DNA of 56,569 nucleotides from Planctomycetota bacterium (lineage in GTDB: Bacteria; Planctomycetota; Brocadiia; Brocadiales; Brocadiaceae), in assembly GCA_016873155.1 (NCBI GenBank), contig VGXX01000003.1:1-56569 (forward strand), given 5' to 3'. This document shows, in pieces, positions 1-56,569 of the stretch. How positions within the stretch are numbered: position 1 is the first letter of the stretch; every line of letters begins with the position of its first letter. The position numbers and the translations under genes were made by a program. The notes beneath the pieces were generated by a model that searched no databases, was not told the DNA's origin, and saw nothing but the letters and a program-made list of their open reading frames with translations.

Positions 1-36
1 TTCGTCTTTGGCAAGCGTCACGATGTATTTCTTCAT
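1..36 (-). mobile_element. IS630-like transposase, N-terminal edge only
   Basis: A reading frame starts with ATG at position 36 on the minus strand, behind a GGGG-type ribosome site, and runs off the left edge. Only twelve residues are visible (MKKYIVTLAKDE). From memory this resembles the start of IS630-family transposases, which commonly begin MKKYIVTL. The call rests on that short match and on the mobile-element debris around it; any other short gene start is possible. Confidence 0.4.
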
Positions 37-108
37 ATTCAATCCCCCAATGGTTGTGGTTGAAATGAAGATAATATATCACACTATTTACGACATTGCA
101 AGGTTGAC

Positions 109-309
109 GTGACAATAGTAGATTTCCATAGAATATACTCACTTCCTAAGCAATATCTAAAAAGTATCGCAGAAAAAAATTCACCGAGAATCCGATTATT
201 GCCCCCTTATCGTGAGCATCTATCACAAGCATTTGCACGGTATTTTATGCGGGTTGGATTGCCGATAGACATTCCTAAAGATGAAATAAGGAATGTTACT
301 GTCGGTTAA
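109..309 (+). CDS. Small hypothetical ORF, possibly a gene remnant
   Basis: A 66-codon frame opens with GTG at 109 and ends at 309. I do not recognise the family. The C-terminal half (YREHLSQAFARYFMRVGLP) has balanced composition and looks like real protein, so this may be the tail of a longer gene truncated when the neighbouring insertion sequence arrived. There is no convincing ribosome binding site before the GTG. It is followed head-on by a short minus-strand frame. Real but broken, or chance, are both open. Confidence 0.3.
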   Translation: MTIVDFHRIYSLPKQYLKSIAEKNSPRIRLLPPYREHLSQAFARYFMRVGLPIDIPKDEIRNVTVG

Positions 310-453
310 ACCGTCATTGTGCTTTGCAATTGTTCTTCTGCAGTGCCTGTTTCAGCTTTTTCAAGTTCCTTCTTCAATATATTGCTCATATGATTAAAAA
401 GTATTTTATACGCACGGCAAAGAGGATCTTTTGCCAAGGGATCTCCTGACATT
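308..453 (-). CDS. Short unrecognised minus-strand ORF (about 47 residues)
   Basis: Reading the minus strand from an ATG near 453 gives a frame of about 47 codons beginning MSGDPLAKDPLCRAYK and ending at 308, abutting the plus-strand ORF that ends at 309. The composition, with a Lys/Glu-rich amphipathic stretch, looks protein-like. Upstream the frame stays open for some codons without an ATG. I do not recognise it. It may be the remnant of a larger gene. Nothing else is evident between 454 and 664. Confidence 0.25.
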
Positions 454-664
454 GCGTATGCATTATAAAAACAGTTTTTTTTGTGTTTGTTTGTCGTACA
501 GTTGCTTCTTCCCGAATCCCTGCGCGGCTCCTTTTAAATCACTTCATTTTTATAATGATTAAGAATTTTGCCGCTGTTATTTTCCTTTAGTAAGAAGATA
601 AAAATACTATAATAATCTCGTCATTATTTGATTCCATAACACTTTTCACCCATAAAAACTGAAT

Positions 665-3600
665 ATGCAAAAAGACATGCCACGAATCCGTTTTGCTATA
701 GACAGGGGAGGGACGTTTACGGATATTTATGCCGAAATCCCCGGGCAGGAGGATTTTTATATTATAAAACTGCTTTCGAAAGACCCGCAGAATTATGATG
801 ATCCTGCCATAGAAGGCATTCGCAGAATTATCGGAAAAGTCACCGGCAAGCCGGTTTCAGGGGAAAAAATCAATCCGAAATATATCGATTGGATTCGTAT
901 GGGAACGACGATTGCCACGAACGCGCTCCTTGAACGAAAAGGTGAGCGGGTTGCGCTGATAATAACGAAAGGATTCAGGGATCTATTGCAGATCGGCAAT
1001 CAGACACGGCCAAAAATTTTTGAGCTGAACATTCGAAAGCCGGAATTGTTATATGAGACCGTTGTGGAGACGGATGAACGAGTACTGCCCGTAAAAAACC
1101 GTTCACGTGATCAATCCGTTGCGCGGGGAATTTCGGATGAATACTATGCGATACTGGCGGAGCCTGATCTGAAAAAGGTTAAGGGAGCGCTCCTTGCGAT
1201 CAAAAAACAGGGGATTAACAGCCTTGCCATTGTTTTTATGCATGCCTACAATTACCCGAAGCACGAGTTGCAAGTGGCAGAGATTGCCAACGCATTGGGA
1301 TTCGCCCACATCTCGCTTTCTTCACAGGTAATGCCTATGGTAAGGATTGTTCCGCGCGGGCAAACCACGGTTGTAGACGCCTATCTTACACCGCACATTC
1401 AGGATTATTTGAACAGCTTCCGTTCGGGGTTTTCCGGCAAATTGCGGGATTCTCAGTTGCTTTTTATGCAGTCCGACGGAGGGCTCAGCTACGCGAAACA
1501 ATTTCGCGGATGCAACGCAATATTATCAGGTCCCGCAGGGGGAGTTGTGGGATATGCGATGACCACCTGCCAGCGGGATAAAAAGCAACCGGTGATCGGA
1601 TTTGACATGGGGGGCACATCAACGGATGTTTCCCGTTTTGCCGGAGAATATGAGTTGATTCATGAAACGGAAACCGCGGGAATTTCTATTCAGTCGCCGC
1701 AAATGTTTATAAAAACAGTTGCCGCCGGAGGAGGTTCGCGTCTTTTCTTTCAGGAGGGCATGTTTGTTGCCGGCCCGGAATCCGTCGGGGCAGACCCCGG
1801 CCCCGTTTGTTACCGGAAAAAAGGATGTTTGTCCATTACCGATGCCAATCTGCTTCTGGGACGATTGCATCCCGATTACTTTCCCAAAATATTCGGGAAA
1901 AACCATGACCTTCCTCTGGATAAAAAGGCAACGGAAAAGGCTTTTGAGAAACTTACGCGGGAAGTGAACAATTATTATAAGGGTTTTGGCAAAACTTCTA
2001 TGACCATTGAAGAAGTGGCGTCCGGTTTTATCAATGTCGCGAATGAAATTATGGCGAGGGCGATCCGGGAGATTTCCATAATGAGAGGGTATGATCTCAA
2101 GGAGCACATCCTTGCGACGTTTGGCGGGGCGGGAGGGCAGCATGCCTGTTCCATAGCAAAAAAACTGGGCATTTCAAAAATATTCATACATCGGTTTGCC
2201 GGTATTCTCTCCGCATACGGAATGGGGTTCGCCGACGTTGTGATCGAAAAACAGATTCCTTCAAACGCAATTTATAATGCAGAAAAACTCTCCTCTCTGA
2301 TGAAACAACTCCGCACGCTTGCGCATCAGGCTTTAAAACAATTGCAGGAGTATGGGTTTCATAAACAAGACATTATCATACAATTTTTCCTGAATATGCG
2401 ATATCAGGGAACGGATACGAGTCTGATGATTCCGCAACCGCACGATATGCAGTACGACCGCGCATTTAAGGAAATATATTTCCGTGAGTTTGGTTTTTAT
2501 CCGGCTTCGAGGGAAATAGTAGTTGACAACCTCCGGGTGCGCGCGATAGGAACATCAACACACATAAAACGCTCAAAAATAAAGGAACACACCAGGAAGG
2601 TTAGTTTTGAAACGAAGACGCGCTGCTACTTTGACGGCTGCTGGCACGAGACGCCCATCTATTTTCTGGAAGCATTGGGGTATTCGTGCAAAATCTCAGG
2701 CCCTGCGATTATTTTGAGCGATACCTCCACGATTGTTATCGAACCTGACTGCTCGGCAACGGTTACGGAATACGGGGACTTGGAAATTACGGTAAAATCA
2801 GCCGTAAAAGCTGCCATTGGCACAAAGATAGACCCGGTCAATCTTTCCGTGTTCAGCAATATGTTTATGTCCATTGCGGAACAAATGGGAAGAACACTCC
2901 AGCGAACGGCAATTTCCACCAACATCAAGGAGCGGTTGGATTTCTCTTGCGCGGTTTTTGACCACTGCGGCAATTTAGTGGCAAACGCCCCTCATATACC
3001 CGTACATCTTGGCTCCATGGGCGAAGCAGTAAAGGCACAAATACGGATGAATCATTCCGGCATGAAACAGGGAGATGTATTTGTGACAAACCATCCTGTT
3101 ATGGGAGGGACGCATTTGCCGGATATAACGGTGATTACGCCGGTATGGATTCAAAATAAAATTGCATTTTATGTGGCTTCAAGGGGACATCATGCCGATA
3201 TCGGAGGCATTTCACCGGGCTCCATGCCTCCTTTTTCACGAATAATCGGGGAAGAAGGCGCGTGTATACAATCCTTTAAACTGGTTACGCGGGGAATATT
3301 CCGGGAGGAGGGAATCCGGGAGCTTTTAAAGGGCAGCAGATGTATTGAAGATAATATTTCCGACTTGCAGGCACAAATAGCGGCAAATCAAAAGGGGGCG
3401 AATCTCCTGCATGAAATGACACAAAAATATACACTAAAAACGACTCAAATCTACATGCAGTATATACAGGACAATGCTGAAAAAGTGGTAAGGGAAATGC
3501 TCAGGGGCTTGTCGCGCAAAAAGGGTTTAAATAAGGCGGTGGTTCTTAAGGCATCTGATTATATGGATGATGGTTCCCCGATTCGTCTGGCCATAATAAT

Positions 3601-4369
3601 CAACCGGGAAAACGGGAGCGCACTTTTTGATTTCAGTGAAACAGGAACTCAGGTTTTTGCGAACTGGAATGCTCCGAGAGCAATTACCATTTCAACGGTT
3701 ATCTACACATTGCGGTGTCTGATAGAGAAAGACATTCCCCTTAACCAGGGGTTTTTGAATCCGATTACCATAAAAATACCAGAGGGAACCCTTCTTTCCC
3801 CATCATCTGAAGCGGCGGTTGCGGGGGGCAATGTTTTGACTTCGCAAAGAATTGCCGACGTCATTTTCAGGGCATTCGGTGTGGCGGCGGCATCGCAGGG
3901 ATGTATGAACAATCTTACCTTCGGCAATGAACGGATCAGTTATTATGAAACAATAGGCGGAGGCGCCGGGGCGGGAACGAATTGGCATGGACAGTCCGGA
4001 GTTCATACCCATATGACAAATACCAGAATCACCGATCCTGAAATCCTGGAGATCCGATATCCGGTCCGGTTGCGGGAATTTTCCCTGAGAAAAAATTCAG
4101 GCGGTAAAGGTTTATTTCATGGGGGAGATGGTTTGGTGCGTGAAATAGAGGCCAGGGAATCATTCAACGCAGCCATACTTTCGGAACGCAGGGTATTTGC
4201 GCCTTATGGTATGAATGGCGGAGAAAACGGAGCAAAGGGAAAGAACATTCTTATGCAAAAAAACGGAAAGATATTTAACATCGGGGGAAAGAACGAGATT
4301 AAAATGAATTCCGGCGATAGAATCCGAATAGAAACGCCGGGCGGAGGGGGTTATGGTAAAATATGTTGA
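665..4369 (+). CDS. 5-oxoprolinase / N-methylhydantoinase-type ATP-dependent amidohydrolase (HyuA-HyuB fusion)
   Basis: This 1234-residue protein matches full-length ATP-hydrolysing 5-oxoprolinases, in which the HyuA and HyuB halves are fused. The HyuA half (about 8-700) has the actin-like ATPase signatures RGGTFTD (residues 14-20), GPAGG (about 289-293) and DMGGTSTDV (about 314-322). The HyuB half starts near 725 (VFSNMFMSIAEQMGRT) and ends with the Gly-rich TPGGGGYG. The length is normal for the fused form. The likely reaction is ATP-driven opening of 5-oxoproline to glutamate, or of a related cyclic amide; the substrate cannot be read from sequence. Two in-frame ATGs (665 and 680) are possible starts, and neither has a strong ribosome site. 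Pyruvate carboxylase follows after 33 bases on the same strand, suggesting co-transcription. Confidence 0.85.
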   Translation: MQKDMPRIRFAIDRGGTFTDIYAEIPGQEDFYIIKLLSKDPQNYDDPAIEGIRRIIGKVTGKPVSGEKINPKYIDWIRMGTTIATNALLERKGERVALIITKGFRDLLQIGNQTRPKIFELNIRKPELLYETVVETDERVLPVKNRSRDQSVARGISDEYYAILAEPDLKKVKGALLAIKKQGINSLAIVFMHAYNYPKHELQVAEIANALGFAHISLSSQVMPMVRIVPRGQTTVVDAYLTPHIQDYLNSFRSGFSGKLRDSQLLFMQSDGGLSYAKQFRGCNAILSGPAGGVVGYAMTTCQRDKKQPVIGFDMGGTSTDVSRFAGEYELIHETETAGISIQSPQMFIKTVAAGGGSRLFFQEGMFVAGPESVGADPGPVCYRKKGCLSITDANLLLGRLHPDYFPKIFGKNHDLPLDKKATEKAFEKLTREVNNYYKGFGKTSMTIEEVASGFINVANEIMARAIREISIMRGYDLKEHILATFGGAGGQHACSIAKKLGISKIFIHRFAGILSAYGMGFADVVIEKQIPSNAIYNAEKLSSLMKQLRTLAHQALKQLQEYGFHKQDIIIQFFLNMRYQGTDTSLMIPQPHDMQYDRAFKEIYFREFGFYPASREIVVDNLRVRAIGTSTHIKRSKIKEHTRKVSFETKTRCYFDGCWHETPIYFLEALGYSCKISGPAIILSDTSTIVIEPDCSATVTEYGDLEITVKSAVKAAIGTKIDPVNLSVFSNMFMSIAEQMGRTLQRTAISTNIKERLDFSCAVFDHCGNLVANAPHIPVHLGSMGEAVKAQIRMNHSGMKQGDVFVTNHPVMGGTHLPDITVITPVWIQNKIAFYVASRGHHADIGGISPGSMPPFSRIIGEEGACIQSFKLVTRGIFREEGIRELLKGSRCIEDNISDLQAQIAANQKGANLLHEMTQKYTLKTTQIYMQYIQDNAEKVVREMLRGLSRKKGLNKAVVLKASDYMDDGSPIRLAIIINRENGSALFDFSETGTQVFANWNAPRAITISTVIYTLRCLIEKDIPLNQGFLNPITIKIPEGTLLSPSSEAAVAGGNVLTSQRIADVIFRAFGVAAASQGCMNNLTFGNERISYYETIGGGAGAGTNWHGQSGVHTHMTNTRITDPEILEIRYPVRLREFSLRKNSGGKGLFHGGDGLVREIEARESFNAAILSERRVFAPYGMNGGENGAKGKNILMQKNGKIFNIGGKNEIKMNSGDRIRIETPGGGGYGKIC

Positions 4370-4402
4370 TTATTGATAAAAATAGTGTTTATTTTATGAT
4401 TT

Positions 4403-7400
4403 ATGGAAATTAAAAAAATTAAAAAACTACTCGTTGCCAACCGCAGCGAAATCGCAATACGTGTTTGCCGGGCAGCACATGAAATAGGAATAAAGACTGT
4501 AGCACTATATTCCTATGAAGACCGTTTTGCGCTTCACAGATTTAAAGCGGACGAATCATATCTTGTCGGCAAAGGCAAAGACCCTGTTAAGGCGTATTTG
4601 GATATCGACGGAATCATTCAACTTGCCAGAGATAAGGAAGTTGATGCCATACATCCCGGCTACGGATTTCTTTCTGAAAATGCGAACTTTGCCCGTGCCT
4701 GTCAAAATGCGGATATTACCTTTATAGGTCCGCGTCCGGAAATTCTTACCCTGCTTGGCAATAAGACCTCCGCAAGGCAGATTGCCGATCAGGCGCAGGT
4801 TCCTATACTTTCAGGAAACCAATCCCCTGTAAAGAGTCCGGAAGAAGCTGTGACCTTTTGCAAAAAACTGGGTTATCCTGTTATTATAAAAGCCGCACAT
4901 GGAGGGGGTGGACGGGGAATGCGTGTTGTCCGCGGCGAGTCGGAATTAATCAGCCGCCTCGGCGAGGCACAGCGCGAATCCATGACTGCCTTTGGCTCCG
5001 ATGAATGTTTTATTGAAAAATACATTGAAAATGCCCGCCATATCGAGGTGCAGATACTTGGTGACAAACACAATAACATTGTGCACCTCTACGAACGTGA
5101 CTGTTCTCTGCAAAGACGTCATCAGAAAGTTGTTGAGATAGCCCCTGCACAGAATCTTGATGCGGTTGTCAGGCAGAATATCTGTGATGCAGCCGTAAAA
5201 ATATGCAAATCGGTAAATTATGACAATGCCGGAACGGTAGAATTTCTTCTCGACGTAACTACGAATAAATATTATTTTATCGAAATAAACCCGAGGATTC
5301 AGGTTGAACATACCGTTACGGAGGCAATAACCGGAATTGATCTGGTCAAAAGACAGATATTGATCAGCGAAGGGTATCCTCTCCATTCTCCGGAAATTCG
5401 CATTCCAAATCAGGAATCGATTCAAATAAAAGGTGCGGCTGTTCAATGCCGGATTACCACAGAAGATCCGTCCAATAAGTTTATTCCCGATTACGGGCGT
5501 ATTCAGCATTATCGTTCTGCCGGTGGAATGGGAATACGGCTTGATGCAGGAACTGCCTTTTCCGGGGCTATTGTAACTCCTTATTACGATTCGCTGCTTG
5601 TAAAAGTCACGGCATTCGGAATTTGTTTTGAGGATGCAGTGAGCCGCATGGATAGGGCTTTGGATGAATTCAGGATTCGCGGTGTAAAGACCAATATTCC
5701 TTTCCTTATCAATCTTATTAATCATAAGGATATCCTGAAAGGAAAGTGCACGACAAATTTTATTGACGAAAATCATGACCTTTTCCGTTTTTCCCGCCGA
5801 AGGGATCGTGCTTCCCTTATTATGCATTTTATAGGAGACGTTCTTGTCAACGGACATCCTCTCATTAAGGAAATACCTAAATCAATATGCCGTCGCAAAG
5901 CGCCGGCGCCTTTCGTTGATCATAAAAAATCAAGGCCGAAGGGCACCCGTGATATGTTGCGCGAAATGGGGCCGGGAAAGTTTGCCCGGTATGTCCGTGA
6001 CGAAAAAAGGCTGTTGCTGACGGATACAACGTTTCGCGATGCACATCAGTCTCTGCTTGCAACCCGCATGAGAACCATAGACATGCTGAACATTTCCGAG
6101 GTATATTCCTGGAATCATGCTGATTTTTTCTCGCTCGAAATGTGGGGAGGAGCTACCTTTGATACGGCTATGAGGTTTCTTACGGAATGTCCCTGGGAAC
6201 GCCTGCGTTCCATGCGCAAACTGGCGCCCAATATACTCTTCCAAATGTTGCTCAGGGCTTCTAACGGCGTGGGCTATACAAACTATCCCGATAATGTTGT
6301 CAAGGCGTTTATTAAACAGGCGGCTGAAAGCGGGATAGATGTGTTTCGTGTGTTCGACTCGCTTAACTGGGTTGAAAATATGAAAGTGGCGATGGATGCC
6401 GTTCTGGAAACAGGAGTCTTATGTGAAGCGGCAATATGTTATACCGGCGATATAGAGGATTCCAAACGAACAAAATATACTCTTAATTATTATGTGAATA
6501 TAGCAAAAGAATTGGAAAAACTGGGAGCGCATATTCTGGCAATAAAAGATATGGCAGGGCTGCTGAAACCTTATGCCGCTTATGAGCTTGTTTGTGCCCT
6601 GAAGTCGGAAATAGGCATTCCCATCCATTTGCATACGCATGACACTTCCGGAGGTCAGATTGCCACCCTTATAAAAGCTGCGGAAGCAGGCGTGGATATT
6701 GTGGATGCGGCTATGGGCCCCCTTTCCGGCTTAACGTCTCAGCCGAATCTGAATACCTTGGTGGAGGCGCTGCGTTTTCATGAACGCAGCACAGGCATGG
6801 ATTTTAAAGACCTGGGACTTCTCTCGGATTACTGGGAAGTAGTCAGAGAGTACTATGCGCCATTTGAATCCATTCAAAAGGCAAGCACCGCGGAGGTATA
6901 TCACCATGAAATACCCGGAGGACAGTTTACCAATCTTTTCCAGCAGGCGCACTCAATGGGGCTGGCGCACCGGTGGCATGAAATTACAGATGTTTATGCG
7001 GATGTCAACCAGATTTTCGGTGATATTGTAAAAGTAACCCCCTCTTCAAAAGTAGTCGGAGATATGACGCTTTTTCTGGTTACCAATAACATAAAGGCAC
7101 AGGATATTATCAGTAAAGACAGGGATATTTCTTTTCCCACGTCAGTTGTTGAATTTTTTGAAGGCCGCCTTGGCCAGCCGACGGGAGGTTTTCCGAAAGA
7201 AGTGCAGTATAAAATTTTACGCGGGGCGCCTGCTTTTACGGAAAGGCCCGGCGCTAATCTGCCCCCTGTCAACCTTGAAGAAGAGAAGGAAAAAGGTGAG
7301 ACCCGTACTCTCAGAACCATTACCAACGAAGAACTCATGTCCTATTTAATGTACCCGGCAGTATTCCTTCAGTATGCAGAACACAGAAAGAAATACGATG

Positions 7401-7852
7401 ATGTTTCTGTTATTCCTACGGATGTATTCTTTTACGGCCTTCCCATGCATGAGGAAATTTCCATTGACATTGAAGAAGGGAAAACCCTGATTCTCAAACT
7501 GGTGGCGATAAGCCCGGCAAATGAGGATGGAAACTGCACCGTATTTTTTGAACTGAACGGACAGCCGCGCGAAGTTGTTATTGCCAACCGTAAAGTTGCC
7601 GCGTCAATAACCAGGCGGCCCAAGATAGAGGAGGGAAATCTCAAACATGTCGGAGCCCCCATGCCGGGTATGGTGGTCAAAGTAAAAGTTGCAGCCGGTG
7701 ATAAGGTGGTCAAAAATGATCCGCTCCTGATTATGGAGGCGATGAAGATGGAAGCAACTATCTATGCCGAATTTGACGGAGAAATTAGCCAGGTGCTGGT
7801 GAAGCCGAGAGATAGTGTCGAGACCGGAGACCTGCTGGTTGTTTACAAGTAA
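4403..7852 (+). CDS. pyc: Pyruvate carboxylase (single-chain)
   Basis: The 1149-residue protein has the complete single-polypeptide pyruvate carboxylase order. The biotin carboxylase domain (about 5-460) carries the glycine-rich ATP-grasp loop HGGGGRGMR near residue 166. The carboxyltransferase domain (about 530-1000) begins at DTTFRDAHQSLLATRMRT near 540. The C-terminal biotinyl domain has MEAMKMEA, putting the biotinylated lysine at about 1115. It makes oxaloacetate from pyruvate, bicarbonate and ATP. In anammox bacteria this supplies oxaloacetate from pyruvate formed after acetyl-CoA fixation, so a housekeeping role is likely. It lies 33 bases after the oxoprolinase gene and 36 bases before the YdbH-like gene, so the run may be one transcript. 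A long antisense frame inside it is a coding shadow. Confidence 0.95.
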   Translation: MEIKKIKKLLVANRSEIAIRVCRAAHEIGIKTVALYSYEDRFALHRFKADESYLVGKGKDPVKAYLDIDGIIQLARDKEVDAIHPGYGFLSENANFARACQNADITFIGPRPEILTLLGNKTSARQIADQAQVPILSGNQSPVKSPEEAVTFCKKLGYPVIIKAAHGGGGRGMRVVRGESELISRLGEAQRESMTAFGSDECFIEKYIENARHIEVQILGDKHNNIVHLYERDCSLQRRHQKVVEIAPAQNLDAVVRQNICDAAVKICKSVNYDNAGTVEFLLDVTTNKYYFIEINPRIQVEHTVTEAITGIDLVKRQILISEGYPLHSPEIRIPNQESIQIKGAAVQCRITTEDPSNKFIPDYGRIQHYRSAGGMGIRLDAGTAFSGAIVTPYYDSLLVKVTAFGICFEDAVSRMDRALDEFRIRGVKTNIPFLINLINHKDILKGKCTTNFIDENHDLFRFSRRRDRASLIMHFIGDVLVNGHPLIKEIPKSICRRKAPAPFVDHKKSRPKGTRDMLREMGPGKFARYVRDEKRLLLTDTTFRDAHQSLLATRMRTIDMLNISEVYSWNHADFFSLEMWGGATFDTAMRFLTECPWERLRSMRKLAPNILFQMLLRASNGVGYTNYPDNVVKAFIKQAAESGIDVFRVFDSLNWVENMKVAMDAVLETGVLCEAAICYTGDIEDSKRTKYTLNYYVNIAKELEKLGAHILAIKDMAGLLKPYAAYELVCALKSEIGIPIHLHTHDTSGGQIATLIKAAEAGVDIVDAAMGPLSGLTSQPNLNTLVEALRFHERSTGMDFKDLGLLSDYWEVVREYYAPFESIQKASTAEVYHHEIPGGQFTNLFQQAHSMGLAHRWHEITDVYADVNQIFGDIVKVTPSSKVVGDMTLFLVTNNIKAQDIISKDRDISFPTSVVEFFEGRLGQPTGGFPKEVQYKILRGAPAFTERPGANLPPVNLEEEKEKGETRTLRTITNEELMSYLMYPAVFLQYAEHRKKYDDVSVIPTDVFFYGLPMHEEISIDIEEGKTLILKLVAISPANEDGNCTVFFELNGQPREVVIANRKVAASITRRPKIEEGNLKHVGAPMPGMVVKVKVAAGDKVVKNDPLLIMEAMKMEATIYAEFDGEISQVLVKPRDSVETGDLLVVYK

Positions 7853-7888
7853 TAAAAAGACAGCATAAAGCGGGAGAGGGCAGTAACG

Positions 7889-10423
7889 ATGTCTCGTTTT
7901 AAGATTATTGCAACCCGTTTTTTCTTTATTGGCTGCATAATCTTTTTCCTCACGGGAGGCATTTATTTTTCGGTTCCAGTCGTTCTGGAAAAGAAACTTC
8001 TCCCCGATCTCCTAAAAAAAACTGGATGCGTTCCGTTAACCTGTGAAGTCAGAAAGTTTTCTTTTACCGGATTCGATATCGCTTCGCTTCGGTGGGGAAA
8101 TCCGGAAAATCCTTCTGTTTGCTTTGATTCTCTCCGCATTGATTATTCTTTTTTGGGATTAGTAAACAAACAAATAAAAAAAATAATAATCAGCGGCGCG
8201 GAAATAAGGGCGGAGTTTAAAGACGGCAAACTTAGCATTCCCGGGATAGATTTTGGCAGTTTTTTGAAAAATTTCTCAAATCCCGGCCAAGAGGAGCATC
8301 AAACGATTTCTCCAAAAATACCTGTCATCATCGGAGAACTTGAAATCCGAAATGCCGCAATTTTGTTGAGGTCAGGACATGAAGTTTTCAGTATTCCCTT
8401 CAAAGTAAAGATACATCCCGTTTTTAAAGAGAAAAAAGAACCGCCTTCCGGTTATAAAGCATACTGCATGTTATCCCCGCAAATTGTTAATATTCTTCCG
8501 GGAGTAAAAATAAAATCCGGGATAAATATTCATGCAGTATATGATTTCACCTCCGGTAATTTTGAATTGAACCTCAATCTTACCGACATGGATATGGAAT
8601 ATAATGGATTGCGGCTTCGGAATTCTTCAAAAGATGTTCCACTGACAATAACTGCTACAGGGACAAGGGATCATCTTCAAATGCATTTCAACAGATTCTG
8701 TGTCGGATCGCCTTTCCCCTTTGAATTATCAATGTGCCAGGATGCAAGCCTTACGGCAACCATCGGCAAAGATACCCTGAATGCCGAAGGTTGCGTTAAT
8801 ATGCTTTTTAACAAAGAATTAATAAACAACGATCCCCGTTTTGATATAAAACTCAGTCAATCTGCATCGATGCCGTTTTTTTTTAAAGGAGAAAAGCAGG
8901 GAGAGATGTGGCGTTTTTCCCTGGACTCTGCCGGAACATCTTTTCCTTTGCATTTTGCCCGGGGAACCGAAACGGTGAGCATTTCTCCGACAGAGCTTTT
9001 AATAAAGGGAGAAGGATCGGATACCGGCAGTTCTTTGCAATTTGCCGTAAACTTTTCTTCAGTCGAATATCGGGGGAATACTCTGCATATTGTAAGTCCT
9101 CATGTGTCATTGGAGGGCAACGGATTGCGAAATAATCCTGAGACGCCTTCCCTGAAAGCGCTCGTGCAGATAACCGATGCGGAGATTACCGCCATGGATT
9201 TTTATGCAAAGAATATAGCGGCGAAAATACCCCTTGAATGGCCATTCCCTTCTCTTGAAGATGATGACATTACTGCAAGAAATGATAAAGACCGCTATTT
9301 TGTTATCGATGATATGACCTATGCCGGCATGGACATTGGAGCGATTTCCGCAACACCCTGCCAAAATGGCACAGACTTTCATTTTACAGGACAGTTTAAT
9401 ACACGAATACCCGGGTTCCATATTAATTTTACAGGTATGGCAGGGTTGAATGAGAAGAACAAATTTATTTCGAGCGTTGATTTTTATTCTGCGGAGCCGG
9501 AAAAAGCGGTGCAATGTGAATTATCTTCTGTTGCAAAACAGTTGACAGGCATGTTTTTTGACGGCTTTGTTGATATAAAAGGAAATTGGAATTTTGATGG
9601 AACCCATATGGCAAGCATGGGGAGTATCTTATTCCGCAATGCAACAGTAGATGCTTCCCCCCAAAAAATGATCATAGAGGGAATAGACCTTCAACTCACG
9701 TTGTGTGATGTATTAAACTTCCGCAGCGATCCTGACCAAATGCTGAAATTTCAGCGGTTTGTCTGGGGAGATTTGGAAGCAAATGAAGGAAATATTATTT
9801 TTCAGATAGAATCCCCCTCTTCCCTTTTCCTTAAAAAGAGTAGTTTTTCATGGTGCGGAGGAAACGTCTATACGCATGGGCTACATTTAAAATCCGATAA
9901 CAGCGGATTCGATAGTATCTGTTATTGTGACCGGCTGAAACTGGCGGATATTTTAAAGCAGTTTCATCTCGCATCCGCTGAGGGTGAAGGTTCTGTAAAT
10001 GGCAGGTTGCCGGTTAATTATAAAGACGGGAAAATAAAAATTAACGACGGGTTTCTTTATTCCACTCCCGGCGAGAGAGGCATACTTCGCTTTGATACGG
10101 AAACGCTTATCCCAGGCGCTGCCGGCATACAAAAGGGCATACAAACTCAAATCGCACATGAAGCCCTGAAGAATTTCCAATATGACTGGGCAAAGCTTTC
10201 GTTGCTAAGCAAGGGGGAAGACCTTCATGTCCATCTTCAGATGGAGGGAAGGCCTGTTGACTTACTGCCATTTGCATATACAAAAGAATACGGATTAGTT
10301 AAAGCAGAAGGAGAACCACGGGCTCATTTTCAGGGAATACTTTTCAATTTTAACTTTACGCTGCCGCTGGATGAAATATTACACTATGGCGCAGATTTGA
10401 GTAATTTATTACAATCTCAATGA
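7889..10423 (+). CDS. ydbH: YdbH-like AsmA-family intermembrane protein
   Basis: The 844-residue protein has one N-terminal membrane helix (about 8-30) followed by a long region rich in alternating beta segments, as in AsmA-like/YdbH proteins; E. coli YdbH is of similar size. The call depends strongly on context: the next two genes look like YnbE (small lipoprotein) and YdbL (DUF1318), the partners encoded with YdbH in E. coli. YdbH is reported to form a periplasm-spanning groove that moves phospholipids towards the outer membrane, with YnbE at the outer-membrane end. The similarity is by architecture and neighbours, not by a short diagnostic motif. The start ATG at 7889 fits the membrane anchor and has a GGAG-type site upstream (cgggagagg). 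Confidence 0.75.
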   Translation: MSRFKIIATRFFFIGCIIFFLTGGIYFSVPVVLEKKLLPDLLKKTGCVPLTCEVRKFSFTGFDIASLRWGNPENPSVCFDSLRIDYSFLGLVNKQIKKIIISGAEIRAEFKDGKLSIPGIDFGSFLKNFSNPGQEEHQTISPKIPVIIGELEIRNAAILLRSGHEVFSIPFKVKIHPVFKEKKEPPSGYKAYCMLSPQIVNILPGVKIKSGINIHAVYDFTSGNFELNLNLTDMDMEYNGLRLRNSSKDVPLTITATGTRDHLQMHFNRFCVGSPFPFELSMCQDASLTATIGKDTLNAEGCVNMLFNKELINNDPRFDIKLSQSASMPFFFKGEKQGEMWRFSLDSAGTSFPLHFARGTETVSISPTELLIKGEGSDTGSSLQFAVNFSSVEYRGNTLHIVSPHVSLEGNGLRNNPETPSLKALVQITDAEITAMDFYAKNIAAKIPLEWPFPSLEDDDITARNDKDRYFVIDDMTYAGMDIGAISATPCQNGTDFHFTGQFNTRIPGFHINFTGMAGLNEKNKFISSVDFYSAEPEKAVQCELSSVAKQLTGMFFDGFVDIKGNWNFDGTHMASMGSILFRNATVDASPQKMIIEGIDLQLTLCDVLNFRSDPDQMLKFQRFVWGDLEANEGNIIFQIESPSSLFLKKSSFSWCGGNVYTHGLHLKSDNSGFDSICYCDRLKLADILKQFHLASAEGEGSVNGRLPVNYKDGKIKINDGFLYSTPGERGILRFDTETLIPGAAGIQKGIQTQIAHEALKNFQYDWAKLSLLSKGEDLHVHLQMEGRPVDLLPFAYTKEYGLVKAEGEPRAHFQGILFNFNFTLPLDEILHYGADLSNLLQSQ

Positions 10424-10516
10424 TGTATGAATATTGGTAATAGCGATTTATTTGGCGATAATTCCGCATTTATATCGCTGGGCATCCGCAAGAAATTATC
10501 GGTAAGGAGAAGATGG

Positions 10517-10750
10517 ATGGCACAAAAGAGCATAATTATGTGTATATTGTTTTTTCTCATTGTACAGGGATGTAAAACAGAACATAAAGTAGAAGTTGAA
10601 GTCAAACCAATGCAGATTACCATTGATGTGAATATCCGGATAGATAAAGAGCTGGAAGATTTCTTTGGCAACCTGGATGAGGCAGCCAAAACACTTGGCG
10701 GGGAGATCGGAGCTTCCGCAACAGAGAGTCGGGAACAACTCCCTAAGTAA
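10517..10750 (+). CDS. ynbE: YnbE-like small outer-membrane lipoprotein
   Basis: I place the start at ATG 10517, not at the upstream in-frame ATG 10427, because AAGGAG at 10504-10509 is ideally spaced and the resulting 77-residue protein begins with a lipoprotein signal whose lipobox ends IVQGC. After the cysteine comes a short acidic/basic stretch, then ITIDVNIRIDKELEDFF. This matches the YnbE pattern of a short beta-prone ITxNVxI segment. In E. coli YnbE works with YdbH at the outer membrane. It sits between the YdbH-like and YdbL-like genes, which strongly supports the call. Its C-terminal tail is longer than in the E. coli protein. Confidence 0.75.
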   Translation: MAQKSIIMCILFFLIVQGCKTEHKVEVEVKPMQITIDVNIRIDKELEDFFGNLDEAAKTLGGEIGASATESREQLPK

Positions 10751-10793
10751 TTTTTTATACGGATAGGAAATTTTTGTCATAAGGAGAAAACAG

Positions 10794-11174
10794 ATGAAAT
10801 CAAATATCTTCGCAGCATTTTTATTTATTGTATGTGCCGTTATTTTTTTTACCGATAGCATAGCTTTTGCCGATGATATTCATGCAATAAAGGGGCAAAT
10901 GGAAAAACGGCTTCCTCTCATAGTAGAGTTAAAGTCGAAAGGGATTGTTGGTGAAGACAATAAGGGATATTTACAGTTTGTAGGCACAGGTCGTGAAAAT
11001 GAGGAAATAATCAATGCGGAAAATGAAGACAGGAAAAAAGTATATGTCTCTATAGCAAAAAAAGAAGGTGCAAACGCTGACCAGGTAGGAAGGCGCCGGG
11101 CATTGCAAATTGCAAAAAAAGCGTTGGCTGGAGACTGGCTACAGGATCAGAACGGGAAATGGTATCAAAAGTAG
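10794..11174 (+). CDS. ydbL: YdbL-like DUF1318 periplasmic protein
   Basis: The 126-residue protein begins with a signal peptide (hydrophobic core to about residue 25, cut near AFADD). Its body has the DUF1318 pattern: LKSKGIVGEDNKGYLQF, then a segment around NAENEDRKKVYVSIAKKEG, and a C-terminal QDQNGKWYQK. YdbL is the periplasmic partner of YdbH/YnbE and is thought to modulate their lipid-bridge function. It has a good ribosome site (AAGGAG, 10782-10787) and follows the YnbE-like gene by 43 bases, completing the three-gene unit. The family assignment is from memory of E. coli YdbL. Confidence 0.75.
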   Translation: MKSNIFAAFLFIVCAVIFFTDSIAFADDIHAIKGQMEKRLPLIVELKSKGIVGEDNKGYLQFVGTGRENEEIINAENEDRKKVYVSIAKKEGANADQVGRRRALQIAKKALAGDWLQDQNGKWYQK

Positions 11175-11299
11175 GAAACGCGTAAAACCATTTTTCAGGA
11201 TAGTGTGATATATGGCGCTTCAAAAACAATAAGATACCTGGTAATATTAATAAAGAATGATTTTATCGTACAGAATTACTTTCCTTGTGAGTGGAAACC

Positions 11300-11956
11300 A
11301 TGTCCTTTAAAGCGATTATTTTTGATCTTGACGGCACGTTGATAGATTCTCTGGAAGATTTAGGCAATGCCACGAATCGTGTATTACTGAAAAATAATTT
11401 TCCTACTCACACAATGGAAGATTACCGATATTTTGTCGGTGAGGGAGTTGTCGCTCTTATTACACGCGCATTGCCGGAAGAAATCAGAGATGAAGCGACA
11501 ATAAATGCCTGCGTCGGGGAATTTCGTGAAGATTACCGGAAAAACTGGAATATAAAGACAAAACTATACGAAGGGATTGCTGAAATGCTGGATTCGGTGA
11601 CACTGCGTGGATTAAAAATGGCAGTTCTTTCCAATAAACCGGATTATTTTACAAAAAAGTGCGTGGCGGAGTTTTTGCCTAAGTGGAATTTTGAACGGGT
11701 AATAGGTCAACGCGATAACGTGCCTAAAAAACCTGATCCCGCCGGCGCAGATGAAATAGCGGAACACCTTGCCATTCTACCTTCGGAAATTCTTTATCTG
11801 GGCGATACTCCTATTGATATGAAAACGGCTACAGCAGCGGGAATGTTCCCTGTAGGGGTTTTATGGGGATTTCGCCCCGAAGATGAACTGAAAAGAAGCG
11901 GTGCGCAAAGAGTAATTCATAAGCCACAGGAACTTATGAAAGTAATAGATCATTGA
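11300..11956 (+). CDS. gph: HAD-superfamily phosphatase, probably phosphoglycolate phosphatase
   Basis: I start this 218-residue protein at ATG 11300 so that the HAD motif I is at the N-terminus as usual. An in-frame GTG at 11291 would only add three residues. Motif I is FDLDGTLIDS (nucleophile Asp9, acid Asp11), motif II is VLSNKP, the motif III lysine lies in KKPDP, and motif IV is YLGDTPIDM. A helical cap sits between motifs I and II. The length and the cap match Gph-type enzymes, which recycle 2-phosphoglycolate. Other small phosphate esters, or pyrophosphate as in PpaX, are possible substrates. It stands alone, about 120 bases after the YdbL-like gene. Confidence 0.7.
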   Translation: MSFKAIIFDLDGTLIDSLEDLGNATNRVLLKNNFPTHTMEDYRYFVGEGVVALITRALPEEIRDEATINACVGEFREDYRKNWNIKTKLYEGIAEMLDSVTLRGLKMAVLSNKPDYFTKKCVAEFLPKWNFERVIGQRDNVPKKPDPAGADEIAEHLAILPSEILYLGDTPIDMKTATAAGMFPVGVLWGFRPEDELKRSGAQRVIHKPQELMKVIDH

Positions 11957-12031
11957 GCAAAGAGATCCTAACAGCCGCCTGGAGAAAATAAAAACAGAGT
12001 TTTATTATTTCTATAAAACGGAGAAACCGGT

Positions 12032-13825
12032 ATGAGACAACCATTAAAATACATTATCGTTACTGCGGCACTCTTGAATATTTTTGTCATAAAGCACATT
12101 CATGCGGAAATAAGCAAAACCGAAGCGGTGCAGCAGATGATTCTTGCAAGAGAAAAACAATTTACAAAGGCAAAACATGGTTTAACCGTTTTATATGACG
12201 AATATCTTGCCTATAAAGAGGAATCAAAACTTCGTGCCAAAGCAGAAATGTTTAAACCGAAAATACCCCTTTACAGAATAAAAGAAGATAGGGTAGTTAT
12301 TGATGCTGTTGCCGTAAATGATTCTGCCCTCCTAAAAGAGCATCTTGAATCTCTGGACATGAAAGAGGCGGTTGTTTATGAAAACATCGTATCGGGTTTA
12401 ATGCCTATCGAAGCTATTAAAAAAATGGATGACTTGGAAAGTCTTCAATGTGCAAGGCCTTCATACGCCATAACCAGTGCGGGAAAGGTGGATAGCCAGG
12501 GCGATATCGCAATGAAATCTGATTTGGCGCGCAGTACGTACAGCATTGATGGAACAGGGGTCACTATTGGCGTTTTGTCGGACAGTTTTAACTGTCTGAA
12601 TGGAGCGGTAAATGACGTGGAGAATGATGATCTTCCTCAGGACATTACCGTGCTGGAAGAAGAATTTTGGTGTTCTTCCGGCTCGGATGAAGGACGGGCA
12701 ATGATGCAGATCGTGCACGATATTGCGCCGGGAGCAAGTTTGGCATTTCATACGGCATTTAACGGAATGGCTGATTTTGCGATAGGGATTATCGAATTGC
12801 AAGAAGAAGCAGGAGCAACCGTCATTGTAGACGATGTGCAATATTTTGCGGAACCAATGTTCCAGGACGGGATGATTGCCCGGGCAGTTGATTTTGTAAA
12901 AGAAGGGGGAGCGGCCTATTTTTCATCAGCAGGCAATTCAGGGAGAGATTCATATGAAGATTTGTTTCGGCCAAGCGGTGAAGCTCCCGTATTTTTCGGG
13001 GAACCGCATGATTTTGATTCCGGCGCTGACACCGATACGTTTCAGAGCATAACCATTCCGGAAGGAACGGAAATTTACATTGTCCTTCAATGGGATTCTC
13101 CGTTCTACTCGGTAAGTCCCCCCGGATCCCGCAATGATGTCGATATCTTTCTTACTAACGATCCGGCAACGACAGTAGTCGCTTACAGTATCGATAATAA
13201 TATTGGAAGCGACCCGGTAGAAATTTTGTACTACTATAATCCCATGGGTTCAAGAAACACACATTTCAATATAGTAATTGAAAATGTCCAAGGAACTCCC
13301 CCGAAATTGATAAAATATGTGCTGTTTGATTTTGAAGGAACAATTAACGAATACGATACGGAAAGCGGAACAATCTATGGTCATGCCAATGCGGCGGGTG
13401 CATTGGCAGTCGGCGCGGCGGCATATTATGAAACGCCGGAATTTGGTGTCGATCCTGCCCAACTGGAGTATTATTCCTCAGCGGGTCCAATGGTGGTTTT
13501 ATTTAATGAGGAGGGAGGTTTTTCAGGTCCGGAAGTCCGTGAAAAACCGGAAATCGTTTCTATTGACGGAGCAAATACAACTTTTTTCGGAACTGATGTC
13601 GAGCCGGACGGCTTCCCGAATTTCTTTGGAACATCTGCTGCCGCTCCGCATGCAGCGGCAGTCGCCGCATTAATGATCGAGGCAAATCCGCTTTTATCAC
13701 CGGATGACATTTATTCCATACTCAAGGATACTGCGCTCGATATGGAAGAATCAGGGTTTGACTATGACAGCGGATATGGCCTTATTCAGGCTGACCTCGC
13801 TGTCGAAGAGGCGCTATCATGGTAG
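12032..13825 (+). CDS. Secreted subtilase-like peptidase with a glutamate-type triad (S8/S53-like)
   Basis: The 597-residue protein has a signal peptide (about 1-25), a pro-region to about 155, then a subtilase fold. The catalytic Asp is predicted at 184 (GVLSDSF) and the nucleophile at Ser535 (FGTSAAAPHAAA). At the position where subtilisins carry the GTHVA histidine this protein has SDEGRAM (Glu220). The nearest His is in IVHDIAPGA (His229), which in subtilases follows the active-site helix. This resembles a subgroup classed as peptidase S53-like, in which Glu replaces His. An insertion of about 150 residues, possibly a beta domain, separates the Asp and Ser halves. It is probably exported. 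Its substrate is unknown and it has no obvious operon partner. Confidence 0.75.
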   Translation: MRQPLKYIIVTAALLNIFVIKHIHAEISKTEAVQQMILAREKQFTKAKHGLTVLYDEYLAYKEESKLRAKAEMFKPKIPLYRIKEDRVVIDAVAVNDSALLKEHLESLDMKEAVVYENIVSGLMPIEAIKKMDDLESLQCARPSYAITSAGKVDSQGDIAMKSDLARSTYSIDGTGVTIGVLSDSFNCLNGAVNDVENDDLPQDITVLEEEFWCSSGSDEGRAMMQIVHDIAPGASLAFHTAFNGMADFAIGIIELQEEAGATVIVDDVQYFAEPMFQDGMIARAVDFVKEGGAAYFSSAGNSGRDSYEDLFRPSGEAPVFFGEPHDFDSGADTDTFQSITIPEGTEIYIVLQWDSPFYSVSPPGSRNDVDIFLTNDPATTVVAYSIDNNIGSDPVEILYYYNPMGSRNTHFNIVIENVQGTPPKLIKYVLFDFEGTINEYDTESGTIYGHANAAGALAVGAAAYYETPEFGVDPAQLEYYSSAGPMVVLFNEEGGFSGPEVREKPEIVSIDGANTTFFGTDVEPDGFPNFFGTSAAAPHAAAVAALMIEANPLLSPDDIYSILKDTALDMEESGFDYDSGYGLIQADLAVEEALSW

Positions 13826-13950
13826 TATTTCCATCTCTCTGTCGGATATTCACCCCAGCCAAAAACAGATACGTGCTGAATCCAAGAGCAGATAAGAGAA
13901 CAAATTCAAATCAGAAAGCATGAGCTTCCTTCACAAATGCATTCCCATGT

Positions 13951-13975
13951 AGAGACAGGTTTGAAACCTGTCTCT
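13951..13975. repeat. Dispersed 25-bp perfect palindrome, copy 1
   Basis: The sequence is AGAGACAGGTTT, one central G, then the exact reverse complement of the first arm. An identical 25-bp copy lies at 17019-17043. Both copies sit between genes. It could fold into a hairpin in either strand's transcript and lies between two convergent genes here, so it may help end transcription. It has no following T-run. Confidence 0.8.
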
Positions 13976-14021
13976 GCTATTTCCATTTTTTTGTCATTGC
14001 GAACGATAATGAAGCAATCTC

Positions 14022-16364
14022 TTACTTCTTTTTTGAACTGGTAAAAAAAGCAAGCAATATAAGGCTTGATGCGTTCAATGCCGTCACTATGAGGCATGTG
14101 CCGTATAGACCGAGGAGCGGCAGGAAGAGTATCCCTGTCAGGAGTGACCCCAAAAATGCGCCGACGTGGTCTGCGCCGTTCGTTGCTCCGGCAGATGTTG
14201 CAATGTTGTCATCACATTGTGCGCATATCTTGCCGGCAATAGGGAATTCTATGCCGGTCAAAATTCCCGTGAACATTACCAGAGATACCAGCACGGCTTC
14301 CGCAATAGGGGAATAAACGGATACTACGGAAATCAGGAAAGGCACCGTAATGGAATAAACGACGATGAACCCTTCCAGCATCATCAAGACCTTTATCCAG
14401 TCGAATTGTTTCTTCTGTATTATCCTGTTTGCTATATATCCGCCAAATGCAAGCCCTACCATGAAAAGAGCCACGATGACGCCGATCCTTTCGTAAATGT
14501 ATCCATAGATATTCTGAAAGGCATAGAGGAGTATGATTTCAAGCGCCATGCCGGTAAAACCCGTTGTTGCAAGTGCGATAAGTGCATGAGTTTTTCTGCA
14601 ATAACTGCTTAACCGGAAGGTATTCGGTTGCCGTTTTCTTATGTATAGGAAAAGTATTCTTCCGGCAAGTGCAAATACGATGGGAATGAGAAAATATTTT
14701 ATACCGGCGTCTTTCAACCGGTAAAAGAACCTGTGCAGATTTCCTCCGGCAAAGGCATCCCACAAGACAAGATTGAGAAAGTAGGCAACGGGTTTTGCAT
14801 CGGTATTGACAACCAAATCCTTTCGCTGCTGTAATTGCCTTTCAATAAACTCAACCTGTTCCGGCTGGAGCAGCGTGTAGAAAAGATATTCATTAAAAAA
14901 TTCTGATTGTATTCCCTGTTGTTTATATCGTTCCTTAAGGGTTTCCCATTCAAGGGCAATGATGCTTTCTTTGCCGCACGCAAAATAAAAATTGGTTTGG
15001 CCTGGCGTTACTTTTACTTCCCGAAATGTTTCATGAAGGGTTTTGTATAACGACCCCGTGTAACTCCCCACTTCTTTGCCAATGTACGTAACCGCTGAAC
15101 TTACGGAAGCGGCGACTATGCCGTCAGATTTCAGGATGGTTTGTATTTCCTGGAAAAAATTCCTGGTGTAAAAGCGGTTAAGAAATGCGGTGGATGGGTC
15201 GGGGACGTTTACAAAGACAATATCGTAAAAGTGTTTTTCCGCGAGATGTTTTACGTAATATCGTCCGTCCCGGTGAAAGATGGTTGTCCGGTTATCGGAC
15301 AATGTCCTTTTCTCTGATGGAGATACGTAGTTGCCGGCAATGTGCAGGAGTTTCTGATCAATTTCAACATAATCAAGCTTTTCAATGGGGTAGAGAAGCA
15401 TTTCCGTCAAAAGCCCGCCGAAACCGCCGCCAATTACCAATATTTTTTTTGGCGAGGGATGTTGCGTCATTACCAGATGGGCAATTTGTGCGCAGTCATA
15501 TTCGTTAGGGAAGGCAAATGCGAAGTGTCCGTTGAGATATACGTTGTATTGATCCGCCTGTTTGCCGATATCGATATGCTGGTATTTTGTGTCGGCGGAT
15601 GCTACTAATTCAATGTTATGGGTAAAGGTGTTCCATCGTATTTTTGTAGTCCATGCATCAATTTTTTCCGGCGCCGGAGAAAACCAGAGGACGATCATGG
15701 CCGATGCAGATCCCAATGCCAGGAGATGCAACTTCCCTCTTTTTTCTCCCCCATCTTTTTTTCGTGTAACATACCTCATAAGGAAGAGGATAAAAAACAT
15801 TCCCGCATTCATCAGGGTAACAATCCGTACCGAATGAAATTTTGAGACGAGGCAGAATGAAAATAATAAACCGCCAATGAGACTGCCCATAGATTCGATT
15901 ATGTATACCGACCCTATGTCTGAAGCGGTGTCTCCGGTTGCGCCCCGAATAACCTTTGATGAAAACGGAAAGACAACGCCAATAATAAAACTAAAGGGCA
16001 ATACGAGGCCTACCGTAATAGAAAAGAGCGGCAGCAGGGAAATATATTCACCCGTGCCGATGCTCAGGATGCTGCGTGCTCCGCGAATGGTTATAATCTG
16101 TATAGGCAAAACAAGGCACATGGAAAATAAAAAGACGATAAAGGCTGTCATGGGCTGTTTAAAAAAACGATCGAGCTTTGCACCAGAAAATGCACCTGAC
16201 GCTATGCCGAGGAACCATGCGCCAAATACAATTCCCAGACAAAGTTCGTTGCCGTAAAATATGTTCAGAAATTCACGAATCAATAGCACCTGCGCTATGG
16301 TTGCATAACAACCGATTGATGCAATGCACAGGAATAGTAAGAGGGCGAATGTTCTGTTTTGCAT
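14022..16364 (-). CDS. Membrane-fused spermidine synthase-like protein
   Basis: The 780-residue protein has multiple membrane helices at both ends and a soluble Rossmann methyltransferase-like domain in the middle (about 230-480). The central domain has an aminopropyltransferase look: residues around HIDIG and VYLNG, then the nucleotide-binding loop VIGGGFGG (about 308-315) followed by VEIDQ, and VNVPDPST. This is the architecture of fused MFS/spermidine synthase proteins. Such proteins need not make spermidine, since polyamine-binding residues vary, and some work in other pathways. It faces the subtilase gene tail to tail and is the only gene on this strand here. The start at 16364 fits the first membrane helix. 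Confidence 0.75.
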   Translation of the reverse strand: MQNRTFALLLFLCIASIGCYATIAQVLLIREFLNIFYGNELCLGIVFGAWFLGIASGAFSGAKLDRFFKQPMTAFIVFLFSMCLVLPIQIITIRGARSILSIGTGEYISLLPLFSITVGLVLPFSFIIGVVFPFSSKVIRGATGDTASDIGSVYIIESMGSLIGGLLFSFCLVSKFHSVRIVTLMNAGMFFILFLMRYVTRKKDGGEKRGKLHLLALGSASAMIVLWFSPAPEKIDAWTTKIRWNTFTHNIELVASADTKYQHIDIGKQADQYNVYLNGHFAFAFPNEYDCAQIAHLVMTQHPSPKKILVIGGGFGGLLTEMLLYPIEKLDYVEIDQKLLHIAGNYVSPSEKRTLSDNRTTIFHRDGRYYVKHLAEKHFYDIVFVNVPDPSTAFLNRFYTRNFFQEIQTILKSDGIVAASVSSAVTYIGKEVGSYTGSLYKTLHETFREVKVTPGQTNFYFACGKESIIALEWETLKERYKQQGIQSEFFNEYLFYTLLQPEQVEFIERQLQQRKDLVVNTDAKPVAYFLNLVLWDAFAGGNLHRFFYRLKDAGIKYFLIPIVFALAGRILFLYIRKRQPNTFRLSSYCRKTHALIALATTGFTGMALEIILLYAFQNIYGYIYERIGVIVALFMVGLAFGGYIANRIIQKKQFDWIKVLMMLEGFIVVYSITVPFLISVVSVYSPIAEAVLVSLVMFTGILTGIEFPIAGKICAQCDDNIATSAGATNGADHVGAFLGSLLTGILFLPLLGLYGTCLIVTALNASSLILLAFFTSSKKK

Positions 16365-16703
16365 GGGTTTTTTATTTGAAATGACCTGCCAAAAGGGTAA
16401 ACTAAACTCCGCAGAATGTGCTTAATATCATAACATATAATCCTGCGAGTAGTATATTTGCAAATTTAAAATGTGGTCAACGCTTTATGAGAACAAGAGA
16501 CTACATTTTTCTCAGCGTAGTATAGTCAAACAAATCTGGTTTTCGATTAGCCTTTTAATGCTTCGACTCCGCTCAGCATGACGAAACTGTCACCCTGAGC
16601 GGAGTCGAAGGGTTGTGTTTCTGAGTAAAGCTTATTTGATATTTCGAAAACCAGATTTGTTTGACTATAGTATTATTTACCTTTCCGATTAAGGAGGTGT
16701 AGA
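16365..16703. other. Intergenic region holding a nested inverted-repeat element
   Basis: There is no gene in these 339 bases. The left part is AT-rich and probably carries the promoter of the minus-strand gene at 14022-16364. The right part contains the 149-bp nested palindromic element described separately, and then the strong ribosome site TTAAGGAGGTG (16690-16700) that serves the DUF433 gene. Confidence 0.7.
16521..16669. mobile_element. MITE-like element with nested inverted repeats
   Basis: Outer 26-bp arms at 16521-16546 and 16644-16669 are exact reverse complements (beginning TATAGTCAAACAAATCTGG). Inside them, 16-bp arms at 16561-16576 and 16595-16610 (CTTCGACTCCGCTCAG and its complement) form a second perfect hairpin. 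There is no coding capacity. This arrangement suggests a non-autonomous element, or one small palindrome inserted into another. The inner hairpin resembles a repeat of the CGACTCCGCTCAG type that I have seen between genes in many environmental bacteria. A related fragment (CGAGCGGAGTCGAGG) lies at 18244-18258, where another gene is broken. Confidence 0.75.
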
Positions 16704-16937
16704 ATGTTTGTAAATACCCAACATCGATATATCGAAAAAGACCCCGGCAAATATGAGGGAAAAGCCATTATTAAAGGCACAAGGATCCCCGTTGCATCAA
16801 TTGTAAATCACTACCGTTCAGGCATGGAGATAGAGGAGATACTTGACGGCTATCCAAGTCTCACCCCCGCGCAGTTGTTTGATGCCCTTAGCTATTATTT
16901 TGATAACAAAGAAGAGATAGACAAAGAATTTGAATAA
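16704..16937 (+). CDS. DUF433 antitoxin-like protein (orphan)
   Basis: The 77-residue protein matches DUF433, a small winged-helix-like family often encoded next to PIN-like toxins. The signature stretch IIKGTRIPVASIV is near residues 22-34, followed by the helices around EEILDGYPSLT and FDALSYYF. A near-perfect ribosome site (AAGGAGGTG) precedes ATG 16704. No PIN-like DUF5615 toxin follows, only repeats, so this is an orphan antitoxin or has another role as a DNA-binding protein. Confidence 0.7.
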   Translation: MFVNTQHRYIEKDPGKYEGKAIIKGTRIPVASIVNHYRSGMEIEEILDGYPSLTPAQLFDALSYYFDNKEEIDKEFE

Positions 16938-17018
16938 TGATAGGGCAAATGGATACATCGGTAATTTTTTTCCCATTACAAAACATAATTTGAATTCAGT
17001 AGATGTTAATAGTAACGT

Positions 17019-17043
17019 AGAGACAGGTTTGAAACCTGTCTCT
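17019..17043. repeat. Dispersed 25-bp perfect palindrome, copy 2
   Basis: This is identical to the copy at 13951-13975 (arms AGAGACAGGTTT and complement around a central G). It lies in the 250-base gap after the DUF433 gene and next to a second, different palindrome at 17063-17081. Confidence 0.8.
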
Positions 17044-17062
17044 GCCTCTTGAATGCAAACAT

Positions 17063-17081
17063 CACAAGCAAGATGCTTGTG
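17063..17081. repeat. Dispersed 19-bp palindrome CACAAGCA-AGA-TGCTTGTG, copy 1
   Basis: The 8-bp arms are exact complements around AGA. A second identical copy is at 24610-24628; both are followed by similar sequence (a short TACA..TTGTG stretch). Just downstream, at 17154-17171, is another small hairpin (GCCTGTC-AGCA-GACAGGC), 16 bases before the next gene start, so it would lie in that gene's leader if transcribed from upstream. Confidence 0.7.
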
Positions 17082-17187
17082 TTACATTGTGCAGGCAGTT
17101 ACAAATAATCGGGAATGTTATCATTAAAAATGACAATACTGTAGAACAAAAAAGCCTGTCAGCAGACAGGCAGAAGGGGCAGAAACT

Positions 17188-18303
17188 ATGAAGAAGGGAT
17201 TACTTATTACAGCGGCGATGGTGTTATTAATGGTATTTCTTGTCCAATACACCGCTTCAGGCAATCAAAAGGCGGAAGCAGTATCAAAGGAACAAATCAT
17301 GCAAAACATGCACCGCATCCAAATCCCCTTCATTGCCAATAATGGCCAGATGGATGAACGGGTAACCTATTACGCCAACACCTTTGGCGGGACGGTGTTT
17401 GTCACAAAAGACGGGGAGATTGTGTATTCAATGCCGAAAGCATTGGGAGTTGAGAGTTCAGATGTAGAGACGCAATGCCTTGCGTCTTTAATGCGTGCGT
17501 CTGCGGCTGAGATAATACACGATGCAGGATGCAAGATACAGGATAATCCCGAATCACACATCGCGGATCGTGAATCGTGTATTACGAATCATGCATCTGT
17601 TCAAAACTCCCAAACTCACAACTCAAAACTCGTAAACTCTGAATTACAAGGAATTGCCTTAAAAGAAACGCTTGTTGGCGCGAAGGTAAAGGAAATAAAA
17701 GGCGAAGCCAAATCCATAATAAAGGTAAATTATTTCAGGGGAAATGACCAGAAGAAGTGGAAAAGCAATATCCCCACGTATGATGTGGTCGATCTTGGAG
17801 AGATTTATAAAGGCATAGAATTAAAACTCAAGGCGTATGGCAACAACGTAGAAAAACTCTTTCATGTAAAACCCGGCGCAGACCCGGCACAGATCAGGAT
17901 AGGCCTGAGTGGAATACAACCCCCTTTATCCCCCTTTTTTAAGGGGGACTTGTTGAAATCCCCCTCGATAAAGGGAAGCATCGCAAAATCTTCGTTATCG
18001 GCAAAATCCTCCTTATCAAAGGAAAGCATAGAGAAATCCCCCTTAACAAAGGGGGGTAGGGGGGTTGTTTCACCTGACGAACCAGTAACAAGCGGGCTGT
18101 GGATAAACAAACAAGGCCAACTCTTAGCAGAAACCGAACTCGGCCCCGTAACATTCACCAAACCGGTGGCATATCAGGAAATAGACGGGAAAAGAATTAA
18201 CGTTGATGTGGAATATACCATTTCGTATAACATGCCGTCATTCCGAGCGGAGTCGAGGAATCAAAGTCACCAAGATCGAAAGGGGTCGAATCTTTACCAT
18301 TGA
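17188..18303 (+). pseudogene. Truncated SBBP-repeat-type exported protein (N-terminal DUF7948-like part)
   Basis: The 371-codon frame starts with a signal peptide (about 1-30). The region IPFIANNGQMDERVTYYA ... GGTVFVTKDGEIVYS matches the N-terminal domain that precedes SBBP beta-propeller repeats in large secreted planctomycete and deltaproteobacterial proteins. Those proteins are usually well over 700 residues and continue into propeller repeats after a conserved block like GPVTFTKPVAYQEIDG. Here that block is present near residue 320, but the frame is lost soon after, where repeat sequence begins (about 18240). About 50 residues (243-293) are encoded by a palindromic repeat inserted in frame. 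The gene is therefore probably a broken copy whose product, if made, lacks the propeller. Confidence 0.65.
17918..18067. repeat. Palindromic CCCCCTTT repeat inserted in frame in a coding sequence
   Basis: This 150-bp stretch begins AACCCCCTTTATCCCCC and ends with the inverted form (GGGGGGTAGGGGGGTT). Inside are further short inverted pairs. Related copies lie between genes at 26717-26791 and around 39912-40005. Here it keeps the frame of the surrounding ORF and adds about 50 residues dominated by short SPLTKGG/KSSLSKES-type units. Confidence 0.75.
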
Positions 18304-18505
18304 CAAATATGTCATTGATAAAGATTTGATCCCCATATCTTCAATTGTATAGATAAATAGGGACAGCGACTATTTATTTTCATAAAAATGGTAGCTGTCC
18401 CTATTATAAAACTGTTAAATGTATAAAGGGAAAAACTCTTTATTGTCAATAGATTAGGTTTGACCCCATGTTTTATATTGACCCCATGTTTTTGCCATGT
18501 TTTTG
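18282..18505 (+). repeat. Structured cassette-flanking repeat, copy A
   Basis: This copy has three parts: an imperfect hairpin beginning GGGGTCGAATCTTTA and closing TAAAGATTTGATCCCC (18282-18334), a second hairpin with AATAGGGACAGC / GCTGTCCCTATT arms (18356-18405), and a tail ending TAGGTTTGACCCCATGTTTT. Compared with copy B it has lost about 36 bases after the second hairpin and a few more in the tail. The terminal GACCCCATGTTTT is repeated (18462 and 18480), with a further shortened CCATGTTTTT. The AbiJ-like gene begins about 60 bases later. No transposase is inside it. Confidence 0.8.
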
Positions 18506-18564
18506 TGTGATGGTAACACTGTGTGCAGTTATATTTGTTTTAGGACTATTTTAAATAGATCAAT

Positions 18565-19353
18565 ATGCAGAATAATCAAATTTTTTCAGAACGACATGGT
18601 TTTCAAAAACAACCGAATCCGATTACAATACGTCATGAAGCTCCACAAAGATTACGAAAAACTATTTTAGATATAGCCTTTGAAGCGGGTTTTTTACCAA
18701 AAGATATCAGAAGTATTATTTGTCAAATGTTGAGAGAAATTGAGAACGAAAGTAATTGGTCTGACGTTAATGTCAGGAATGAGTGTTTGGACTTAATTAA
18801 TGGTTGCGAGTGGTTTGAAATCTACAATATTTGTGAAGCTATTGCACGAAAATGGGTTTCTCCATATGGAGATGAAAATCTTTTTGAAAAAGGACTAAAT
18901 AAATATTTTGTCGAAGAAGGAATAGGATGGAAAATTGAAAATGGGTTAATCGTTACCCGCGGTGAAAAGGATTTTGAAAAGGTAATGACTCTCGCCAAAG
19001 ATCGATTAGAAGAAACAAAAAGAATAACTGCTAAATCAGAACTTGAGGAGGCAATAAAAGATTTATCGAGGCGTCCAAAACCTGATATAACAGGGGCGAT
19101 TCAACATAGTATGGCTGCATTAGAATGTGTTGCTAAGGATATTTTGGGAGAACCCAAGAAAACTCTTGGGGATATTATAGGAAAGTTAAAGATTTCACCA
19201 CCTTTAGATAAAGCAATCGAAAAAATATGGGGATTTGCAAGTGATAAGGGGCGACATATTACCGAGGGCAAGATACCCGAATTTGCAGAAGCAGAACTTA
19301 CAGTTCATTTATCCGCTGCTTTGATTTCTTATCTTTGTGAGAAGAATAAATAA
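18565..19353 (+). CDS. AbiJ-NTD4/HEPN-like putative defence protein
   Basis: The 262-residue protein has an N-terminal segment with FSERHGF (residues 7-13) that resembles the AbiJ N-terminal domain 4 start. It continues as an all-helical region to about 120. The C-terminal part (about 160-258) looks like a HEPN domain: a helical bundle with H/A/E-rich helices and an Arg-His pair in SDKGRHITEG that could be the R-x(n)-H ribonuclease motif. AbiJ-type proteins are abortive-infection factors. The family match is from memory and moderate. It starts right after repeat copy A, has no clear ribosome site, and is followed by two further orphan genes before repeat copy B. Confidence 0.5.
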   Translation: MQNNQIFSERHGFQKQPNPITIRHEAPQRLRKTILDIAFEAGFLPKDIRSIICQMLREIENESNWSDVNVRNECLDLINGCEWFEIYNICEAIARKWVSPYGDENLFEKGLNKYFVEEGIGWKIENGLIVTRGEKDFEKVMTLAKDRLEETKRITAKSELEEAIKDLSRRPKPDITGAIQHSMAALECVAKDILGEPKKTLGDIIGKLKISPPLDKAIEKIWGFASDKGRHITEGKIPEFAEAELTVHLSAALISYLCEKNK

Positions 19354-19486
19354 AGAGACAAGAACAAATAAGGGGACCATTTATTTGTAAAATTGACAGG
19401 ATATGAAAAAAGTAGCTGTTTCTATTTTGATTTGTATAAAAACTTAATGTAGTTTATTTTTATAAAAAACAAGAATGGAGAATTTT

Positions 19487-19675
19487 ATGAAAATGTTTAA
19501 GGTTGGAGATAAGGCTAAAATTATCGATATGTCTGAAAAAGGGAAACACTTGCTAGGCGAAGTTGTAACTGTTATTCCAATAGGTGGATTTGGAATCGAG
19601 GAAAACGATATATGTGTTAAAGTAGATACTGGAATGATATTGCATCTTAAGGAACATCAATTAAGAAAAATTTAA
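19487..19675 (+). CDS. Small SH3/KOW-like hypothetical protein
   Basis: I start at ATG 19487 because GGAG lies at 19477-19480; an in-frame ATG at 19475 overlaps that site. The 62-residue product (MKMFKVGDKAKI...) alternates short beta segments with glycines (VGDKAKIID, LLGEVVTVI, ICVKVDTG) as in small SH3-like or KOW barrels. I do not recognise a named family. It sits between the AbiJ-like gene and the nuclease-like gene on the same strand. The 120 bases before it hold a stretch that may be a decayed form of the AGGGACAGC hairpin. Confidence 0.5.
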   Translation: MKMFKVGDKAKIIDMSEKGKHLLGEVVTVIPIGGFGIEENDICVKVDTGMILHLKEHQLRKI

Positions 19676-19729
19676 GAACAAATTGCTAATATAGAAAAAT
19701 AGGGGTAGCTACTAAATTTTGAGTAAAAA

Positions 19730-20758
19730 ATGAACGATAATCAAATAATCCGTGATATTTTTGGAGTTAAGCAACATCATATTTCTAATTATTTAATAGG
19801 TTGGCTTTCAACATGCCCTAAATTTAGAACTTTCCTAACTACTCACAAAGATAAAATCCGTAGTAAGATAAAGCGTGCAAACACCGATGAGGATTTGGAA
19901 GACATAAGATTTGAACTAGAGGTTGCATATCTTTTCTTGTTAAATTTAAATAATGACATTGAATTGGAATACGAAAAGTATGGTACCCGTAATTCTCGTT
20001 CACCAGATTTTTCAATCGTATTTAAACAAACCTTAAATTTTAACGTAGAGGTAAAACGAATACGTGAAACTGACCCTGGAATACGCTTAAAAAACATTTT
20101 AAAAGTAATTGAAGATAGAATTCGCAAAATACCATCTGGTTTATCCGTTAGTATTAACGTTAGATGCCTATGTCACAATAAAGATTTTATAGACACGTTG
20201 GAAACTTCGTTAGAACAATTAATATCTTACATCAGAAATACAATCAAAGCAGAAGAACACAAACTTGATTACGGTGCGTTAGCTGAGTTTTCTATCCCTG
20301 GTTTCCAAGATGAACTTATATTAGAACTGTCTAAGCCTCTTAGTAAATATGACAAAGAACATACTTCTTATCATAATGGATTAATGCCTATATTTTACAC
20401 ACAAAAAGAGCATTACAAATTCGGAGATACTGTTTTTGAGAAATTAGGACAAATGTTACCTGACATAGCAAACTTGTTAATTATAGGCTCTGATAGTAGC
20501 ACTCATGAAAAAGAAGATTTATTAAAAGAAATCAGGATAGTTAATGAACTTGTGAACCAAGAAAACGATGATTTCTTTATTCAAAAAGGTTTTGAGGGAG
20601 TGAAGGACTTTAACACTCAAATGAAAAATTTGAGTGCTATTTTATTCCGGTCAATTTGGATTAATAATTCAGATCAACGAAATTTGCTATGGATTAATGA
20701 AAATGCTAATTTTGAATTACCTAAAGATATAATTAAACTTTTACCGATTATGGATTAA
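19730..20758 (+). CDS. Putative PD-(D/E)XK nuclease-fold protein
   Basis: The 342-residue protein is not a family I can name. Residues about 60-110 show a restriction-endonuclease-like core: a helix with Glu (RFELEVAYLFLL), then SPDFSIVF (Asp as the metal ligand), then NFNVEVKRI (E-x-K). That order (E, PD, ExK) is typical of PD-(D/E)XK nucleases. The remaining two thirds is mixed helix and strand without a motif I know. It follows the small ORF on the same strand and is bounded downstream by repeat copy B, so it appears to be cassette cargo. A defence or mobile-element role is an inference. Start at ATG 19730. Confidence 0.5.
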   Translation: MNDNQIIRDIFGVKQHHISNYLIGWLSTCPKFRTFLTTHKDKIRSKIKRANTDEDLEDIRFELEVAYLFLLNLNNDIELEYEKYGTRNSRSPDFSIVFKQTLNFNVEVKRIRETDPGIRLKNILKVIEDRIRKIPSGLSVSINVRCLCHNKDFIDTLETSLEQLISYIRNTIKAEEHKLDYGALAEFSIPGFQDELILELSKPLSKYDKEHTSYHNGLMPIFYTQKEHYKFGDTVFEKLGQMLPDIANLLIIGSDSSTHEKEDLLKEIRIVNELVNQENDDFFIQKGFEGVKDFNTQMKNLSAILFRSIWINNSDQRNLLWINENANFELPKDIIKLLPIMD

Positions 20759-20800
20759 AACAACGACAGCAACCGTTTAATAGTAAAGGGGGTTGTGAAG

Positions 20801-21068
20801 GGGGTCGAATCTTTACCATTGACAAATATGTCATTGATAAAGATTTGATCCCCATATCTTCAATTGTATAGATAAATAGGGACAGCGACTATTTATTTTC
20901 ATAAAAATGGTAGCTGTCCCTATTATCGGCAATCAATTCCAACATATCCTTGTAATCAAAACTGTTAAATGTATAATCTTTTTAAAGGGAAAAACTCTTT
21001 ATTGTCAATAGATTAGGTTTGACCCCATGTTTTTTCTGACCCCATGTTTTTTCGACCCCATGTTTTTT
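20801..21068 (+). repeat. Structured cassette-flanking repeat, copy B (most complete)
   Basis: The first hairpin is at 20801-20853 (GGGGTCGAATC ... GATCCCC) and the second at 20875-20924 (AATAGGGACAGC ... GCTGTCCCTATT). The conserved middle and tail run to 21035, ending GACCCCATGTTTTTT. The terminal 15 bases are then repeated twice more in tandem (near 21038 and 21054). The next reading frame begins inside or right after these tandem ends. No open reading frame in the repeat looks like a transposase. Confidence 0.85.
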
Positions 21069-21254
21069 CCGGTTAAATTTAAACAAGAATTGGCAAATCT
21101 GGCTTTTGAGGACAGAGTAATTTTTCAGGGCGATATTCAGCAAGGTTTTATTTACCTGAAATGGCAGCCGTACAATAAAATTAGGATGAAGTTATTCAAT
21201 ATTACTGATAACAAATATTATGATTTACTGTTTGATATAGCGGTAATGCGTTAA
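21069..21254 (+). pseudogene. C-terminal fragment of an unrecognised protein joined to repeat B
   Basis: About 61 codons (from VKFKQELANLAFEDRV to the stop at 21254) have protein-like composition, but the only in-frame start lies in the tandem GACCCCATGTTTTTT ends (ATG 21027). The fragment looks like the tail of a longer protein cut at the repeat junction. I do not recognise the family. Expression from the repeat's ATG is possible but would add a Phe-rich leader. Confidence 0.45.
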
Positions 21255-21370
21255 TCTGATTTCTTGCAAAACAAAAAATATTCCTACTGACGCTTTATCA
21301 GACTTTTATTATTTTGGGATGAAGGACGATGAAGGAAGAATTAGAAACTACAAAAGAAAAGGGTGTGAAG

Positions 21371-21422
21371 GGGGTCGAATCTTTACCATTGACAAATATG
21401 TAATTGATAAAGATTTGATCCC
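21371..21422 (+). repeat. Partial copy of the repeat: first hairpin only
   Basis: GGGGTCGAATCTTTA to GATCC repeats the first hairpin of copies A and B with one base change (GTAATTG for GTCATTG) and one C fewer at the end. It is preceded, as in copy B, by GTGAAG. The AGGGACAGC hairpin and the tail are missing. It lies in the 250-base gap before the toxin gene. Confidence 0.75.
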
Positions 21423-21504
21423 ATCCCTCTTCTCTGTTTTGATTTCAAGGGATAGTTTTGTAGTTATTATGAATATGGATATTTTGAGGTAGAATAAGGT
21501 AGTG

Positions 21505-21813
21505 ATGGAAATAGTAAAATCAATTAATGGTGTTCCTATCAGATTAACTGATGAGCGATGGGTTCACATAGTAGAAAACCATGATGATTTGGCAGGCTAT
21601 TATGATGAAGTTCTAAATACTATTGAATCTCCTGATTATGTTGTTAAGGGTTATGCACAAACACTGGTCGCCCTGAAAGAATCGTGGGAAAACCGATTCC
21701 TTGCTGTTGTTTATAAAGAAACCAGTAATGATGATGGTTTTATAATAACTGCATATTTCACAAGTAAGATAAAACTTGAAAGAGAGGTGATTGTATGGCA
21801 ACAACAAAAATAG
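21505..21813 (+). CDS. Putative BECR-fold (PBECR-like) toxin
   Basis: The 102-residue protein starts at ATG 21505 (GTG 21502 is also in frame; AAGG is at 21496-21499). The pattern IRLTDERWVHIVENHDDL, then LNTIESPDYVV, then LAVVYKE and DGFIITAYFTSK is that of small barnase/EndoU/colicin/RelE-like ribonucleases found in phage polyvalent proteins and toxin-antitoxin pairs. The His in WVHIVENH is a candidate catalytic residue. It overlaps the downstream DUF2283 gene by 19 bases, a typical toxin-antitoxin arrangement. The exact subfamily (PBECR2) is uncertain. Confidence 0.6.
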   Translation: MEIVKSINGVPIRLTDERWVHIVENHDDLAGYYDEVLNTIESPDYVVKGYAQTLVALKESWENRFLAVVYKETSNDDGFIITAYFTSKIKLEREVIVWQQQK

Positions 21814-22034
21814 AAAATACTTTAAAGGAAGTCTATGAGCTTGTTTCCCATTTCATAAAGATGCCGGAAACAAAAATGTGGGTGGATTACGACAAAGAAG
21901 CCGATGTTCTTTACATCAATTTTAAAAGACCCCAGAAGGCAACTGATTCAGAGATGCTTGAAAACGGGGTGTTGCTGAGATATAAAGGAACCGAATTGGT
22001 TGGAATAACCGTATTGGAGGCTTCGAAGAGGTGA
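21795..22034 (+). CDS. DUF2283 antitoxin-like protein
   Basis: The 79-residue protein has the DUF2283 core: MWVDYDKEADVLYINF, then a Gly-containing turn and GVLLRYKGTELVGITVLEAS. The family is commonly found as a partner to small ribonuclease toxins (for example DUF4258). The start ATG 21795 has a GAGAGGTG site at 21780-21787 and lies inside the end of the toxin gene, so translation is probably coupled. The N-terminal 25 residues extend beyond the core domain. Confidence 0.7.
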   Translation: MATTKIENTLKEVYELVSHFIKMPETKMWVDYDKEADVLYINFKRPQKATDSEMLENGVLLRYKGTELVGITVLEASKR

Positions 22035-22054
22035 AAAATATGCAAATCGTAAGT

Positions 22055-22186
22055 CATGTAGGGTAGGCATCGCCTACCGGATAAACAATACGACCGGTGA
22101 GGGTTTGGGAAGAGGGGTTAATTTGTAACGCATGGACTTGAATTTGGGATATGTTTTATCTGGCAGGCAATGCCATGCCCTACATG
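22055..22186. mobile_element. Small inverted-repeat element (MITE-like)
   Basis: The 132-bp element has imperfect terminal inverted repeats: CATGTAGGGTAGGCATCGCC at the left and the roughly complementary GGCAATGCCATGCCCTACATG at the right, followed inward by GGATAAA / TTTATCTGG. The interior has no coding potential. It separates the toxin-antitoxin pair from the Mrr-like gene. Confidence 0.6.
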
Positions 22187-22268
22187 CTTAATAATTACAA
22201 ATTTTAAAAGAAAACTTATTGGTCACAGAAGTACCCTTTGACTTTTTTTGAACTGAAGGGACATAAAT

Positions 22269-24089
22269 ATGGCAAGAAATTATGATGCAATGATCAGAAA
22301 TGTATTAAGAAGCTTGGAATCGCGTAGTCAAACGAGGAATTCAAGTAGTGGAGCTACTATATGGAAAGCAGAAATAAGACATGAAGGCTTAAATAAATAT
22401 CGTGTTATCCGAGGATGTGACAGGGATGTAGTGGAGCAAATGGCTGAGACACAGATTGCTGCATGGAATGAAATGTGGGAAAAAAGACAAAAGATACAAA
22501 TAAATAAACAAGAAAGAGAAGATATCAGATTACAAAAAAAACAGGAATTACAAGCCAATATCGATGAAGCAAATAAACGTACTGGAGAAGCAAAAGAAGC
22601 AATTGATGAAATAAAGAATATTTTAAAGAATACACTTTCTATAAATGATGCAATCAACTGGAATTTATTAAAAGATTACTCATCGTATACCAAACCAAAG
22701 CCTAATCCTCCAATAGTACTAAAACTATCGCTAAAAAAAATACCACCTCTGCCAATCGAAACAGAAGCAAAATACCAACCCCAACTTGGATTTTTTGATA
22801 AGGTTTTATCATCAAGGAAACAAGAGAAAATAGAAGATGCAAAACTTTGTTACAAGCGAGACTTTGAACAATGGTATAAAGAAAAAGAAGAAATTGAAAA
22901 GGCAAATGAAGAACATGTCTTAAAAATAAAAAAACACAATGATGAGCTTGAAAAACAATACCAGAAAGAAATGAGTCAATGGGAAAATGAGAAGCAGAAT
23001 TATTTGTCAGCGCAGAAGAAAAAAAATGATGCGATTGATAAAAGAAAAGCAATGTATTTGGGTAAAGATACGGATACCATAGTCGAATATTGTGAGCTTG
23101 TACTCTCCAATTCTAAATATCCAGACTATTTTCCACAAGAATTTGACTTAGATTATAATCCTGAAACAAAAATAATGATTGTGGATTACTCATTACCTCC
23201 CATTGAGGTACTACCAAGGTTAAATGAAGTAAAATATATTAAAACAAGGAATGAGTTATCAGAAAGTTTTCTTGCAGATTCAACAGTTAATAACCTTTAT
23301 GATGATCTTATTTATCAGATTACACTAAGAACAATTCACGAACTATACGAATCTGATGTTGTAAATGCGATTGATTCAATCATTTTTAATGGTATTGTGG
23401 AGTCAATAGATAAAGCCACAGGACAAACAGCAACTGCCTGTATAGTATCGGTTCAAGCAAATAAACAGGAGTTTATGTCAATTAATTTAGAGCATGTCGA
23501 CCCAAAGGCTTGTTTTAAGAAACTAAAAGGCATTGGCAGTTCAAAACTTCATAGTCTAACGCCAATTGCACCTATATTAAATATTAACCGTGAAGACAAA
23601 AGATTTGTATCTTCCTACCAAGTTGTTGACGAATTAGGCGACACTTACAATCTTGCCGCAATGGATTGGGAAGATTTTGAACATATGATCAGAGAACTTT
23701 TTGAAAAGGAATTTTCTCAATCTGGTGGAGAGGTTAAGGTTACCCGATCCAGTAGAGATGCAGGGGTTGATGCAGTTGCTTTTGATCCTGATCCAATCAG
23801 GGGAGGTAAAATAGTAATCCAGGCAAAACGATACACAAATACTGTAGGTGTTTCAGCGGTTCGTGATCTTTTTGGAACAGTCATGAATGAGGGTGCGACA
23901 AAAGGGATATTAGTGTCTACCGCTGACTACGGGCCTGATGCGTATGAATTTGCCAAAGGAAAACCACTTACATTACTAAACGGCAGCAATCTTTTACATT
24001 TACTTGAGAAGCACGGTCACAAAGCAAAGATAGATTTAAGGGAAGCAAAGCAAATATTGGCAGAACAAGAAAAGCAGAAAAACAGTTAA
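22269..24089 (+). CDS. Mrr-type restriction endonuclease-like protein with coiled-coil N-terminus
   Basis: The 606-residue protein has a charged coiled coil at about 60-270 (heavy Lys/Glu/Gln) interrupted by a short Pro-rich segment. A middle domain of unknown type covers about 280-450, and an Mrr_cat domain about 465-595. The nuclease core shows DWEDFEHMIRELFE, then DAGVDAVAF (Asp), then KIVIQAKRY (Q-x-K) and GILVSTADYGPDAYEFA, the classic Mrr order. Mrr proteins cleave modified DNA; coiled-coil versions occur in defence islands. ATG 22269 follows a weak GGGA site. Its last 250 codons are duplicated at 24845-25603. Confidence 0.8.
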   Translation: MARNYDAMIRNVLRSLESRSQTRNSSSGATIWKAEIRHEGLNKYRVIRGCDRDVVEQMAETQIAAWNEMWEKRQKIQINKQEREDIRLQKKQELQANIDEANKRTGEAKEAIDEIKNILKNTLSINDAINWNLLKDYSSYTKPKPNPPIVLKLSLKKIPPLPIETEAKYQPQLGFFDKVLSSRKQEKIEDAKLCYKRDFEQWYKEKEEIEKANEEHVLKIKKHNDELEKQYQKEMSQWENEKQNYLSAQKKKNDAIDKRKAMYLGKDTDTIVEYCELVLSNSKYPDYFPQEFDLDYNPETKIMIVDYSLPPIEVLPRLNEVKYIKTRNELSESFLADSTVNNLYDDLIYQITLRTIHELYESDVVNAIDSIIFNGIVESIDKATGQTATACIVSVQANKQEFMSINLEHVDPKACFKKLKGIGSSKLHSLTPIAPILNINREDKRFVSSYQVVDELGDTYNLAAMDWEDFEHMIRELFEKEFSQSGGEVKVTRSSRDAGVDAVAFDPDPIRGGKIVIQAKRYTNTVGVSAVRDLFGTVMNEGATKGILVSTADYGPDAYEFAKGKPLTLLNGSNLLHLLEKHGHKAKIDLREAKQILAEQEKQKNS

Positions 24090-24133
24090 AATACTAAATA
24101 ATCTGGCAAGATTGAATAAAAAAGGAAATAAAA

Positions 24134-24421
24134 ATGCTACAGTGTCCATCGTGCAAATTAATGAGTCCTGATGATGCAGAATCTTGTGAGTGCGGGTATC
24201 GTTTCCCACTATCAGAAAATAGAAAATATTTCTTGAATCCAGAGTATAAAGAAAAAAAACCAACTCATGCTATTTGGATTGTTGTTTTATTGGCAATAAT
24301 ATCAATTCTCGTAATAGGGTGGGTTATATTCTCGTATGTTTTAATAGAAAAAAAATACGGATCAATATTTAAGCAAGGAAAGAATATAGAGGTGGAGGAA
24401 TATGGTGTGGTCACACCATAA
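24134..24421 (+). CDS. Zinc-ribbon, single-membrane-helix small protein
   Basis: The 95-residue protein begins with a short metal-binding module, CPSC (residues 4-7) and CECG (18-21), a zinc-ribbon-like pattern. A hydrophobic helix lies at about 46-70, followed by a short charged tail. Many small membrane proteins of unknown function have this layout. It follows the Mrr-like gene by 44 bases and may be co-transcribed. The first bases of this gene are also present after the duplicated Mrr fragment (about 25635-25652), so the two genes were adjacent before duplication. Confidence 0.6.
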   Translation: MLQCPSCKLMSPDDAESCECGYRFPLSENRKYFLNPEYKEKKPTHAIWIVVLLAIISILVIGWVIFSYVLIEKKYGSIFKQGKNIEVEEYGVVTP

Positions 24422-24609
24422 TAGATTATCAGAGAATTGCTTTTTCCGAAAACATCTCTCCCATAATCCCATATAAAACAATGTCCGAATCTTTATAATT
24501 TTACATCTTGGGACGAGAGTAGCTCCGATTTTTGTAAGAAAACAAAATAGTAACTCAAGATTCTCTGTCTTCCTGCAACATGCATGCAGGCAGCTTGAGC
24601 GTTCAATAG

Positions 24610-24628
24610 CACAAGCAAGATGCTTGTG
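24610..24628. repeat. Dispersed 19-bp palindrome CACAAGCA-AGA-TGCTTGTG, copy 2
   Basis: This is identical to 17063-17081. It lies in the 400-base non-coding gap between the zinc-ribbon gene and repeat copy C. I see nothing else in that gap except scattered short inverted repeats. Confidence 0.7.
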
Positions 24629-24685
24629 ATACAATATTGTGAAATAATAAAAATTGGTAGTATGGCAAATATAGTTTGGGTAAAC

Positions 24686-24840
24686 AGGGACAGCGACTAT
24701 TTATTTTCATAAAAATGGTAGCTGTCCCTATTATCGTCAATCAATTCCAACATATCCTTGTGATCAAAACTGTTAAACGTATAATCTTTTTAAAGGGAAA
24801 AACTCTTTATTGTCAATAGATTAGGTTTGACCCCATGTTT
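24686..24840 (+). repeat. Structured cassette-flanking repeat, copy C
   Basis: This 155-bp copy starts at the AGGGACAGC hairpin (no first hairpin), has the full middle segment and the TAGGTTTGACCCCATGTTT tail, and is preceded by GGGTAAAC. The duplicated Mrr fragment begins within five bases of its end. Confidence 0.85.
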
Positions 24841-24844
24841 CCCC

Positions 24845-25603
24845 CTATACGAATCTGATGTTGTAAATGCGATTGATTCAATCATTTTTAATGGTATTGT
24901 GGAGTCAATAGATAAAGCCACAGGACAAACAGCAACTGCCTGTATAGTATCGGTTCAAGCAAATAAACAGGAGTTTATGTCAATTAATTTAGAGCATGTC
25001 GACCCAAAGGCTTGTTTTAAGAAACTAAAAGGCATTGGCAGTTCAAAACTTCATAGTCTAACGCCAATTGCACCTATATTAAATATTAACCGTGAAGACA
25101 AAAGATTTGTATCTTCCTACCAAGTTGTTGACGAATTAGGCGACACTTACAATCTTGCCGCAATGGATTGGGAAGATTTTGAACATATGATCAGAGAACT
25201 TTTTGAAAAGGAATTTTCTCAATCTGGTGGAGAGGTTAAGGTTACCCGATCCAGTAGAGATGCAGGGGTTGATGCAGTTGCTTTTGATCCTGATCCAATC
25301 AGGGGAGGTAAAATAGTAATCCAGGCAAAACGATACACAAATACTGTAGGTGTTTCAGCGGTTCGTGATCTTTTTGGAACAGTCATGAATGAGGGTGCGA
25401 CAAAAGGGATATTAGTGTCTACCGCTGACTACGGGCCTGATGCGTATGAATTTGCCAAAGGAAAACCACTTACATTACTAAACGGCAGCAATCTTTTGCA
25501 TTTGCTTGGGAAGCACGGTCACAAGGCAAAGATAGATTTGAAAGAAGCCAAGAAAATATTGGCAGAACAAGAGAAGCAGAAAAACTATTTAAATATTAAA
25601 TAA
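24845..25603 (+). pseudogene. Duplicated catalytic half of the Mrr-type nuclease
   Basis: From 24845 the sequence repeats 23343 onwards. By eye the first roughly 650 bases are identical to the parent gene and the last roughly 150 diverge (for example LGKHGHKAKIDLKEAKK against LEKHGHKAKIDLREAKQ). The fragment keeps the whole Mrr_cat domain (DAGVDAVAF, QAKRY) but lacks the coiled coil and any native start. A TTG at 24827 or the ATG inside the repeat tail are the only nearby starts. The duplication continues past the stop into the first bases of the zinc-ribbon gene and ends at repeat copy D. Confidence 0.75.
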
Positions 25604-25660
25604 TTTGGCGAGATTGATAAAAAATAGAGAAAAAATGTTACAGTGTCCTTCATGGTAAAC

Positions 25661-25816
25661 AGGGACAGCGACTATTTATTTTCATAAAAATGGTAGCTGT
25701 CCCTATTATCGTTAATCAATTCCAACATATCCTTGTGATCAAAACTGTTAAATGTATAATCTTTTTAAAGGGAAAAACTCTTTATTGTCAATAGATTAGG
25801 TTTGACCCCATGTTTT
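25661..25816 (+). repeat. Structured cassette-flanking repeat, copy D
   Basis: This 156-bp copy is nearly identical to copy C, again starting at the AGGGACAGC hairpin and preceded by GGTAAAC. Its GACCCCATGTTTTT end joins directly to an insertion-sequence fragment read from the other strand. Confidence 0.85.
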
Positions 25817-26062
25817 TGTTATCCTTGTCCATAAATGGGTAAGTTTCTCCACAGACAATGCACTGCTATGGAAGAAATCCGGAAGGTTGTTATAACAGGC
25901 GCCTTTTAATCCGAGTCCTCGTATAATGCTCGAAACACCAAATAAATCAGGCCGAACGGTAATCCCTGCCAAGACAGCAGCAAACCACAGAAAGTTTCTC
26001 AATCGTGTGCTGGCGGGGCGTAGTTGCAGTACGATATTCTGCCATGTGATCCAAAGCGCCAT
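25817..26062 (-). pseudogene. N-terminal fragment of an IS transposase
   Basis: On the minus strand an ATG at 26062, with an excellent site (AAGAGGAGG), starts a frame of about 82 codons (MALWITWQNIVLQLRP...). It is cut off where repeat copy D ends. The segment LPDFFHSSALSVEKLTHLW recalls the N-terminal region of a DDE-type transposase group whose other half is absent here. It lies divergent from a DUF6788 gene, a family I associate with such elements. The repeat or a deletion removed the rest. Confidence 0.55.
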
Positions 26063-26087
26063 AATCTTCCTCCTCTTAAAATATATA

Positions 26088-26116
26088 TTGACAATATAGA
26101 ATAGCATATATATGCT
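26088..26116 (+). promoter_or_regulatory. Putative sigma70-type promoter giving a leaderless transcript
   Basis: TTGACA at 26088-26093 is followed after exactly 17 bases by TATGCT (26111-26116), and the ATG of the DUF6788 gene is seven bases further, where transcription would begin. A 14-bp palindrome AGCATATATATGCT (26103-26116) overlaps the -10 and could be an operator or element end. The sequence is very AT-rich, so a chance match is possible. Confidence 0.35.
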
Positions 26117-26122
26117 ATACAT

Positions 26123-26452
26123 ATGTCAGCAAAAAAACTACAAAAAATTGAAGAAAGAATTAAAAAAATCAAGGAAAGGCTTCTGTCAATTGATGAAATG
26201 AGACCGGGGACTCTGACGAAACAGTATAAAGACCCCTTGAGTAAAAAAGGAGCATACTATCAGATCAGTTATACATACAGAATGAAAAGCCGGACGGAAT
26301 ATGTAAAGCCTTTGCTTGTCAAAGATATTCGTCAGCAGGTAAAAACCTATAAAGAGTTTAAAAAAGTGGTAAACCTATGGATAGACCTTTCCCTGGAACA
26401 CTCACGCCTTAAAATGAAAATGATGAACCGTGATATATCTCTATTCGCTTAG
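26123..26452 (+). CDS. DUF6788 family small protein
   Basis: The 109-residue basic protein has a coiled-coil start (KKLQKIEERIKKIKERL) and the family signature MRPGTLTKQYKDP, then GAYYQISYTYRMKSRTEYV. Proteins of this type are often encoded beside insertion sequences and probably bind DNA or help transposition; the function is unproven. It is divergent from the transposase fragment by 60 bases. No ribosome site is visible and translation may be leaderless. Confidence 0.6.
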   Translation: MSAKKLQKIEERIKKIKERLLSIDEMRPGTLTKQYKDPLSKKGAYYQISYTYRMKSRTEYVKPLLVKDIRQQVKTYKEFKKVVNLWIDLSLEHSRLKMKMMNRDISLFA

Positions 26453-26860
26453 TTTGATCTGTAAATTTTCAATGAGTATTGATATGATTTAGTAGTTTTG
26501 AAACTGTGAAAATTCGATACTCTCAAATATAATACTGCTCTTTTTTTCTTGTCAATGGACTTTTTTCTCAAATTTTCATCTTTTGAAAAATACTGTTAAA
26601 ATGGTATACTTTTATCTTAAAAAAAGGCACTAATTTGCAATTGTATTTGATCTCTCCGTGCTTTACCTTATATTTTATTTTAAGGAATTTCAAGGTTTGT
26701 ATTATAGTGTGCCAGACAACCCCCCGTATCCCCCTTTTCTAAGGGGGACGAAAGGAAATCCCGCTAAATAAAAGGGGCGAGGGGGTTGTTTTTCACCGGT
26801 ATTTGTAGTGAATATCTCAAAAGTCGCTGCCAAAGACAGCCTAACCTATAAGGTGAAACA
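26453..26860. other. Non-coding gap with one CCCCC-type palindromic repeat
   Basis: In these 408 bases I see no gene. The left part is AT-rich. At 26717-26791 there is a copy of the palindromic repeat that begins AACCCCCC and ends GGGGGTT, the family also found inside the broken SBBP gene. This marks the right edge of the first accessory island. Confidence 0.65.
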
Positions 26861-27349
26861 GTGAATGAAAAAAATAACGCACTGAAGCAGATACTCGAAA
26901 CCGCAATCGTACAGGAAAACAAATCAAAAAAGTTTTATTTGAAAGTGCGGGAACAAATACAAAATGAGGATGCGAAAAAGCGCTTGAAGCTGATGGCAGA
27001 CGCAGAACAGGAACATGAAGAAATACTTAAATCATGGTTTGAGGATGCATACGGAGAAACTTTCGATCCGGATAAAATTATTTCAACCAGGCATCCTCTT
27101 GACATACAAAAATACGATACGAACGCGACGCTTATGGATATTGTAAAACTTATTGCAAATGCCGAAAATAAGGCATACAAGTTTTACAAAAACGCGGCGC
27201 TTGAGGCAAAAACTCCGGAAGAAAAAAGATTGTTTGAAAAGCTTGCCAGCCTTGAACAGATGCATGCCGATCAATCTTTGACCGAACTGGATATGCTTAC
27301 CAACGAGGAAATTCTTTTTTCAGATGATGATATTCCCTGGAAAGTATAA
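26861..27349 (+). CDS. Rubrerythrin/ferritin-like diiron protein
   Basis: The 162-residue protein starts at GTG 26861 (AAGGTG lies at 26851-26856). It is a predicted four-helix bundle with two repeated halves. The halves carry the metal-ligand glutamate patterns ETAIVQENKSKKFY and AEQEHEEILK, then ANAENKAYKFYK and LEQMHADQ, matching rubrerythrin-like ferritin domains (ExxxE..ExxH). It lacks a C-terminal rubredoxin domain. The likely role is peroxide or iron handling, in keeping with strict anaerobes. It is the first gene of a four-gene plus-strand run with the GH15 fusion, the sensor kinase and a response regulator. Confidence 0.7.
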   Translation: MNEKNNALKQILETAIVQENKSKKFYLKVREQIQNEDAKKRLKLMADAEQEHEEILKSWFEDAYGETFDPDKIISTRHPLDIQKYDTNATLMDIVKLIANAENKAYKFYKNAALEAKTPEEKRLFEKLASLEQMHADQSLTELDMLTNEEILFSDDDIPWKV

Positions 27350-27383
27350 AATTTCAGCAACTTAGCAGAAAAGGTTTTTACCT

Positions 27384-29714
27384 ATGCCCAGAGATATTCC
27401 TGTAGGAAACGGGTCATTATTGGTAACTTTTGATTCCGGCTATACGATTCGTGATTTCTATTTTCCTTACGTTGGAAAGGAAAACCATACAAGAGGATAC
27501 CCATGCCGGTTTGGGGTATGGACACAGGAAGGTTTTTCGTGGATGAATGCAAATGAGTGGAAGATATCCATGGAATATCTTGATGAGACGTTGGCAACGT
27601 CGGTGCATGCCCACCATGAAAGGTTGCGTCTTCAGCTTCAATGCAACGATGTAGTCGATTTTGAGAAAAACATCTATTTGCGCAAAATCATCATTAAAAA
27701 TACCTCACCCGTCAGAAGAGAGGTACGCCTTTTTTTCCATCAGGATTTAAGTGTAATGGAGAGTGAAATTGGCGATACGGTATTTTATGACGCGAAACAG
27801 AACTGTCTTATTCATTACAAGGGGTCCCGTTATTTTTTAATCAATTGCTCGGCAGGAGACGTATGGGGAGTTCGTGAATTTGCTACCGGAATAAAACGGC
27901 ATCAAGGAGCGGAAGGCACATGGCGTGACGCGGAAGACGGCATTTTGGGCGGCAATCCCATTGCCCAGGGATCGGTGGACTCTACAATCGGTGTTTATGT
28001 AAAAATTCCTCCTCTCGGAGAATCGGTTGTTTACTATTGGATCGCGGCAGGCTGTACCTATGCCGAGGCAGAGTCATTGAATAACATTCTGTTAAGTGAA
28101 AAACCTCAATCCATACTTGACCGCACGACAAGCTACTGGAAACATTGGGTCAATAAAGAAGAATTTAACTTTGGAAACATCCCTCCTGATGTAATCAAAC
28201 TCTTTAAACGAAGTTTGCTGGTGCTCAAAACCCAGATTGATAATGGCGGAGCAATCATTGCTGCAAACGACTCGGATATCAGACAATTCGCGAAAGACAC
28301 CTATAGCTACATGTGGCCGAGAGATGGCGCGCTGGTTGCCTATGCGCTCATGAGCGCCGGTTATACGACTGTTTGCAGAAAATTTTTTGACTTTTGCGCG
28401 AATGTGGTCGCCCCCTATAACTTTTGCGCAAGCGTTATGATCGAAGACGGATTTTTACTGCATAAATACAACCCGGACGGATCATTCGGCAGTTCATGGC
28501 ACCCGTGGATAAGGGGGGAGGAAATACATGTGCCTATCCAGGAGGATGAAACCGCCCTTCTTCTCTGGGCAATCGGGCAGTTCTATGATTTATACAGAAA
28601 AATAGACGTAATACGTCCCCTGTACCATTCTTTTATTGAAAAGGCGGCTGATTTTCTCGTAAGTTACCGGGATGAAGAAACGGGACTCCCCCTCCCTTCG
28701 TATGATCTGTGGGAAGAGAGGAGGGGCATCCTTTCATTTACCGCAGCCACGGTATACGGAGGTCTGATTGCCGCATCGAAACTCTCCGAAATATTCGGCT
28801 ATACGGGAAAAACGAAGACATACCGGCAGGCGGCTGAACACATTAAAAAGGCGATTGACCAATACCTCTACAGCGAAAAACATAATAGATTTTTACGGAT
28901 GATTGTCCCGAAAAGAGAGGGCGGATACGAAATAGACGCCACAATTGACGCCAGTCTTTACGGCATGTTCGCTTTTGGCGTGTATTCGCCGGATGACAGT
29001 AAAGTACGAAACACCATGGATGCGATTAAAGATGCCCTATGGGTAAAAACGGGAATAGGGGGGATTGCCCGATATGAGCGGGATTTCTATCAGCGTGTCG
29101 GAAACGATAATTCAATTCCCGGAAACCCATGGATCATATGCACTATGTGGATGGCACAATATTATATTTCAATCGCAAAATCGGTGAAAGACCTTGATCC
29201 GGCAATGTACTACCTGAAATGGGTGGTTTCACGAGCGCTTCCCTCCGGTGTTCTTGCCGAACAGATCAACCCTTTTACCGGTGAGCCGGTATCCGTTTCT
29301 CCTCTAACATGGAGCCACGCGACCGTCGTTCAAACAGTCATGGATTATCTGAAAAAACTTCAGGAACTGCATATCTGCGATCAATGCGGCAGGTCAATAT
29401 TCCGGCACGAAAGGGACGGCAGGCAGCAAATTAAAAAACATCTCTCGGGAAATCTTATGCCTCTTGAAGAACAAGAGGGGCGAAAATATCCCGACCATAT
29501 GAAATTGAAGAAAAATGGCACAACTATTTCTATTACGATAGATCAAAGACAATGTGTCGGCTGCGGAATCTGCGTGGTGAGTTCTGGTGAGGCGATCATA
29601 CTGATACATGACAAGGCAAAGCTTGTTCCGGAGAGAGCAAGCACATGGGATGTTGAAGAAGGATTTGGACAGTGCTGCCCGTTAGGGGCTATCAGCATTA
29701 CGAAAGAACTATGA
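27384..29714 (+). CDS. GH15 glucoamylase-like hydrolase fused to a [4Fe-4S] ferredoxin-type domain
   Basis: The 776-residue protein starts with a beta-sandwich N-domain (about 1-260) and continues into an alpha/alpha-barrel (about 270-650) of glycoside hydrolase family 15. Landmarks are MWPRDGALVAYALMSAGY, the candidate acid Glu at 444/445 in DLWEERRG, and the candidate base Glu626 in LAEQINPFTGEP. After about 660 comes CDQCG, a charged linker, and then a ferredoxin-like segment with CVGCGIC (Cys724, 727, 730) and CCPLGAI (Cys764/765), enough for one [4Fe-4S] cluster. The reading frame is continuous, so the fusion is real unless there is a sequencing error. It has no signal peptide, so it is probably cytoplasmic, acting on glycogen, trehalose or dextrin-like glucans. 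Its stop overlaps the next start (ATGA). Confidence 0.8.
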   Translation: MPRDIPVGNGSLLVTFDSGYTIRDFYFPYVGKENHTRGYPCRFGVWTQEGFSWMNANEWKISMEYLDETLATSVHAHHERLRLQLQCNDVVDFEKNIYLRKIIIKNTSPVRREVRLFFHQDLSVMESEIGDTVFYDAKQNCLIHYKGSRYFLINCSAGDVWGVREFATGIKRHQGAEGTWRDAEDGILGGNPIAQGSVDSTIGVYVKIPPLGESVVYYWIAAGCTYAEAESLNNILLSEKPQSILDRTTSYWKHWVNKEEFNFGNIPPDVIKLFKRSLLVLKTQIDNGGAIIAANDSDIRQFAKDTYSYMWPRDGALVAYALMSAGYTTVCRKFFDFCANVVAPYNFCASVMIEDGFLLHKYNPDGSFGSSWHPWIRGEEIHVPIQEDETALLLWAIGQFYDLYRKIDVIRPLYHSFIEKAADFLVSYRDEETGLPLPSYDLWEERRGILSFTAATVYGGLIAASKLSEIFGYTGKTKTYRQAAEHIKKAIDQYLYSEKHNRFLRMIVPKREGGYEIDATIDASLYGMFAFGVYSPDDSKVRNTMDAIKDALWVKTGIGGIARYERDFYQRVGNDNSIPGNPWIICTMWMAQYYISIAKSVKDLDPAMYYLKWVVSRALPSGVLAEQINPFTGEPVSVSPLTWSHATVVQTVMDYLKKLQELHICDQCGRSIFRHERDGRQQIKKHLSGNLMPLEEQEGRKYPDHMKLKKNGTTISITIDQRQCVGCGICVVSSGEAIILIHDKAKLVPERASTWDVEEGFGQCCPLGAISITKEL

Positions 29715-32125
29715 AGATACGACATAAACTGGTAATCATTTTAGCCGCTTCCCTGATCTCTCTGAACGGTCTTGTTGGTTTCTTTATTTACAAACGGACG
29801 CGTCAGGAATTTATAAAAGAGATACGTGAAAAAGCGCGAATGCTGGTGATAGAACTGGAAACTTCGAGAAACTATCTCGCCTCTGTACTGTATACCTCCG
29901 GGCTGGAAATCAATGAACAGACAAAGAATTTTATCCCTGCTATCTCCACGAACGCAATCAGCAAAAAATTCGCGGAAAAAACCGGGTATATTATTAAACA
30001 GACCAGTTTGCGGTATCGAAACGCGGAAAACAAACCTGATGAATTCGAAGAAAAAATACTCAAAAAAATGGAAGAAGACCCATCTATGGTGGAATATTGG
30101 GCAGACGATCTGATAGAGGGCAAAAGAGTCGAGCGCTATATTTACCCCTTATACGTGAAAAAAGAATGCCTTCTTTGTCATGGGGCAAAAGAAAATGCGC
30201 CGAAAGTTGTGCAGGATAATTATAATACGGGCTACGATTACAAACTCGGAGAAATACGAGGAGGGCTCAGCGTCATTATCCCAAAAGAAATCGCGGAACA
30301 ACGGTATGCCTCTGATTTTATATTCTTTATTATCATTGGAGCCACCAGCATAATGCTGGTGGTGGTTATTATATTTTTTACGACAAACAAATTCCTGAAA
30401 CCCGTGGAAAAATTAACCGTTGCTGCCACCACTATCAGTAAAACAGGTGATTTAACAACAAAAGTGAACATTACTACCAATGATGAAGTCGGTCAGATGG
30501 GAGAGGCTTTTAATGACATGTCAGGCAAGTTGAATGCCTCGTATGCCCTGCTGGAGCAGCGTATTGCGGAGAAAACCGAGCATTTGCAGCGGGCCGTTTC
30601 CGCGTTGAAACGCGCGAATAGGATGAAATCGGAGTTTTTAGCCAACATGTCACACGAACTCCGCACGCCTCTTAACGCGATAATCGGTTTTGCGGAAGTG
30701 CTGAAAGATAAGCTATGCGGCGATTTGAATGCGGAACAGGAAGATTTTGTTAAAGATATACACAGCAGCGGACAACATCTTCTGCAGATGATCAACGACA
30801 TATTGGATCTGTCAAAAATTGAAGCCGGCAAGATGGAATTGCAGTATGAAGTATTTCTTGTGCCCGATGCTATCGAAGATGTGTATACTATTTTAAAAGG
30901 TCTTGCCAAGAAAAAACAGATCAAATTGGAAACTCTTATAGCAGATGATGCAAAAGATATCGAAGCGGATCGTGTAAAATTCAAACAGATCCTCTATAAT
31001 CTTCTTTCTAACGCCATAAAATTTACGTCACAAGACGGCACAATTATCACAAAGGCAAGCATCACTGATGGAAAATTACAGGTTTCAGTAACCGATTCAG
31101 GCATCGGGATTAAACCTGAGGAACAGAGAAAAGTTTTTAAGGAATTTTGGCAGGCCGACAGCACATATTCGCGCAAATATGAAGGAACCGGACTGGGGCT
31201 TGCCCTCACGAAAAGAATCGTGGAAATGCATCAGGGAAAAATCTGGTTTGAAAGCACCTATGGAAAAGGAAGCACGTTTTATTTTGAACTGCCTTTGACA
31301 AAACCATGTGAATCAGACCGGGAACCTGTTCAGACAGAAAAACAGAAAATTCCGGCAATTACGGAACAACAATCAAGGACTATTCTGGTTGTGGAAGATA
31401 ATCGCATGTCGGCAGACCTTCTTTCCGTGTATCTGAAAAATGCGGGCTATTCGGTTGTCATTGCGAAAACCGGAGAAGAAGCAATAAAAAAGGCAAAGGA
31501 AATTCGTCCCTTTTTAATTACCCTGGATATTCTTCTGCCGGGAGTCGATGGATGGGATGTGCTTTCACAGCTTAAGAGCATGGAGGAAACCGCACAGATA
31601 CCTGTAATCATTGTCTCTATTATTGACAACAAGGAACTTGGTTATAGTTTGGGAGCGGCTGAATATCTGATTAAGCCCATCGACAGGAAAAGGCTTGTCG
31701 ATGCGGTAACCACTGCTATTCATTCATTACAACCCGCGGGAAAACCCATGAAGGTATTGGTAGTGGATGACGACGAAAAAGCAGTCAAATATATCAGCGC
31801 CATTCTGGAAGAAAAAGGTTTTGGAATTTTAAAGGCATACAATGGTGAATCCGGGATAGAACTGGCTATCAGTAACACGCCGGATCTCATTATTCTGGAT
31901 CTGATGATGCCGGGGATCAGCGGATTTGATGTTGTGGAGAAACTCAAAGCTCATCCGTCCGCAAAAGAGATTCCTATTATTATTTGTTCTGCAAAGGAAA
32001 TCACCCCTGAAGAAAAACGGGAATTAAACGGAAATATTCTCGTCATCGTGCAGAAAGGACACCATACGAAAGAAGATCTCCTTGCGGCAATTAAGAAGAT
32101 AGAACAGGCACATGAAAAATCGTGA
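29711..32125 (+). CDS. Hybrid sensor histidine kinase with CxxCH-containing (Tll0287/DUF3365-like) sensor and two receiver domains
   Basis: The start is ATG 29711, overlapping the upstream stop as ATGA; a longer frame exists but would lose this coupling. The 804-residue order is: membrane helix (8-27), an extracytoplasmic domain with CLLCHG (Cys153, Cys156, His157) like heme-binding Tll0287/DUF3365 sensors, a second membrane helix (about 200-222), HAMP, HisKA with MSHELRTP (His315), HATPase (GTGLGLAL), receiver 1 (Asp606 in LDILLPG) and receiver 2 (Asp730 in LDLMMPG). A c-type heme in the sensor suggests redox or gas sensing. The CheY/DivK-like regulator follows 12 bases later and is the likely partner. 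Confidence 0.85.
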   Translation: MKIRHKLVIILAASLISLNGLVGFFIYKRTRQEFIKEIREKARMLVIELETSRNYLASVLYTSGLEINEQTKNFIPAISTNAISKKFAEKTGYIIKQTSLRYRNAENKPDEFEEKILKKMEEDPSMVEYWADDLIEGKRVERYIYPLYVKKECLLCHGAKENAPKVVQDNYNTGYDYKLGEIRGGLSVIIPKEIAEQRYASDFIFFIIIGATSIMLVVVIIFFTTNKFLKPVEKLTVAATTISKTGDLTTKVNITTNDEVGQMGEAFNDMSGKLNASYALLEQRIAEKTEHLQRAVSALKRANRMKSEFLANMSHELRTPLNAIIGFAEVLKDKLCGDLNAEQEDFVKDIHSSGQHLLQMINDILDLSKIEAGKMELQYEVFLVPDAIEDVYTILKGLAKKKQIKLETLIADDAKDIEADRVKFKQILYNLLSNAIKFTSQDGTIITKASITDGKLQVSVTDSGIGIKPEEQRKVFKEFWQADSTYSRKYEGTGLGLALTKRIVEMHQGKIWFESTYGKGSTFYFELPLTKPCESDREPVQTEKQKIPAITEQQSRTILVVEDNRMSADLLSVYLKNAGYSVVIAKTGEEAIKKAKEIRPFLITLDILLPGVDGWDVLSQLKSMEETAQIPVIIVSIIDNKELGYSLGAAEYLIKPIDRKRLVDAVTTAIHSLQPAGKPMKVLVVDDDEKAVKYISAILEEKGFGILKAYNGESGIELAISNTPDLIILDLMMPGISGFDVVEKLKAHPSAKEIPIIICSAKEITPEEKRELNGNILVIVQKGHHTKEDLLAAIKKIEQAHEKS

Positions 32126-32137
32126 AGGGAATAATGT

Positions 32138-32509
32138 ATGGCAAATGAAAAAGTAATGGTAGTTGAAGATAATGAGAAAAACAGAAAATTAATGCGTGTC
32201 GTACTTAAAGCAAAAGGATATAATGTGATCGAAGCGAGTACCGGAGAAGAGGCTTTAAGTATGTTAAAAGAACAAACGCCCGATATTATTCTTATGGATA
32301 TCCAGCTTCCCGGGATTGACGGTCTTACGCTGATTCGGCAAATTAAGGCGGATGAAAGCAAAAAAGATATACCCATTATAGCAGTAACCGCGCATGCAAT
32401 GAGAGGGGATGAACAAAAGATTCTGGATACCGGTTGTAACGCATATGTAAGCAAACCCATTGATACCAGAGAATTGCCGATTACTGTGGAAAAATATTTA
32501 AAAAAGTAG
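32138..32509 (+). CDS. DivK/CheY-like single-domain response regulator
   Basis: The 123-residue protein is a stand-alone receiver with the acidic pair in VVEDNEKN, the phospho-acceptor Asp54 in LMDIQLPG, the conserved Thr/Ala in AVTAHAM and Lys in VSKPID. No output domain is present, so it relays phosphate or acts by protein contact. It is the last gene in the GH15-kinase run. Confidence 0.9.
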   Translation: MANEKVMVVEDNEKNRKLMRVVLKAKGYNVIEASTGEEALSMLKEQTPDIILMDIQLPGIDGLTLIRQIKADESKKDIPIIAVTAHAMRGDEQKILDTGCNAYVSKPIDTRELPITVEKYLKK

Positions 32510-32587
32510 TTGGAAACAAAATACCAAAACCCTAAAAAGAGATACAAAAAATTATCGATAAGGGGAAATGATTTTACATGAAATACA

Positions 32588-34234
32588 CTATTCCGCCGGA
32601 TCAACGGTAAGATACAGAGAGGTAGTGCCTCTTTTTATATGCAGAAGTAATTTCTCCCCCGTGTTTGCGATGATCAGGGCTCTTTTAAATTCAGAGACGT
32701 TGGAGATTGTGTTTCTGTTTATTTCTGTGATGATGTCTCCTTTTTTGATATCATGCTTTGCCGCAGGGCCTTCCGGCTGCACCTCCGCAACCAGTACTCC
32801 GCTATCGTGCGTTAGATTTTTATCTTCGGGTAAATTCTCTGCTATTATGCCAATATCCTTTTCCGGAGGCACTTCTTCCGGTGTTGGTGTAGAAGCGATT
32901 TTTTGCGGTTGTTCACTAAGAATAACATTCAGCGCCATTTCCTGGCTGTCCCGTAATATCTTCATGGTAACGTTTTTGCCCGCTCCTGTTTGTTCCACCA
33001 CAAAGCTCAGGTGGTTTGCGTGCCGCATTTTTACCCCCTCAAACTCAATAATGATGTCTCCGCTTTGGAGTCCGGCAGCTTCCGCGGGGGAGTTGCTTAA
33101 CGCCTCTGTTACAATGACCCCTTCAGTGGTGTCAACGCCAAAAGCCTCCGCGAGTGCAGGATCAATGTCCTGAATTGTTGCGCCCATCCATCCGGGATGA
33201 AAAGGCATTTCATTTTTCTTTTCATGTTCTTGCTCCAGTGTCTGCACCGGCGCCTGTTCCTGATGGATCGTATCATATATTTCGGTATTTTTCGGAACGA
33301 GGGGTGTCTGATAGGTTATGTTTGGTTGAAAAAACCTTTCTTTGTTTAACATAAAGGCAATTACTCCCGCCGCAATTATCATGGAAATTCCTCCAAGGAC
33401 GGCCGCTATTGTCTTGCCTTTTCCATGCTTTGCTTTTCCAACGGGTTTTTTTCTGTTGCCGAATAATTCCCGGTCGTATCTTTGCCTTCGGCCATGATCG
33501 AGCAGTATATCGATGGCCTCTTGTAAAAGCATCTTTCTTCGCAGGGCAAAATCTCTGAATTTGGGATTAGAACTCAGGCTTTCCCAAAGATACACCTTTC
33601 GTTTATATGCTTCCCGTATTTCCTGGTCTCCGGCAGTTGCTTTTATTTCCAGAACACTATAGTAGTTCGGGAGTTCCTGTCGGGAAGCGCCGGATTTCCC
33701 GGTGGCAATAATGGGCATGGAAGGAGCAGAAGCCTGGTATTGTGCTCCCTTTTTTTTCAGTTCCGAGGCAATCATATCGGAAGCGGCAGACTGGCTGAGT
33801 CCCAATGATTCTGCGTAGTTAAGAAGTATCTTTCGTCCTTCCTGCGTGAGTGTGTTGTCGGTTGTGACAATATGGATCATTTTTGCCAATTCGTCTTTTG
33901 CCTTTTTACTGCTGTCGCTTGACAATTGTTTATCGTACGCTGATTTTTTTGAAGGATTGGATAATACCTCATATGCCTCCTGCAGTTTTTCCATTGCTTC
34001 GGCAGAGGCTGGCCCCGTTTCTTTCGTTTTTGTATTGGCAGGGTTGGCGTTGTACCGTTTATTTACTTCACGCCACCAGTCATATCTTTGTTGAAATGAT
34101 TTTGTTATAGTTTGGGAGGAATGGCTTTCGCCGGATGTTAAACCTAAACGTTCATAATGGTTTTTCGCGGGGTCGAGAGCGCTTTTCCATTCATTGTTAT
34201 GAAAATATTTGTCAGGATCGAACAATGCCGCCAT
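32588..34234 (-). CDS. Membrane protein with two J-like segments lacking HPD and two PDZ domains
   Basis: The 548-residue protein has an N-terminal J-like segment (about 25-105: NHYERLGL ... LQEAYEVLSNPSKKSAYD). It lacks the HPD tripeptide needed to stimulate Hsp70; the position reads DWWREVN. A second J-like segment (about 190-260: NYYSVLEIKA ... QRYDREL) also lacks HPD. A membrane helix follows (about 275-297), then two PDZ domains (about 345-440 with GWMGATIQDI and LQSGDIIIEFEG, and about 455-545 with IKKGDIITEIN). It is the third gene of an operon with GrpE-like and short Hsp70 genes. It probably docks or regulates that Hsp70 at the membrane; the PDZ domains would face outside if the helix is type II. 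Confidence 0.7.
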   Translation of the reverse strand: MAALFDPDKYFHNNEWKSALDPAKNHYERLGLTSGESHSSQTITKSFQQRYDWWREVNKRYNANPANTKTKETGPASAEAMEKLQEAYEVLSNPSKKSAYDKQLSSDSSKKAKDELAKMIHIVTTDNTLTQEGRKILLNYAESLGLSQSAASDMIASELKKKGAQYQASAPSMPIIATGKSGASRQELPNYYSVLEIKATAGDQEIREAYKRKVYLWESLSSNPKFRDFALRRKMLLQEAIDILLDHGRRQRYDRELFGNRKKPVGKAKHGKGKTIAAVLGGISMIIAAGVIAFMLNKERFFQPNITYQTPLVPKNTEIYDTIHQEQAPVQTLEQEHEKKNEMPFHPGWMGATIQDIDPALAEAFGVDTTEGVIVTEALSNSPAEAAGLQSGDIIIEFEGVKMRHANHLSFVVEQTGAGKNVTMKILRDSQEMALNVILSEQPQKIASTPTPEEVPPEKDIGIIAENLPEDKNLTHDSGVLVAEVQPEGPAAKHDIKKGDIITEINRNTISNVSEFKRALIIANTGEKLLLHIKRGTTSLYLTVDPAE

Positions 34235-34269
34235 AGTCTGTTTTCCGGATAATCACCATGCCTGTTTAT

Positions 34270-35871
34270 TTAACTCGTTATTGTGGCTTTTTCAATATTG
34301 GCGCTTGCGGTTTTTATTTCCTGATCAGTCAGGCCGCCGGTGTGTTCTACTTTTATTACCACTTCCTTTTTCGACGGGAGATGAACACCGTGCACTTCCA
34401 GTATTCCCATATCATTATATTTATAGGCTACCTCGATGGAGCTTCCTTTTGGCGAAGGGGGGATATCGCGTATCGAACCCTTTGCGATCATAGTGCAGTC
34501 GAGGGGGTCGCATGTATCGTCTTCGCCCATGATTCCGCCTTCCATGATTCTTAGAAGGACAGAGCCCTGGTTATCGGTGAGTGTCTTAAAAATATCCTTC
34601 TTTTCAAAAGGCAGGGGAGTAAACCGTGGTATCATGAGAAAATTCCGCTCATTCCCTTCTCCGTCCAGTGCGATGATCCCCAGATTATGCGAAGCCACTT
34701 TTTGCACTTCCACGCCGGCAAGTCTTTTTACAATTTCACCGGGGATATTGCCGCCGGGAATGCTCAGTATTGCCGCATGCCAGGCAGCGCCAAGGGCTAC
34801 ACATTCATCGGGGTTTAATTCGTCGGTCGGCGTTTTTCCGCTTATTTCCGTAATCATATTTCGTATCATGGGCATTCTTGTGGAGCCGCCCACCAGCAGA
34901 ATCGTTCCGATATTCTGCCATGACATGTTTGCATCGCTCAATACTATCTCACATAATACCTTGCAGCGGTTTACGAGTGATTTCGTAATTTCTTCGAATT
35001 TTTCTCTGGTTAATTCTGCCATGAGGGTATTGCCCGCATGGACGCACATAATTTTAGCCTTTTCACGTTTCGATAGTTCTTCTTTTGCCTTAATTGCACG
35101 CAATTGCAAATCCTGATACGACGAAAGATCGTCCAGGGGGTCTGATCCGTATTTTTCCTTAAAAATCTTTGCTACATACCGGATGATTTCATCGTCCCAG
35201 TCTTTGCCTCCGAGCAAGTGATCGCCGTTCACAACGACCTCACGGATTTTCCCTTGTTTTATTTCAAGGATAACCACGTCAAAAGTTCCGCCGCCCAGGT
35301 CGAAGACAAAAACATTTTGATCTTTTTCGAGTTTGTCAAGTCCGTAAGAAAGCGCGGCGGCTACCGGTTCATCGATTACTGCCAGCACATTAAATCCTGC
35401 AATGATCCCTGCTTCCTTTGTTGCTGCCCTTTCAGGGTCGCCAAAATAGGCGGGACACGTAATTACCGCATCCGTTATTGTTGTTCCCATCCGTGCCTCA
35501 GCGTCATTTTTCAGTTTTTTCAGAACAAATGCGGAAATCTCCTGTGCGCTGTATTTCTTCCCTCCATGTTCAAAACACCAGCCCTTTGCCACAACATTTC
35601 CCTGTCCATCCTTTTTATCTTCTTTTGGCTTTCCCATTTGTCTTTTTACAAATTCAACGACCTTGTTGGGTTCCGCCACGGCATTGTGTTTTGCTATTTC
35701 TCCCACAATAATATCATTTTCGTTTTCGATAAGCACAACTGAAGGGGTGATACGGTCCTGCTCGGGACTGGTAATAATCTCGGCTTTGTTGGTATCTTCA
35801 TTAATATGTGCGATGGCAGAAAAAGTAGTGCCCAGATCGATTCCAACTACTTTTGTTTTTTCAGACGACAT
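34270..35871 (-). CDS. Short Hsp70 (DnaK-like) chaperone
   Basis: I prefer ATG 35871 over 35880 because the GGAG site directly abuts the upstream ATG and is well spaced for the second. The 533-residue protein has the actin-like ATPase (GIDLGTTFSAIA at the start, DLGGGTFDVVILE near 195, GGSTRMP near 325) and a beta substrate-binding domain. It ends about 100 residues before a normal DnaK, losing most of the helical lid and the C-terminal EEVD-type tail. Short Hsp70s of this type (HscC-like in size) are usually specialised. It lies between the GrpE-like gene (6 bases upstream) and the J/PDZ gene. Confidence 0.85.
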   Translation of the reverse strand: MSSEKTKVVGIDLGTTFSAIAHINEDTNKAEIITSPEQDRITPSVVLIENENDIIVGEIAKHNAVAEPNKVVEFVKRQMGKPKEDKKDGQGNVVAKGWCFEHGGKKYSAQEISAFVLKKLKNDAEARMGTTITDAVITCPAYFGDPERAATKEAGIIAGFNVLAVIDEPVAAALSYGLDKLEKDQNVFVFDLGGGTFDVVILEIKQGKIREVVVNGDHLLGGKDWDDEIIRYVAKIFKEKYGSDPLDDLSSYQDLQLRAIKAKEELSKREKAKIMCVHAGNTLMAELTREKFEEITKSLVNRCKVLCEIVLSDANMSWQNIGTILLVGGSTRMPMIRNMITEISGKTPTDELNPDECVALGAAWHAAILSIPGGNIPGEIVKRLAGVEVQKVASHNLGIIALDGEGNERNFLMIPRFTPLPFEKKDIFKTLTDNQGSVLLRIMEGGIMGEDDTCDPLDCTMIAKGSIRDIPPSPKGSSIEVAYKYNDMGILEVHGVHLPSKKEVVIKVEHTGGLTDQEIKTASANIEKATITS

Positions 35872-35876
35872 GGTTA

Positions 35877-36524
35877 TCATCTCCTGTATTTTTTAATTAT
35901 CACTTCCTCCGGCCTCAGTACCTTGTCATTCCAGCAAAATCCTGGTTTTACAACCTTTTCCACCTTATTGTTTTCGGCTTCGGTGGTTGTTGGCACAGTG
36001 CCTGTCGTTTTGTGAAGTTTATAGTCAAGAAAGTCCGGATGTTCGCGGTACGGTGTCACGTCTCTGCGGTACAGAATTTCCAGCAATTCTTCCTTTATCG
36101 TATGCAGATTCTGTTTCAGTATTGAAAAAGCTTCCTTTGTCATATCCTGCTTTCCATCCAGAACGGCGAGCAATTGCATGAAATTGTCATAAAGCATGAT
36201 CAGGTCAATGAAAACAGGTTTTTGCGACTGGAAGATAAAATTGTCACGATAGAGCTTCAGTTCCTCATGGAGCTTCTCAATGGTTTTTTCTTTCGTTGCA
36301 TCATAAGACAAGCGGGCTTCAAGGAGTGATTTCATTTCTTCCAGTAATGCTTTGTGAGAGGCGATCATTTCTGCAATAGATGCTTGTTCCGTGCCATTCG
36401 TTCGATGTGTGCTTTCTGTGTGGGATGTCTCCTTTCCTCCGGGATGTTTAACGTTGTCGTGTTGCGATACCGGAGGATTGTTAATTTCTTTATTTCCTTG
36501 TGTTTCTTCTTCTCGAACATTCAT
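35877..36524 (-). CDS. GrpE-like nucleotide exchange factor for the short Hsp70
   Basis: The 215-residue protein has a disordered, charged N-terminus (to about 65), a long helix (about 70-125) and a compact C-terminal part (IKEELLEILYRRDVTPY ... KTTGTVPTTTEAENNKV ... VVKPGFCWNDKVLRPEEVIIKKY). This follows GrpE order, ending with the beta-domain phrase like GFxxxxKVLRPAxV. Sequence similarity is moderate but position, size and the C-terminal signature agree. It is the first gene of the chaperone operon, with an AGAGGTG site. The 300 bases upstream are AT-rich and probably carry the promoter. Confidence 0.75.
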   Translation of the reverse strand: MNVREEETQGNKEINNPPVSQHDNVKHPGGKETSHTESTHRTNGTEQASIAEMIASHKALLEEMKSLLEARLSYDATKEKTIEKLHEELKLYRDNFIFQSQKPVFIDLIMLYDNFMQLLAVLDGKQDMTKEAFSILKQNLHTIKEELLEILYRRDVTPYREHPDFLDYKLHKTTGTVPTTTEAENNKVEKVVKPGFCWNDKVLRPEEVIIKKYRR

Positions 36525-36634
36525 TTGCCATACACCTCTTTTTATAAAGCATGTCTCACAGGAAATAGGAAGCCGGTGGAAAACATCATTAAGTATTTAT
36601 TTATAAAGATTTATAACATTTCGAAAGTAATATA

Positions 36635-36889
36635 TCAATAGTAAACAGGTTCATCTGTTGAAAAAAGATTATGATGTGCTAATTGAGAGGTTGAATTAAC
36701 CGGGATTAAGAATTTGTCCTTGAGCGGGGTTTCATGTATGACAATAAAATAATGAGGTTCTGGGTTATTAAAGCTCTTTTCTGTGAAGTAGTAGACAGAA
36801 CAGAGTTGTATTGCAGACTCGATTTGTATATCGGGCGGGATATCAATCAGGGATTTGCTCCCATTGGTTTTTAATTTCCATTTGTTCGT
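36635..36889 (-). pseudogene. Small conserved-looking ORF without a start codon, after the Panacea fragment
   Basis: On the minus strand a frame of about 84 codons overlaps the end of the Panacea fragment. Its core, SAIQLCSVYYFTEKSFNNPEPHYFIVIHETPLKDKF, has the look of a real small domain protein that I have seen beside DUF4065/Panacea genes. No ATG is in frame; the nearest ATG upstream is followed at once by TAA. A frameshift or lost start is likely. It could be the toxin partner of the Panacea antitoxin. Confidence 0.4.
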
Positions 36890-37229
36890 TTACATAATTC
36901 AACATTTCTTCTTTATCGTCCGTATTCATAACAAATAAGTTCTTACCTTCTAATGGTGCTAAATGCTTGCTTCCATGCATTGCATCTTTAAAGAAGTCTT
37001 CGTAATCCATGTTAAATACTGAACCCATACCTGACTCCAACTTCTTTTCAAACCTTTTCCATTCCGGGTATGCATGGGAAACTTCCGCAAGCTGAAATTG
37101 GCCGAGATGTCCGAAATGTTTTATTGCAAACACCAGCGCCTCAATATCAGAATCTGAGAAGACATTTATATCTATATCATGTACAGATCGAATATCATAC
37201 ATGCCTTGTTTTTCGATATATTGTTTATT
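36843..37229 (-). pseudogene. Panacea (DUF4065) antitoxin, C-terminal fragment
   Basis: About 128 codons (QYIEKQGMYDIRSVHD to the stop at 36843) are nearly the same as the C-terminal half of the Panacea protein at 39969-40595. They retain the true C-terminus, which the other copy has lost. The N-terminal half is missing: upstream in the same frame is unrelated sequence containing a small inverted-repeat element. Panacea-domain proteins are antitoxins for many different toxins. Confidence 0.65.
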
Positions 37230-37274
37230 GACAAGCAGTTTATGTTCTGATAACTTAAGCCAAAGCGGGTAAAT

Positions 37275-37342
37275 CCTATAATGTGCCTCTGGTGCTCCCT
37301 TCCATCGGTTGGCAATGAGCCAGAGGAAATAGGCATTATAGG
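37275..37342. repeat. 68-bp inverted-repeat element at a gene breakpoint
   Basis: The ends CCTATAATG / CATTATAGG are exact complements, with a second matched pair inside (CCTCTGG / CCAGAGG). It lies between the end of the DUF3800 remnant and the start of the Panacea fragment, and may have caused or followed the rearrangement. Confidence 0.6.
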
Positions 37343-37359
37343 GGCCGCTTTTTTTATTA

Positions 37360-37808
37360 TTACCGCAAATACTCTGTTTCAAACCTGACCTTGTGCTGAT
37401 AGACGTTATACCATTCTGCGTCGTTATTTTCGTACTTCCGAAAAATTCCCCAGCTAAATAAGTCAACTGCCTGTAACCCTGTGCTTTCCTGAGATGTAAG
37501 ATGCGAAATGTTTAAATCGGTATTCAAGGGGAGTAAAGCTTCAAGCTGATTCACAAGATATTGATTGAAGTCCCTCACTTCCTTTTTATTTCCAGTGTGG
37601 TATTTATCCCTTTAAGTTCCGTTATTTGTCGTGAATTTTTCTTTTTCTGATTCAATTTGTTTTTGAGAGTACGCATTACAGCCTTTGTAAACTCCTTTCG
37701 TGCCGCGTCAGAATTACAAACTAAAAGAGTAATGACAAATTTTTTAGTTGTCTTTCTCTTCCTGAAATCAAAACCAAGATCACCAGACTCGTCGAGAAAA
37801 ATTATCAC
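37360..37808 (-). pseudogene. DUF3800 gene, internally deleted and frameshifted
   Basis: The first part (37575-37808, GTG start) begins IIFLDESGDLGFDF, the typical DUF3800 opening with two acidic residues of a putative RNase H-like fold. It stops after 77 codons. The second part (37360-37578, another frame) has the typical DUF3800 end, HLTSQESTGLQAVDLFSWGIFRKYE, where Asp is the last conserved acid. The pieces overlap by 4 bases and together make about 150 residues instead of roughly 220, so the middle is deleted with a frameshift. The start overlaps the stop of the 63-residue ORF upstream (GTGA). Confidence 0.65.
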
Positions 37809-37996
37809 CTATTTTTATCCTCGACAGGAATATCTTCGGGCTGGATCCAAACAACCTTTCCGTCTTTCCATGACGCAACGGGATTGCCCGCTATTTTGTG
37901 CTTTAAGAGTGCTTCTTTTACAGCTCGTTGTAAAGCTTTGTCTATTTCACTGCCATCGTAAAAATATTCATCAATATTCTTTTTTGTTTTACTCAT
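37805..37996 (-). CDS. Small putative antitoxin partner of zeta-like kinase (copy 1)
   Basis: The 63-residue protein (MSKTKKNIDEYFYDGSEIDKA...) has a helical start, then LLKHKIAGNPVASWKDGKVVWIQPEDI. This pattern is common in small proteins encoded right after zeta-toxin-like kinases. ATG 37996 overlaps the kinase stop as ATGA. The copy at 39094-39285 is identical in protein sequence. Here its kinase is only a C-terminal fragment, so this copy is probably an orphan. Confidence 0.55.
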   Translation of the reverse strand: MSKTKKNIDEYFYDGSEIDKALQRAVKEALLKHKIAGNPVASWKDGKVVWIQPEDIPVEDKNR

Positions 37997-38282
37997 AATC
38001 TTTCTCTAATGGTATTCCACAAATCCGCATTATAAACTTTTTCTTCGGTCTTTTCTCCTGTTGCAATCAAGTCAGGGCCTGATGGATATGAATTATTGTA
38101 TAGTCTCCAAGTATCAGCCAGTGGCTTGTAAAGGCTGAAAAAATTCCTCATGCCTTTTGCATATCGCCTTCTTATCGTTTCTTCAGGTACATTATGTCCA
38201 CCAATCCGGACCCTTTCAGCTACCCGTGCTATTGCAAACTCCTCATTGGGAAGCCAGAGAAAGACAAGGTGAAAAATATAAC
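37993..38282 (-). pseudogene. Zeta-toxin-like kinase, C-terminal fragment
   Basis: About 96 codons corresponding to residues from about 98 to the end of the intact kinase at 39282-39863 (FLWLPNEEFAIARVAERVRI ...). The P-loop half is missing; the homology stops abruptly at 38282, the edge of the duplicated block. Confidence 0.75.
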
Positions 38283-38395
38283 GTGTCTTTTTAAGGTTGT
38301 CTATTCACGGAGTAATTGCAAAAAAAATATTGACATATTAACATGAGGATTGTAGCCTATGATTAGCTCATCTACCATGTGTGGAAGGAGTAACA

Positions 38396-38423
38396 AGGTC
38401 GTCTCCGCAAGGAGGCGGCCTTA
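38396..38423. terminator. Hairpin downstream of the barnase-like gene
   Basis: AAGGTCGTCTCC-GCAA-GGAGGCGGCCTT forms a strong stem with a GCAA loop and few mismatches, 6 bases after the stop of the minus-strand gene at 38429. No clear T-run follows on the minus strand, so it may act as a weak terminator or an RNA-stabilising hairpin. Confidence 0.45.
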
Positions 38424-38428
38424 GCATT

Positions 38429-38899
38429 TTAAGATATTTGATTCCTCCAGTATTCCTCAAATTCTTTCTGGAGTTTCTGCCTCCTGTGATCCTTATCTAC
38501 CATATAAGCCGTCCACAGTAAGACGTAATCTTTTCTGTCAGCCAGAATCACTAAATATTCCAAAGATTCCAGCCACAAGCATATTCTGATTTCCCGTCCT
38601 CTGATATTCTTCCAAACCTTTACACCGTTCTCGTGTGAATGCTCTATTACAGGTCTTGGCCAGCGGATACGTTCGCACCTTCGCATGTCCGGCAATCTGT
38701 TTTCCTCAATATTACCCTCAGAAATTATATGCCAAAAAGTTGCCGCTTTTCCCTGTGACTCAGGATGGCGCTTCATCCCTACTCGCCTGTCTTCAAAAGT
38801 TGGTTTGCTTTCAATGAAATCTTTTCTAAAGAAATCGTATAAGGCATTTAAATAACGATGCCAATCGCCTCCATAATTTCCGTCATCTTTTTTTCCCTG
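38429..38899 (-). pseudogene. Phage P1-related, barnase-like protein lacking its start
   Basis: The frame is open from 38899 to 38429 (157 codons) but has no ATG until Met at 38776 (MKRHPESQGKAATFW). The upstream codons (GNYGGDWHRYLNALYDFFRKDF) are clearly part of the family. The conserved core is PDMRRCERIRWPRPVIEH, VKVWKN and YVLLWTAYMV. The family is found in toxin-antitoxin loci and is thought to be a nuclease. The true N-terminus seems to be lost at the rearrangement junction near 38965. A shorter product from Met 38776 would lack the first helix. Confidence 0.55.
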
Positions 38900-38964
38900 T
38901 CAGTTCGAATTTTTATATCCAGATGTTTATGGCAGTCAGCGCAAGTTTGTTGCAATAGTCCAAC
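38848..38964 (-). pseudogene. Short C-terminal fragment with CADCHKHLD, overlapping the P1-related gene
   Basis: In another minus-strand frame about 36 codons (QQTCADCHKHLDIKIRTDR ... EIMEAIGIVI, stop at 38848) read as protein and overlap the start region of the P1-related gene by about 50 bases. This arrangement suggests the upstream partner gene of that toxin, cut at the duplication edge. CADCH fits the heme motif by chance; a metal-binding tail is as likely. The family is not recognised. Confidence 0.35.
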
Positions 38965-39097
38965 TTACAGCCTTTGTAAACTCCATTCGTGCCGCGTCAG
39001 AATTACAAACTAAAAGAGTAATGACAAATTTTTTAGTTGTCTTTCTCTTCCTGAAATCAAAACCAAGATCACCGGATTCATCGAGAAAAATTATCAC
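38965..39097 (-). pseudogene. DUF3800 N-terminal fragment (copy 2)
   Basis: The GTG at 39097 starts IIFLDESGDLGFDFRKRK, identical to copy 1 over about 43 codons, and is lost at 38965 where the P1-related toxin region begins. The start overlaps the stop of the 63-residue ORF (GTGA), the same coupling as in copy 1. Confidence 0.65.
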
Positions 39098-39285
39098 CTA
39101 TTTTTATCCTCGACAGGAATATCTTCGGGCTGGATCCAAACAACCTTTCCGTCTTTCCATGACGCAACGGGATTGCCCGCTATTTTGTGCTTTAAGAGTG
39201 CTTCTTTTACAGCTCGTTGTAAAGCTTTGTCTATTTCACTGCCATCGTAAAAATATTCATCAATATTCTTTTTTGTTTTACTCAT
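39094..39285 (-). CDS. Small putative antitoxin partner of zeta-like kinase (copy 2)
   Basis: The 63 residues are identical to the protein at 37805-37996. This copy still follows an intact kinase, with ATG and stop overlapping (ATGA), so kinase and partner are probably made together. The GNPVASWKDGKVVWIQPEDI end is the recognisable part. Confidence 0.6.
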   Translation of the reverse strand: MSKTKKNIDEYFYDGSEIDKALQRAVKEALLKHKIAGNPVASWKDGKVVWIQPEDIPVEDKNR

Positions 39286-39863
39286 AATCTTTCTCTAATG
39301 GTATTCCACAAACCCGCATTATAAACTTTTTCTTCGGTCTTTTCTCCTGTTGCAATCAATTCAGGGCCTGATGGATATGAATTATTGTACAGTCTCCAAG
39401 TATCAGCCAGTGGCTTGTAAAGGCTGAAAAAATTCCTCATGCCTTTTGCATATCGCCTTCTTATCGTTTCTTCAGGTACACTATGTCCGCCAATCCGGAC
39501 CCTTTCAGCTACCCGTGCTATTGCAAACTCCTCATTGGGAAGCCAGAGAAAGACAAGGTGAAAAATATAACCCGTTTGCTTGAGTCCTTGTATCCAGGGT
39601 GCAAAAGTACGACTCGCAAGGGTTGTCTCAAATGCAAAGTCTACCCGTTCTTTTGCAAGAAAACGTATCCGCTCCAGCATAATACGGCCCGCATGAAACG
39701 CTGCGCCTTCAGGTTGAAAGGCGGAAAGCCCCTCGGCAATTGTGTCGGCATTTACAAATTCAGTGACTCCAAGCGTGCCTTTCAGCAATGCCGGAGCAGT
39801 CGTTGATTTACCAGCCCCGTTAGGCCCAGCGATAACAATAATATGCGGTCGGTGTTCTGCCAT
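39282..39863 (-). CDS. Zeta-toxin-like P-loop kinase
   Basis: The 193-residue protein has Walker A IAGPNGAGKST (about 11-21), then NADTIAEGLSAF and FETTLASR, the order seen in zeta-toxin/UDP-N-acetylglucosamine kinase-like proteins. The stretch ERVRIGGHSVPEETIRRRY provides the LID-like arginines. Zeta toxins phosphorylate UDP-N-acetylglucosamine and block wall synthesis; many chromosomal relatives have unknown substrates. The small protein encoded right after it is the likely antitoxin. It is preceded by a palindromic repeat that separates it from the Panacea gene. Confidence 0.75.
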   Translation of the reverse strand: MAEHRPHIIVIAGPNGAGKSTTAPALLKGTLGVTEFVNADTIAEGLSAFQPEGAAFHAGRIMLERIRFLAKERVDFAFETTLASRTFAPWIQGLKQTGYIFHLVFLWLPNEEFAIARVAERVRIGGHSVPEETIRRRYAKGMRNFFSLYKPLADTWRLYNNSYPSGPELIATGEKTEEKVYNAGLWNTIRERL

Positions 39864-39911
39864 AAGATATTAAGAAGTTGTGTTGCAAGGCGCTCCCAAT
39901 AAAAGCGAGTT

Positions 39912-40005
39912 AATCCCTTACCAAAGGGGGAAAGAGGGGGTTGTGTTTTTTCTTCGAATGAGAATTATTTACAACCCCCTTTTTCCTCGTTTCCAAAGGG
40001 AGATT
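39912..40005. repeat. CCCCC-type palindromic repeat cutting the Panacea gene
   Basis: Two half-palindromes (CTTACCAAAGGGGGAAAGAGG at the left and ACAACCCCCTTTTTCCTCG, then TTTCCAAAGGGAG at the right) belong to the same repeat family as 17918-18067 and 26717-26791. Its right part forms the new 3' end of the Panacea reading frame. Confidence 0.6.
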
Positions 40006-40595
40006 TTTATGATACTACCGTCCTTAAAACTGCATGAACAAAATGAAAATTCCTTACCTTCTAATGGTGCTAAATGCTTGCTTCCAGGCATTGCATCTTT
40101 AAAGAAGTCTTCGTAATCCATGTTAAATACTGAACCCATACCTGACTTTAACTTCTTTTCAAACCTTTTCCATTCCGGGTATGCATGGGAAACTTCTGCA
40201 ATCTGAAATTGGTCGAGATGTCCGAAATGTTTTATTGCAAACTCCAGCGCCTCAATATCAGAATCTGAGAAAACATTTACATCTACATCATGTACAGACC
40301 GAATATCATACATGCCTTGTTTTTCGATATATTGTTTATTATATTCGCTCTCAATGGTATCCAGAAAAGAGGTATTTTCAGCAATATCTTTCGTTTTAGA
40401 GCCTACCGGACCATATCCCATTGCAACATATTCGTCGTTTGTTACGGGCCGACCATATTTACGCAAATGATACCTATCGGCAAAATAAATAAGCTTTATG
40501 GCCTTCATTTTATTTATCTTTCCGCCGGACTTTTTTGCAAGGTAGTTCAAAGACTGAGCGGCTTTTTTGAAATCAAAATTGAAATGGATACACAT
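39969..40595 (-). CDS. Panacea (DUF4065) antitoxin-like protein with repeat-derived C-terminus
   Basis: The 208-residue frame has the DUF4065 hallmarks: a helix with LNYLAKKSGGKINKMKAIKLIYFADRYH (the KLxYFAD motif), VTNDEYVAMGYGPV, and the C-terminal helices. Homology to the copy at 36843-37229 ends after HLAPLEGK. The last roughly 25 residues (CSFKDGSIIKISLWKRGKRGL) are encoded by the palindromic repeat, so about 35 native residues are replaced. Panacea proteins neutralise diverse toxins; the partner here is not certain but the kinase gene lies 105 bases downstream. Confidence 0.65.
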   Translation of the reverse strand: MCIHFNFDFKKAAQSLNYLAKKSGGKINKMKAIKLIYFADRYHLRKYGRPVTNDEYVAMGYGPVGSKTKDIAENTSFLDTIESEYNKQYIEKQGMYDIRSVHDVDVNVFSDSDIEALEFAIKHFGHLDQFQIAEVSHAYPEWKRFEKKLKSGMGSVFNMDYEDFFKDAMPGSKHLAPLEGKEFSFCSCSFKDGSIIKISLWKRGKRGL

Positions 40596-40760
40596 ACCTC
40601 AAATCTTGTCCTCATGTAAATGAGGATAGGATAGAATTATAATGGGATACAGGGTTTGTTGCGATTAATTATAGGTCATTGGGGAAATTTATCAATAATG
40701 TTTCAGGCGTAATGTGTTATTTTTATTGCCGGTTATCAAGGCAGGGCGTTGGGTTTCGTT

Positions 40761-42746
40761 TCATTCAATCCATTCTACCGGAATCAATTTTTTCCCATAT
40801 CGCCATTCCTCGACTTCATGGACACCTTCAATTCCGCCATATATACTATTATCTGCATGATCAAGAATAATGCATTGCCATGCACCTTCTTTATCTAAAA
40901 CCGATTTGGCGAGAGTTTTGAACATGCTCTTTACTGCGGCAACATCTTCATCACCCTCATATTTAGGATCATTTTCCACATTCTCAACACCTCTCTTTAC
41001 TTTGGGGAAATATACCTGGCTGGGTTGATCAAAAATTACGAAACTAGGAACACACGATGTCGCTCGCTCCAAAAAATATTCTTGCAAAGAACACATTAAA
41101 GCAATATGAAAAGACACCCAGTTTGAAGCACTACCAATTTCAGCAAGAAAATGCCAATGATCATCATCACTCAGTACTGAAATATTTAAATCTTTAACAC
41201 TAAATTTAGGAGCAATCTTTCGATACTTATCCTCTACATCCAAAGACTTTAAATGGTTAAGAATCCCCTGAGAGATGTGGGCCGTTGCGTTGTCAATACG
41301 TTGTTGTACGCCTTTGGGGTCGACCAAATTTATCAGACTTTTATATTCCTCTTCCAAGATGGATATATCTTTTTGAAATTCACCACCATCTGCAAGGCTT
41401 TCAAATGTTTCCATAGAAGCTTTTAAATGTCCGAGAAATAGAAACATATTTTTCCTGCGCTGAAATTCTTCCTGCGCTTTTTTATCCCGTGCCATCAACA
41501 AATCAAATCGTTTCTGATGCTTTTTCATTTGATCTAAAAGGTTCTCCAATTCTAATTTGATTCGCTCTTCTTCTCTTGCAAATGAAGTAGGCACTGCCGC
41601 TACGCTTTTTGCTTCATCTTCATACTTCTTGAATGCAGAGGAAATCCTAAAGAGTTCAGAGGTGCTATTAGGGTGTTCAGAACTCCCGCAGGCGGGACAT
41701 CCCTTCGATTCTGATGCTATATTTTCCAACCATTGTGAAATATGTAATCTATCGACCCTCTTTCGCACAGAATTCCCATAATCGAGTAAGCCAGATTTCA
41801 AGCGTTGAATATCATTAAGTCTTTTTTTGGAAACACCAATCTCGGCGCTTATCCGTTCCTCTTCAAGTTCCAATTCTAAGACTTCTTTATTCGCTTTTTC
41901 AATATTTTCAAATTTTGTCTGCGAATGTTCAGGAATATGCTCAAAGATACGTTTTGCTGCCGCTAGCAAATCTTCCGGGCTAGTCGCATCTGAAACATTT
42001 TCTTCCAGTATTCCATATTCCTTTGCTACTTTTATATGACCAAGCATATTAGCCATCCATGCAGTAGATATTGCCTTAGATTTTTCAAACTCTCTTCTCA
42101 ATTGATCGAGCCGCTTTTCGACAATCTGAAGACGTTGTCTTGCCGTTAAAATTTCAATATTCTCAGCACCCAAAATGAAAGGAAACCAATTCCTCAACCG
42201 TTCCCGATGTTCATGCGCATGAGTTTTATAAAACAGTATGTTTTGATTAGCCACAATGTCCTGGTTTTGAAAAACCAATGCCATCATATCTCGAAACCCT
42301 AATCGAGATTGATAACCTTTTTCCCCATCCTCACCATCCAAACGAAGATAGGGTACAGATGAAATGGTGTTCAAAATATGCTTTACACCTTCAGTATTTT
42401 CGTTTGCCTCTTTGATTGCAGGCGGGATGCTTTCTATTGGTCCACGCAAAAGATAAAAATCATTTGAAACTTTATTGCCATGAGGAATTTTTCGAGAAAT
42501 CAGAATTTGTTCTGTTTCTGTTTGGAAAACAACCCCATACCAAGATGCATAATTACGAATAGTATCTATAGGTATAAAACAGTCACTAGAAGCTAAACAA
42601 TAATCAATAATTGGAATAATCGCAGATTTCCCTGTACGTGATGCCCCAGTTATGACGTTCACTTTTCCCGGTTTGAAGTCTACAATTCTTGGTGGAAATG
42701 CATCAGACTTTGGCCAAATGATTAATTTTAAAAGTTGAAATTTCAT
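40761..42746 (-). CDS. ABC-three-component (ABC-3C) system ATPase, DUF3732
   Basis: The 661-residue protein is an SMC/Rad50-like ABC ATPase of the DUF3732 type. It has Walker A TGASRTGKSA (about 33-42) with the phrase IIPIIDYCLASSDCFIP right after it. A long coiled coil (about 190-480) is broken by a zinc-hook-like CPAC (near 350), and the C-terminal ATPase half carries VIFDQPSQVYFP as the Walker B region (D-Q instead of D-E). DUF3732 ATPases are the energy subunits of the ABC-3C biological conflict systems described by Aravind and colleagues. The start at 42746 touches the stop of the middle component, so the genes are translationally coupled. Confidence 0.8.
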   Translation of the reverse strand: MKFQLLKLIIWPKSDAFPPRIVDFKPGKVNVITGASRTGKSAIIPIIDYCLASSDCFIPIDTIRNYASWYGVVFQTETEQILISRKIPHGNKVSNDFYLLRGPIESIPPAIKEANENTEGVKHILNTISSVPYLRLDGEDGEKGYQSRLGFRDMMALVFQNQDIVANQNILFYKTHAHEHRERLRNWFPFILGAENIEILTARQRLQIVEKRLDQLRREFEKSKAISTAWMANMLGHIKVAKEYGILEENVSDATSPEDLLAAAKRIFEHIPEHSQTKFENIEKANKEVLELELEEERISAEIGVSKKRLNDIQRLKSGLLDYGNSVRKRVDRLHISQWLENIASESKGCPACGSSEHPNSTSELFRISSAFKKYEDEAKSVAAVPTSFAREEERIKLELENLLDQMKKHQKRFDLLMARDKKAQEEFQRRKNMFLFLGHLKASMETFESLADGGEFQKDISILEEEYKSLINLVDPKGVQQRIDNATAHISQGILNHLKSLDVEDKYRKIAPKFSVKDLNISVLSDDDHWHFLAEIGSASNWVSFHIALMCSLQEYFLERATSCVPSFVIFDQPSQVYFPKVKRGVENVENDPKYEGDEDVAAVKSMFKTLAKSVLDKEGAWQCIILDHADNSIYGGIEGVHEVEEWRYGKKLIPVEWIE

Positions 42747-43249
42747 CAGAATACCGCCTTAAGATAAGCTGCAATGGTAGACAGATCGTGTTTAGAAAAC
42801 CATTTCCCAAGAATCTCAGCCTTATTCCCATCGTCCCTAATTTGTCCTTTCAAACTTTTTTTGCGACCAGGGCGTTTTGTTAAATCGCGAGGATACAATT
42901 TGCCACTATCAGCATCCCAGACCATTAGTCCTTCAGCAATAGCAATATCAATTGCCGCCAAAGTATATTCACGCTTCTCTCTTGCCCGCTCCTGTATGGT
43001 TAACAATATGTCTGAGTCTTTTGAGACTTCAAAGCTACGAGCAAATGATTGTAGATCATTTCTTCTATTGCTTATTGGTTTAAGAAGTGTCTTATTCGTC
43101 AGTATGGCACTAGCCACAAAATGTAAAAGCCCAATTGGAGCATCCCCGTGCGGATGTCCATTGCAGTATCCTTGAGTAAACCTCCAAAGCAAATAGGCGC
43201 CTACCAGAGGAGTGTTCCAGAGTTTTACTTCCTCCACTAATTGTCCCAT
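42746..43249 (-). CDS. ABC-3C system middle component
   Basis: The start is ATG 43249, just after the upstream stop (TGATTATG) and behind a strong AAAGGAGG that lies inside the end of the previous gene; the longer frame from 43288 has no such site. The 167-residue protein fits the small, mostly helical middle component: LWNTPLVGAYLLWRFTQGY near the start and LLHFVASAILTNK, ending with a helix (HDLSTIAAYLKAVF). It is assigned mainly by position between an effector-like protein and a DUF3732 ATPase. Confidence 0.7.
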   Translation of the reverse strand: MGQLVEEVKLWNTPLVGAYLLWRFTQGYCNGHPHGDAPIGLLHFVASAILTNKTLLKPISNRRNDLQSFARSFEVSKDSDILLTIQERAREKREYTLAAIDIAIAEGLMVWDADSGKLYPRDLTKRPGRKKSLKGQIRDDGNKAEILGKWFSKHDLSTIAAYLKAVF

Positions 43250-43251
43250 AA

Positions 43252-44409
43252 TCAAGCCTCCTTTTGTTTTGGAAATAGTTTTTCCCAATTAGGATGCCAG
43301 CCAAGAACTGGTTTATTAGCCAGAGCATGATATGTCCCAGCGATCGTTGAGCATGGAGGCGACATATCTCTGATTGTTTCCTTCCTTGACTTGCAATCCC
43401 CTAAAAGCAATTGTCCTTTATCTTCTTCAGTTAAACTATTTTCAGTAATGTCTATTCTTTTTCTTTGGTTTTTCCAAAAGTTAATTAACTTTGTCTCAAA
43501 ATCAGAAGCAACGTTTTCGTCAATGATTCCGCTCTCTATCCACCGTTCACGATTTACATCTGCTCTCAAAAAATCTGACACGGCCTCTAATATATCATCA
43601 TCAGTAGTGCCGATTGCATCAAGCTGTTTCAGATATATCGGATGAACCTTTACCTGATTTTGGATATCTTCATTCTTTGGGGGATACTGCAATGTAAAAT
43701 CAAGAAGTTCTCGACGACGAGTACGATCAAACAGAACTGAAAACTGGCGATCAAATTCTTCCCAACTTATGATTACTAGTTCCCGTGCTGCAATTTTTTC
43801 AGTAACCACTTTCTGTAACCAACCACTGATTTGATGCATAAAAAATTCAATCTGGCTTTCTGGAACATGCTTGCGCTTAATTTCGTAGCGCACGTTATCA
43901 TAACCAGCATCACTTCCGATTTGAAGTTCAAATCTTTCCACTACTTCTGCCAGCAAAGACTCGTTTTGATTAACCACGAAATCATAGTATTCCCAAATAT
44001 CGTGGTCCTTTTTTATATCATTAAGTACTTTTTTTGCGTCATCAATTGCAGATTGCGCTTCTTGTTTGTTTTGCGCTGAACTAAATTTACCGACAATACC
44101 TTTTCTTCCAGACTGATTACAATACAGGATAAATTTCATTTTTCCTACATCTAGGTCTCTACTTATGATTGCTTCTATCCAATTTGAAAATGTTTTCCAC
44201 AAATCGGTCGATTTGTTGGTCAGGGGATTTCCAACTATTGAAGATTTGTCTTCCTCGGCAATTACCCCACCATCTGGTTTAAGAGTTGCTACATCGCCCA
44301 GAACCTCAACACAAACAGCATCACCTGGACCACTTATAAGAAGGTGGTACAATGCACGTGGAAACTGAATTGTATACCCTAGTAACTGACCTGGTGCATT
44401 TGATTTCAT
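43252..44409 (-). CDS. ABC-3C system effector protein with C-terminal ABC-3C domain
   Basis: The 385-residue protein has an N-terminal domain (about 1-150) where VEVLGDVATL, then IAEEDKSSIVGNPL and DLWKTFSNWIEAI resemble the Cap4/DUF4297-type PD-(D/E)XK nuclease core (acidic Asp, then E-x-K). The remainder (about 190-385) is a helical region with WLQKVVTEKI, RELLDFTLQYPP and DFETKLINFWKNQRK, followed by LLGDCKSRKETI and GTYHALANKPVLGWHPNWE, typical of the ABC-3C C-terminal domain that docks on the ATPase. It is the first gene of the three-gene system. The nuclease call is a motif inference; the domain architecture is more secure. Confidence 0.7.
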   Translation of the reverse strand: MKSNAPGQLLGYTIQFPRALYHLLISGPGDAVCVEVLGDVATLKPDGGVIAEEDKSSIVGNPLTNKSTDLWKTFSNWIEAIISRDLDVGKMKFILYCNQSGRKGIVGKFSSAQNKQEAQSAIDDAKKVLNDIKKDHDIWEYYDFVVNQNESLLAEVVERFELQIGSDAGYDNVRYEIKRKHVPESQIEFFMHQISGWLQKVVTEKIAARELVIISWEEFDRQFSVLFDRTRRRELLDFTLQYPPKNEDIQNQVKVHPIYLKQLDAIGTTDDDILEAVSDFLRADVNRERWIESGIIDENVASDFETKLINFWKNQRKRIDITENSLTEEDKGQLLLGDCKSRKETIRDMSPPCSTIAGTYHALANKPVLGWHPNWEKLFPKQKEA

Positions 44410-44847
44410 TCGTATCCGCCTATTAGCATTCCAGAGAAGTCTCTGTCATTTCACGAGAATCACCCCTAGAAAATTAGGAACAGGCCTATTTATTTCTGCT
44501 TTTGTTTCTTTGGCCTGCCTCCTGGCAAAACATTTAATATTCTACCTAACTACATAAAGCAGTATGTCCTTAAAATCTAACGTCTATTTTTGTCTTTAAT
44601 TCTATAATTGCCAGCATATTATCGTATGATATACAGCATGTCAAGCCATTATCGGCATAATTATGGTGAATGTTATGAAGACATTTTCAATAGAAAATTT
44701 GTTTGAGAAAAACCCTATTTGCGAATGATTGTCTTCTTGACCCGACTGTCATAACAACAAATCAACTTAATCCTCTTTTATCGTCAAAGCAAACTTCAAC
44801 TCACGTTTTTTCTTGCCCGTGACGACTTTGTGCCGCACTTGTTACTT
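44410..44847. other. Non-coding gap with half of a 65-bp repeat pair
   Basis: No gene was seen in these 438 bases; they include the promoter side of the ABC-3C operon. At 44688-44750 lies a sequence (AATAGAAAATTTGTTTGAG ... CCCGACTGTC) repeated with differences at 45479-45541, so the RelE/Phd-like locus is flanked by it on both sides. Confidence 0.55.
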
Positions 44848-45123
44848 TTATCGGTATATTTCATCATGCGTACCGATATCAAGAAGGGTTATCTCTTTTT
44901 CTGCAATGACAATCGTCAAAGATATTCTCTATTTGTCAGTTATGCTTACGGCCTGAATGCCTTTGAGCTTTCCGCCGAGACGATGGTATTTCAGGTGGGG
45001 TTGAAAAGGGTCTTTTTCGGGGTCGCGCAGGACACTGGCAAGTTTTGTTTTCAGTTCAGGATGGCGCTTTTTGAACTTTTCCGCTGAGCGCGTGAAATGG
45101 GCAGTCCATACTCACCGGTACAT
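44848..45123 (-). pseudogene. RelE/ParE-like toxin gene with two in-frame stop codons
   Basis: Read from ATG 45123, two bases after the antitoxin stop (TGAGCATG), the frame gives MYR, TGA, VWTAHFTRSAEKFKKRHPEL ... FQPHLKYHRLGGKLKGIQAV ... ITDK, TAG, RISLTIVIAEKEITLLDIGTHDEIYR, TAA. The body is a complete RelE-superfamily toxin (RLGGKLKG and LLDIGTHDEIYR are typical). The TGA at codon 4 and the TAG at about codon 66, where Tyr is usual, make it a nonsense pseudogene. Neither stop looks like programmed recoding. Confidence 0.75.
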
Positions 45124-45125
45124 GC

Positions 45126-45389
45126 TCAATCTTCGAGCCCCAGTTCCCTGATCAGTTCTTCGGCAGTGCCCCTTTTTGCCCTGCCTACCTTTACATCCTC
45201 AAGCGACGCACGCACGCGGGCAATATATGCCTCATCTTCCGCCTCAATCAATTCCCGATAGCGTTTCCCGGAAAGCACAACATACCGGGGTTGATTGTTT
45301 TTGATCACATGGACAGGACCTTTTTTCAAGGCATCTTCAACTGCACTGATTCCCCGTCTTTTAATATCCTGCGCTGCAATAGTATTCAT
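45126..45389 (-). CDS. Phd/YefM-family antitoxin
   Basis: I start at ATG 45389 (AAGGAG at the right distance) rather than the longer frame. The 87-residue protein has the Phd/YefM pattern: IAAQDIKRRGISAVEDALKKG, then VHVIKNNQPRYVVLSGKRYREL, and a C-terminal toxin-binding tail. It normally represses its own operon and blocks the toxin encoded directly downstream, which here is broken. The antitoxin itself looks intact. Confidence 0.8.
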   Translation of the reverse strand: MNTIAAQDIKRRGISAVEDALKKGPVHVIKNNQPRYVVLSGKRYRELIEAEDEAYIARVRASLEDVKVGRAKRGTAEELIRELGLED

Positions 45390-45478
45390 ATTTGGACTCC
45401 TTTCAGTACCCCAATTATACAAATTAATTACACCCGGTGGCAATACATAGAATAGTTATCTTGAGAACTAATATTTCC

Positions 45479-45541
45479 ATAGAAAATTTCGTTTGAGAAA
45501 AAATCCTGTTTGCGAATGATTGGCTTCTTGCCCCGACTGCC
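45479..45541. repeat. 65-bp repeat, second copy
   Basis: AGAAAATTTCGTTTGAGAAA ... CCCCGACTGC matches 44688-44750 with several differences. The pair brackets the RelE/Phd-type module. It may be the tail of a duplicated gene, since its minus strand can be read for about 20 codons (GKKPIIRKQDFFSNE). Confidence 0.5.
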
Positions 45542-45561
45542 GGGAACAATGAATCAGGTAT

Positions 45562-45675
45562 TTAAGGAATGCAATGAAATCCCTGCTCTTCAAAATGGGA
45601 ATCGAAGGTAAAAATAGTTTTAATTCTTGAATTGCGCATAATTTCAAAACTTATGCAATCAACAGATAGCCTCAT
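45562..45675 (-). pseudogene. VapC PIN toxin with its middle deleted
   Basis: ATG 45675 overlaps the antitoxin stop as ATGA and begins a 37-codon frame: MRLSVDCISFEIMRNSRIKT ... FTFDSHFEEQGFHCIP. The second part is the typical C-terminus of a VapC PIN domain (the acidic residue in SxDCxSF and in TFDxHFxxxGF). Nearly the whole N-terminal two thirds (about 90 residues) is missing while the start junction is retained, so an in-frame deletion inactivated the toxin. Confidence 0.65.
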
Positions 45676-45920
45676 TTGCCGAATGCCTCTGCAAGATATA
45701 TATCGTGCTTCCTTGAGATATCACGCTTGCCGGAACTGAATCTGCCCGCGATGTCAATAGCCCTTTTCCGCCTTTCTTCGATGTCAACCATTGTATTAGT
45801 ACGGATAACGGTATCAACCGCCTGCCTTATGATCTCTGCAATAGATAGATGCCGGGATAGTGCAATTTTTTTTAATGCCTTTACCTGTTCTTCTGTCAAT
45901 TGAATTTGAGTACGTACCAT
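45672..45920 (-). CDS. VapB/CopG-type ribbon-helix-helix antitoxin
   Basis: The 82-residue protein starts VRTQIQLTEEQVKALKKIA, a ribbon-helix-helix with beta strand RTQIQLT and two helices (LSIAEIIRQAVDTVI). The C-terminal region (about 50-82) is the toxin-binding tail. It overlaps the deleted VapC by four bases. The antitoxin frame itself is intact. Confidence 0.75.
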   Translation of the reverse strand: MVRTQIQLTEEQVKALKKIALSRHLSIAEIIRQAVDTVIRTNTMVDIEERRKRAIDIAGRFSSGKRDISRKHDIYLAEAFGK

Positions 45921-46199
45921 ATTAGCCTCCAGTGATTACAGTTTTGGTTCAATGATAGCAGATTTAACCAGACATGTCAAAAGGGCATATTTTTACTTTT
46001 AAAAGGAATGCATGATCTATCATTAGGCCGAAAATACTGTATTTGCCGTGCAAAATCAAGGGGAATATAGGGAATAGACAGGGTTCATTTGAAATATATT
46101 TTTCCTTAATATTGTGCTTGTCTTTTCAGTCGGGTGGGGTATGGCATTGCCAGCACCTCATTCAATTCATAAAAAACCACAAACTGCCGAAGCAATAAA

Positions 46200-46427
46200 T
46201 TAATCATCTTCCGTCATCGAAGCAAACTTAATCTCGTCTTTTTTCAGTACCGGACTCTTTAATGCCGCGAAATAATATTCCAGGTCACCCTTCAGTTCCT
46301 CCAAAGTTTCTCCTTCAGGCACAATGGGGTCTTCTGAGATGGCTGTTATATCACCGGCATCATTGTAATAAACCTCGTGAATCCTGAATACTTCTTTATC
46401 CGCTATAACTCTATAATTCCACGTCAT
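46200..46427 (-). CDS. Small conserved protein next to VapC remnants
   Basis: I start at ATG 46427, which has a GAGGG site eight bases before it (in-frame ATG 46433 is too close to it). The 75-residue acidic protein (MTWNYRVIADKEVFRIHEVYYND ... GETLEELKGDLEYYFAALKSPVL) belongs to a family of small proteins with a short beta sheet followed by an ELKxDLE helix, often found beside PIN toxins. Its function is unknown. It lies 13 bases after the end of the VapC remnant. Confidence 0.6.
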   Translation of the reverse strand: MTWNYRVIADKEVFRIHEVYYNDAGDITAISEDPIVPEGETLEELKGDLEYYFAALKSPVLKKDEIKFASMTEDD

Positions 46428-46440
46428 AACCATTTCCCTC

Positions 46441-46617
46441 TCACACAGCCCAGTCCACAACCTTTAAACCCTTTATACGCTTAAATTCCCTGATATTGTT
46501 CGTAACAAGGGGCACGCCAATACTCAGGGCATGCACCCCAATCAGCGTATCCAGAGAGCCGATAGGTTTACCGGTCTTTTCAAGCTGCGAACGGATGAGA
46601 CCATACGTTTCTGCGTT
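46441..46617 (-). pseudogene. VapC PIN toxin, C-terminal half
   Basis: The minus frame from 46617 to the stop at 46441 reads AETYGLIRSQLEKTGKPIG ... SLDTLIGVHALS ... LVTNNIREFKRIKGLKVVDW, the standard C-terminal half of a VapC ribonuclease including the acidic SLDxLI and the TNNxREF motif. An in-frame TGA precedes it and the N-terminal half with the first catalytic Asp is gone. Confidence 0.7.
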
Positions 46618-46720
46618 TCAGGCTGAGTTCTTTCTGTCATAAAATCATCAGAAAATTTTTCGAGACTCCTGATAAGTGTGTCCCATGTCTTTTTTTCAGG
46701 AATAAATACCTGATCACCCT
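46600..46720 (-). pseudogene. VapB/AbrB-type antitoxin, C-terminal fragment
   Basis: A different minus frame upstream of the VapC remnant reads FKGDQVFIPEKKTWDTLIRS, then LEKFSDDFMTERTQP. This is the typical C-terminal end of AbrB-like antitoxins paired with VapC (SWDxLxxSLxxFSDDFM). The DNA-binding N-terminus is missing. Further upstream (46720-46822) a third frame (ALSVLYGFNPWWSGKSY) recalls the start of a P-loop ATPase, so several broken genes are joined here. Confidence 0.55.
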
Positions 46721-47111
46721 TGAATCTGAAGTCATGACATGTGTATACGACTTGCCAGACCACCATGGGTTAAACCCGTAAAGAACACTAAGAGCCTCTG
46801 CTTGATTAAAAAATTGCCTCACAATTTACCTCTAAAGCGATACAATAGTTAAAATATATAAAATATACTATGCTTATGATCGTATATATATCGCTTTTTT
46901 CAATTGTAAAAGTTGTACCGCTAATAACGAACTATTCCGGTCACACTTTGGGCTTTTAAAAAAAATGGCGTATGTCTTTTCAACCCAAAATCGTACGAAA
47001 ATTCTAAATTATTACATGAATGATAATTATTTACGGAATAATTTTTTTTAAATTCTAAAGTATTACTTTTTCTGCTGTTTTATTATTCCAAATACTATCA
47101 TCATTTTGCCC

Positions 47112-48923
47112 TTATCTTCTTTCCTCGTGTATCAAACCAAGCAATGTGTGTATTTCTTTGTGATTTGGGTTTAATGCTAAAACATTTTCTGTGGTTTCAA
47201 GCGCCTTGTCCGGCTGTCCGTTTTGGAAATAGGCAACGCTGAGATTGTAATATGCGTCTACGTTGCGGTTATCATATTTTACTGCATTGATCAGCGCCGT
47301 AATAGCTTCTTCATTTAATCCTTTTCTGATATAGGTAACCCCGATGTTGTTTAATGCTTCGGAGTAGTCGGGTTTGTTGTGAATGGCTTTCTTAAATTCA
47401 TCAATTGCCGTATCCAATAGATTCGCTTTGGCGTAAATAAGGCCAAGGTTGTTGTGGGGGAATGGGTATGATGGGTTTATTTTCAATGCTGCCTTATATT
47501 CCTCAATGGCCTCCTTTATCAAGCCCTTTTTTTCGTACGTAATGCCAAGATTATTATGTGCCTGGATATAGCCGGTATTCAGCGTTAGGGCATACTTAAA
47601 TTCACGGATAGATTCGTCCAGCATGCCTGTTTCCCGATAATGATTGCCAATGTTGTTGTGTGCCCTGAAACTTGCCGGGGTTGTTTTTGCAGTGTTTGCC
47701 CATAAGGCTGTGTTATTGAACCACGTAGTATTTCTTTTTATGGTAATAATCGAAAATGCAATAAAAAGGGATATTGCGATAGATAGTGTGCAATAAGGTC
47801 TTCGTATAAAACGCAACTTCCTGTGACAATTTTTTATGAAATGTCCGGTTATCATGCAGAAACCCAGCGATGGCAGGTAGAGATAGCGGTCTGCCATAAT
47901 GTTTTCGATGGGGATAATGTTTAATACCGGCAATAACGTGGCAAGGAACCATATGAGGGAATAAAATACGGTTCTTGAGTAATAAAAAGATTTACCGACA
48001 ATGATGGTAAATGCTGAAAGGAAAAGAATCGATAGCAATGTGGAAATACCGGTATGTGATGAGAAGTAAGGAACAACATAATCCGCGCTTAAATTGGCGG
48101 GGATAAAGAGTAGTTTTATGTACGATGCGAATACTTTGGGCATGATGAATATATTTTCAACGATACTATTATTGGGATATGAGACGTGGGTTTCCATCGG
48201 ATTGCGAAGGAGCACAAATCTTACAAGAATATAAAAGAGAATAGCCCCGATATAGCCGGAATAGTATCGGGTAAATTTATATTTTAACTGTATGTTTTTT
48301 GCGAGTGTCACATCATAAAGGAAAATGAGGAATGGCAGAGTGATTGCCATTTCTTTTGAAAATATGCCAAGAAGAAAACATATCACGGAAGCAAAATAGG
48401 GAAAGGGGGAAGAATTTTCTCTTGTTTTAATATAGAGGAGAAAGGCAGCTAAAGAGAATGTGGCAGCAAGAAGATCATCCCGGTAGCCGATGGCATTGAC
48501 CGTTTCGGAAAGAACCGGGTGGCAGAGAAATATAAGTGTGCACAGGAAGGCTGTGGTTTTGTCTTTAAAAATCCTGTTGAACAGAAAAAATGACAGTGCA
48601 ACGTTAATGGTATGCAAGATAAGGTTGGTAAGGTGAAAACCGAACGGAAGCAATTTCCACACGGTATAATCGAAAAAATACGATGCCGTGGTTACCGGCC
48701 GGTAACTCAATTCGCCGGAAGATTTAAAATAATTTGCGTTGAAAAGATTGGGGAGGTTGCTTAATGTTTTTACAAAGTAATTCGTTGCCAGGATGGTTTC
48801 GTCGTCGTAAACGAATTGATTGGATAGGGAGTTTAAATAAATAAGTATCGGGAGGCATATAATAAGGGAGATGGGAAGGTACGTGACAGGGTACGCGGTG
48901 TTTTTTTGATTTTCAGGCGACAT
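47112..48923 (-). CDS. TMTC-like multi-spanning membrane protein with C-terminal TPR repeats
   Basis: The 603-residue protein has about ten membrane helices in the first 410 residues, with FVYDDETILATN, LSYRPVTTASYFFDY and IMADRYLYLPSLGF, which are hallmarks of TMTC/DUF1736-type (GT-C fold) proteins. Five to six tetratricopeptide repeats follow from about 430 (AHNNIGNHYRETGML, AHNNLGITYEKKGL, PHNNLGLIYAKANL and so on). Eukaryotic TMTCs are O-mannosyltransferases; bacterial members are probably lipid-linked sugar transferases, unproven. It stands alone on the minus strand. Confidence 0.75.
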   Translation of the reverse strand: MSPENQKNTAYPVTYLPISLIICLPILIYLNSLSNQFVYDDETILATNYFVKTLSNLPNLFNANYFKSSGELSYRPVTTASYFFDYTVWKLLPFGFHLTNLILHTINVALSFFLFNRIFKDKTTAFLCTLIFLCHPVLSETVNAIGYRDDLLAATFSLAAFLLYIKTRENSSPFPYFASVICFLLGIFSKEMAITLPFLIFLYDVTLAKNIQLKYKFTRYYSGYIGAILFYILVRFVLLRNPMETHVSYPNNSIVENIFIMPKVFASYIKLLFIPANLSADYVVPYFSSHTGISTLLSILFLSAFTIIVGKSFYYSRTVFYSLIWFLATLLPVLNIIPIENIMADRYLYLPSLGFCMITGHFIKNCHRKLRFIRRPYCTLSIAISLFIAFSIITIKRNTTWFNNTALWANTAKTTPASFRAHNNIGNHYRETGMLDESIREFKYALTLNTGYIQAHNNLGITYEKKGLIKEAIEEYKAALKINPSYPFPHNNLGLIYAKANLLDTAIDEFKKAIHNKPDYSEALNNIGVTYIRKGLNEEAITALINAVKYDNRNVDAYYNLSVAYFQNGQPDKALETTENVLALNPNHKEIHTLLGLIHEERR

Positions 48924-49126
48924 AGGGAATGGTTGATGTATTTCGTCTGAAAAAGTTCTGACGATCTCCTGAAAAGCATGGGAAATTAGATAGCGCTAAG
49001 ACCAAACGTTTTGGGAAAAAAGAAAATCAAGTTCTTATTTAGAAATCGCCATTAATGTATTTTCATTCACAATAGTCTCGAAATGTAAGCGCGTTGATGA
49101 AGAAAAAACGTCATTAAGGGCATCCG

Positions 49127-49582
49127 TTATCTTTTTTTAATAACCTTTGTTATGTGTCGTAAAAGAACCAATCGTGATACAATTCCCACGACTTTGCCGT
49201 TTCTTAGCACGGGAACGGCATGTATTTTTCTGTTCAGCATGGCAGCCGCGACTTTTATTATGGTGTCGTCCTCGCTTGCGGTGGCCGCTGCAATTGGTTT
49301 TGACATGATCTTGGTGATATCCATGTCTTTGCATTCAAGACATCTTTTGTCAAAATAATCTTCACCCATAATTGAAAATAATGCATCATCAGAATTTAAA
49401 TATTTTGGCATGAGAACCTTTAAGAGGTCTGTTTCGGTTACTACTCCGACAAGTTTTTCATTATCGTCTACCACGAATATGACGTGAAATCTGATCTTTC
49501 CAAGCATTTCCATAAGATTGAGAAATGTGCCCGACGCAGGCACTACCGTTGGATCCGTTACCATAATATCCCTGATTTTCAT
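49127..49582 (-). CDS. CBS-domain pair protein
   Basis: The 151-residue protein is two CBS domains: IRDIMVTDPTVVPASGTF and VVTETDLLKVL in the first, ITKIMSKPIAAATASEDDTI and GIVSRLVLLRHI in the second. CBS pairs bind adenosine nucleotides and usually regulate a partner. It is divergent from the transporter gene by 292 bases and could regulate it; that link is only by position. Confidence 0.85.
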   Translation of the reverse strand: MKIRDIMVTDPTVVPASGTFLNLMEMLGKIRFHVIFVVDDNEKLVGVVTETDLLKVLMPKYLNSDDALFSIMGEDYFDKRCLECKDMDITKIMSKPIAAATASEDDTIIKVAAAMLNRKIHAVPVLRNGKVVGIVSRLVLLRHITKVIKKR

Positions 49583-49874
49583 ATTATATAGTCCCCTTCT
49601 GTGAAAAAGAATATTTAATAATTTTGCTAATAATTATAGTTTCTGTTTTGGCGCTGCTGCTAATTAATTATCTGTAAGTATTCGCAGAGAGTTTATCTGC
49701 CCTTTAGTGATGAAGAATATAATTTATATCAGATAGTAAAATACGATTACAATAAAATTTTTGGAAATGAATTTTTTATGTTTTTAATTGAAGTTATTTA
49801 TGATATTCTGTTTTCTTTTATGTTTTTAAACGTGATAATCAATTGTTTTGGTTAAATCATAAGGAATCAAAATT

Positions 49875-51206
49875 ATGGTCTTCTGGATTGCTACTCTCAT
49901 ATTTGTTGTATCTTTTGGACTGATTGTTTCGGAAAAACTCGATAAAACAAAAGTAGCGTTAATTGGCGCGGGTTTGATGATTATCCTTAAAATTGTCAGT
50001 CAGCACGAAGCCTTTTATGAGGAACATTATGCGATAGACTATAATGTAATATTTTTGTTAATAAGCATGATGATTATCGTAAATATCCTGAAAAAAACAG
50101 GAATATTCCAATTTGTCGCGATTAAATCGGCAAAACTCGCAAAAGGAAAGCCGTTCCTGATTCTCGTTTTTTTTGCGTGTATAACGGCGTTTGCATCCGC
50201 GCTGCTTGATAACGTTACGACAGTTTTGCTGCTCGTTCCTGTTACGTTGTTTATAGCGGAAGAATTGAAATTGGATCCTTTCCCTTTTCTGCTTTCCGAG
50301 GTTATGGCCTGCAATATTGGTGGCACGGCAACGCTCATCGGAGACCCTCCGAATATTATGATTGCCAGCAAGGTTCATTTGACGTTTATGGATTTTATTT
50401 ATCATTTAACACCTGCGGTGCTATTCGTATTTGCCGGGTTTCTCCTCACCATTCGATTCCTTTTTGCAAAAAAATTACATGTCACGGAAGAAGTGCGGCA
50501 GAGGATTCTTGCTATGGACGAATATGCATTGATTAAGGATGCCGGTTTGTTAAAAAAATCCCTTTGTATTCTGGGGTTGGTTATCCTTGGATTTATCTTT
50601 CATGGTGTATTTCACTATGAACCGGCGACAATAGCGCTTGTTGGCGCCGCAGTGCTGCTGATTATTTCCAAAGAAGATGTGCATCATGCATTCCGGGATC
50701 TGGAGTGGTCAACACTTTTCTTTTTTATGGGGTTGTTTATTATTGTTGGAGGAGTTGTAAAGGTCGGTCTTATTTCAAAACTTTCCGAGGGTTTGATTGC
50801 GCTGACAAAACCGAGTGCGGAAGGGATGTTTACTTTGTCGATTGTCTTATTGTGGTTTTCGGCGATAGGTTCTGCGATTGTCGATAATATCCCTTTTGTT
50901 GCCAGTATGATTCCGCTGGTAAAAGGTACGGCAGAGGCCGTGCTGCCACAAGACTGGAATATTACGCCGCTTCTTCACCATTCAACCCTTATGCCTGTCT
51001 GGTGGTCGTTGGCATTAGGGTCTTGTCTTGGGGGGAACGGCACTCCGATTGGCGCTTCTGCAAATGTTATTACCATAGGCCTTTCGGGAAAAGCAGGATA
51101 CCCCATAACTTTCAAAAAATTTCTTGTCTATTCAGTGCCAATTACTTTGGAAACAATAGTCTTATCTACTGTCTATATCGTAGCAAGATATTACGTATTT
51201 TCCTAA
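49875..51206 (+). CDS. ArsB/NhaD-superfamily ion transporter
   Basis: The 443-residue protein has about eleven membrane helices and the ion-transporter superfamily features: DNVTTVLLLVPVT (about 113-125), GGTATLIGDPPNIMIA (about 151-166) and, in the repeated second half, DNIPFVASMIPLV and GGNGTPIGASANVI. The repeated GGxxTxIGxxxN signatures mark the two inverted halves. Substrates in the family include arsenite, sodium/proton exchange and organic acids; the DNVTT phrase and lack of ars genes favour NhaD-like Na+/H+ exchange, weakly. It ends about 490 bases before the hydrazine synthase operon. Confidence 0.85.
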   Translation: MVFWIATLIFVVSFGLIVSEKLDKTKVALIGAGLMIILKIVSQHEAFYEEHYAIDYNVIFLLISMMIIVNILKKTGIFQFVAIKSAKLAKGKPFLILVFFACITAFASALLDNVTTVLLLVPVTLFIAEELKLDPFPFLLSEVMACNIGGTATLIGDPPNIMIASKVHLTFMDFIYHLTPAVLFVFAGFLLTIRFLFAKKLHVTEEVRQRILAMDEYALIKDAGLLKKSLCILGLVILGFIFHGVFHYEPATIALVGAAVLLIISKEDVHHAFRDLEWSTLFFFMGLFIIVGGVVKVGLISKLSEGLIALTKPSAEGMFTLSIVLLWFSAIGSAIVDNIPFVASMIPLVKGTAEAVLPQDWNITPLLHHSTLMPVWWSLALGSCLGGNGTPIGASANVITIGLSGKAGYPITFKKFLVYSVPITLETIVLSTVYIVARYYVFS

Positions 51207-51693
51207 TGCCCAAGGGTTTATTACATTGTGTTTCCCTTCTGGCGATATCCATTTCTCTTTTGGTTTAATAAAAAACATGGTTTGGTGACAATGATATGAC
51301 AGCATGTGTCCATTTATGGACACTGTTTATGTTATTTGTTATTGGATAGATGAGACTTATTATTGATATAGAGATATTTAACGATGACCATTTGCAGTCT
51401 TTCGATGGCTTTTTAGGATAATGAAAAATTTTGTATTTTATAATCATAAGATATTTTGTCATAGCAGATTATGTTATTTGTAAATTCTTGTTTTCCTATT
51501 ATTGTGTGAAATGGCGTATTTATTGCATACGTTGGTTATCAGACAATATTTCTATATTGTGTTTACTCAATTCAGATTCTTTTATTTTCAGAAGGAGGTG
51601 AATGGACAAGCAAGTATAAGGGTAAAATTAGTAGTGTTTGTGAGTTAGGATTTGGCAGTTGCTATGAATTTTGAAGGAGGTAAACAAGGAATT
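51207..51693 (+). promoter_or_regulatory. Upstream region of the hydrazine synthase operon
   Basis: This AT-rich region contains no gene. Near its left end is a hairpin (GTGTCCA-TTTA-TGGACAC, 51306-51323) followed by a T-rich stretch, possibly a terminator for the transporter gene. A perfect anti-SD sequence match AGGAGGTG at 51593-51600 stands about 95 bases before the likely start of hzsB; the following ATG opens only a five-codon frame (MDKQV). A long leader of the operon mRNA probably covers this part. I could not identify the promoter with confidence. Confidence 0.45.
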
Positions 51694-52827
51694 ATGATAC
51701 GAAAGGGAATGATAGGAGCGGTGATGCTGGGAGCGGCGATAGCGTTGGGGGGAGGAGTGACCAATGCGGGCTGGATACAGGGGACGCATGTTAATACGGA
51801 TTTACCTGGCCCATTTTACATTACGGCATCTCCGGATGGCGGGACGTTGTTTGTATGCAATCAGTCCGGCAACAGTGTGACATTTGTCGATGCAAGGACG
51901 CAGAAGGTAACGGGAGAGGTAACCGTACGGACACAGCCTGAAGCTGCGGCGGTAACACCTGACGGGGCGTTTTTGTATGTATGCAACGGAGAAAGTGACA
52001 GTGTTTCAGTGGTGGACATATCCCGGAAGCAGGAGATAAAAGAGATAAAGGTAGGCGACTGGCCAAGTGGTGTAAAGATCACTGCGGATGGCAAGACGGC
52101 CTATGTATCATGTTCCGGTTGCATGTGGAACACGATAGATGTGATAGATACGGGCAGGATGGAGAAAGTAAGGTCCATCTACACTTCGAATTATGGTCCG
52201 AGGATGGTTGATATATCTCCGGACGGGAAGACCCTGGTAGCGATTCTTGACACGGTAGGGTCGATCAACCGGAGCGTTGATTTTATCGATATTGCCAGTG
52301 GCAGGATAATGGAAAACAGGGTAATTCCTGAGAGCGCCAACCTGAGAGATGTGGTATATACGCCGGACGGGAAGTATGTAGTGGTAACGTACCAGACCCC
52401 GAAGAACTGGTTGCCGGTATGTGAGGCAGAGAATGGTCAGGTATTTACGAACAACATAGCGGTAGTAGAGACCAAAGCGGGCGGCAAGGTAGCGCGTATA
52501 CCGCTGGATGAGCTCAACAACTACGATGGAAACCCTTATGGTTTGGCGATCGATCAGAAGGGAAGATACTTGTACATTGGGGTAAGAGGGATGCATCGTG
52601 TAACGATACTGGATATGAACAAGGTATTGGACATCGTAACGGGCAACAGCCAGGAAGAGCTTGATTACCTCAGGGATGATCTCGGATTGGTAAGGGATTA
52701 TCTTGTTGCGAGGGTGCCAACCGGGTTAGGGCCAAGTTCCGTATGCTTGTCGCCGGATGGCAAGTTTTGTTATGCAGCCAACTATTTTTCCAACAATGTA
52801 ACCGTAATAAGAACAGCGGCAGACTAA
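51694..52827 (+). CDS. hzsB: Hydrazine synthase beta subunit (beta-propeller)
   Basis: I start at ATG 51694 so that the protein opens with a signal peptide (MIRKGMIGAVMLGAAIALGG ... NAG); a GAAGGAGG site lies 13 bases upstream and the longer frame from 51652 would add residues before the signal. The 377-residue product is a seven-bladed beta-propeller of the YVTN type with repeated ISPDGKT/ITADGKT-like strands and no CxxCH. Hydrazine synthase makes hydrazine from nitric oxide and ammonium in the anammoxosome; the beta subunit is the heme-free scaffold. It is followed by the gamma and alpha genes in the order known from Kuenenia (kuste2859-2861). Confidence 0.93.
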   Translation: MIRKGMIGAVMLGAAIALGGGVTNAGWIQGTHVNTDLPGPFYITASPDGGTLFVCNQSGNSVTFVDARTQKVTGEVTVRTQPEAAAVTPDGAFLYVCNGESDSVSVVDISRKQEIKEIKVGDWPSGVKITADGKTAYVSCSGCMWNTIDVIDTGRMEKVRSIYTSNYGPRMVDISPDGKTLVAILDTVGSINRSVDFIDIASGRIMENRVIPESANLRDVVYTPDGKYVVVTYQTPKNWLPVCEAENGQVFTNNIAVVETKAGGKVARIPLDELNNYDGNPYGLAIDQKGRYLYIGVRGMHRVTILDMNKVLDIVTGNSQEELDYLRDDLGLVRDYLVARVPTGLGPSSVCLSPDGKFCYAANYFSNNVTVIRTAAD

Positions 52828-52912
52828 GGATGAGTGGTGCGGGAGTGCGTGTTATTTAAACTTGGAAAAACGAATGGTAATAGAGAGGAAAATTAGGAGG
52901 ATAGAGATAATT

Positions 52913-53938
52913 ATGAAAAAAGGAATGGTAAAATTAGGATTAGTTGCAGTCCTTGGGGTATCGGGGCTGATGGCGGCGGGAAGCGCAGATGCCGGAGAGC
53001 CGCGCGTGGTAGCTACGATCCAGACGGGAGCCGAATGGGAACCGCTGGGAAGGGAAGAACCGTTGACGGTGCCTGAAGTGCATTTCAGGGTAAAGCATTC
53101 GCCGTTTAAGAGTGAGTTGGTAAGGTACGGCCAGTTTCAGTTCAATGATGCAGCATGGAGTTTGCAGGGAGAGTATTCATGCGCGAGTTGTCATTATGAA
53201 AGAGGACAGACAACCGGGTTGATCTGGGATTTGGGAGATGAAGGATGGGGAAGCTGGAAGAACACGAAGTATATTCGCGGCGGTCGTTACCTTCCTCCGT
53301 TCAGGCACGAAGGATTCACCGGACATCCTGACGAAATCGTAGGCGCTACGAGTTCACTTGACAGGGTATGCGGAAGAGACCCTGGATTTGTGTTCAGGAG
53401 CGAGAACTTTTCTCCGATGAGATTAGAGGCGCTCATTTGTTACATCAGGGCGTTGGAATTTACCGGAAGTCCGTTCAGGAATGCGGATGGCAGTTTCACC
53501 GAGGCGCAGTTAAGGGGTCAGAAGGTATTTGAGGATCCGAAAGTGGGATGTCTTGAGTGTCATCCTGGCGATCCGACAGACCCAAGGGCATTGTTCAGCG
53601 ATGCGCAGACGCATGATGTGGGAACCGGCAGGGTAGGTTTGAATGGTTTCAGGTCGACCCCCGGAAAGGTATTTAACATATCGGCGATGGAGGCAGGTGA
53701 GGATCCATATGGTGAGGAGAGCAACACGCCGATCATCGGATTGGACCTTGTAAAGGAATTTGATACGCCGACATTAAGGGATATCTATGCATCAGGAACC
53801 TATTTCCATGATGGCAGTGCAAGGACTTTGATGGATACCATCAACAACACGGTAACCGATAAGGATATGCACGGAAGGACCTCCCACCTGACGCAGCAAC
53901 AGCTTCAGGATTTGGTTGAGTACATGAAGGCGTTATAA
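52913..53938 (+). CDS. hzsC: Hydrazine synthase gamma subunit (diheme, MauG/cytochrome c peroxidase-like)
   Basis: The start ATG 52913 is chosen because it gives a clean signal peptide (MKKGMVKLGLVAVLGVSGLM ... ADAGEPRVV) and has GGAGG at 52896-52900. The 341-residue protein has two c-type heme sites, CASCH (Cys90, Cys93, His94) and CLECH (Cys213, Cys216, His217), in a MauG/peroxidase-like fold. In the published mechanism the gamma subunit reduces nitric oxide to hydroxylamine, which passes to the alpha subunit. It lies 85 bases after hzsB. Confidence 0.93.
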   Translation: MKKGMVKLGLVAVLGVSGLMAAGSADAGEPRVVATIQTGAEWEPLGREEPLTVPEVHFRVKHSPFKSELVRYGQFQFNDAAWSLQGEYSCASCHYERGQTTGLIWDLGDEGWGSWKNTKYIRGGRYLPPFRHEGFTGHPDEIVGATSSLDRVCGRDPGFVFRSENFSPMRLEALICYIRALEFTGSPFRNADGSFTEAQLRGQKVFEDPKVGCLECHPGDPTDPRALFSDAQTHDVGTGRVGLNGFRSTPGKVFNISAMEAGEDPYGEESNTPIIGLDLVKEFDTPTLRDIYASGTYFHDGSARTLMDTINNTVTDKDMHGRTSHLTQQQLQDLVEYMKAL

Positions 53939-54017
53939 GCGAAGGAAAAGTTGAGTGTGTAGAGAGAGTAGTAAGCAAGAAAAATTTAAGGAATAAGTGA
54001 AAGGAGAAGGCCAATAG

Positions 54018-56447
54018 ATGGGTAAGAGGAAATTAGGAATAATAGCATCGGCATTCGTGGCGGGTGCGTTGGTCTGTGGGAGTTCCCTTGTAAATGCTGA
54101 GCCGGTAATGACGGGTGGTCCGGTGCAGGGGAAGGCCTTATGGACTGATTATTGTGGGATGTCAAAAGAGGTGCAGGGTCCTGTAAACCAGATATTGTTT
54201 ACACAGTCGCCAAGGACTGCCAAAGGGGATCCGTATCAGAACTATCCGCACTATATCCCTGAGGGAAGCAGGATAGCGTTGTATGATTTGAATTCAAGGG
54301 AACTGAAGGTATTAACCGATGATTTTGCGACAGCCTTTGATCCATGCACCTACTGGAACGGCAAGAAATTTGCGTTTGCCGGAGTTCATAAAAAGGGTGG
54401 TGGTTGCCAGATATGGGAAATGAACGTAGACGGCACCGGGTTAAGGCAGATGACGGATATGAAGGGATCATGCCGTTCCCCGATTTATTATGCAGCGGGA
54501 AGCATTGAAGAAGGTGAAGGCCGCATCATATGGCGTGACAGGTATTTTGAAGGAGACTGGAAAGAGCATGGCACGGTAGAGAAGACCGGTATGATCATCT
54601 TTTCAGGCGCCAAGGAAGGCGTAATGGATGAGTTCCACAATCCATACGCATATAATCTTTACCGTTTGGATACCCAGGGCGGCAAGGTAATCCAGAGAAT
54701 CACCGGCCACGTATTGTCAGGTATCGAATGGCCGCACATCAACACATCGGCTGATCAGATCACGTACAACGTAAGCTCGAACTTTGATCCATGGTTGACT
54801 CCGGATGGAAACATCCTTTTCTCCAGCGTGCAGGCGAATGGAAGCAGGGCAGGCGGGGTAGGCAGGGTAATGCTTTGCGTGGACAACTGGGATGGCGCGT
54901 ATCCGAGGCCGATCTATGGAAACTGCGATGGTGAAATTGGCGGCGCTTGCGGAAGGTCACAGGCGAAGATCACCTTTGGCGACAGGAGACTTGTTTATGT
55001 TGAGTCGCCATACATGAACTGGGGTGTAGGGCAGTTGGCAGCGGTAAGCTGGGATGCCCCGTTCAACAAGACGTATGAGAGATTAACCGGCAATGATGGC
55101 GGATTGTACAGGAGCCCATATCCTCTTCCGGATGACAGGATGTTAGTATCCTATGCTGAGAGGGGAGATTTTGGCATATTCTGGTTTGATTTTGGCAAGG
55201 GTGGCGCAGGCGAAAAGGTATATGATGATCCGAACTGGAACGATCACCAGCCGGCTCCTATTTATGTGAAGTATAAGCCAAGGTGGATTAACACCTTTAC
55301 TGCCGGAGACAGCTTCGGTGTAACGACTGTAACGTATCAGCCGTTTGATCAGGTGAAGGTGGAAGGATATCCGCATTCATGGGCAACATGGATTTGTTTT
55401 GATACGACAATCTCAGATATTCCGGTAGGTCCATATCCGCACCAGAAGGCAAAAGAGATTGGTCATGGAGATATCAAGGCAGTAAGAATCATCCAGGGAT
55501 ATCCATGCGTAGAGGCGGATTCAACCCGTTTCAGGGTAGGCGCGGGTGCACATCTCTTAGGTGGAGCAAGGTCAAGCAGCAACTCAGGATCAGCGTTCCA
55601 GCAGAGGGGTATCATTGGCTACCAGAAGGTAGAGGATGATGGTTCAACCGTTACCTCACAGTTGGCAGACGTACCTTACTACATTCAGATATTGGATGAC
55701 AAGGGCATGTCAGTACAGACCGGTTTATCATGGGCATACTTAAGGCCGTATCATGGCAGGATCTGCAGTGGATGTCACTATGGATCATATCGTGGAAGGG
55801 CGTTTAAGAATCTCCATTCAAAGGCGTTGTACAACTGGTGGTATGATGACAGAAGCCACTATGATTCACCATTTGCGTTCAGGTATTTGAAGTTTGACAA
55901 TGAGGGAACATACAAGGGTGTGAAACATGGAGAGGATGTAGTAGTGCCATCCGATATTTACTATGGTGGTCCATCCGGAACGACGTCACAGCCTGTAGAA
56001 GGTTTGACATTGGATAAGCAGAGGACGGTAGATTTCCGCAGGGATATTCAGCCGGTACTTGATGCGAAGTGTTCGAAGTGTCATGATGCGAACAATCCGC
56101 CGAACTTAAGCGGTGGTTTGGAGTTGGTAAACGTAGACGGCATAGCTGCATACAGCCGTGCGTATAACAGCTTGCTTGCGCCGCAGAGGGGCAAGGACGT
56201 GAACATTGGCGGTAAATACGTCAATCCGTCTGCTGCGATCAACAGTTTGCTGGTATGGAGGCTGTATGAAGAGGAGTTAAGTGAGAATGCTCCTGCTGCG
56301 AATGTATTCCCGGTAGAGGGACGCGTATTGCATGACAAATTCCTCACCCAGGACGAGAGGTTTGCGATAGTAGAGTGGATCGATCTTGGAGCACAGTGGG
56401 ATAACATTCCAGGACCTGACTTCTATCCTGGATATCAGGTAAAATAA
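54018..56447 (+). CDS. hzsA: Hydrazine synthase alpha subunit
   Basis: The 809-residue protein starts at ATG 54018 behind AAGGAGAAGG, with a signal peptide ending near NAEP. A beta-propeller-like middle domain is followed by a C-terminal heme domain. Heme sites are CSGCH (Cys583, Cys586, His587) and CSKCH (Cys685, Cys688, His689). Tyr591 and Cys303 are present at the positions I recall for the unusual heme ligand and the zinc ligand of the Kuenenia enzyme. This subunit joins hydroxylamine and ammonia into hydrazine. Arginine codons are almost all AGG in the first part, unlike pyc upstream, which suggests codon adaptation of a very abundant protein. A strong terminator follows. Confidence 0.95.
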   Translation: MGKRKLGIIASAFVAGALVCGSSLVNAEPVMTGGPVQGKALWTDYCGMSKEVQGPVNQILFTQSPRTAKGDPYQNYPHYIPEGSRIALYDLNSRELKVLTDDFATAFDPCTYWNGKKFAFAGVHKKGGGCQIWEMNVDGTGLRQMTDMKGSCRSPIYYAAGSIEEGEGRIIWRDRYFEGDWKEHGTVEKTGMIIFSGAKEGVMDEFHNPYAYNLYRLDTQGGKVIQRITGHVLSGIEWPHINTSADQITYNVSSNFDPWLTPDGNILFSSVQANGSRAGGVGRVMLCVDNWDGAYPRPIYGNCDGEIGGACGRSQAKITFGDRRLVYVESPYMNWGVGQLAAVSWDAPFNKTYERLTGNDGGLYRSPYPLPDDRMLVSYAERGDFGIFWFDFGKGGAGEKVYDDPNWNDHQPAPIYVKYKPRWINTFTAGDSFGVTTVTYQPFDQVKVEGYPHSWATWICFDTTISDIPVGPYPHQKAKEIGHGDIKAVRIIQGYPCVEADSTRFRVGAGAHLLGGARSSSNSGSAFQQRGIIGYQKVEDDGSTVTSQLADVPYYIQILDDKGMSVQTGLSWAYLRPYHGRICSGCHYGSYRGRAFKNLHSKALYNWWYDDRSHYDSPFAFRYLKFDNEGTYKGVKHGEDVVVPSDIYYGGPSGTTSQPVEGLTLDKQRTVDFRRDIQPVLDAKCSKCHDANNPPNLSGGLELVNVDGIAAYSRAYNSLLAPQRGKDVNIGGKYVNPSAAINSLLVWRLYEEELSENAPAANVFPVEGRVLHDKFLTQDERFAIVEWIDLGAQWDNIPGPDFYPGYQVK

Positions 56448-56523
56448 GAGGGATTGTAAATATCGTCTCTTAGAGAGCAGTAAGAAGTAAGAAAAGAAGT
56501 AATAAACAAGAAATAAAATAATC

Positions 56524-56562
56524 AAAGAGCCGGGAACGTGACATATCACGTCCCGGCTCTTT
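56524..56562 (+). terminator. Rho-independent terminator of the hydrazine synthase operon
   Basis: AAAGAGCCGGG ... ACGTGA, loop CATA, TCACGT ... CCCGGCTCTTT forms a long stem with one bulged A, ending in TTTGTGTTT. It lies 77 bases after the hzsA stop. No other operon gene follows within the window, so the hzs transcript probably ends here. Confidence 0.85.
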
Positions 56563-56569
56563 GTGTTTC

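Follow-up and report, generated by a model that had tools for sequence, protein, structure and literature searches.

A GrpE-like protein, a lidless Hsp70 and a J-like protein with two PDZ domains, encoded together in the window (the whole 56,569-nucleotide stretch of DNA analyzed here, from an anammox-type planctomycete), on balance probably make up a dedicated chaperone machine that is anchored in the membrane, belongs to a distinct Hsp70 class and has had its J trigger remodelled in the Hsp70 and the J-like protein alike. The original prediction of a dedicated GrpE-like / short Hsp70 / J-like-PDZ set at 32588-36524 is borne out: the three genes are adjacent open reading frames with Pfam matches, all on the minus strand between 36524 and 32588. 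They likely form an operon, since the GrpE-like and Hsp70 reading frames share an ATGA overlap and the spacing from the Hsp70 gene to the J-protein gene is 35 nt.

35877..36524, minus strand: GrpE-like nucleotide exchange factor, 215 aa, opening gene of the trio (Pfam GrpE; kept in five Brocadiaceae)
34270..35880, minus strand: lidless Hsp70, 536 aa, with K70, E171 and T199 retained and the HPD-receptor residues missing (profile match and alignment)
32588..34234, minus strand: J, TerB-like, J, TM, PDZ, PDZ protein, 548 aa (profile matches and model)

The GrpE-like protein scores 59.2 bits against PF01025 (cut-off 25.8; E 5.1e-16); the window Hsp70 is without about 7-8 residues around the GrpE-signature loop region. 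Because the full J-PDZ protein, compared with genome contigs, returned only two near relatives and one PDZ match, GrpE-like and linker/SBD profiles were used for wider sampling, and the systematic genome sampling covered Planctomycetota. The trio proved not to be peculiar to this genome: a further 17 planctomycete genomes have GrpE-like relatives linked to Hsp70s of this class, and the operon is retained across planctomycete families. A plasmid search with the GrpE-like query gave no match.

The second protein is a member of the Hsp70 superfamily (Pfam HSP70, 436 bits, 1.8e-130, profile positions 1-516 of 599; K70, E171, T199 and D201 present), but it falls outside the prokaryotic types DnaK, HscA and HscC, the only ones listed in a 2021 review (PMC8215388). 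Beyond DnaK position 507 the protein has only 20 residues, where DnaKs from this phylum have about 129-152, so that, as judged from the alignment, the helical lid (SBDalpha) is missing, as had been proposed. The DnaK model TIGR02350 scores 434 bits, well below the NCBIfam cut-off of 822.55, and the HscA model 343.9 of the required 708.55, with a linked J protein that has no HPD. No HscC model gave a match for scoring, and the comparison with HscC was made by residues and gene linkage: the marks taken for HscC were R167 and D393 kept and no dedicated GrpE, and the window protein has A167, K393 and a linked GrpE-like gene. The class Hsp70s form one clade (SH-aLRT 98-99), and we found no description of them in the literature searched, a set to which most subscription papers did not belong. 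A structure prediction of the Hsp70 from a two-sequence alignment (pLDDT 32) was discarded. Two features of the protein bear on what follows:

34678..34716, minus strand: changed interdomain linker, GVEVQKVASHNLG, where DnaK has VLLLDVTPLSLG (alignment)
35380..35382, minus strand: A167 codon, at the position of DnaK R167, the partner of HPD D35 (alignment)

In DnaK, H33 of the HPD motif contacts L391 and D35 contacts R167 and Q378 (PMC8215388); the D35-R167 salt bridge drives the ATPase (PMC13012618), and R167 substitutions weaken the response to DnaJ (PMC7289447, PMC13012618). R167, Q378 and L391 are gone in 66/66 Planctomycetota Hsp70s of this class, which carry D, G, S or A at position 167 and retain the catalytic residues K70, E171 and T199; all five Brocadiaceae Hsp70s have A167, H378, V391 and K393 in place of the R167, Q378, L391 and D393 of the DnaK J-binding site and latch. 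The number of positions conserved in R167-bearing Hsp70s is 107, and 7 of these are lost in the class, among them R167, Q378 and L391 (P=0.0017; 38 vs 66 sequences), so that three of the seven coincide precisely with the residues that reportedly touch H33 and D35; P396 and Q442 are also among the lost positions, and P419, which contacts the HPD proline, is retained. In the first sample alone, 9 of 108 conserved positions were lost, including the same three and D393 (P=0.00011), but D393 is retained in many D167 members and its loss was rejected as a class-wide mark. The interface set was drawn from papers ahead of the conserved-and-lost scan, although the R167 change in the window was already known when the set was chosen, which leaves Q378 and L391 as the only blind hits. 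In a held-out check, Hsp70s fetched later with a linker/SBD query that excluded residue 167 gave the same picture, every class member being without R167. These losses support the earlier idea of a changed ATPase trigger and, extending a reading that had concerned the J side, suggest that the trigger is altered on the Hsp70 side too.

To our knowledge, the HPD trigger is present in nearly all J proteins. The third protein of the trio departs from this in both of its J-like segments:

33923..34165, minus strand: J-like segment 1 (J1), residues 24-104, under the strongest constraint within the protein (alignment and dN/dS)
34064..34072, minus strand: R-E-V at the J1 HPD position, DnaJ 33-35 (alignment)
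33740..33922, minus strand: helical TerB-like segment lying between J1 and J2 (analogy with DjlA; all-helical in the model)
33461..33673, minus strand: J-like segment 2 (J2), residues 188-258 (Pfam DnaJ at residues 190-254; J fold in the model)
33575..33583, minus strand: E-S-L at the J2 HPD position, DnaJ 33-35 (alignment)
33353..33409, minus strand: single transmembrane helix, residues 276-294, predicted N-in / C-out (hydropathy 2.44; charge count)
32915..33202, minus strand: PDZ 1, DegP/Do type (profile matches)
32597..32914, minus strand: PDZ 2, DegP/Do type (profile matches)

That both segments have lost HPD, as the original prediction held, is confirmed by its absence from both in five independent Brocadiaceae genomes, and a sequencing error is thereby rejected; the residues in its place are consistent with J-like segments unable to work in the usual way. 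The J assignment itself is supported by profile (PF00226, 52.5 bits for the whole protein and 32.8 bits for J2 alone, cut-off 27.8). An AlphaFold2 model of residues 1-266 has a mean pLDDT of 60, about 66-88 over J2 and low over J1, and Foldseek matched it at probability 1.00 to PDB J domains (6rzy, TM 0.87; the DnaJ J domain 5nro_B, TM 0.83), so the J fold expected from structure prediction was found for J2; the best E is only 5e-3, a consequence of the shortness and partly poor quality of the model. The TerB-like segment matches NCBIfam DjlA (2.8e-8 across residues 119-213), and Pfam TerB itself gave no match. Both HPD-less J segments are under purifying selection, which is strong in J1, with dN/dS of 0.037/0.705 and 0.065/0.749 (about 0.05-0.09); pseudogene decay is rejected by dN/dS of 0.05-0.22. 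Neither J1 nor J2 of the window follows the LQ.I pattern seen in other members.

The residues at J positions 33-35 go with residue 167 of the linked Hsp70. R167 Hsp70s have a linked J protein with an acidic residue 35 in 12/12 cases, D167 Hsp70s one with a basic residue (R/K) 33 in 15/16, the exception being a D167 system with D at that position, and A/G/S167 Hsp70s one with a hydrophobic residue 35 in 17/17. On the tree the three states of residue 167 require only two changes, so that the 46 pairs are not independent and amount to one independent pair. We hold it possible, and put it forward tentatively, that this is a natural Hsp70 class driven by HPD-less J proteins, orthogonal to DnaK within the same cell. 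One branch would have exchanged the D35-R167 salt bridge for a charge pair of reversed sign, D167-R/K33, and the other for a small/hydrophobic pair. A plasmid search with the SBD part, which returned mostly DnaK, HscA and HscC, led to a Rhodococcus plasmid operon in which an HPD-less J protein goes with an Hsp70 whose R167, Q378 and linker D are all intact. HPD loss therefore does not force receptor loss, and the strict rule that one means the other is rejected.

The Rhodococcus pair also fits a rather unlikely account in which the J-like protein is a tether or scaffold only, a pseudo-J comparable to Pam16 and inactive at its J site, while the Hsp70, being lidless, would have given up the tight interdomain latch that includes R167, thereby losing R167, Q378 and L391, and would have a slow ATPase regulated by the GrpE-like protein and clients. 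R167 is part of the R167-D393-D481 latch (PMC7289447), and its loss is explicable within the Hsp70; in many class members the linker carries an insert of between about 10 and more than 100 residues, and P396 and Q442 are lost as well. An idle J face would, however, not be expected to show clade-specific conserved residues 33-35 that fit the charge of residue 167, or strong constraint on J1. The same assembly holds three other strong DnaJ matches, canonical HPD-type J proteins, and an ordinary cellular DnaJ could in principle drive the Hsp70 with the HPD-less protein as competitor or inhibitor; we find this very improbable, as the Hsp70 is without the residues that HPD needs and substitutions at R167 impair the response of DnaK to DnaJ.

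The predicted membrane helix agrees with the membrane-tethered system first envisaged. Since 7 K/R lie in the 15 residues ahead of the helix and 2 after it, the J segments are predicted to be inside with the Hsp70 and the PDZ pair is probably across the membrane from it. Capture of C-terminal tails by PDZ as clients for the Hsp70 thus finds no support, and passage of clients straight from one to the other is rejected by the predicted topology. Nor did an anammoxosome role hold up, because the PDZ version occurs in only 6/62 genomes of the order Brocadiales and many planctomycetes that do not belong to the anammox order have the HPD-less J/Hsp70 pair, which also occurs with other C-terminal modules. 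The PDZ pair shares about 42-50% identity with Do-protease-like ORFs of the family, with the match confined to residues 345-543 and no trypsin-like protease domain of the HtrA/DegP kind. This similarity and the far-side placement by the charge rule would suit a trans-membrane quality sensor, mainly a signalling device, in which a PDZ pair taken from a DegP-like protease would sense unfolded tails outside and the Hsp70 inside would be switched through the J segments; we consider it improbable, as no signalling partner was identified and relatives carry MshEN, a coiled coil or extra helices where the window protein has PDZ.

For the rebuilt trigger that we favor, the operon, the losses on both partners, the matching residues, the constraint and the J2 fold are read from sequence, and from these we infer docking, ATPase effect, topology and client role as follows. 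The J-like protein would anchor the machine at the cytoplasmic membrane face and bind the NBD/linker face of its own Hsp70, through contacts other than HPD with R167/Q378/L391; it would serve this Hsp70 alone and not recognize DnaK, nor would DnaJ recognize this Hsp70. The Hsp70, with its catalytic residues retained, would hydrolyze ATP and be reset by the GrpE-like protein, and the DegP-type PDZ pair, across the membrane, may bind a protein tail and thus set the place or timing of the machine. With no lid, the Hsp70 would probably hold clients weakly, and its role would be to regulate, or help assemble, a small number of secreted or membrane partners.

Like bacterial DnaK-DnaJ-GrpE, the trio combines an Hsp70 with conserved ATPase residues, a J protein and GrpE, but it has no lid, no R167/Q378/L391, a changed linker and an HPD-less J protein, and its Hsp70 is in a separate clade. 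Ssz1, which forms yeast RAC with Zuotin, is a lidless Hsp70 of similar length bound to one J protein; unlike the trio, it is eukaryotic, has no operon GrpE and is not an ATPase partner stimulated by Zuotin, which has HPD. Pam16 and other HPD-less J-like proteins share the J fold without HPD, but Pam16 regulates Pam18, which has HPD and works on an ordinary mtHsp70, whereas the trio operon has no HPD partner and the Hsp70 itself is changed. DjlA is likewise membrane-anchored and has a J domain after a TerB-like segment, but it has HPD and acts with DnaK; in the window protein the TerB-like part is flanked by two J segments, HPD is absent and PDZ has been added. E. coli HscC with DjlB/DjlC is also a shorter specialized Hsp70 with dedicated J proteins, and in the plasmid search the top-ranking matches to the C-terminal portion of the window Hsp70 came from Duffyella HscC. 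Unlike HscC, reported not to use GrpE (PMC8215388), the trio has its own GrpE-like gene, and planctomycete Hsp70s with the HscC-like linker VLTDVCPFTLG retain R167 and D393, unlike the window Hsp70.

The HPD motif and R167 are regarded as the universal Hsp70 trigger. If the reading proposed here is true, this trigger can be rebuilt, which would explain the origin of private chaperone circuits and would offer ready-made orthogonal Hsp70-J pairs.

The three genes and the parts of the J-PDZ protein lie as follows:

36524..35877, minus strand: GrpE-like gene
35880..34270, minus strand: Hsp70 gene
34234..32588, minus strand: J-PDZ gene
residues 24-104 of the J-PDZ protein: J1
residues 105-165: TerB-like helices (NCBIfam DjlA match at 119-213)
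residues 188-258: J2
residues 276-294: the single membrane helix, followed by a DegP-type PDZ pair

The first two genes overlap by 4 bases, and a gap of 35 bases separates the Hsp70 and J-PDZ genes. The helix and both PDZ domains had been anticipated in the original prediction, as had the short Hsp70, which matches the 599-position Pfam HSP70 profile over its positions 1-516 and has only 20 residues after DnaK position 507, so that the helical lid is absent. The claimed loss of HPD also holds: at DnaJ positions 33-35, J1 has R-E-V and J2 has E-S-L (changes in loop length leave the loop alignment of J1, and of the R-K-Y family below, uncertain by about one residue), and HPD is gone in 5/5 Brocadiaceae versions. 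A J fold is seen in the predicted structure of residues 1-266, with fair confidence for J2 and weaker for J1. Comparison of the window with two Kuenenia-group genomes gives dN/dS of 0.05-0.08 for Hsp70, 0.17-0.22 for the GrpE-like protein and 0.17-0.19 for J-PDZ, of which J1 is the most constrained part (0.037/0.705 and 0.065/0.749); the HPD-less J protein is not decaying.

In DnaK, D35 of HPD draws R167 away from its contacts with D393/D481, and H33 contacts L391 of the linker (PMC7289447, PMC13012618, PMC8215388). Hsp70s were aligned to an E. coli DnaK sequence, checked at the named residues, and J domains were anchored on those of E. coli. A first sample of 36 Hsp70s with R167 (E. coli included) and 35 without splits along one branch (SH-aLRT 99); of 108 positions conserved on the R167 side and identical to E. 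coli, nine are lost in the non-R167 proteins (T65, Q150, R167, Q378, L391, D393, P396, Q442 and F457), which retain catalytic K70, E171 and T199. With 32 loci added from other genomes (66 versus 38 sequences), the lost set is T65, Q150, R167, Q378, L391, P396 and Q442; D393 drops out because D167 members often retain it. Four of the nine positions first lost, and R167, Q378 and L391 in the enlarged sample, fall in the J/latch set from papers (P=0.00011 and P=0.0017, the unit being the position, not the sequence, with adjacent positions not fully independent and R167 itself having prompted the test).

Residue 167 agrees with the linked J protein across 46 Hsp70s having a J gene linked on the same strand (J2 taken for Brocadiaceae). 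J proteins linked to R167 Hsp70s have D/E at 35 in 12/12 pairs (HPD, PPD, SPE, TPE, KPE), those linked to D167 have R/K at 33 in 15/16 (usually R-K-Y), and those linked to A/G/S167 have I/V/L at 35 in 17/17 (usually Q-x-I); the remaining pair has Q167. PPD and [ST]PE J proteins have lost H33 and keep the acid at 35, and their Hsp70s have R167. Sampling was blind to residue 167, the first set being drawn by GrpE similarity and the second by a query without that residue. Two changes on the tree account for the residue-167 states, so the agreement is a strong pattern with few events behind it. Another Hsp70 paralogue, in which R167 is present and which is accompanied by a small J protein that has PPD, SPE or TPE for HPD and so the acid at 35, occurs at L158 (6347-8107 and 5055-5351, Kuenenia-group genome G032), L136, L137 and L138.

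The search for trio relatives bore out a wider family: a GrpE-like profile added 17 planctomycete genomes, almost every one of which encodes a GrpE-like protein and a lidless or odd-tailed Hsp70, the HPD-less J often adjoining these within one operon. A linker/SBD profile matched 58/392 genomes (E ~1e-35 or better; hand count), the wide sampling being of Planctomycetota and many genomes incomplete MAGs. At L097 (6849-9395) a long low-complexity tail with EYAAEG repeats takes the lid position of a window-class Hsp70. Since the C-terminal modules of related HPD-less J proteins vary (coiled coil, membrane helices, MshEN), the tether and PDZ domains are local additions to a shared core of HPD-less J and window-class Hsp70. 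Away from the operon, two of the family genomes (L108, 8885-10621; L109, 1567-3222) encode an HPD-less J in which a single membrane helix accompanies a formylglycine-generating-enzyme-like domain, Pfam-checked in L108 only.

Within the order, the J-PDZ protein occurs in 6/62 genomes, the window's named assembly, G000, included; it is full-length except in G036 (L039, 7074-8393 and 10282-10770), where it stops after PDZ1 and a downstream PDZ fragment ~2 kb away suggests an interrupted gene. The 13.6 kb carrying the trio (26591-40234) and a distant 8 kb (1000-9000) are 100% identical to two contigs of G031 (VGXV01000047), a Kuenenia-group MAG of a different genus from G000. The trio also occurs in G031's near relatives G030 (probably Kuenenia hertensis; protein identity 77-79%) and G032, and was not found in siblings of G000; therefore one of the two assemblies probably contains a misbinned contig, the window being a Kuenenia-group contig placed in G000, or the reverse. 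G000 holds a second stretch (C118) 77% identical to the pyruvate-carboxylase-like gene at 4403-7852. Elsewhere in the window, a 607-bp repeat (37676-38282 and 38965-39571; 98.5% identity, a 63-aa ORF per copy) adjoins zeta-toxin/AAA_33-like (39282-39863) and SocA/Panacea antitoxin-like (39969-40595) ORFs, near a DUF3800-like gene seemingly split into frames (36843-37808); the 606-aa product of 22269-24089 carries a restriction endonuclease domain of Mrr type close to its C-terminus.

Outside the phylum, a Rhodococcus plasmid (L160; NZ_CP070617, 66682-75074) carries an otherwise similar operon of lidless Hsp70, HPD-less J-TPR, GrpE and an FtsK/SpoIIIE-like protein, whose Hsp70, unlike that of the window, keeps R167 and the receptor. 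This counter-example suggests that loss of HPD preceded that of the receptor, or that the Actinomycetota set has a different way of working.

Compared with DnaK/DnaJ, trigger and receptor residues are gone on both partners of the window system, while the J fold and the residues needed for ATPase activity persist, as does the operon linkage. The chief rival reading of this combination is that J is only a tether and that the lidless Hsp70 has abandoned the latch. On the sequence evidence, the best reading is that the trio forms a private, membrane-fixed Hsp70 machine in which the J contact has been rebuilt, so that the J-like protein would dock on its own Hsp70 and may stimulate its ATPase, and that the PDZ pair, probably on the opposite side of the membrane, serves as an address or sensor.
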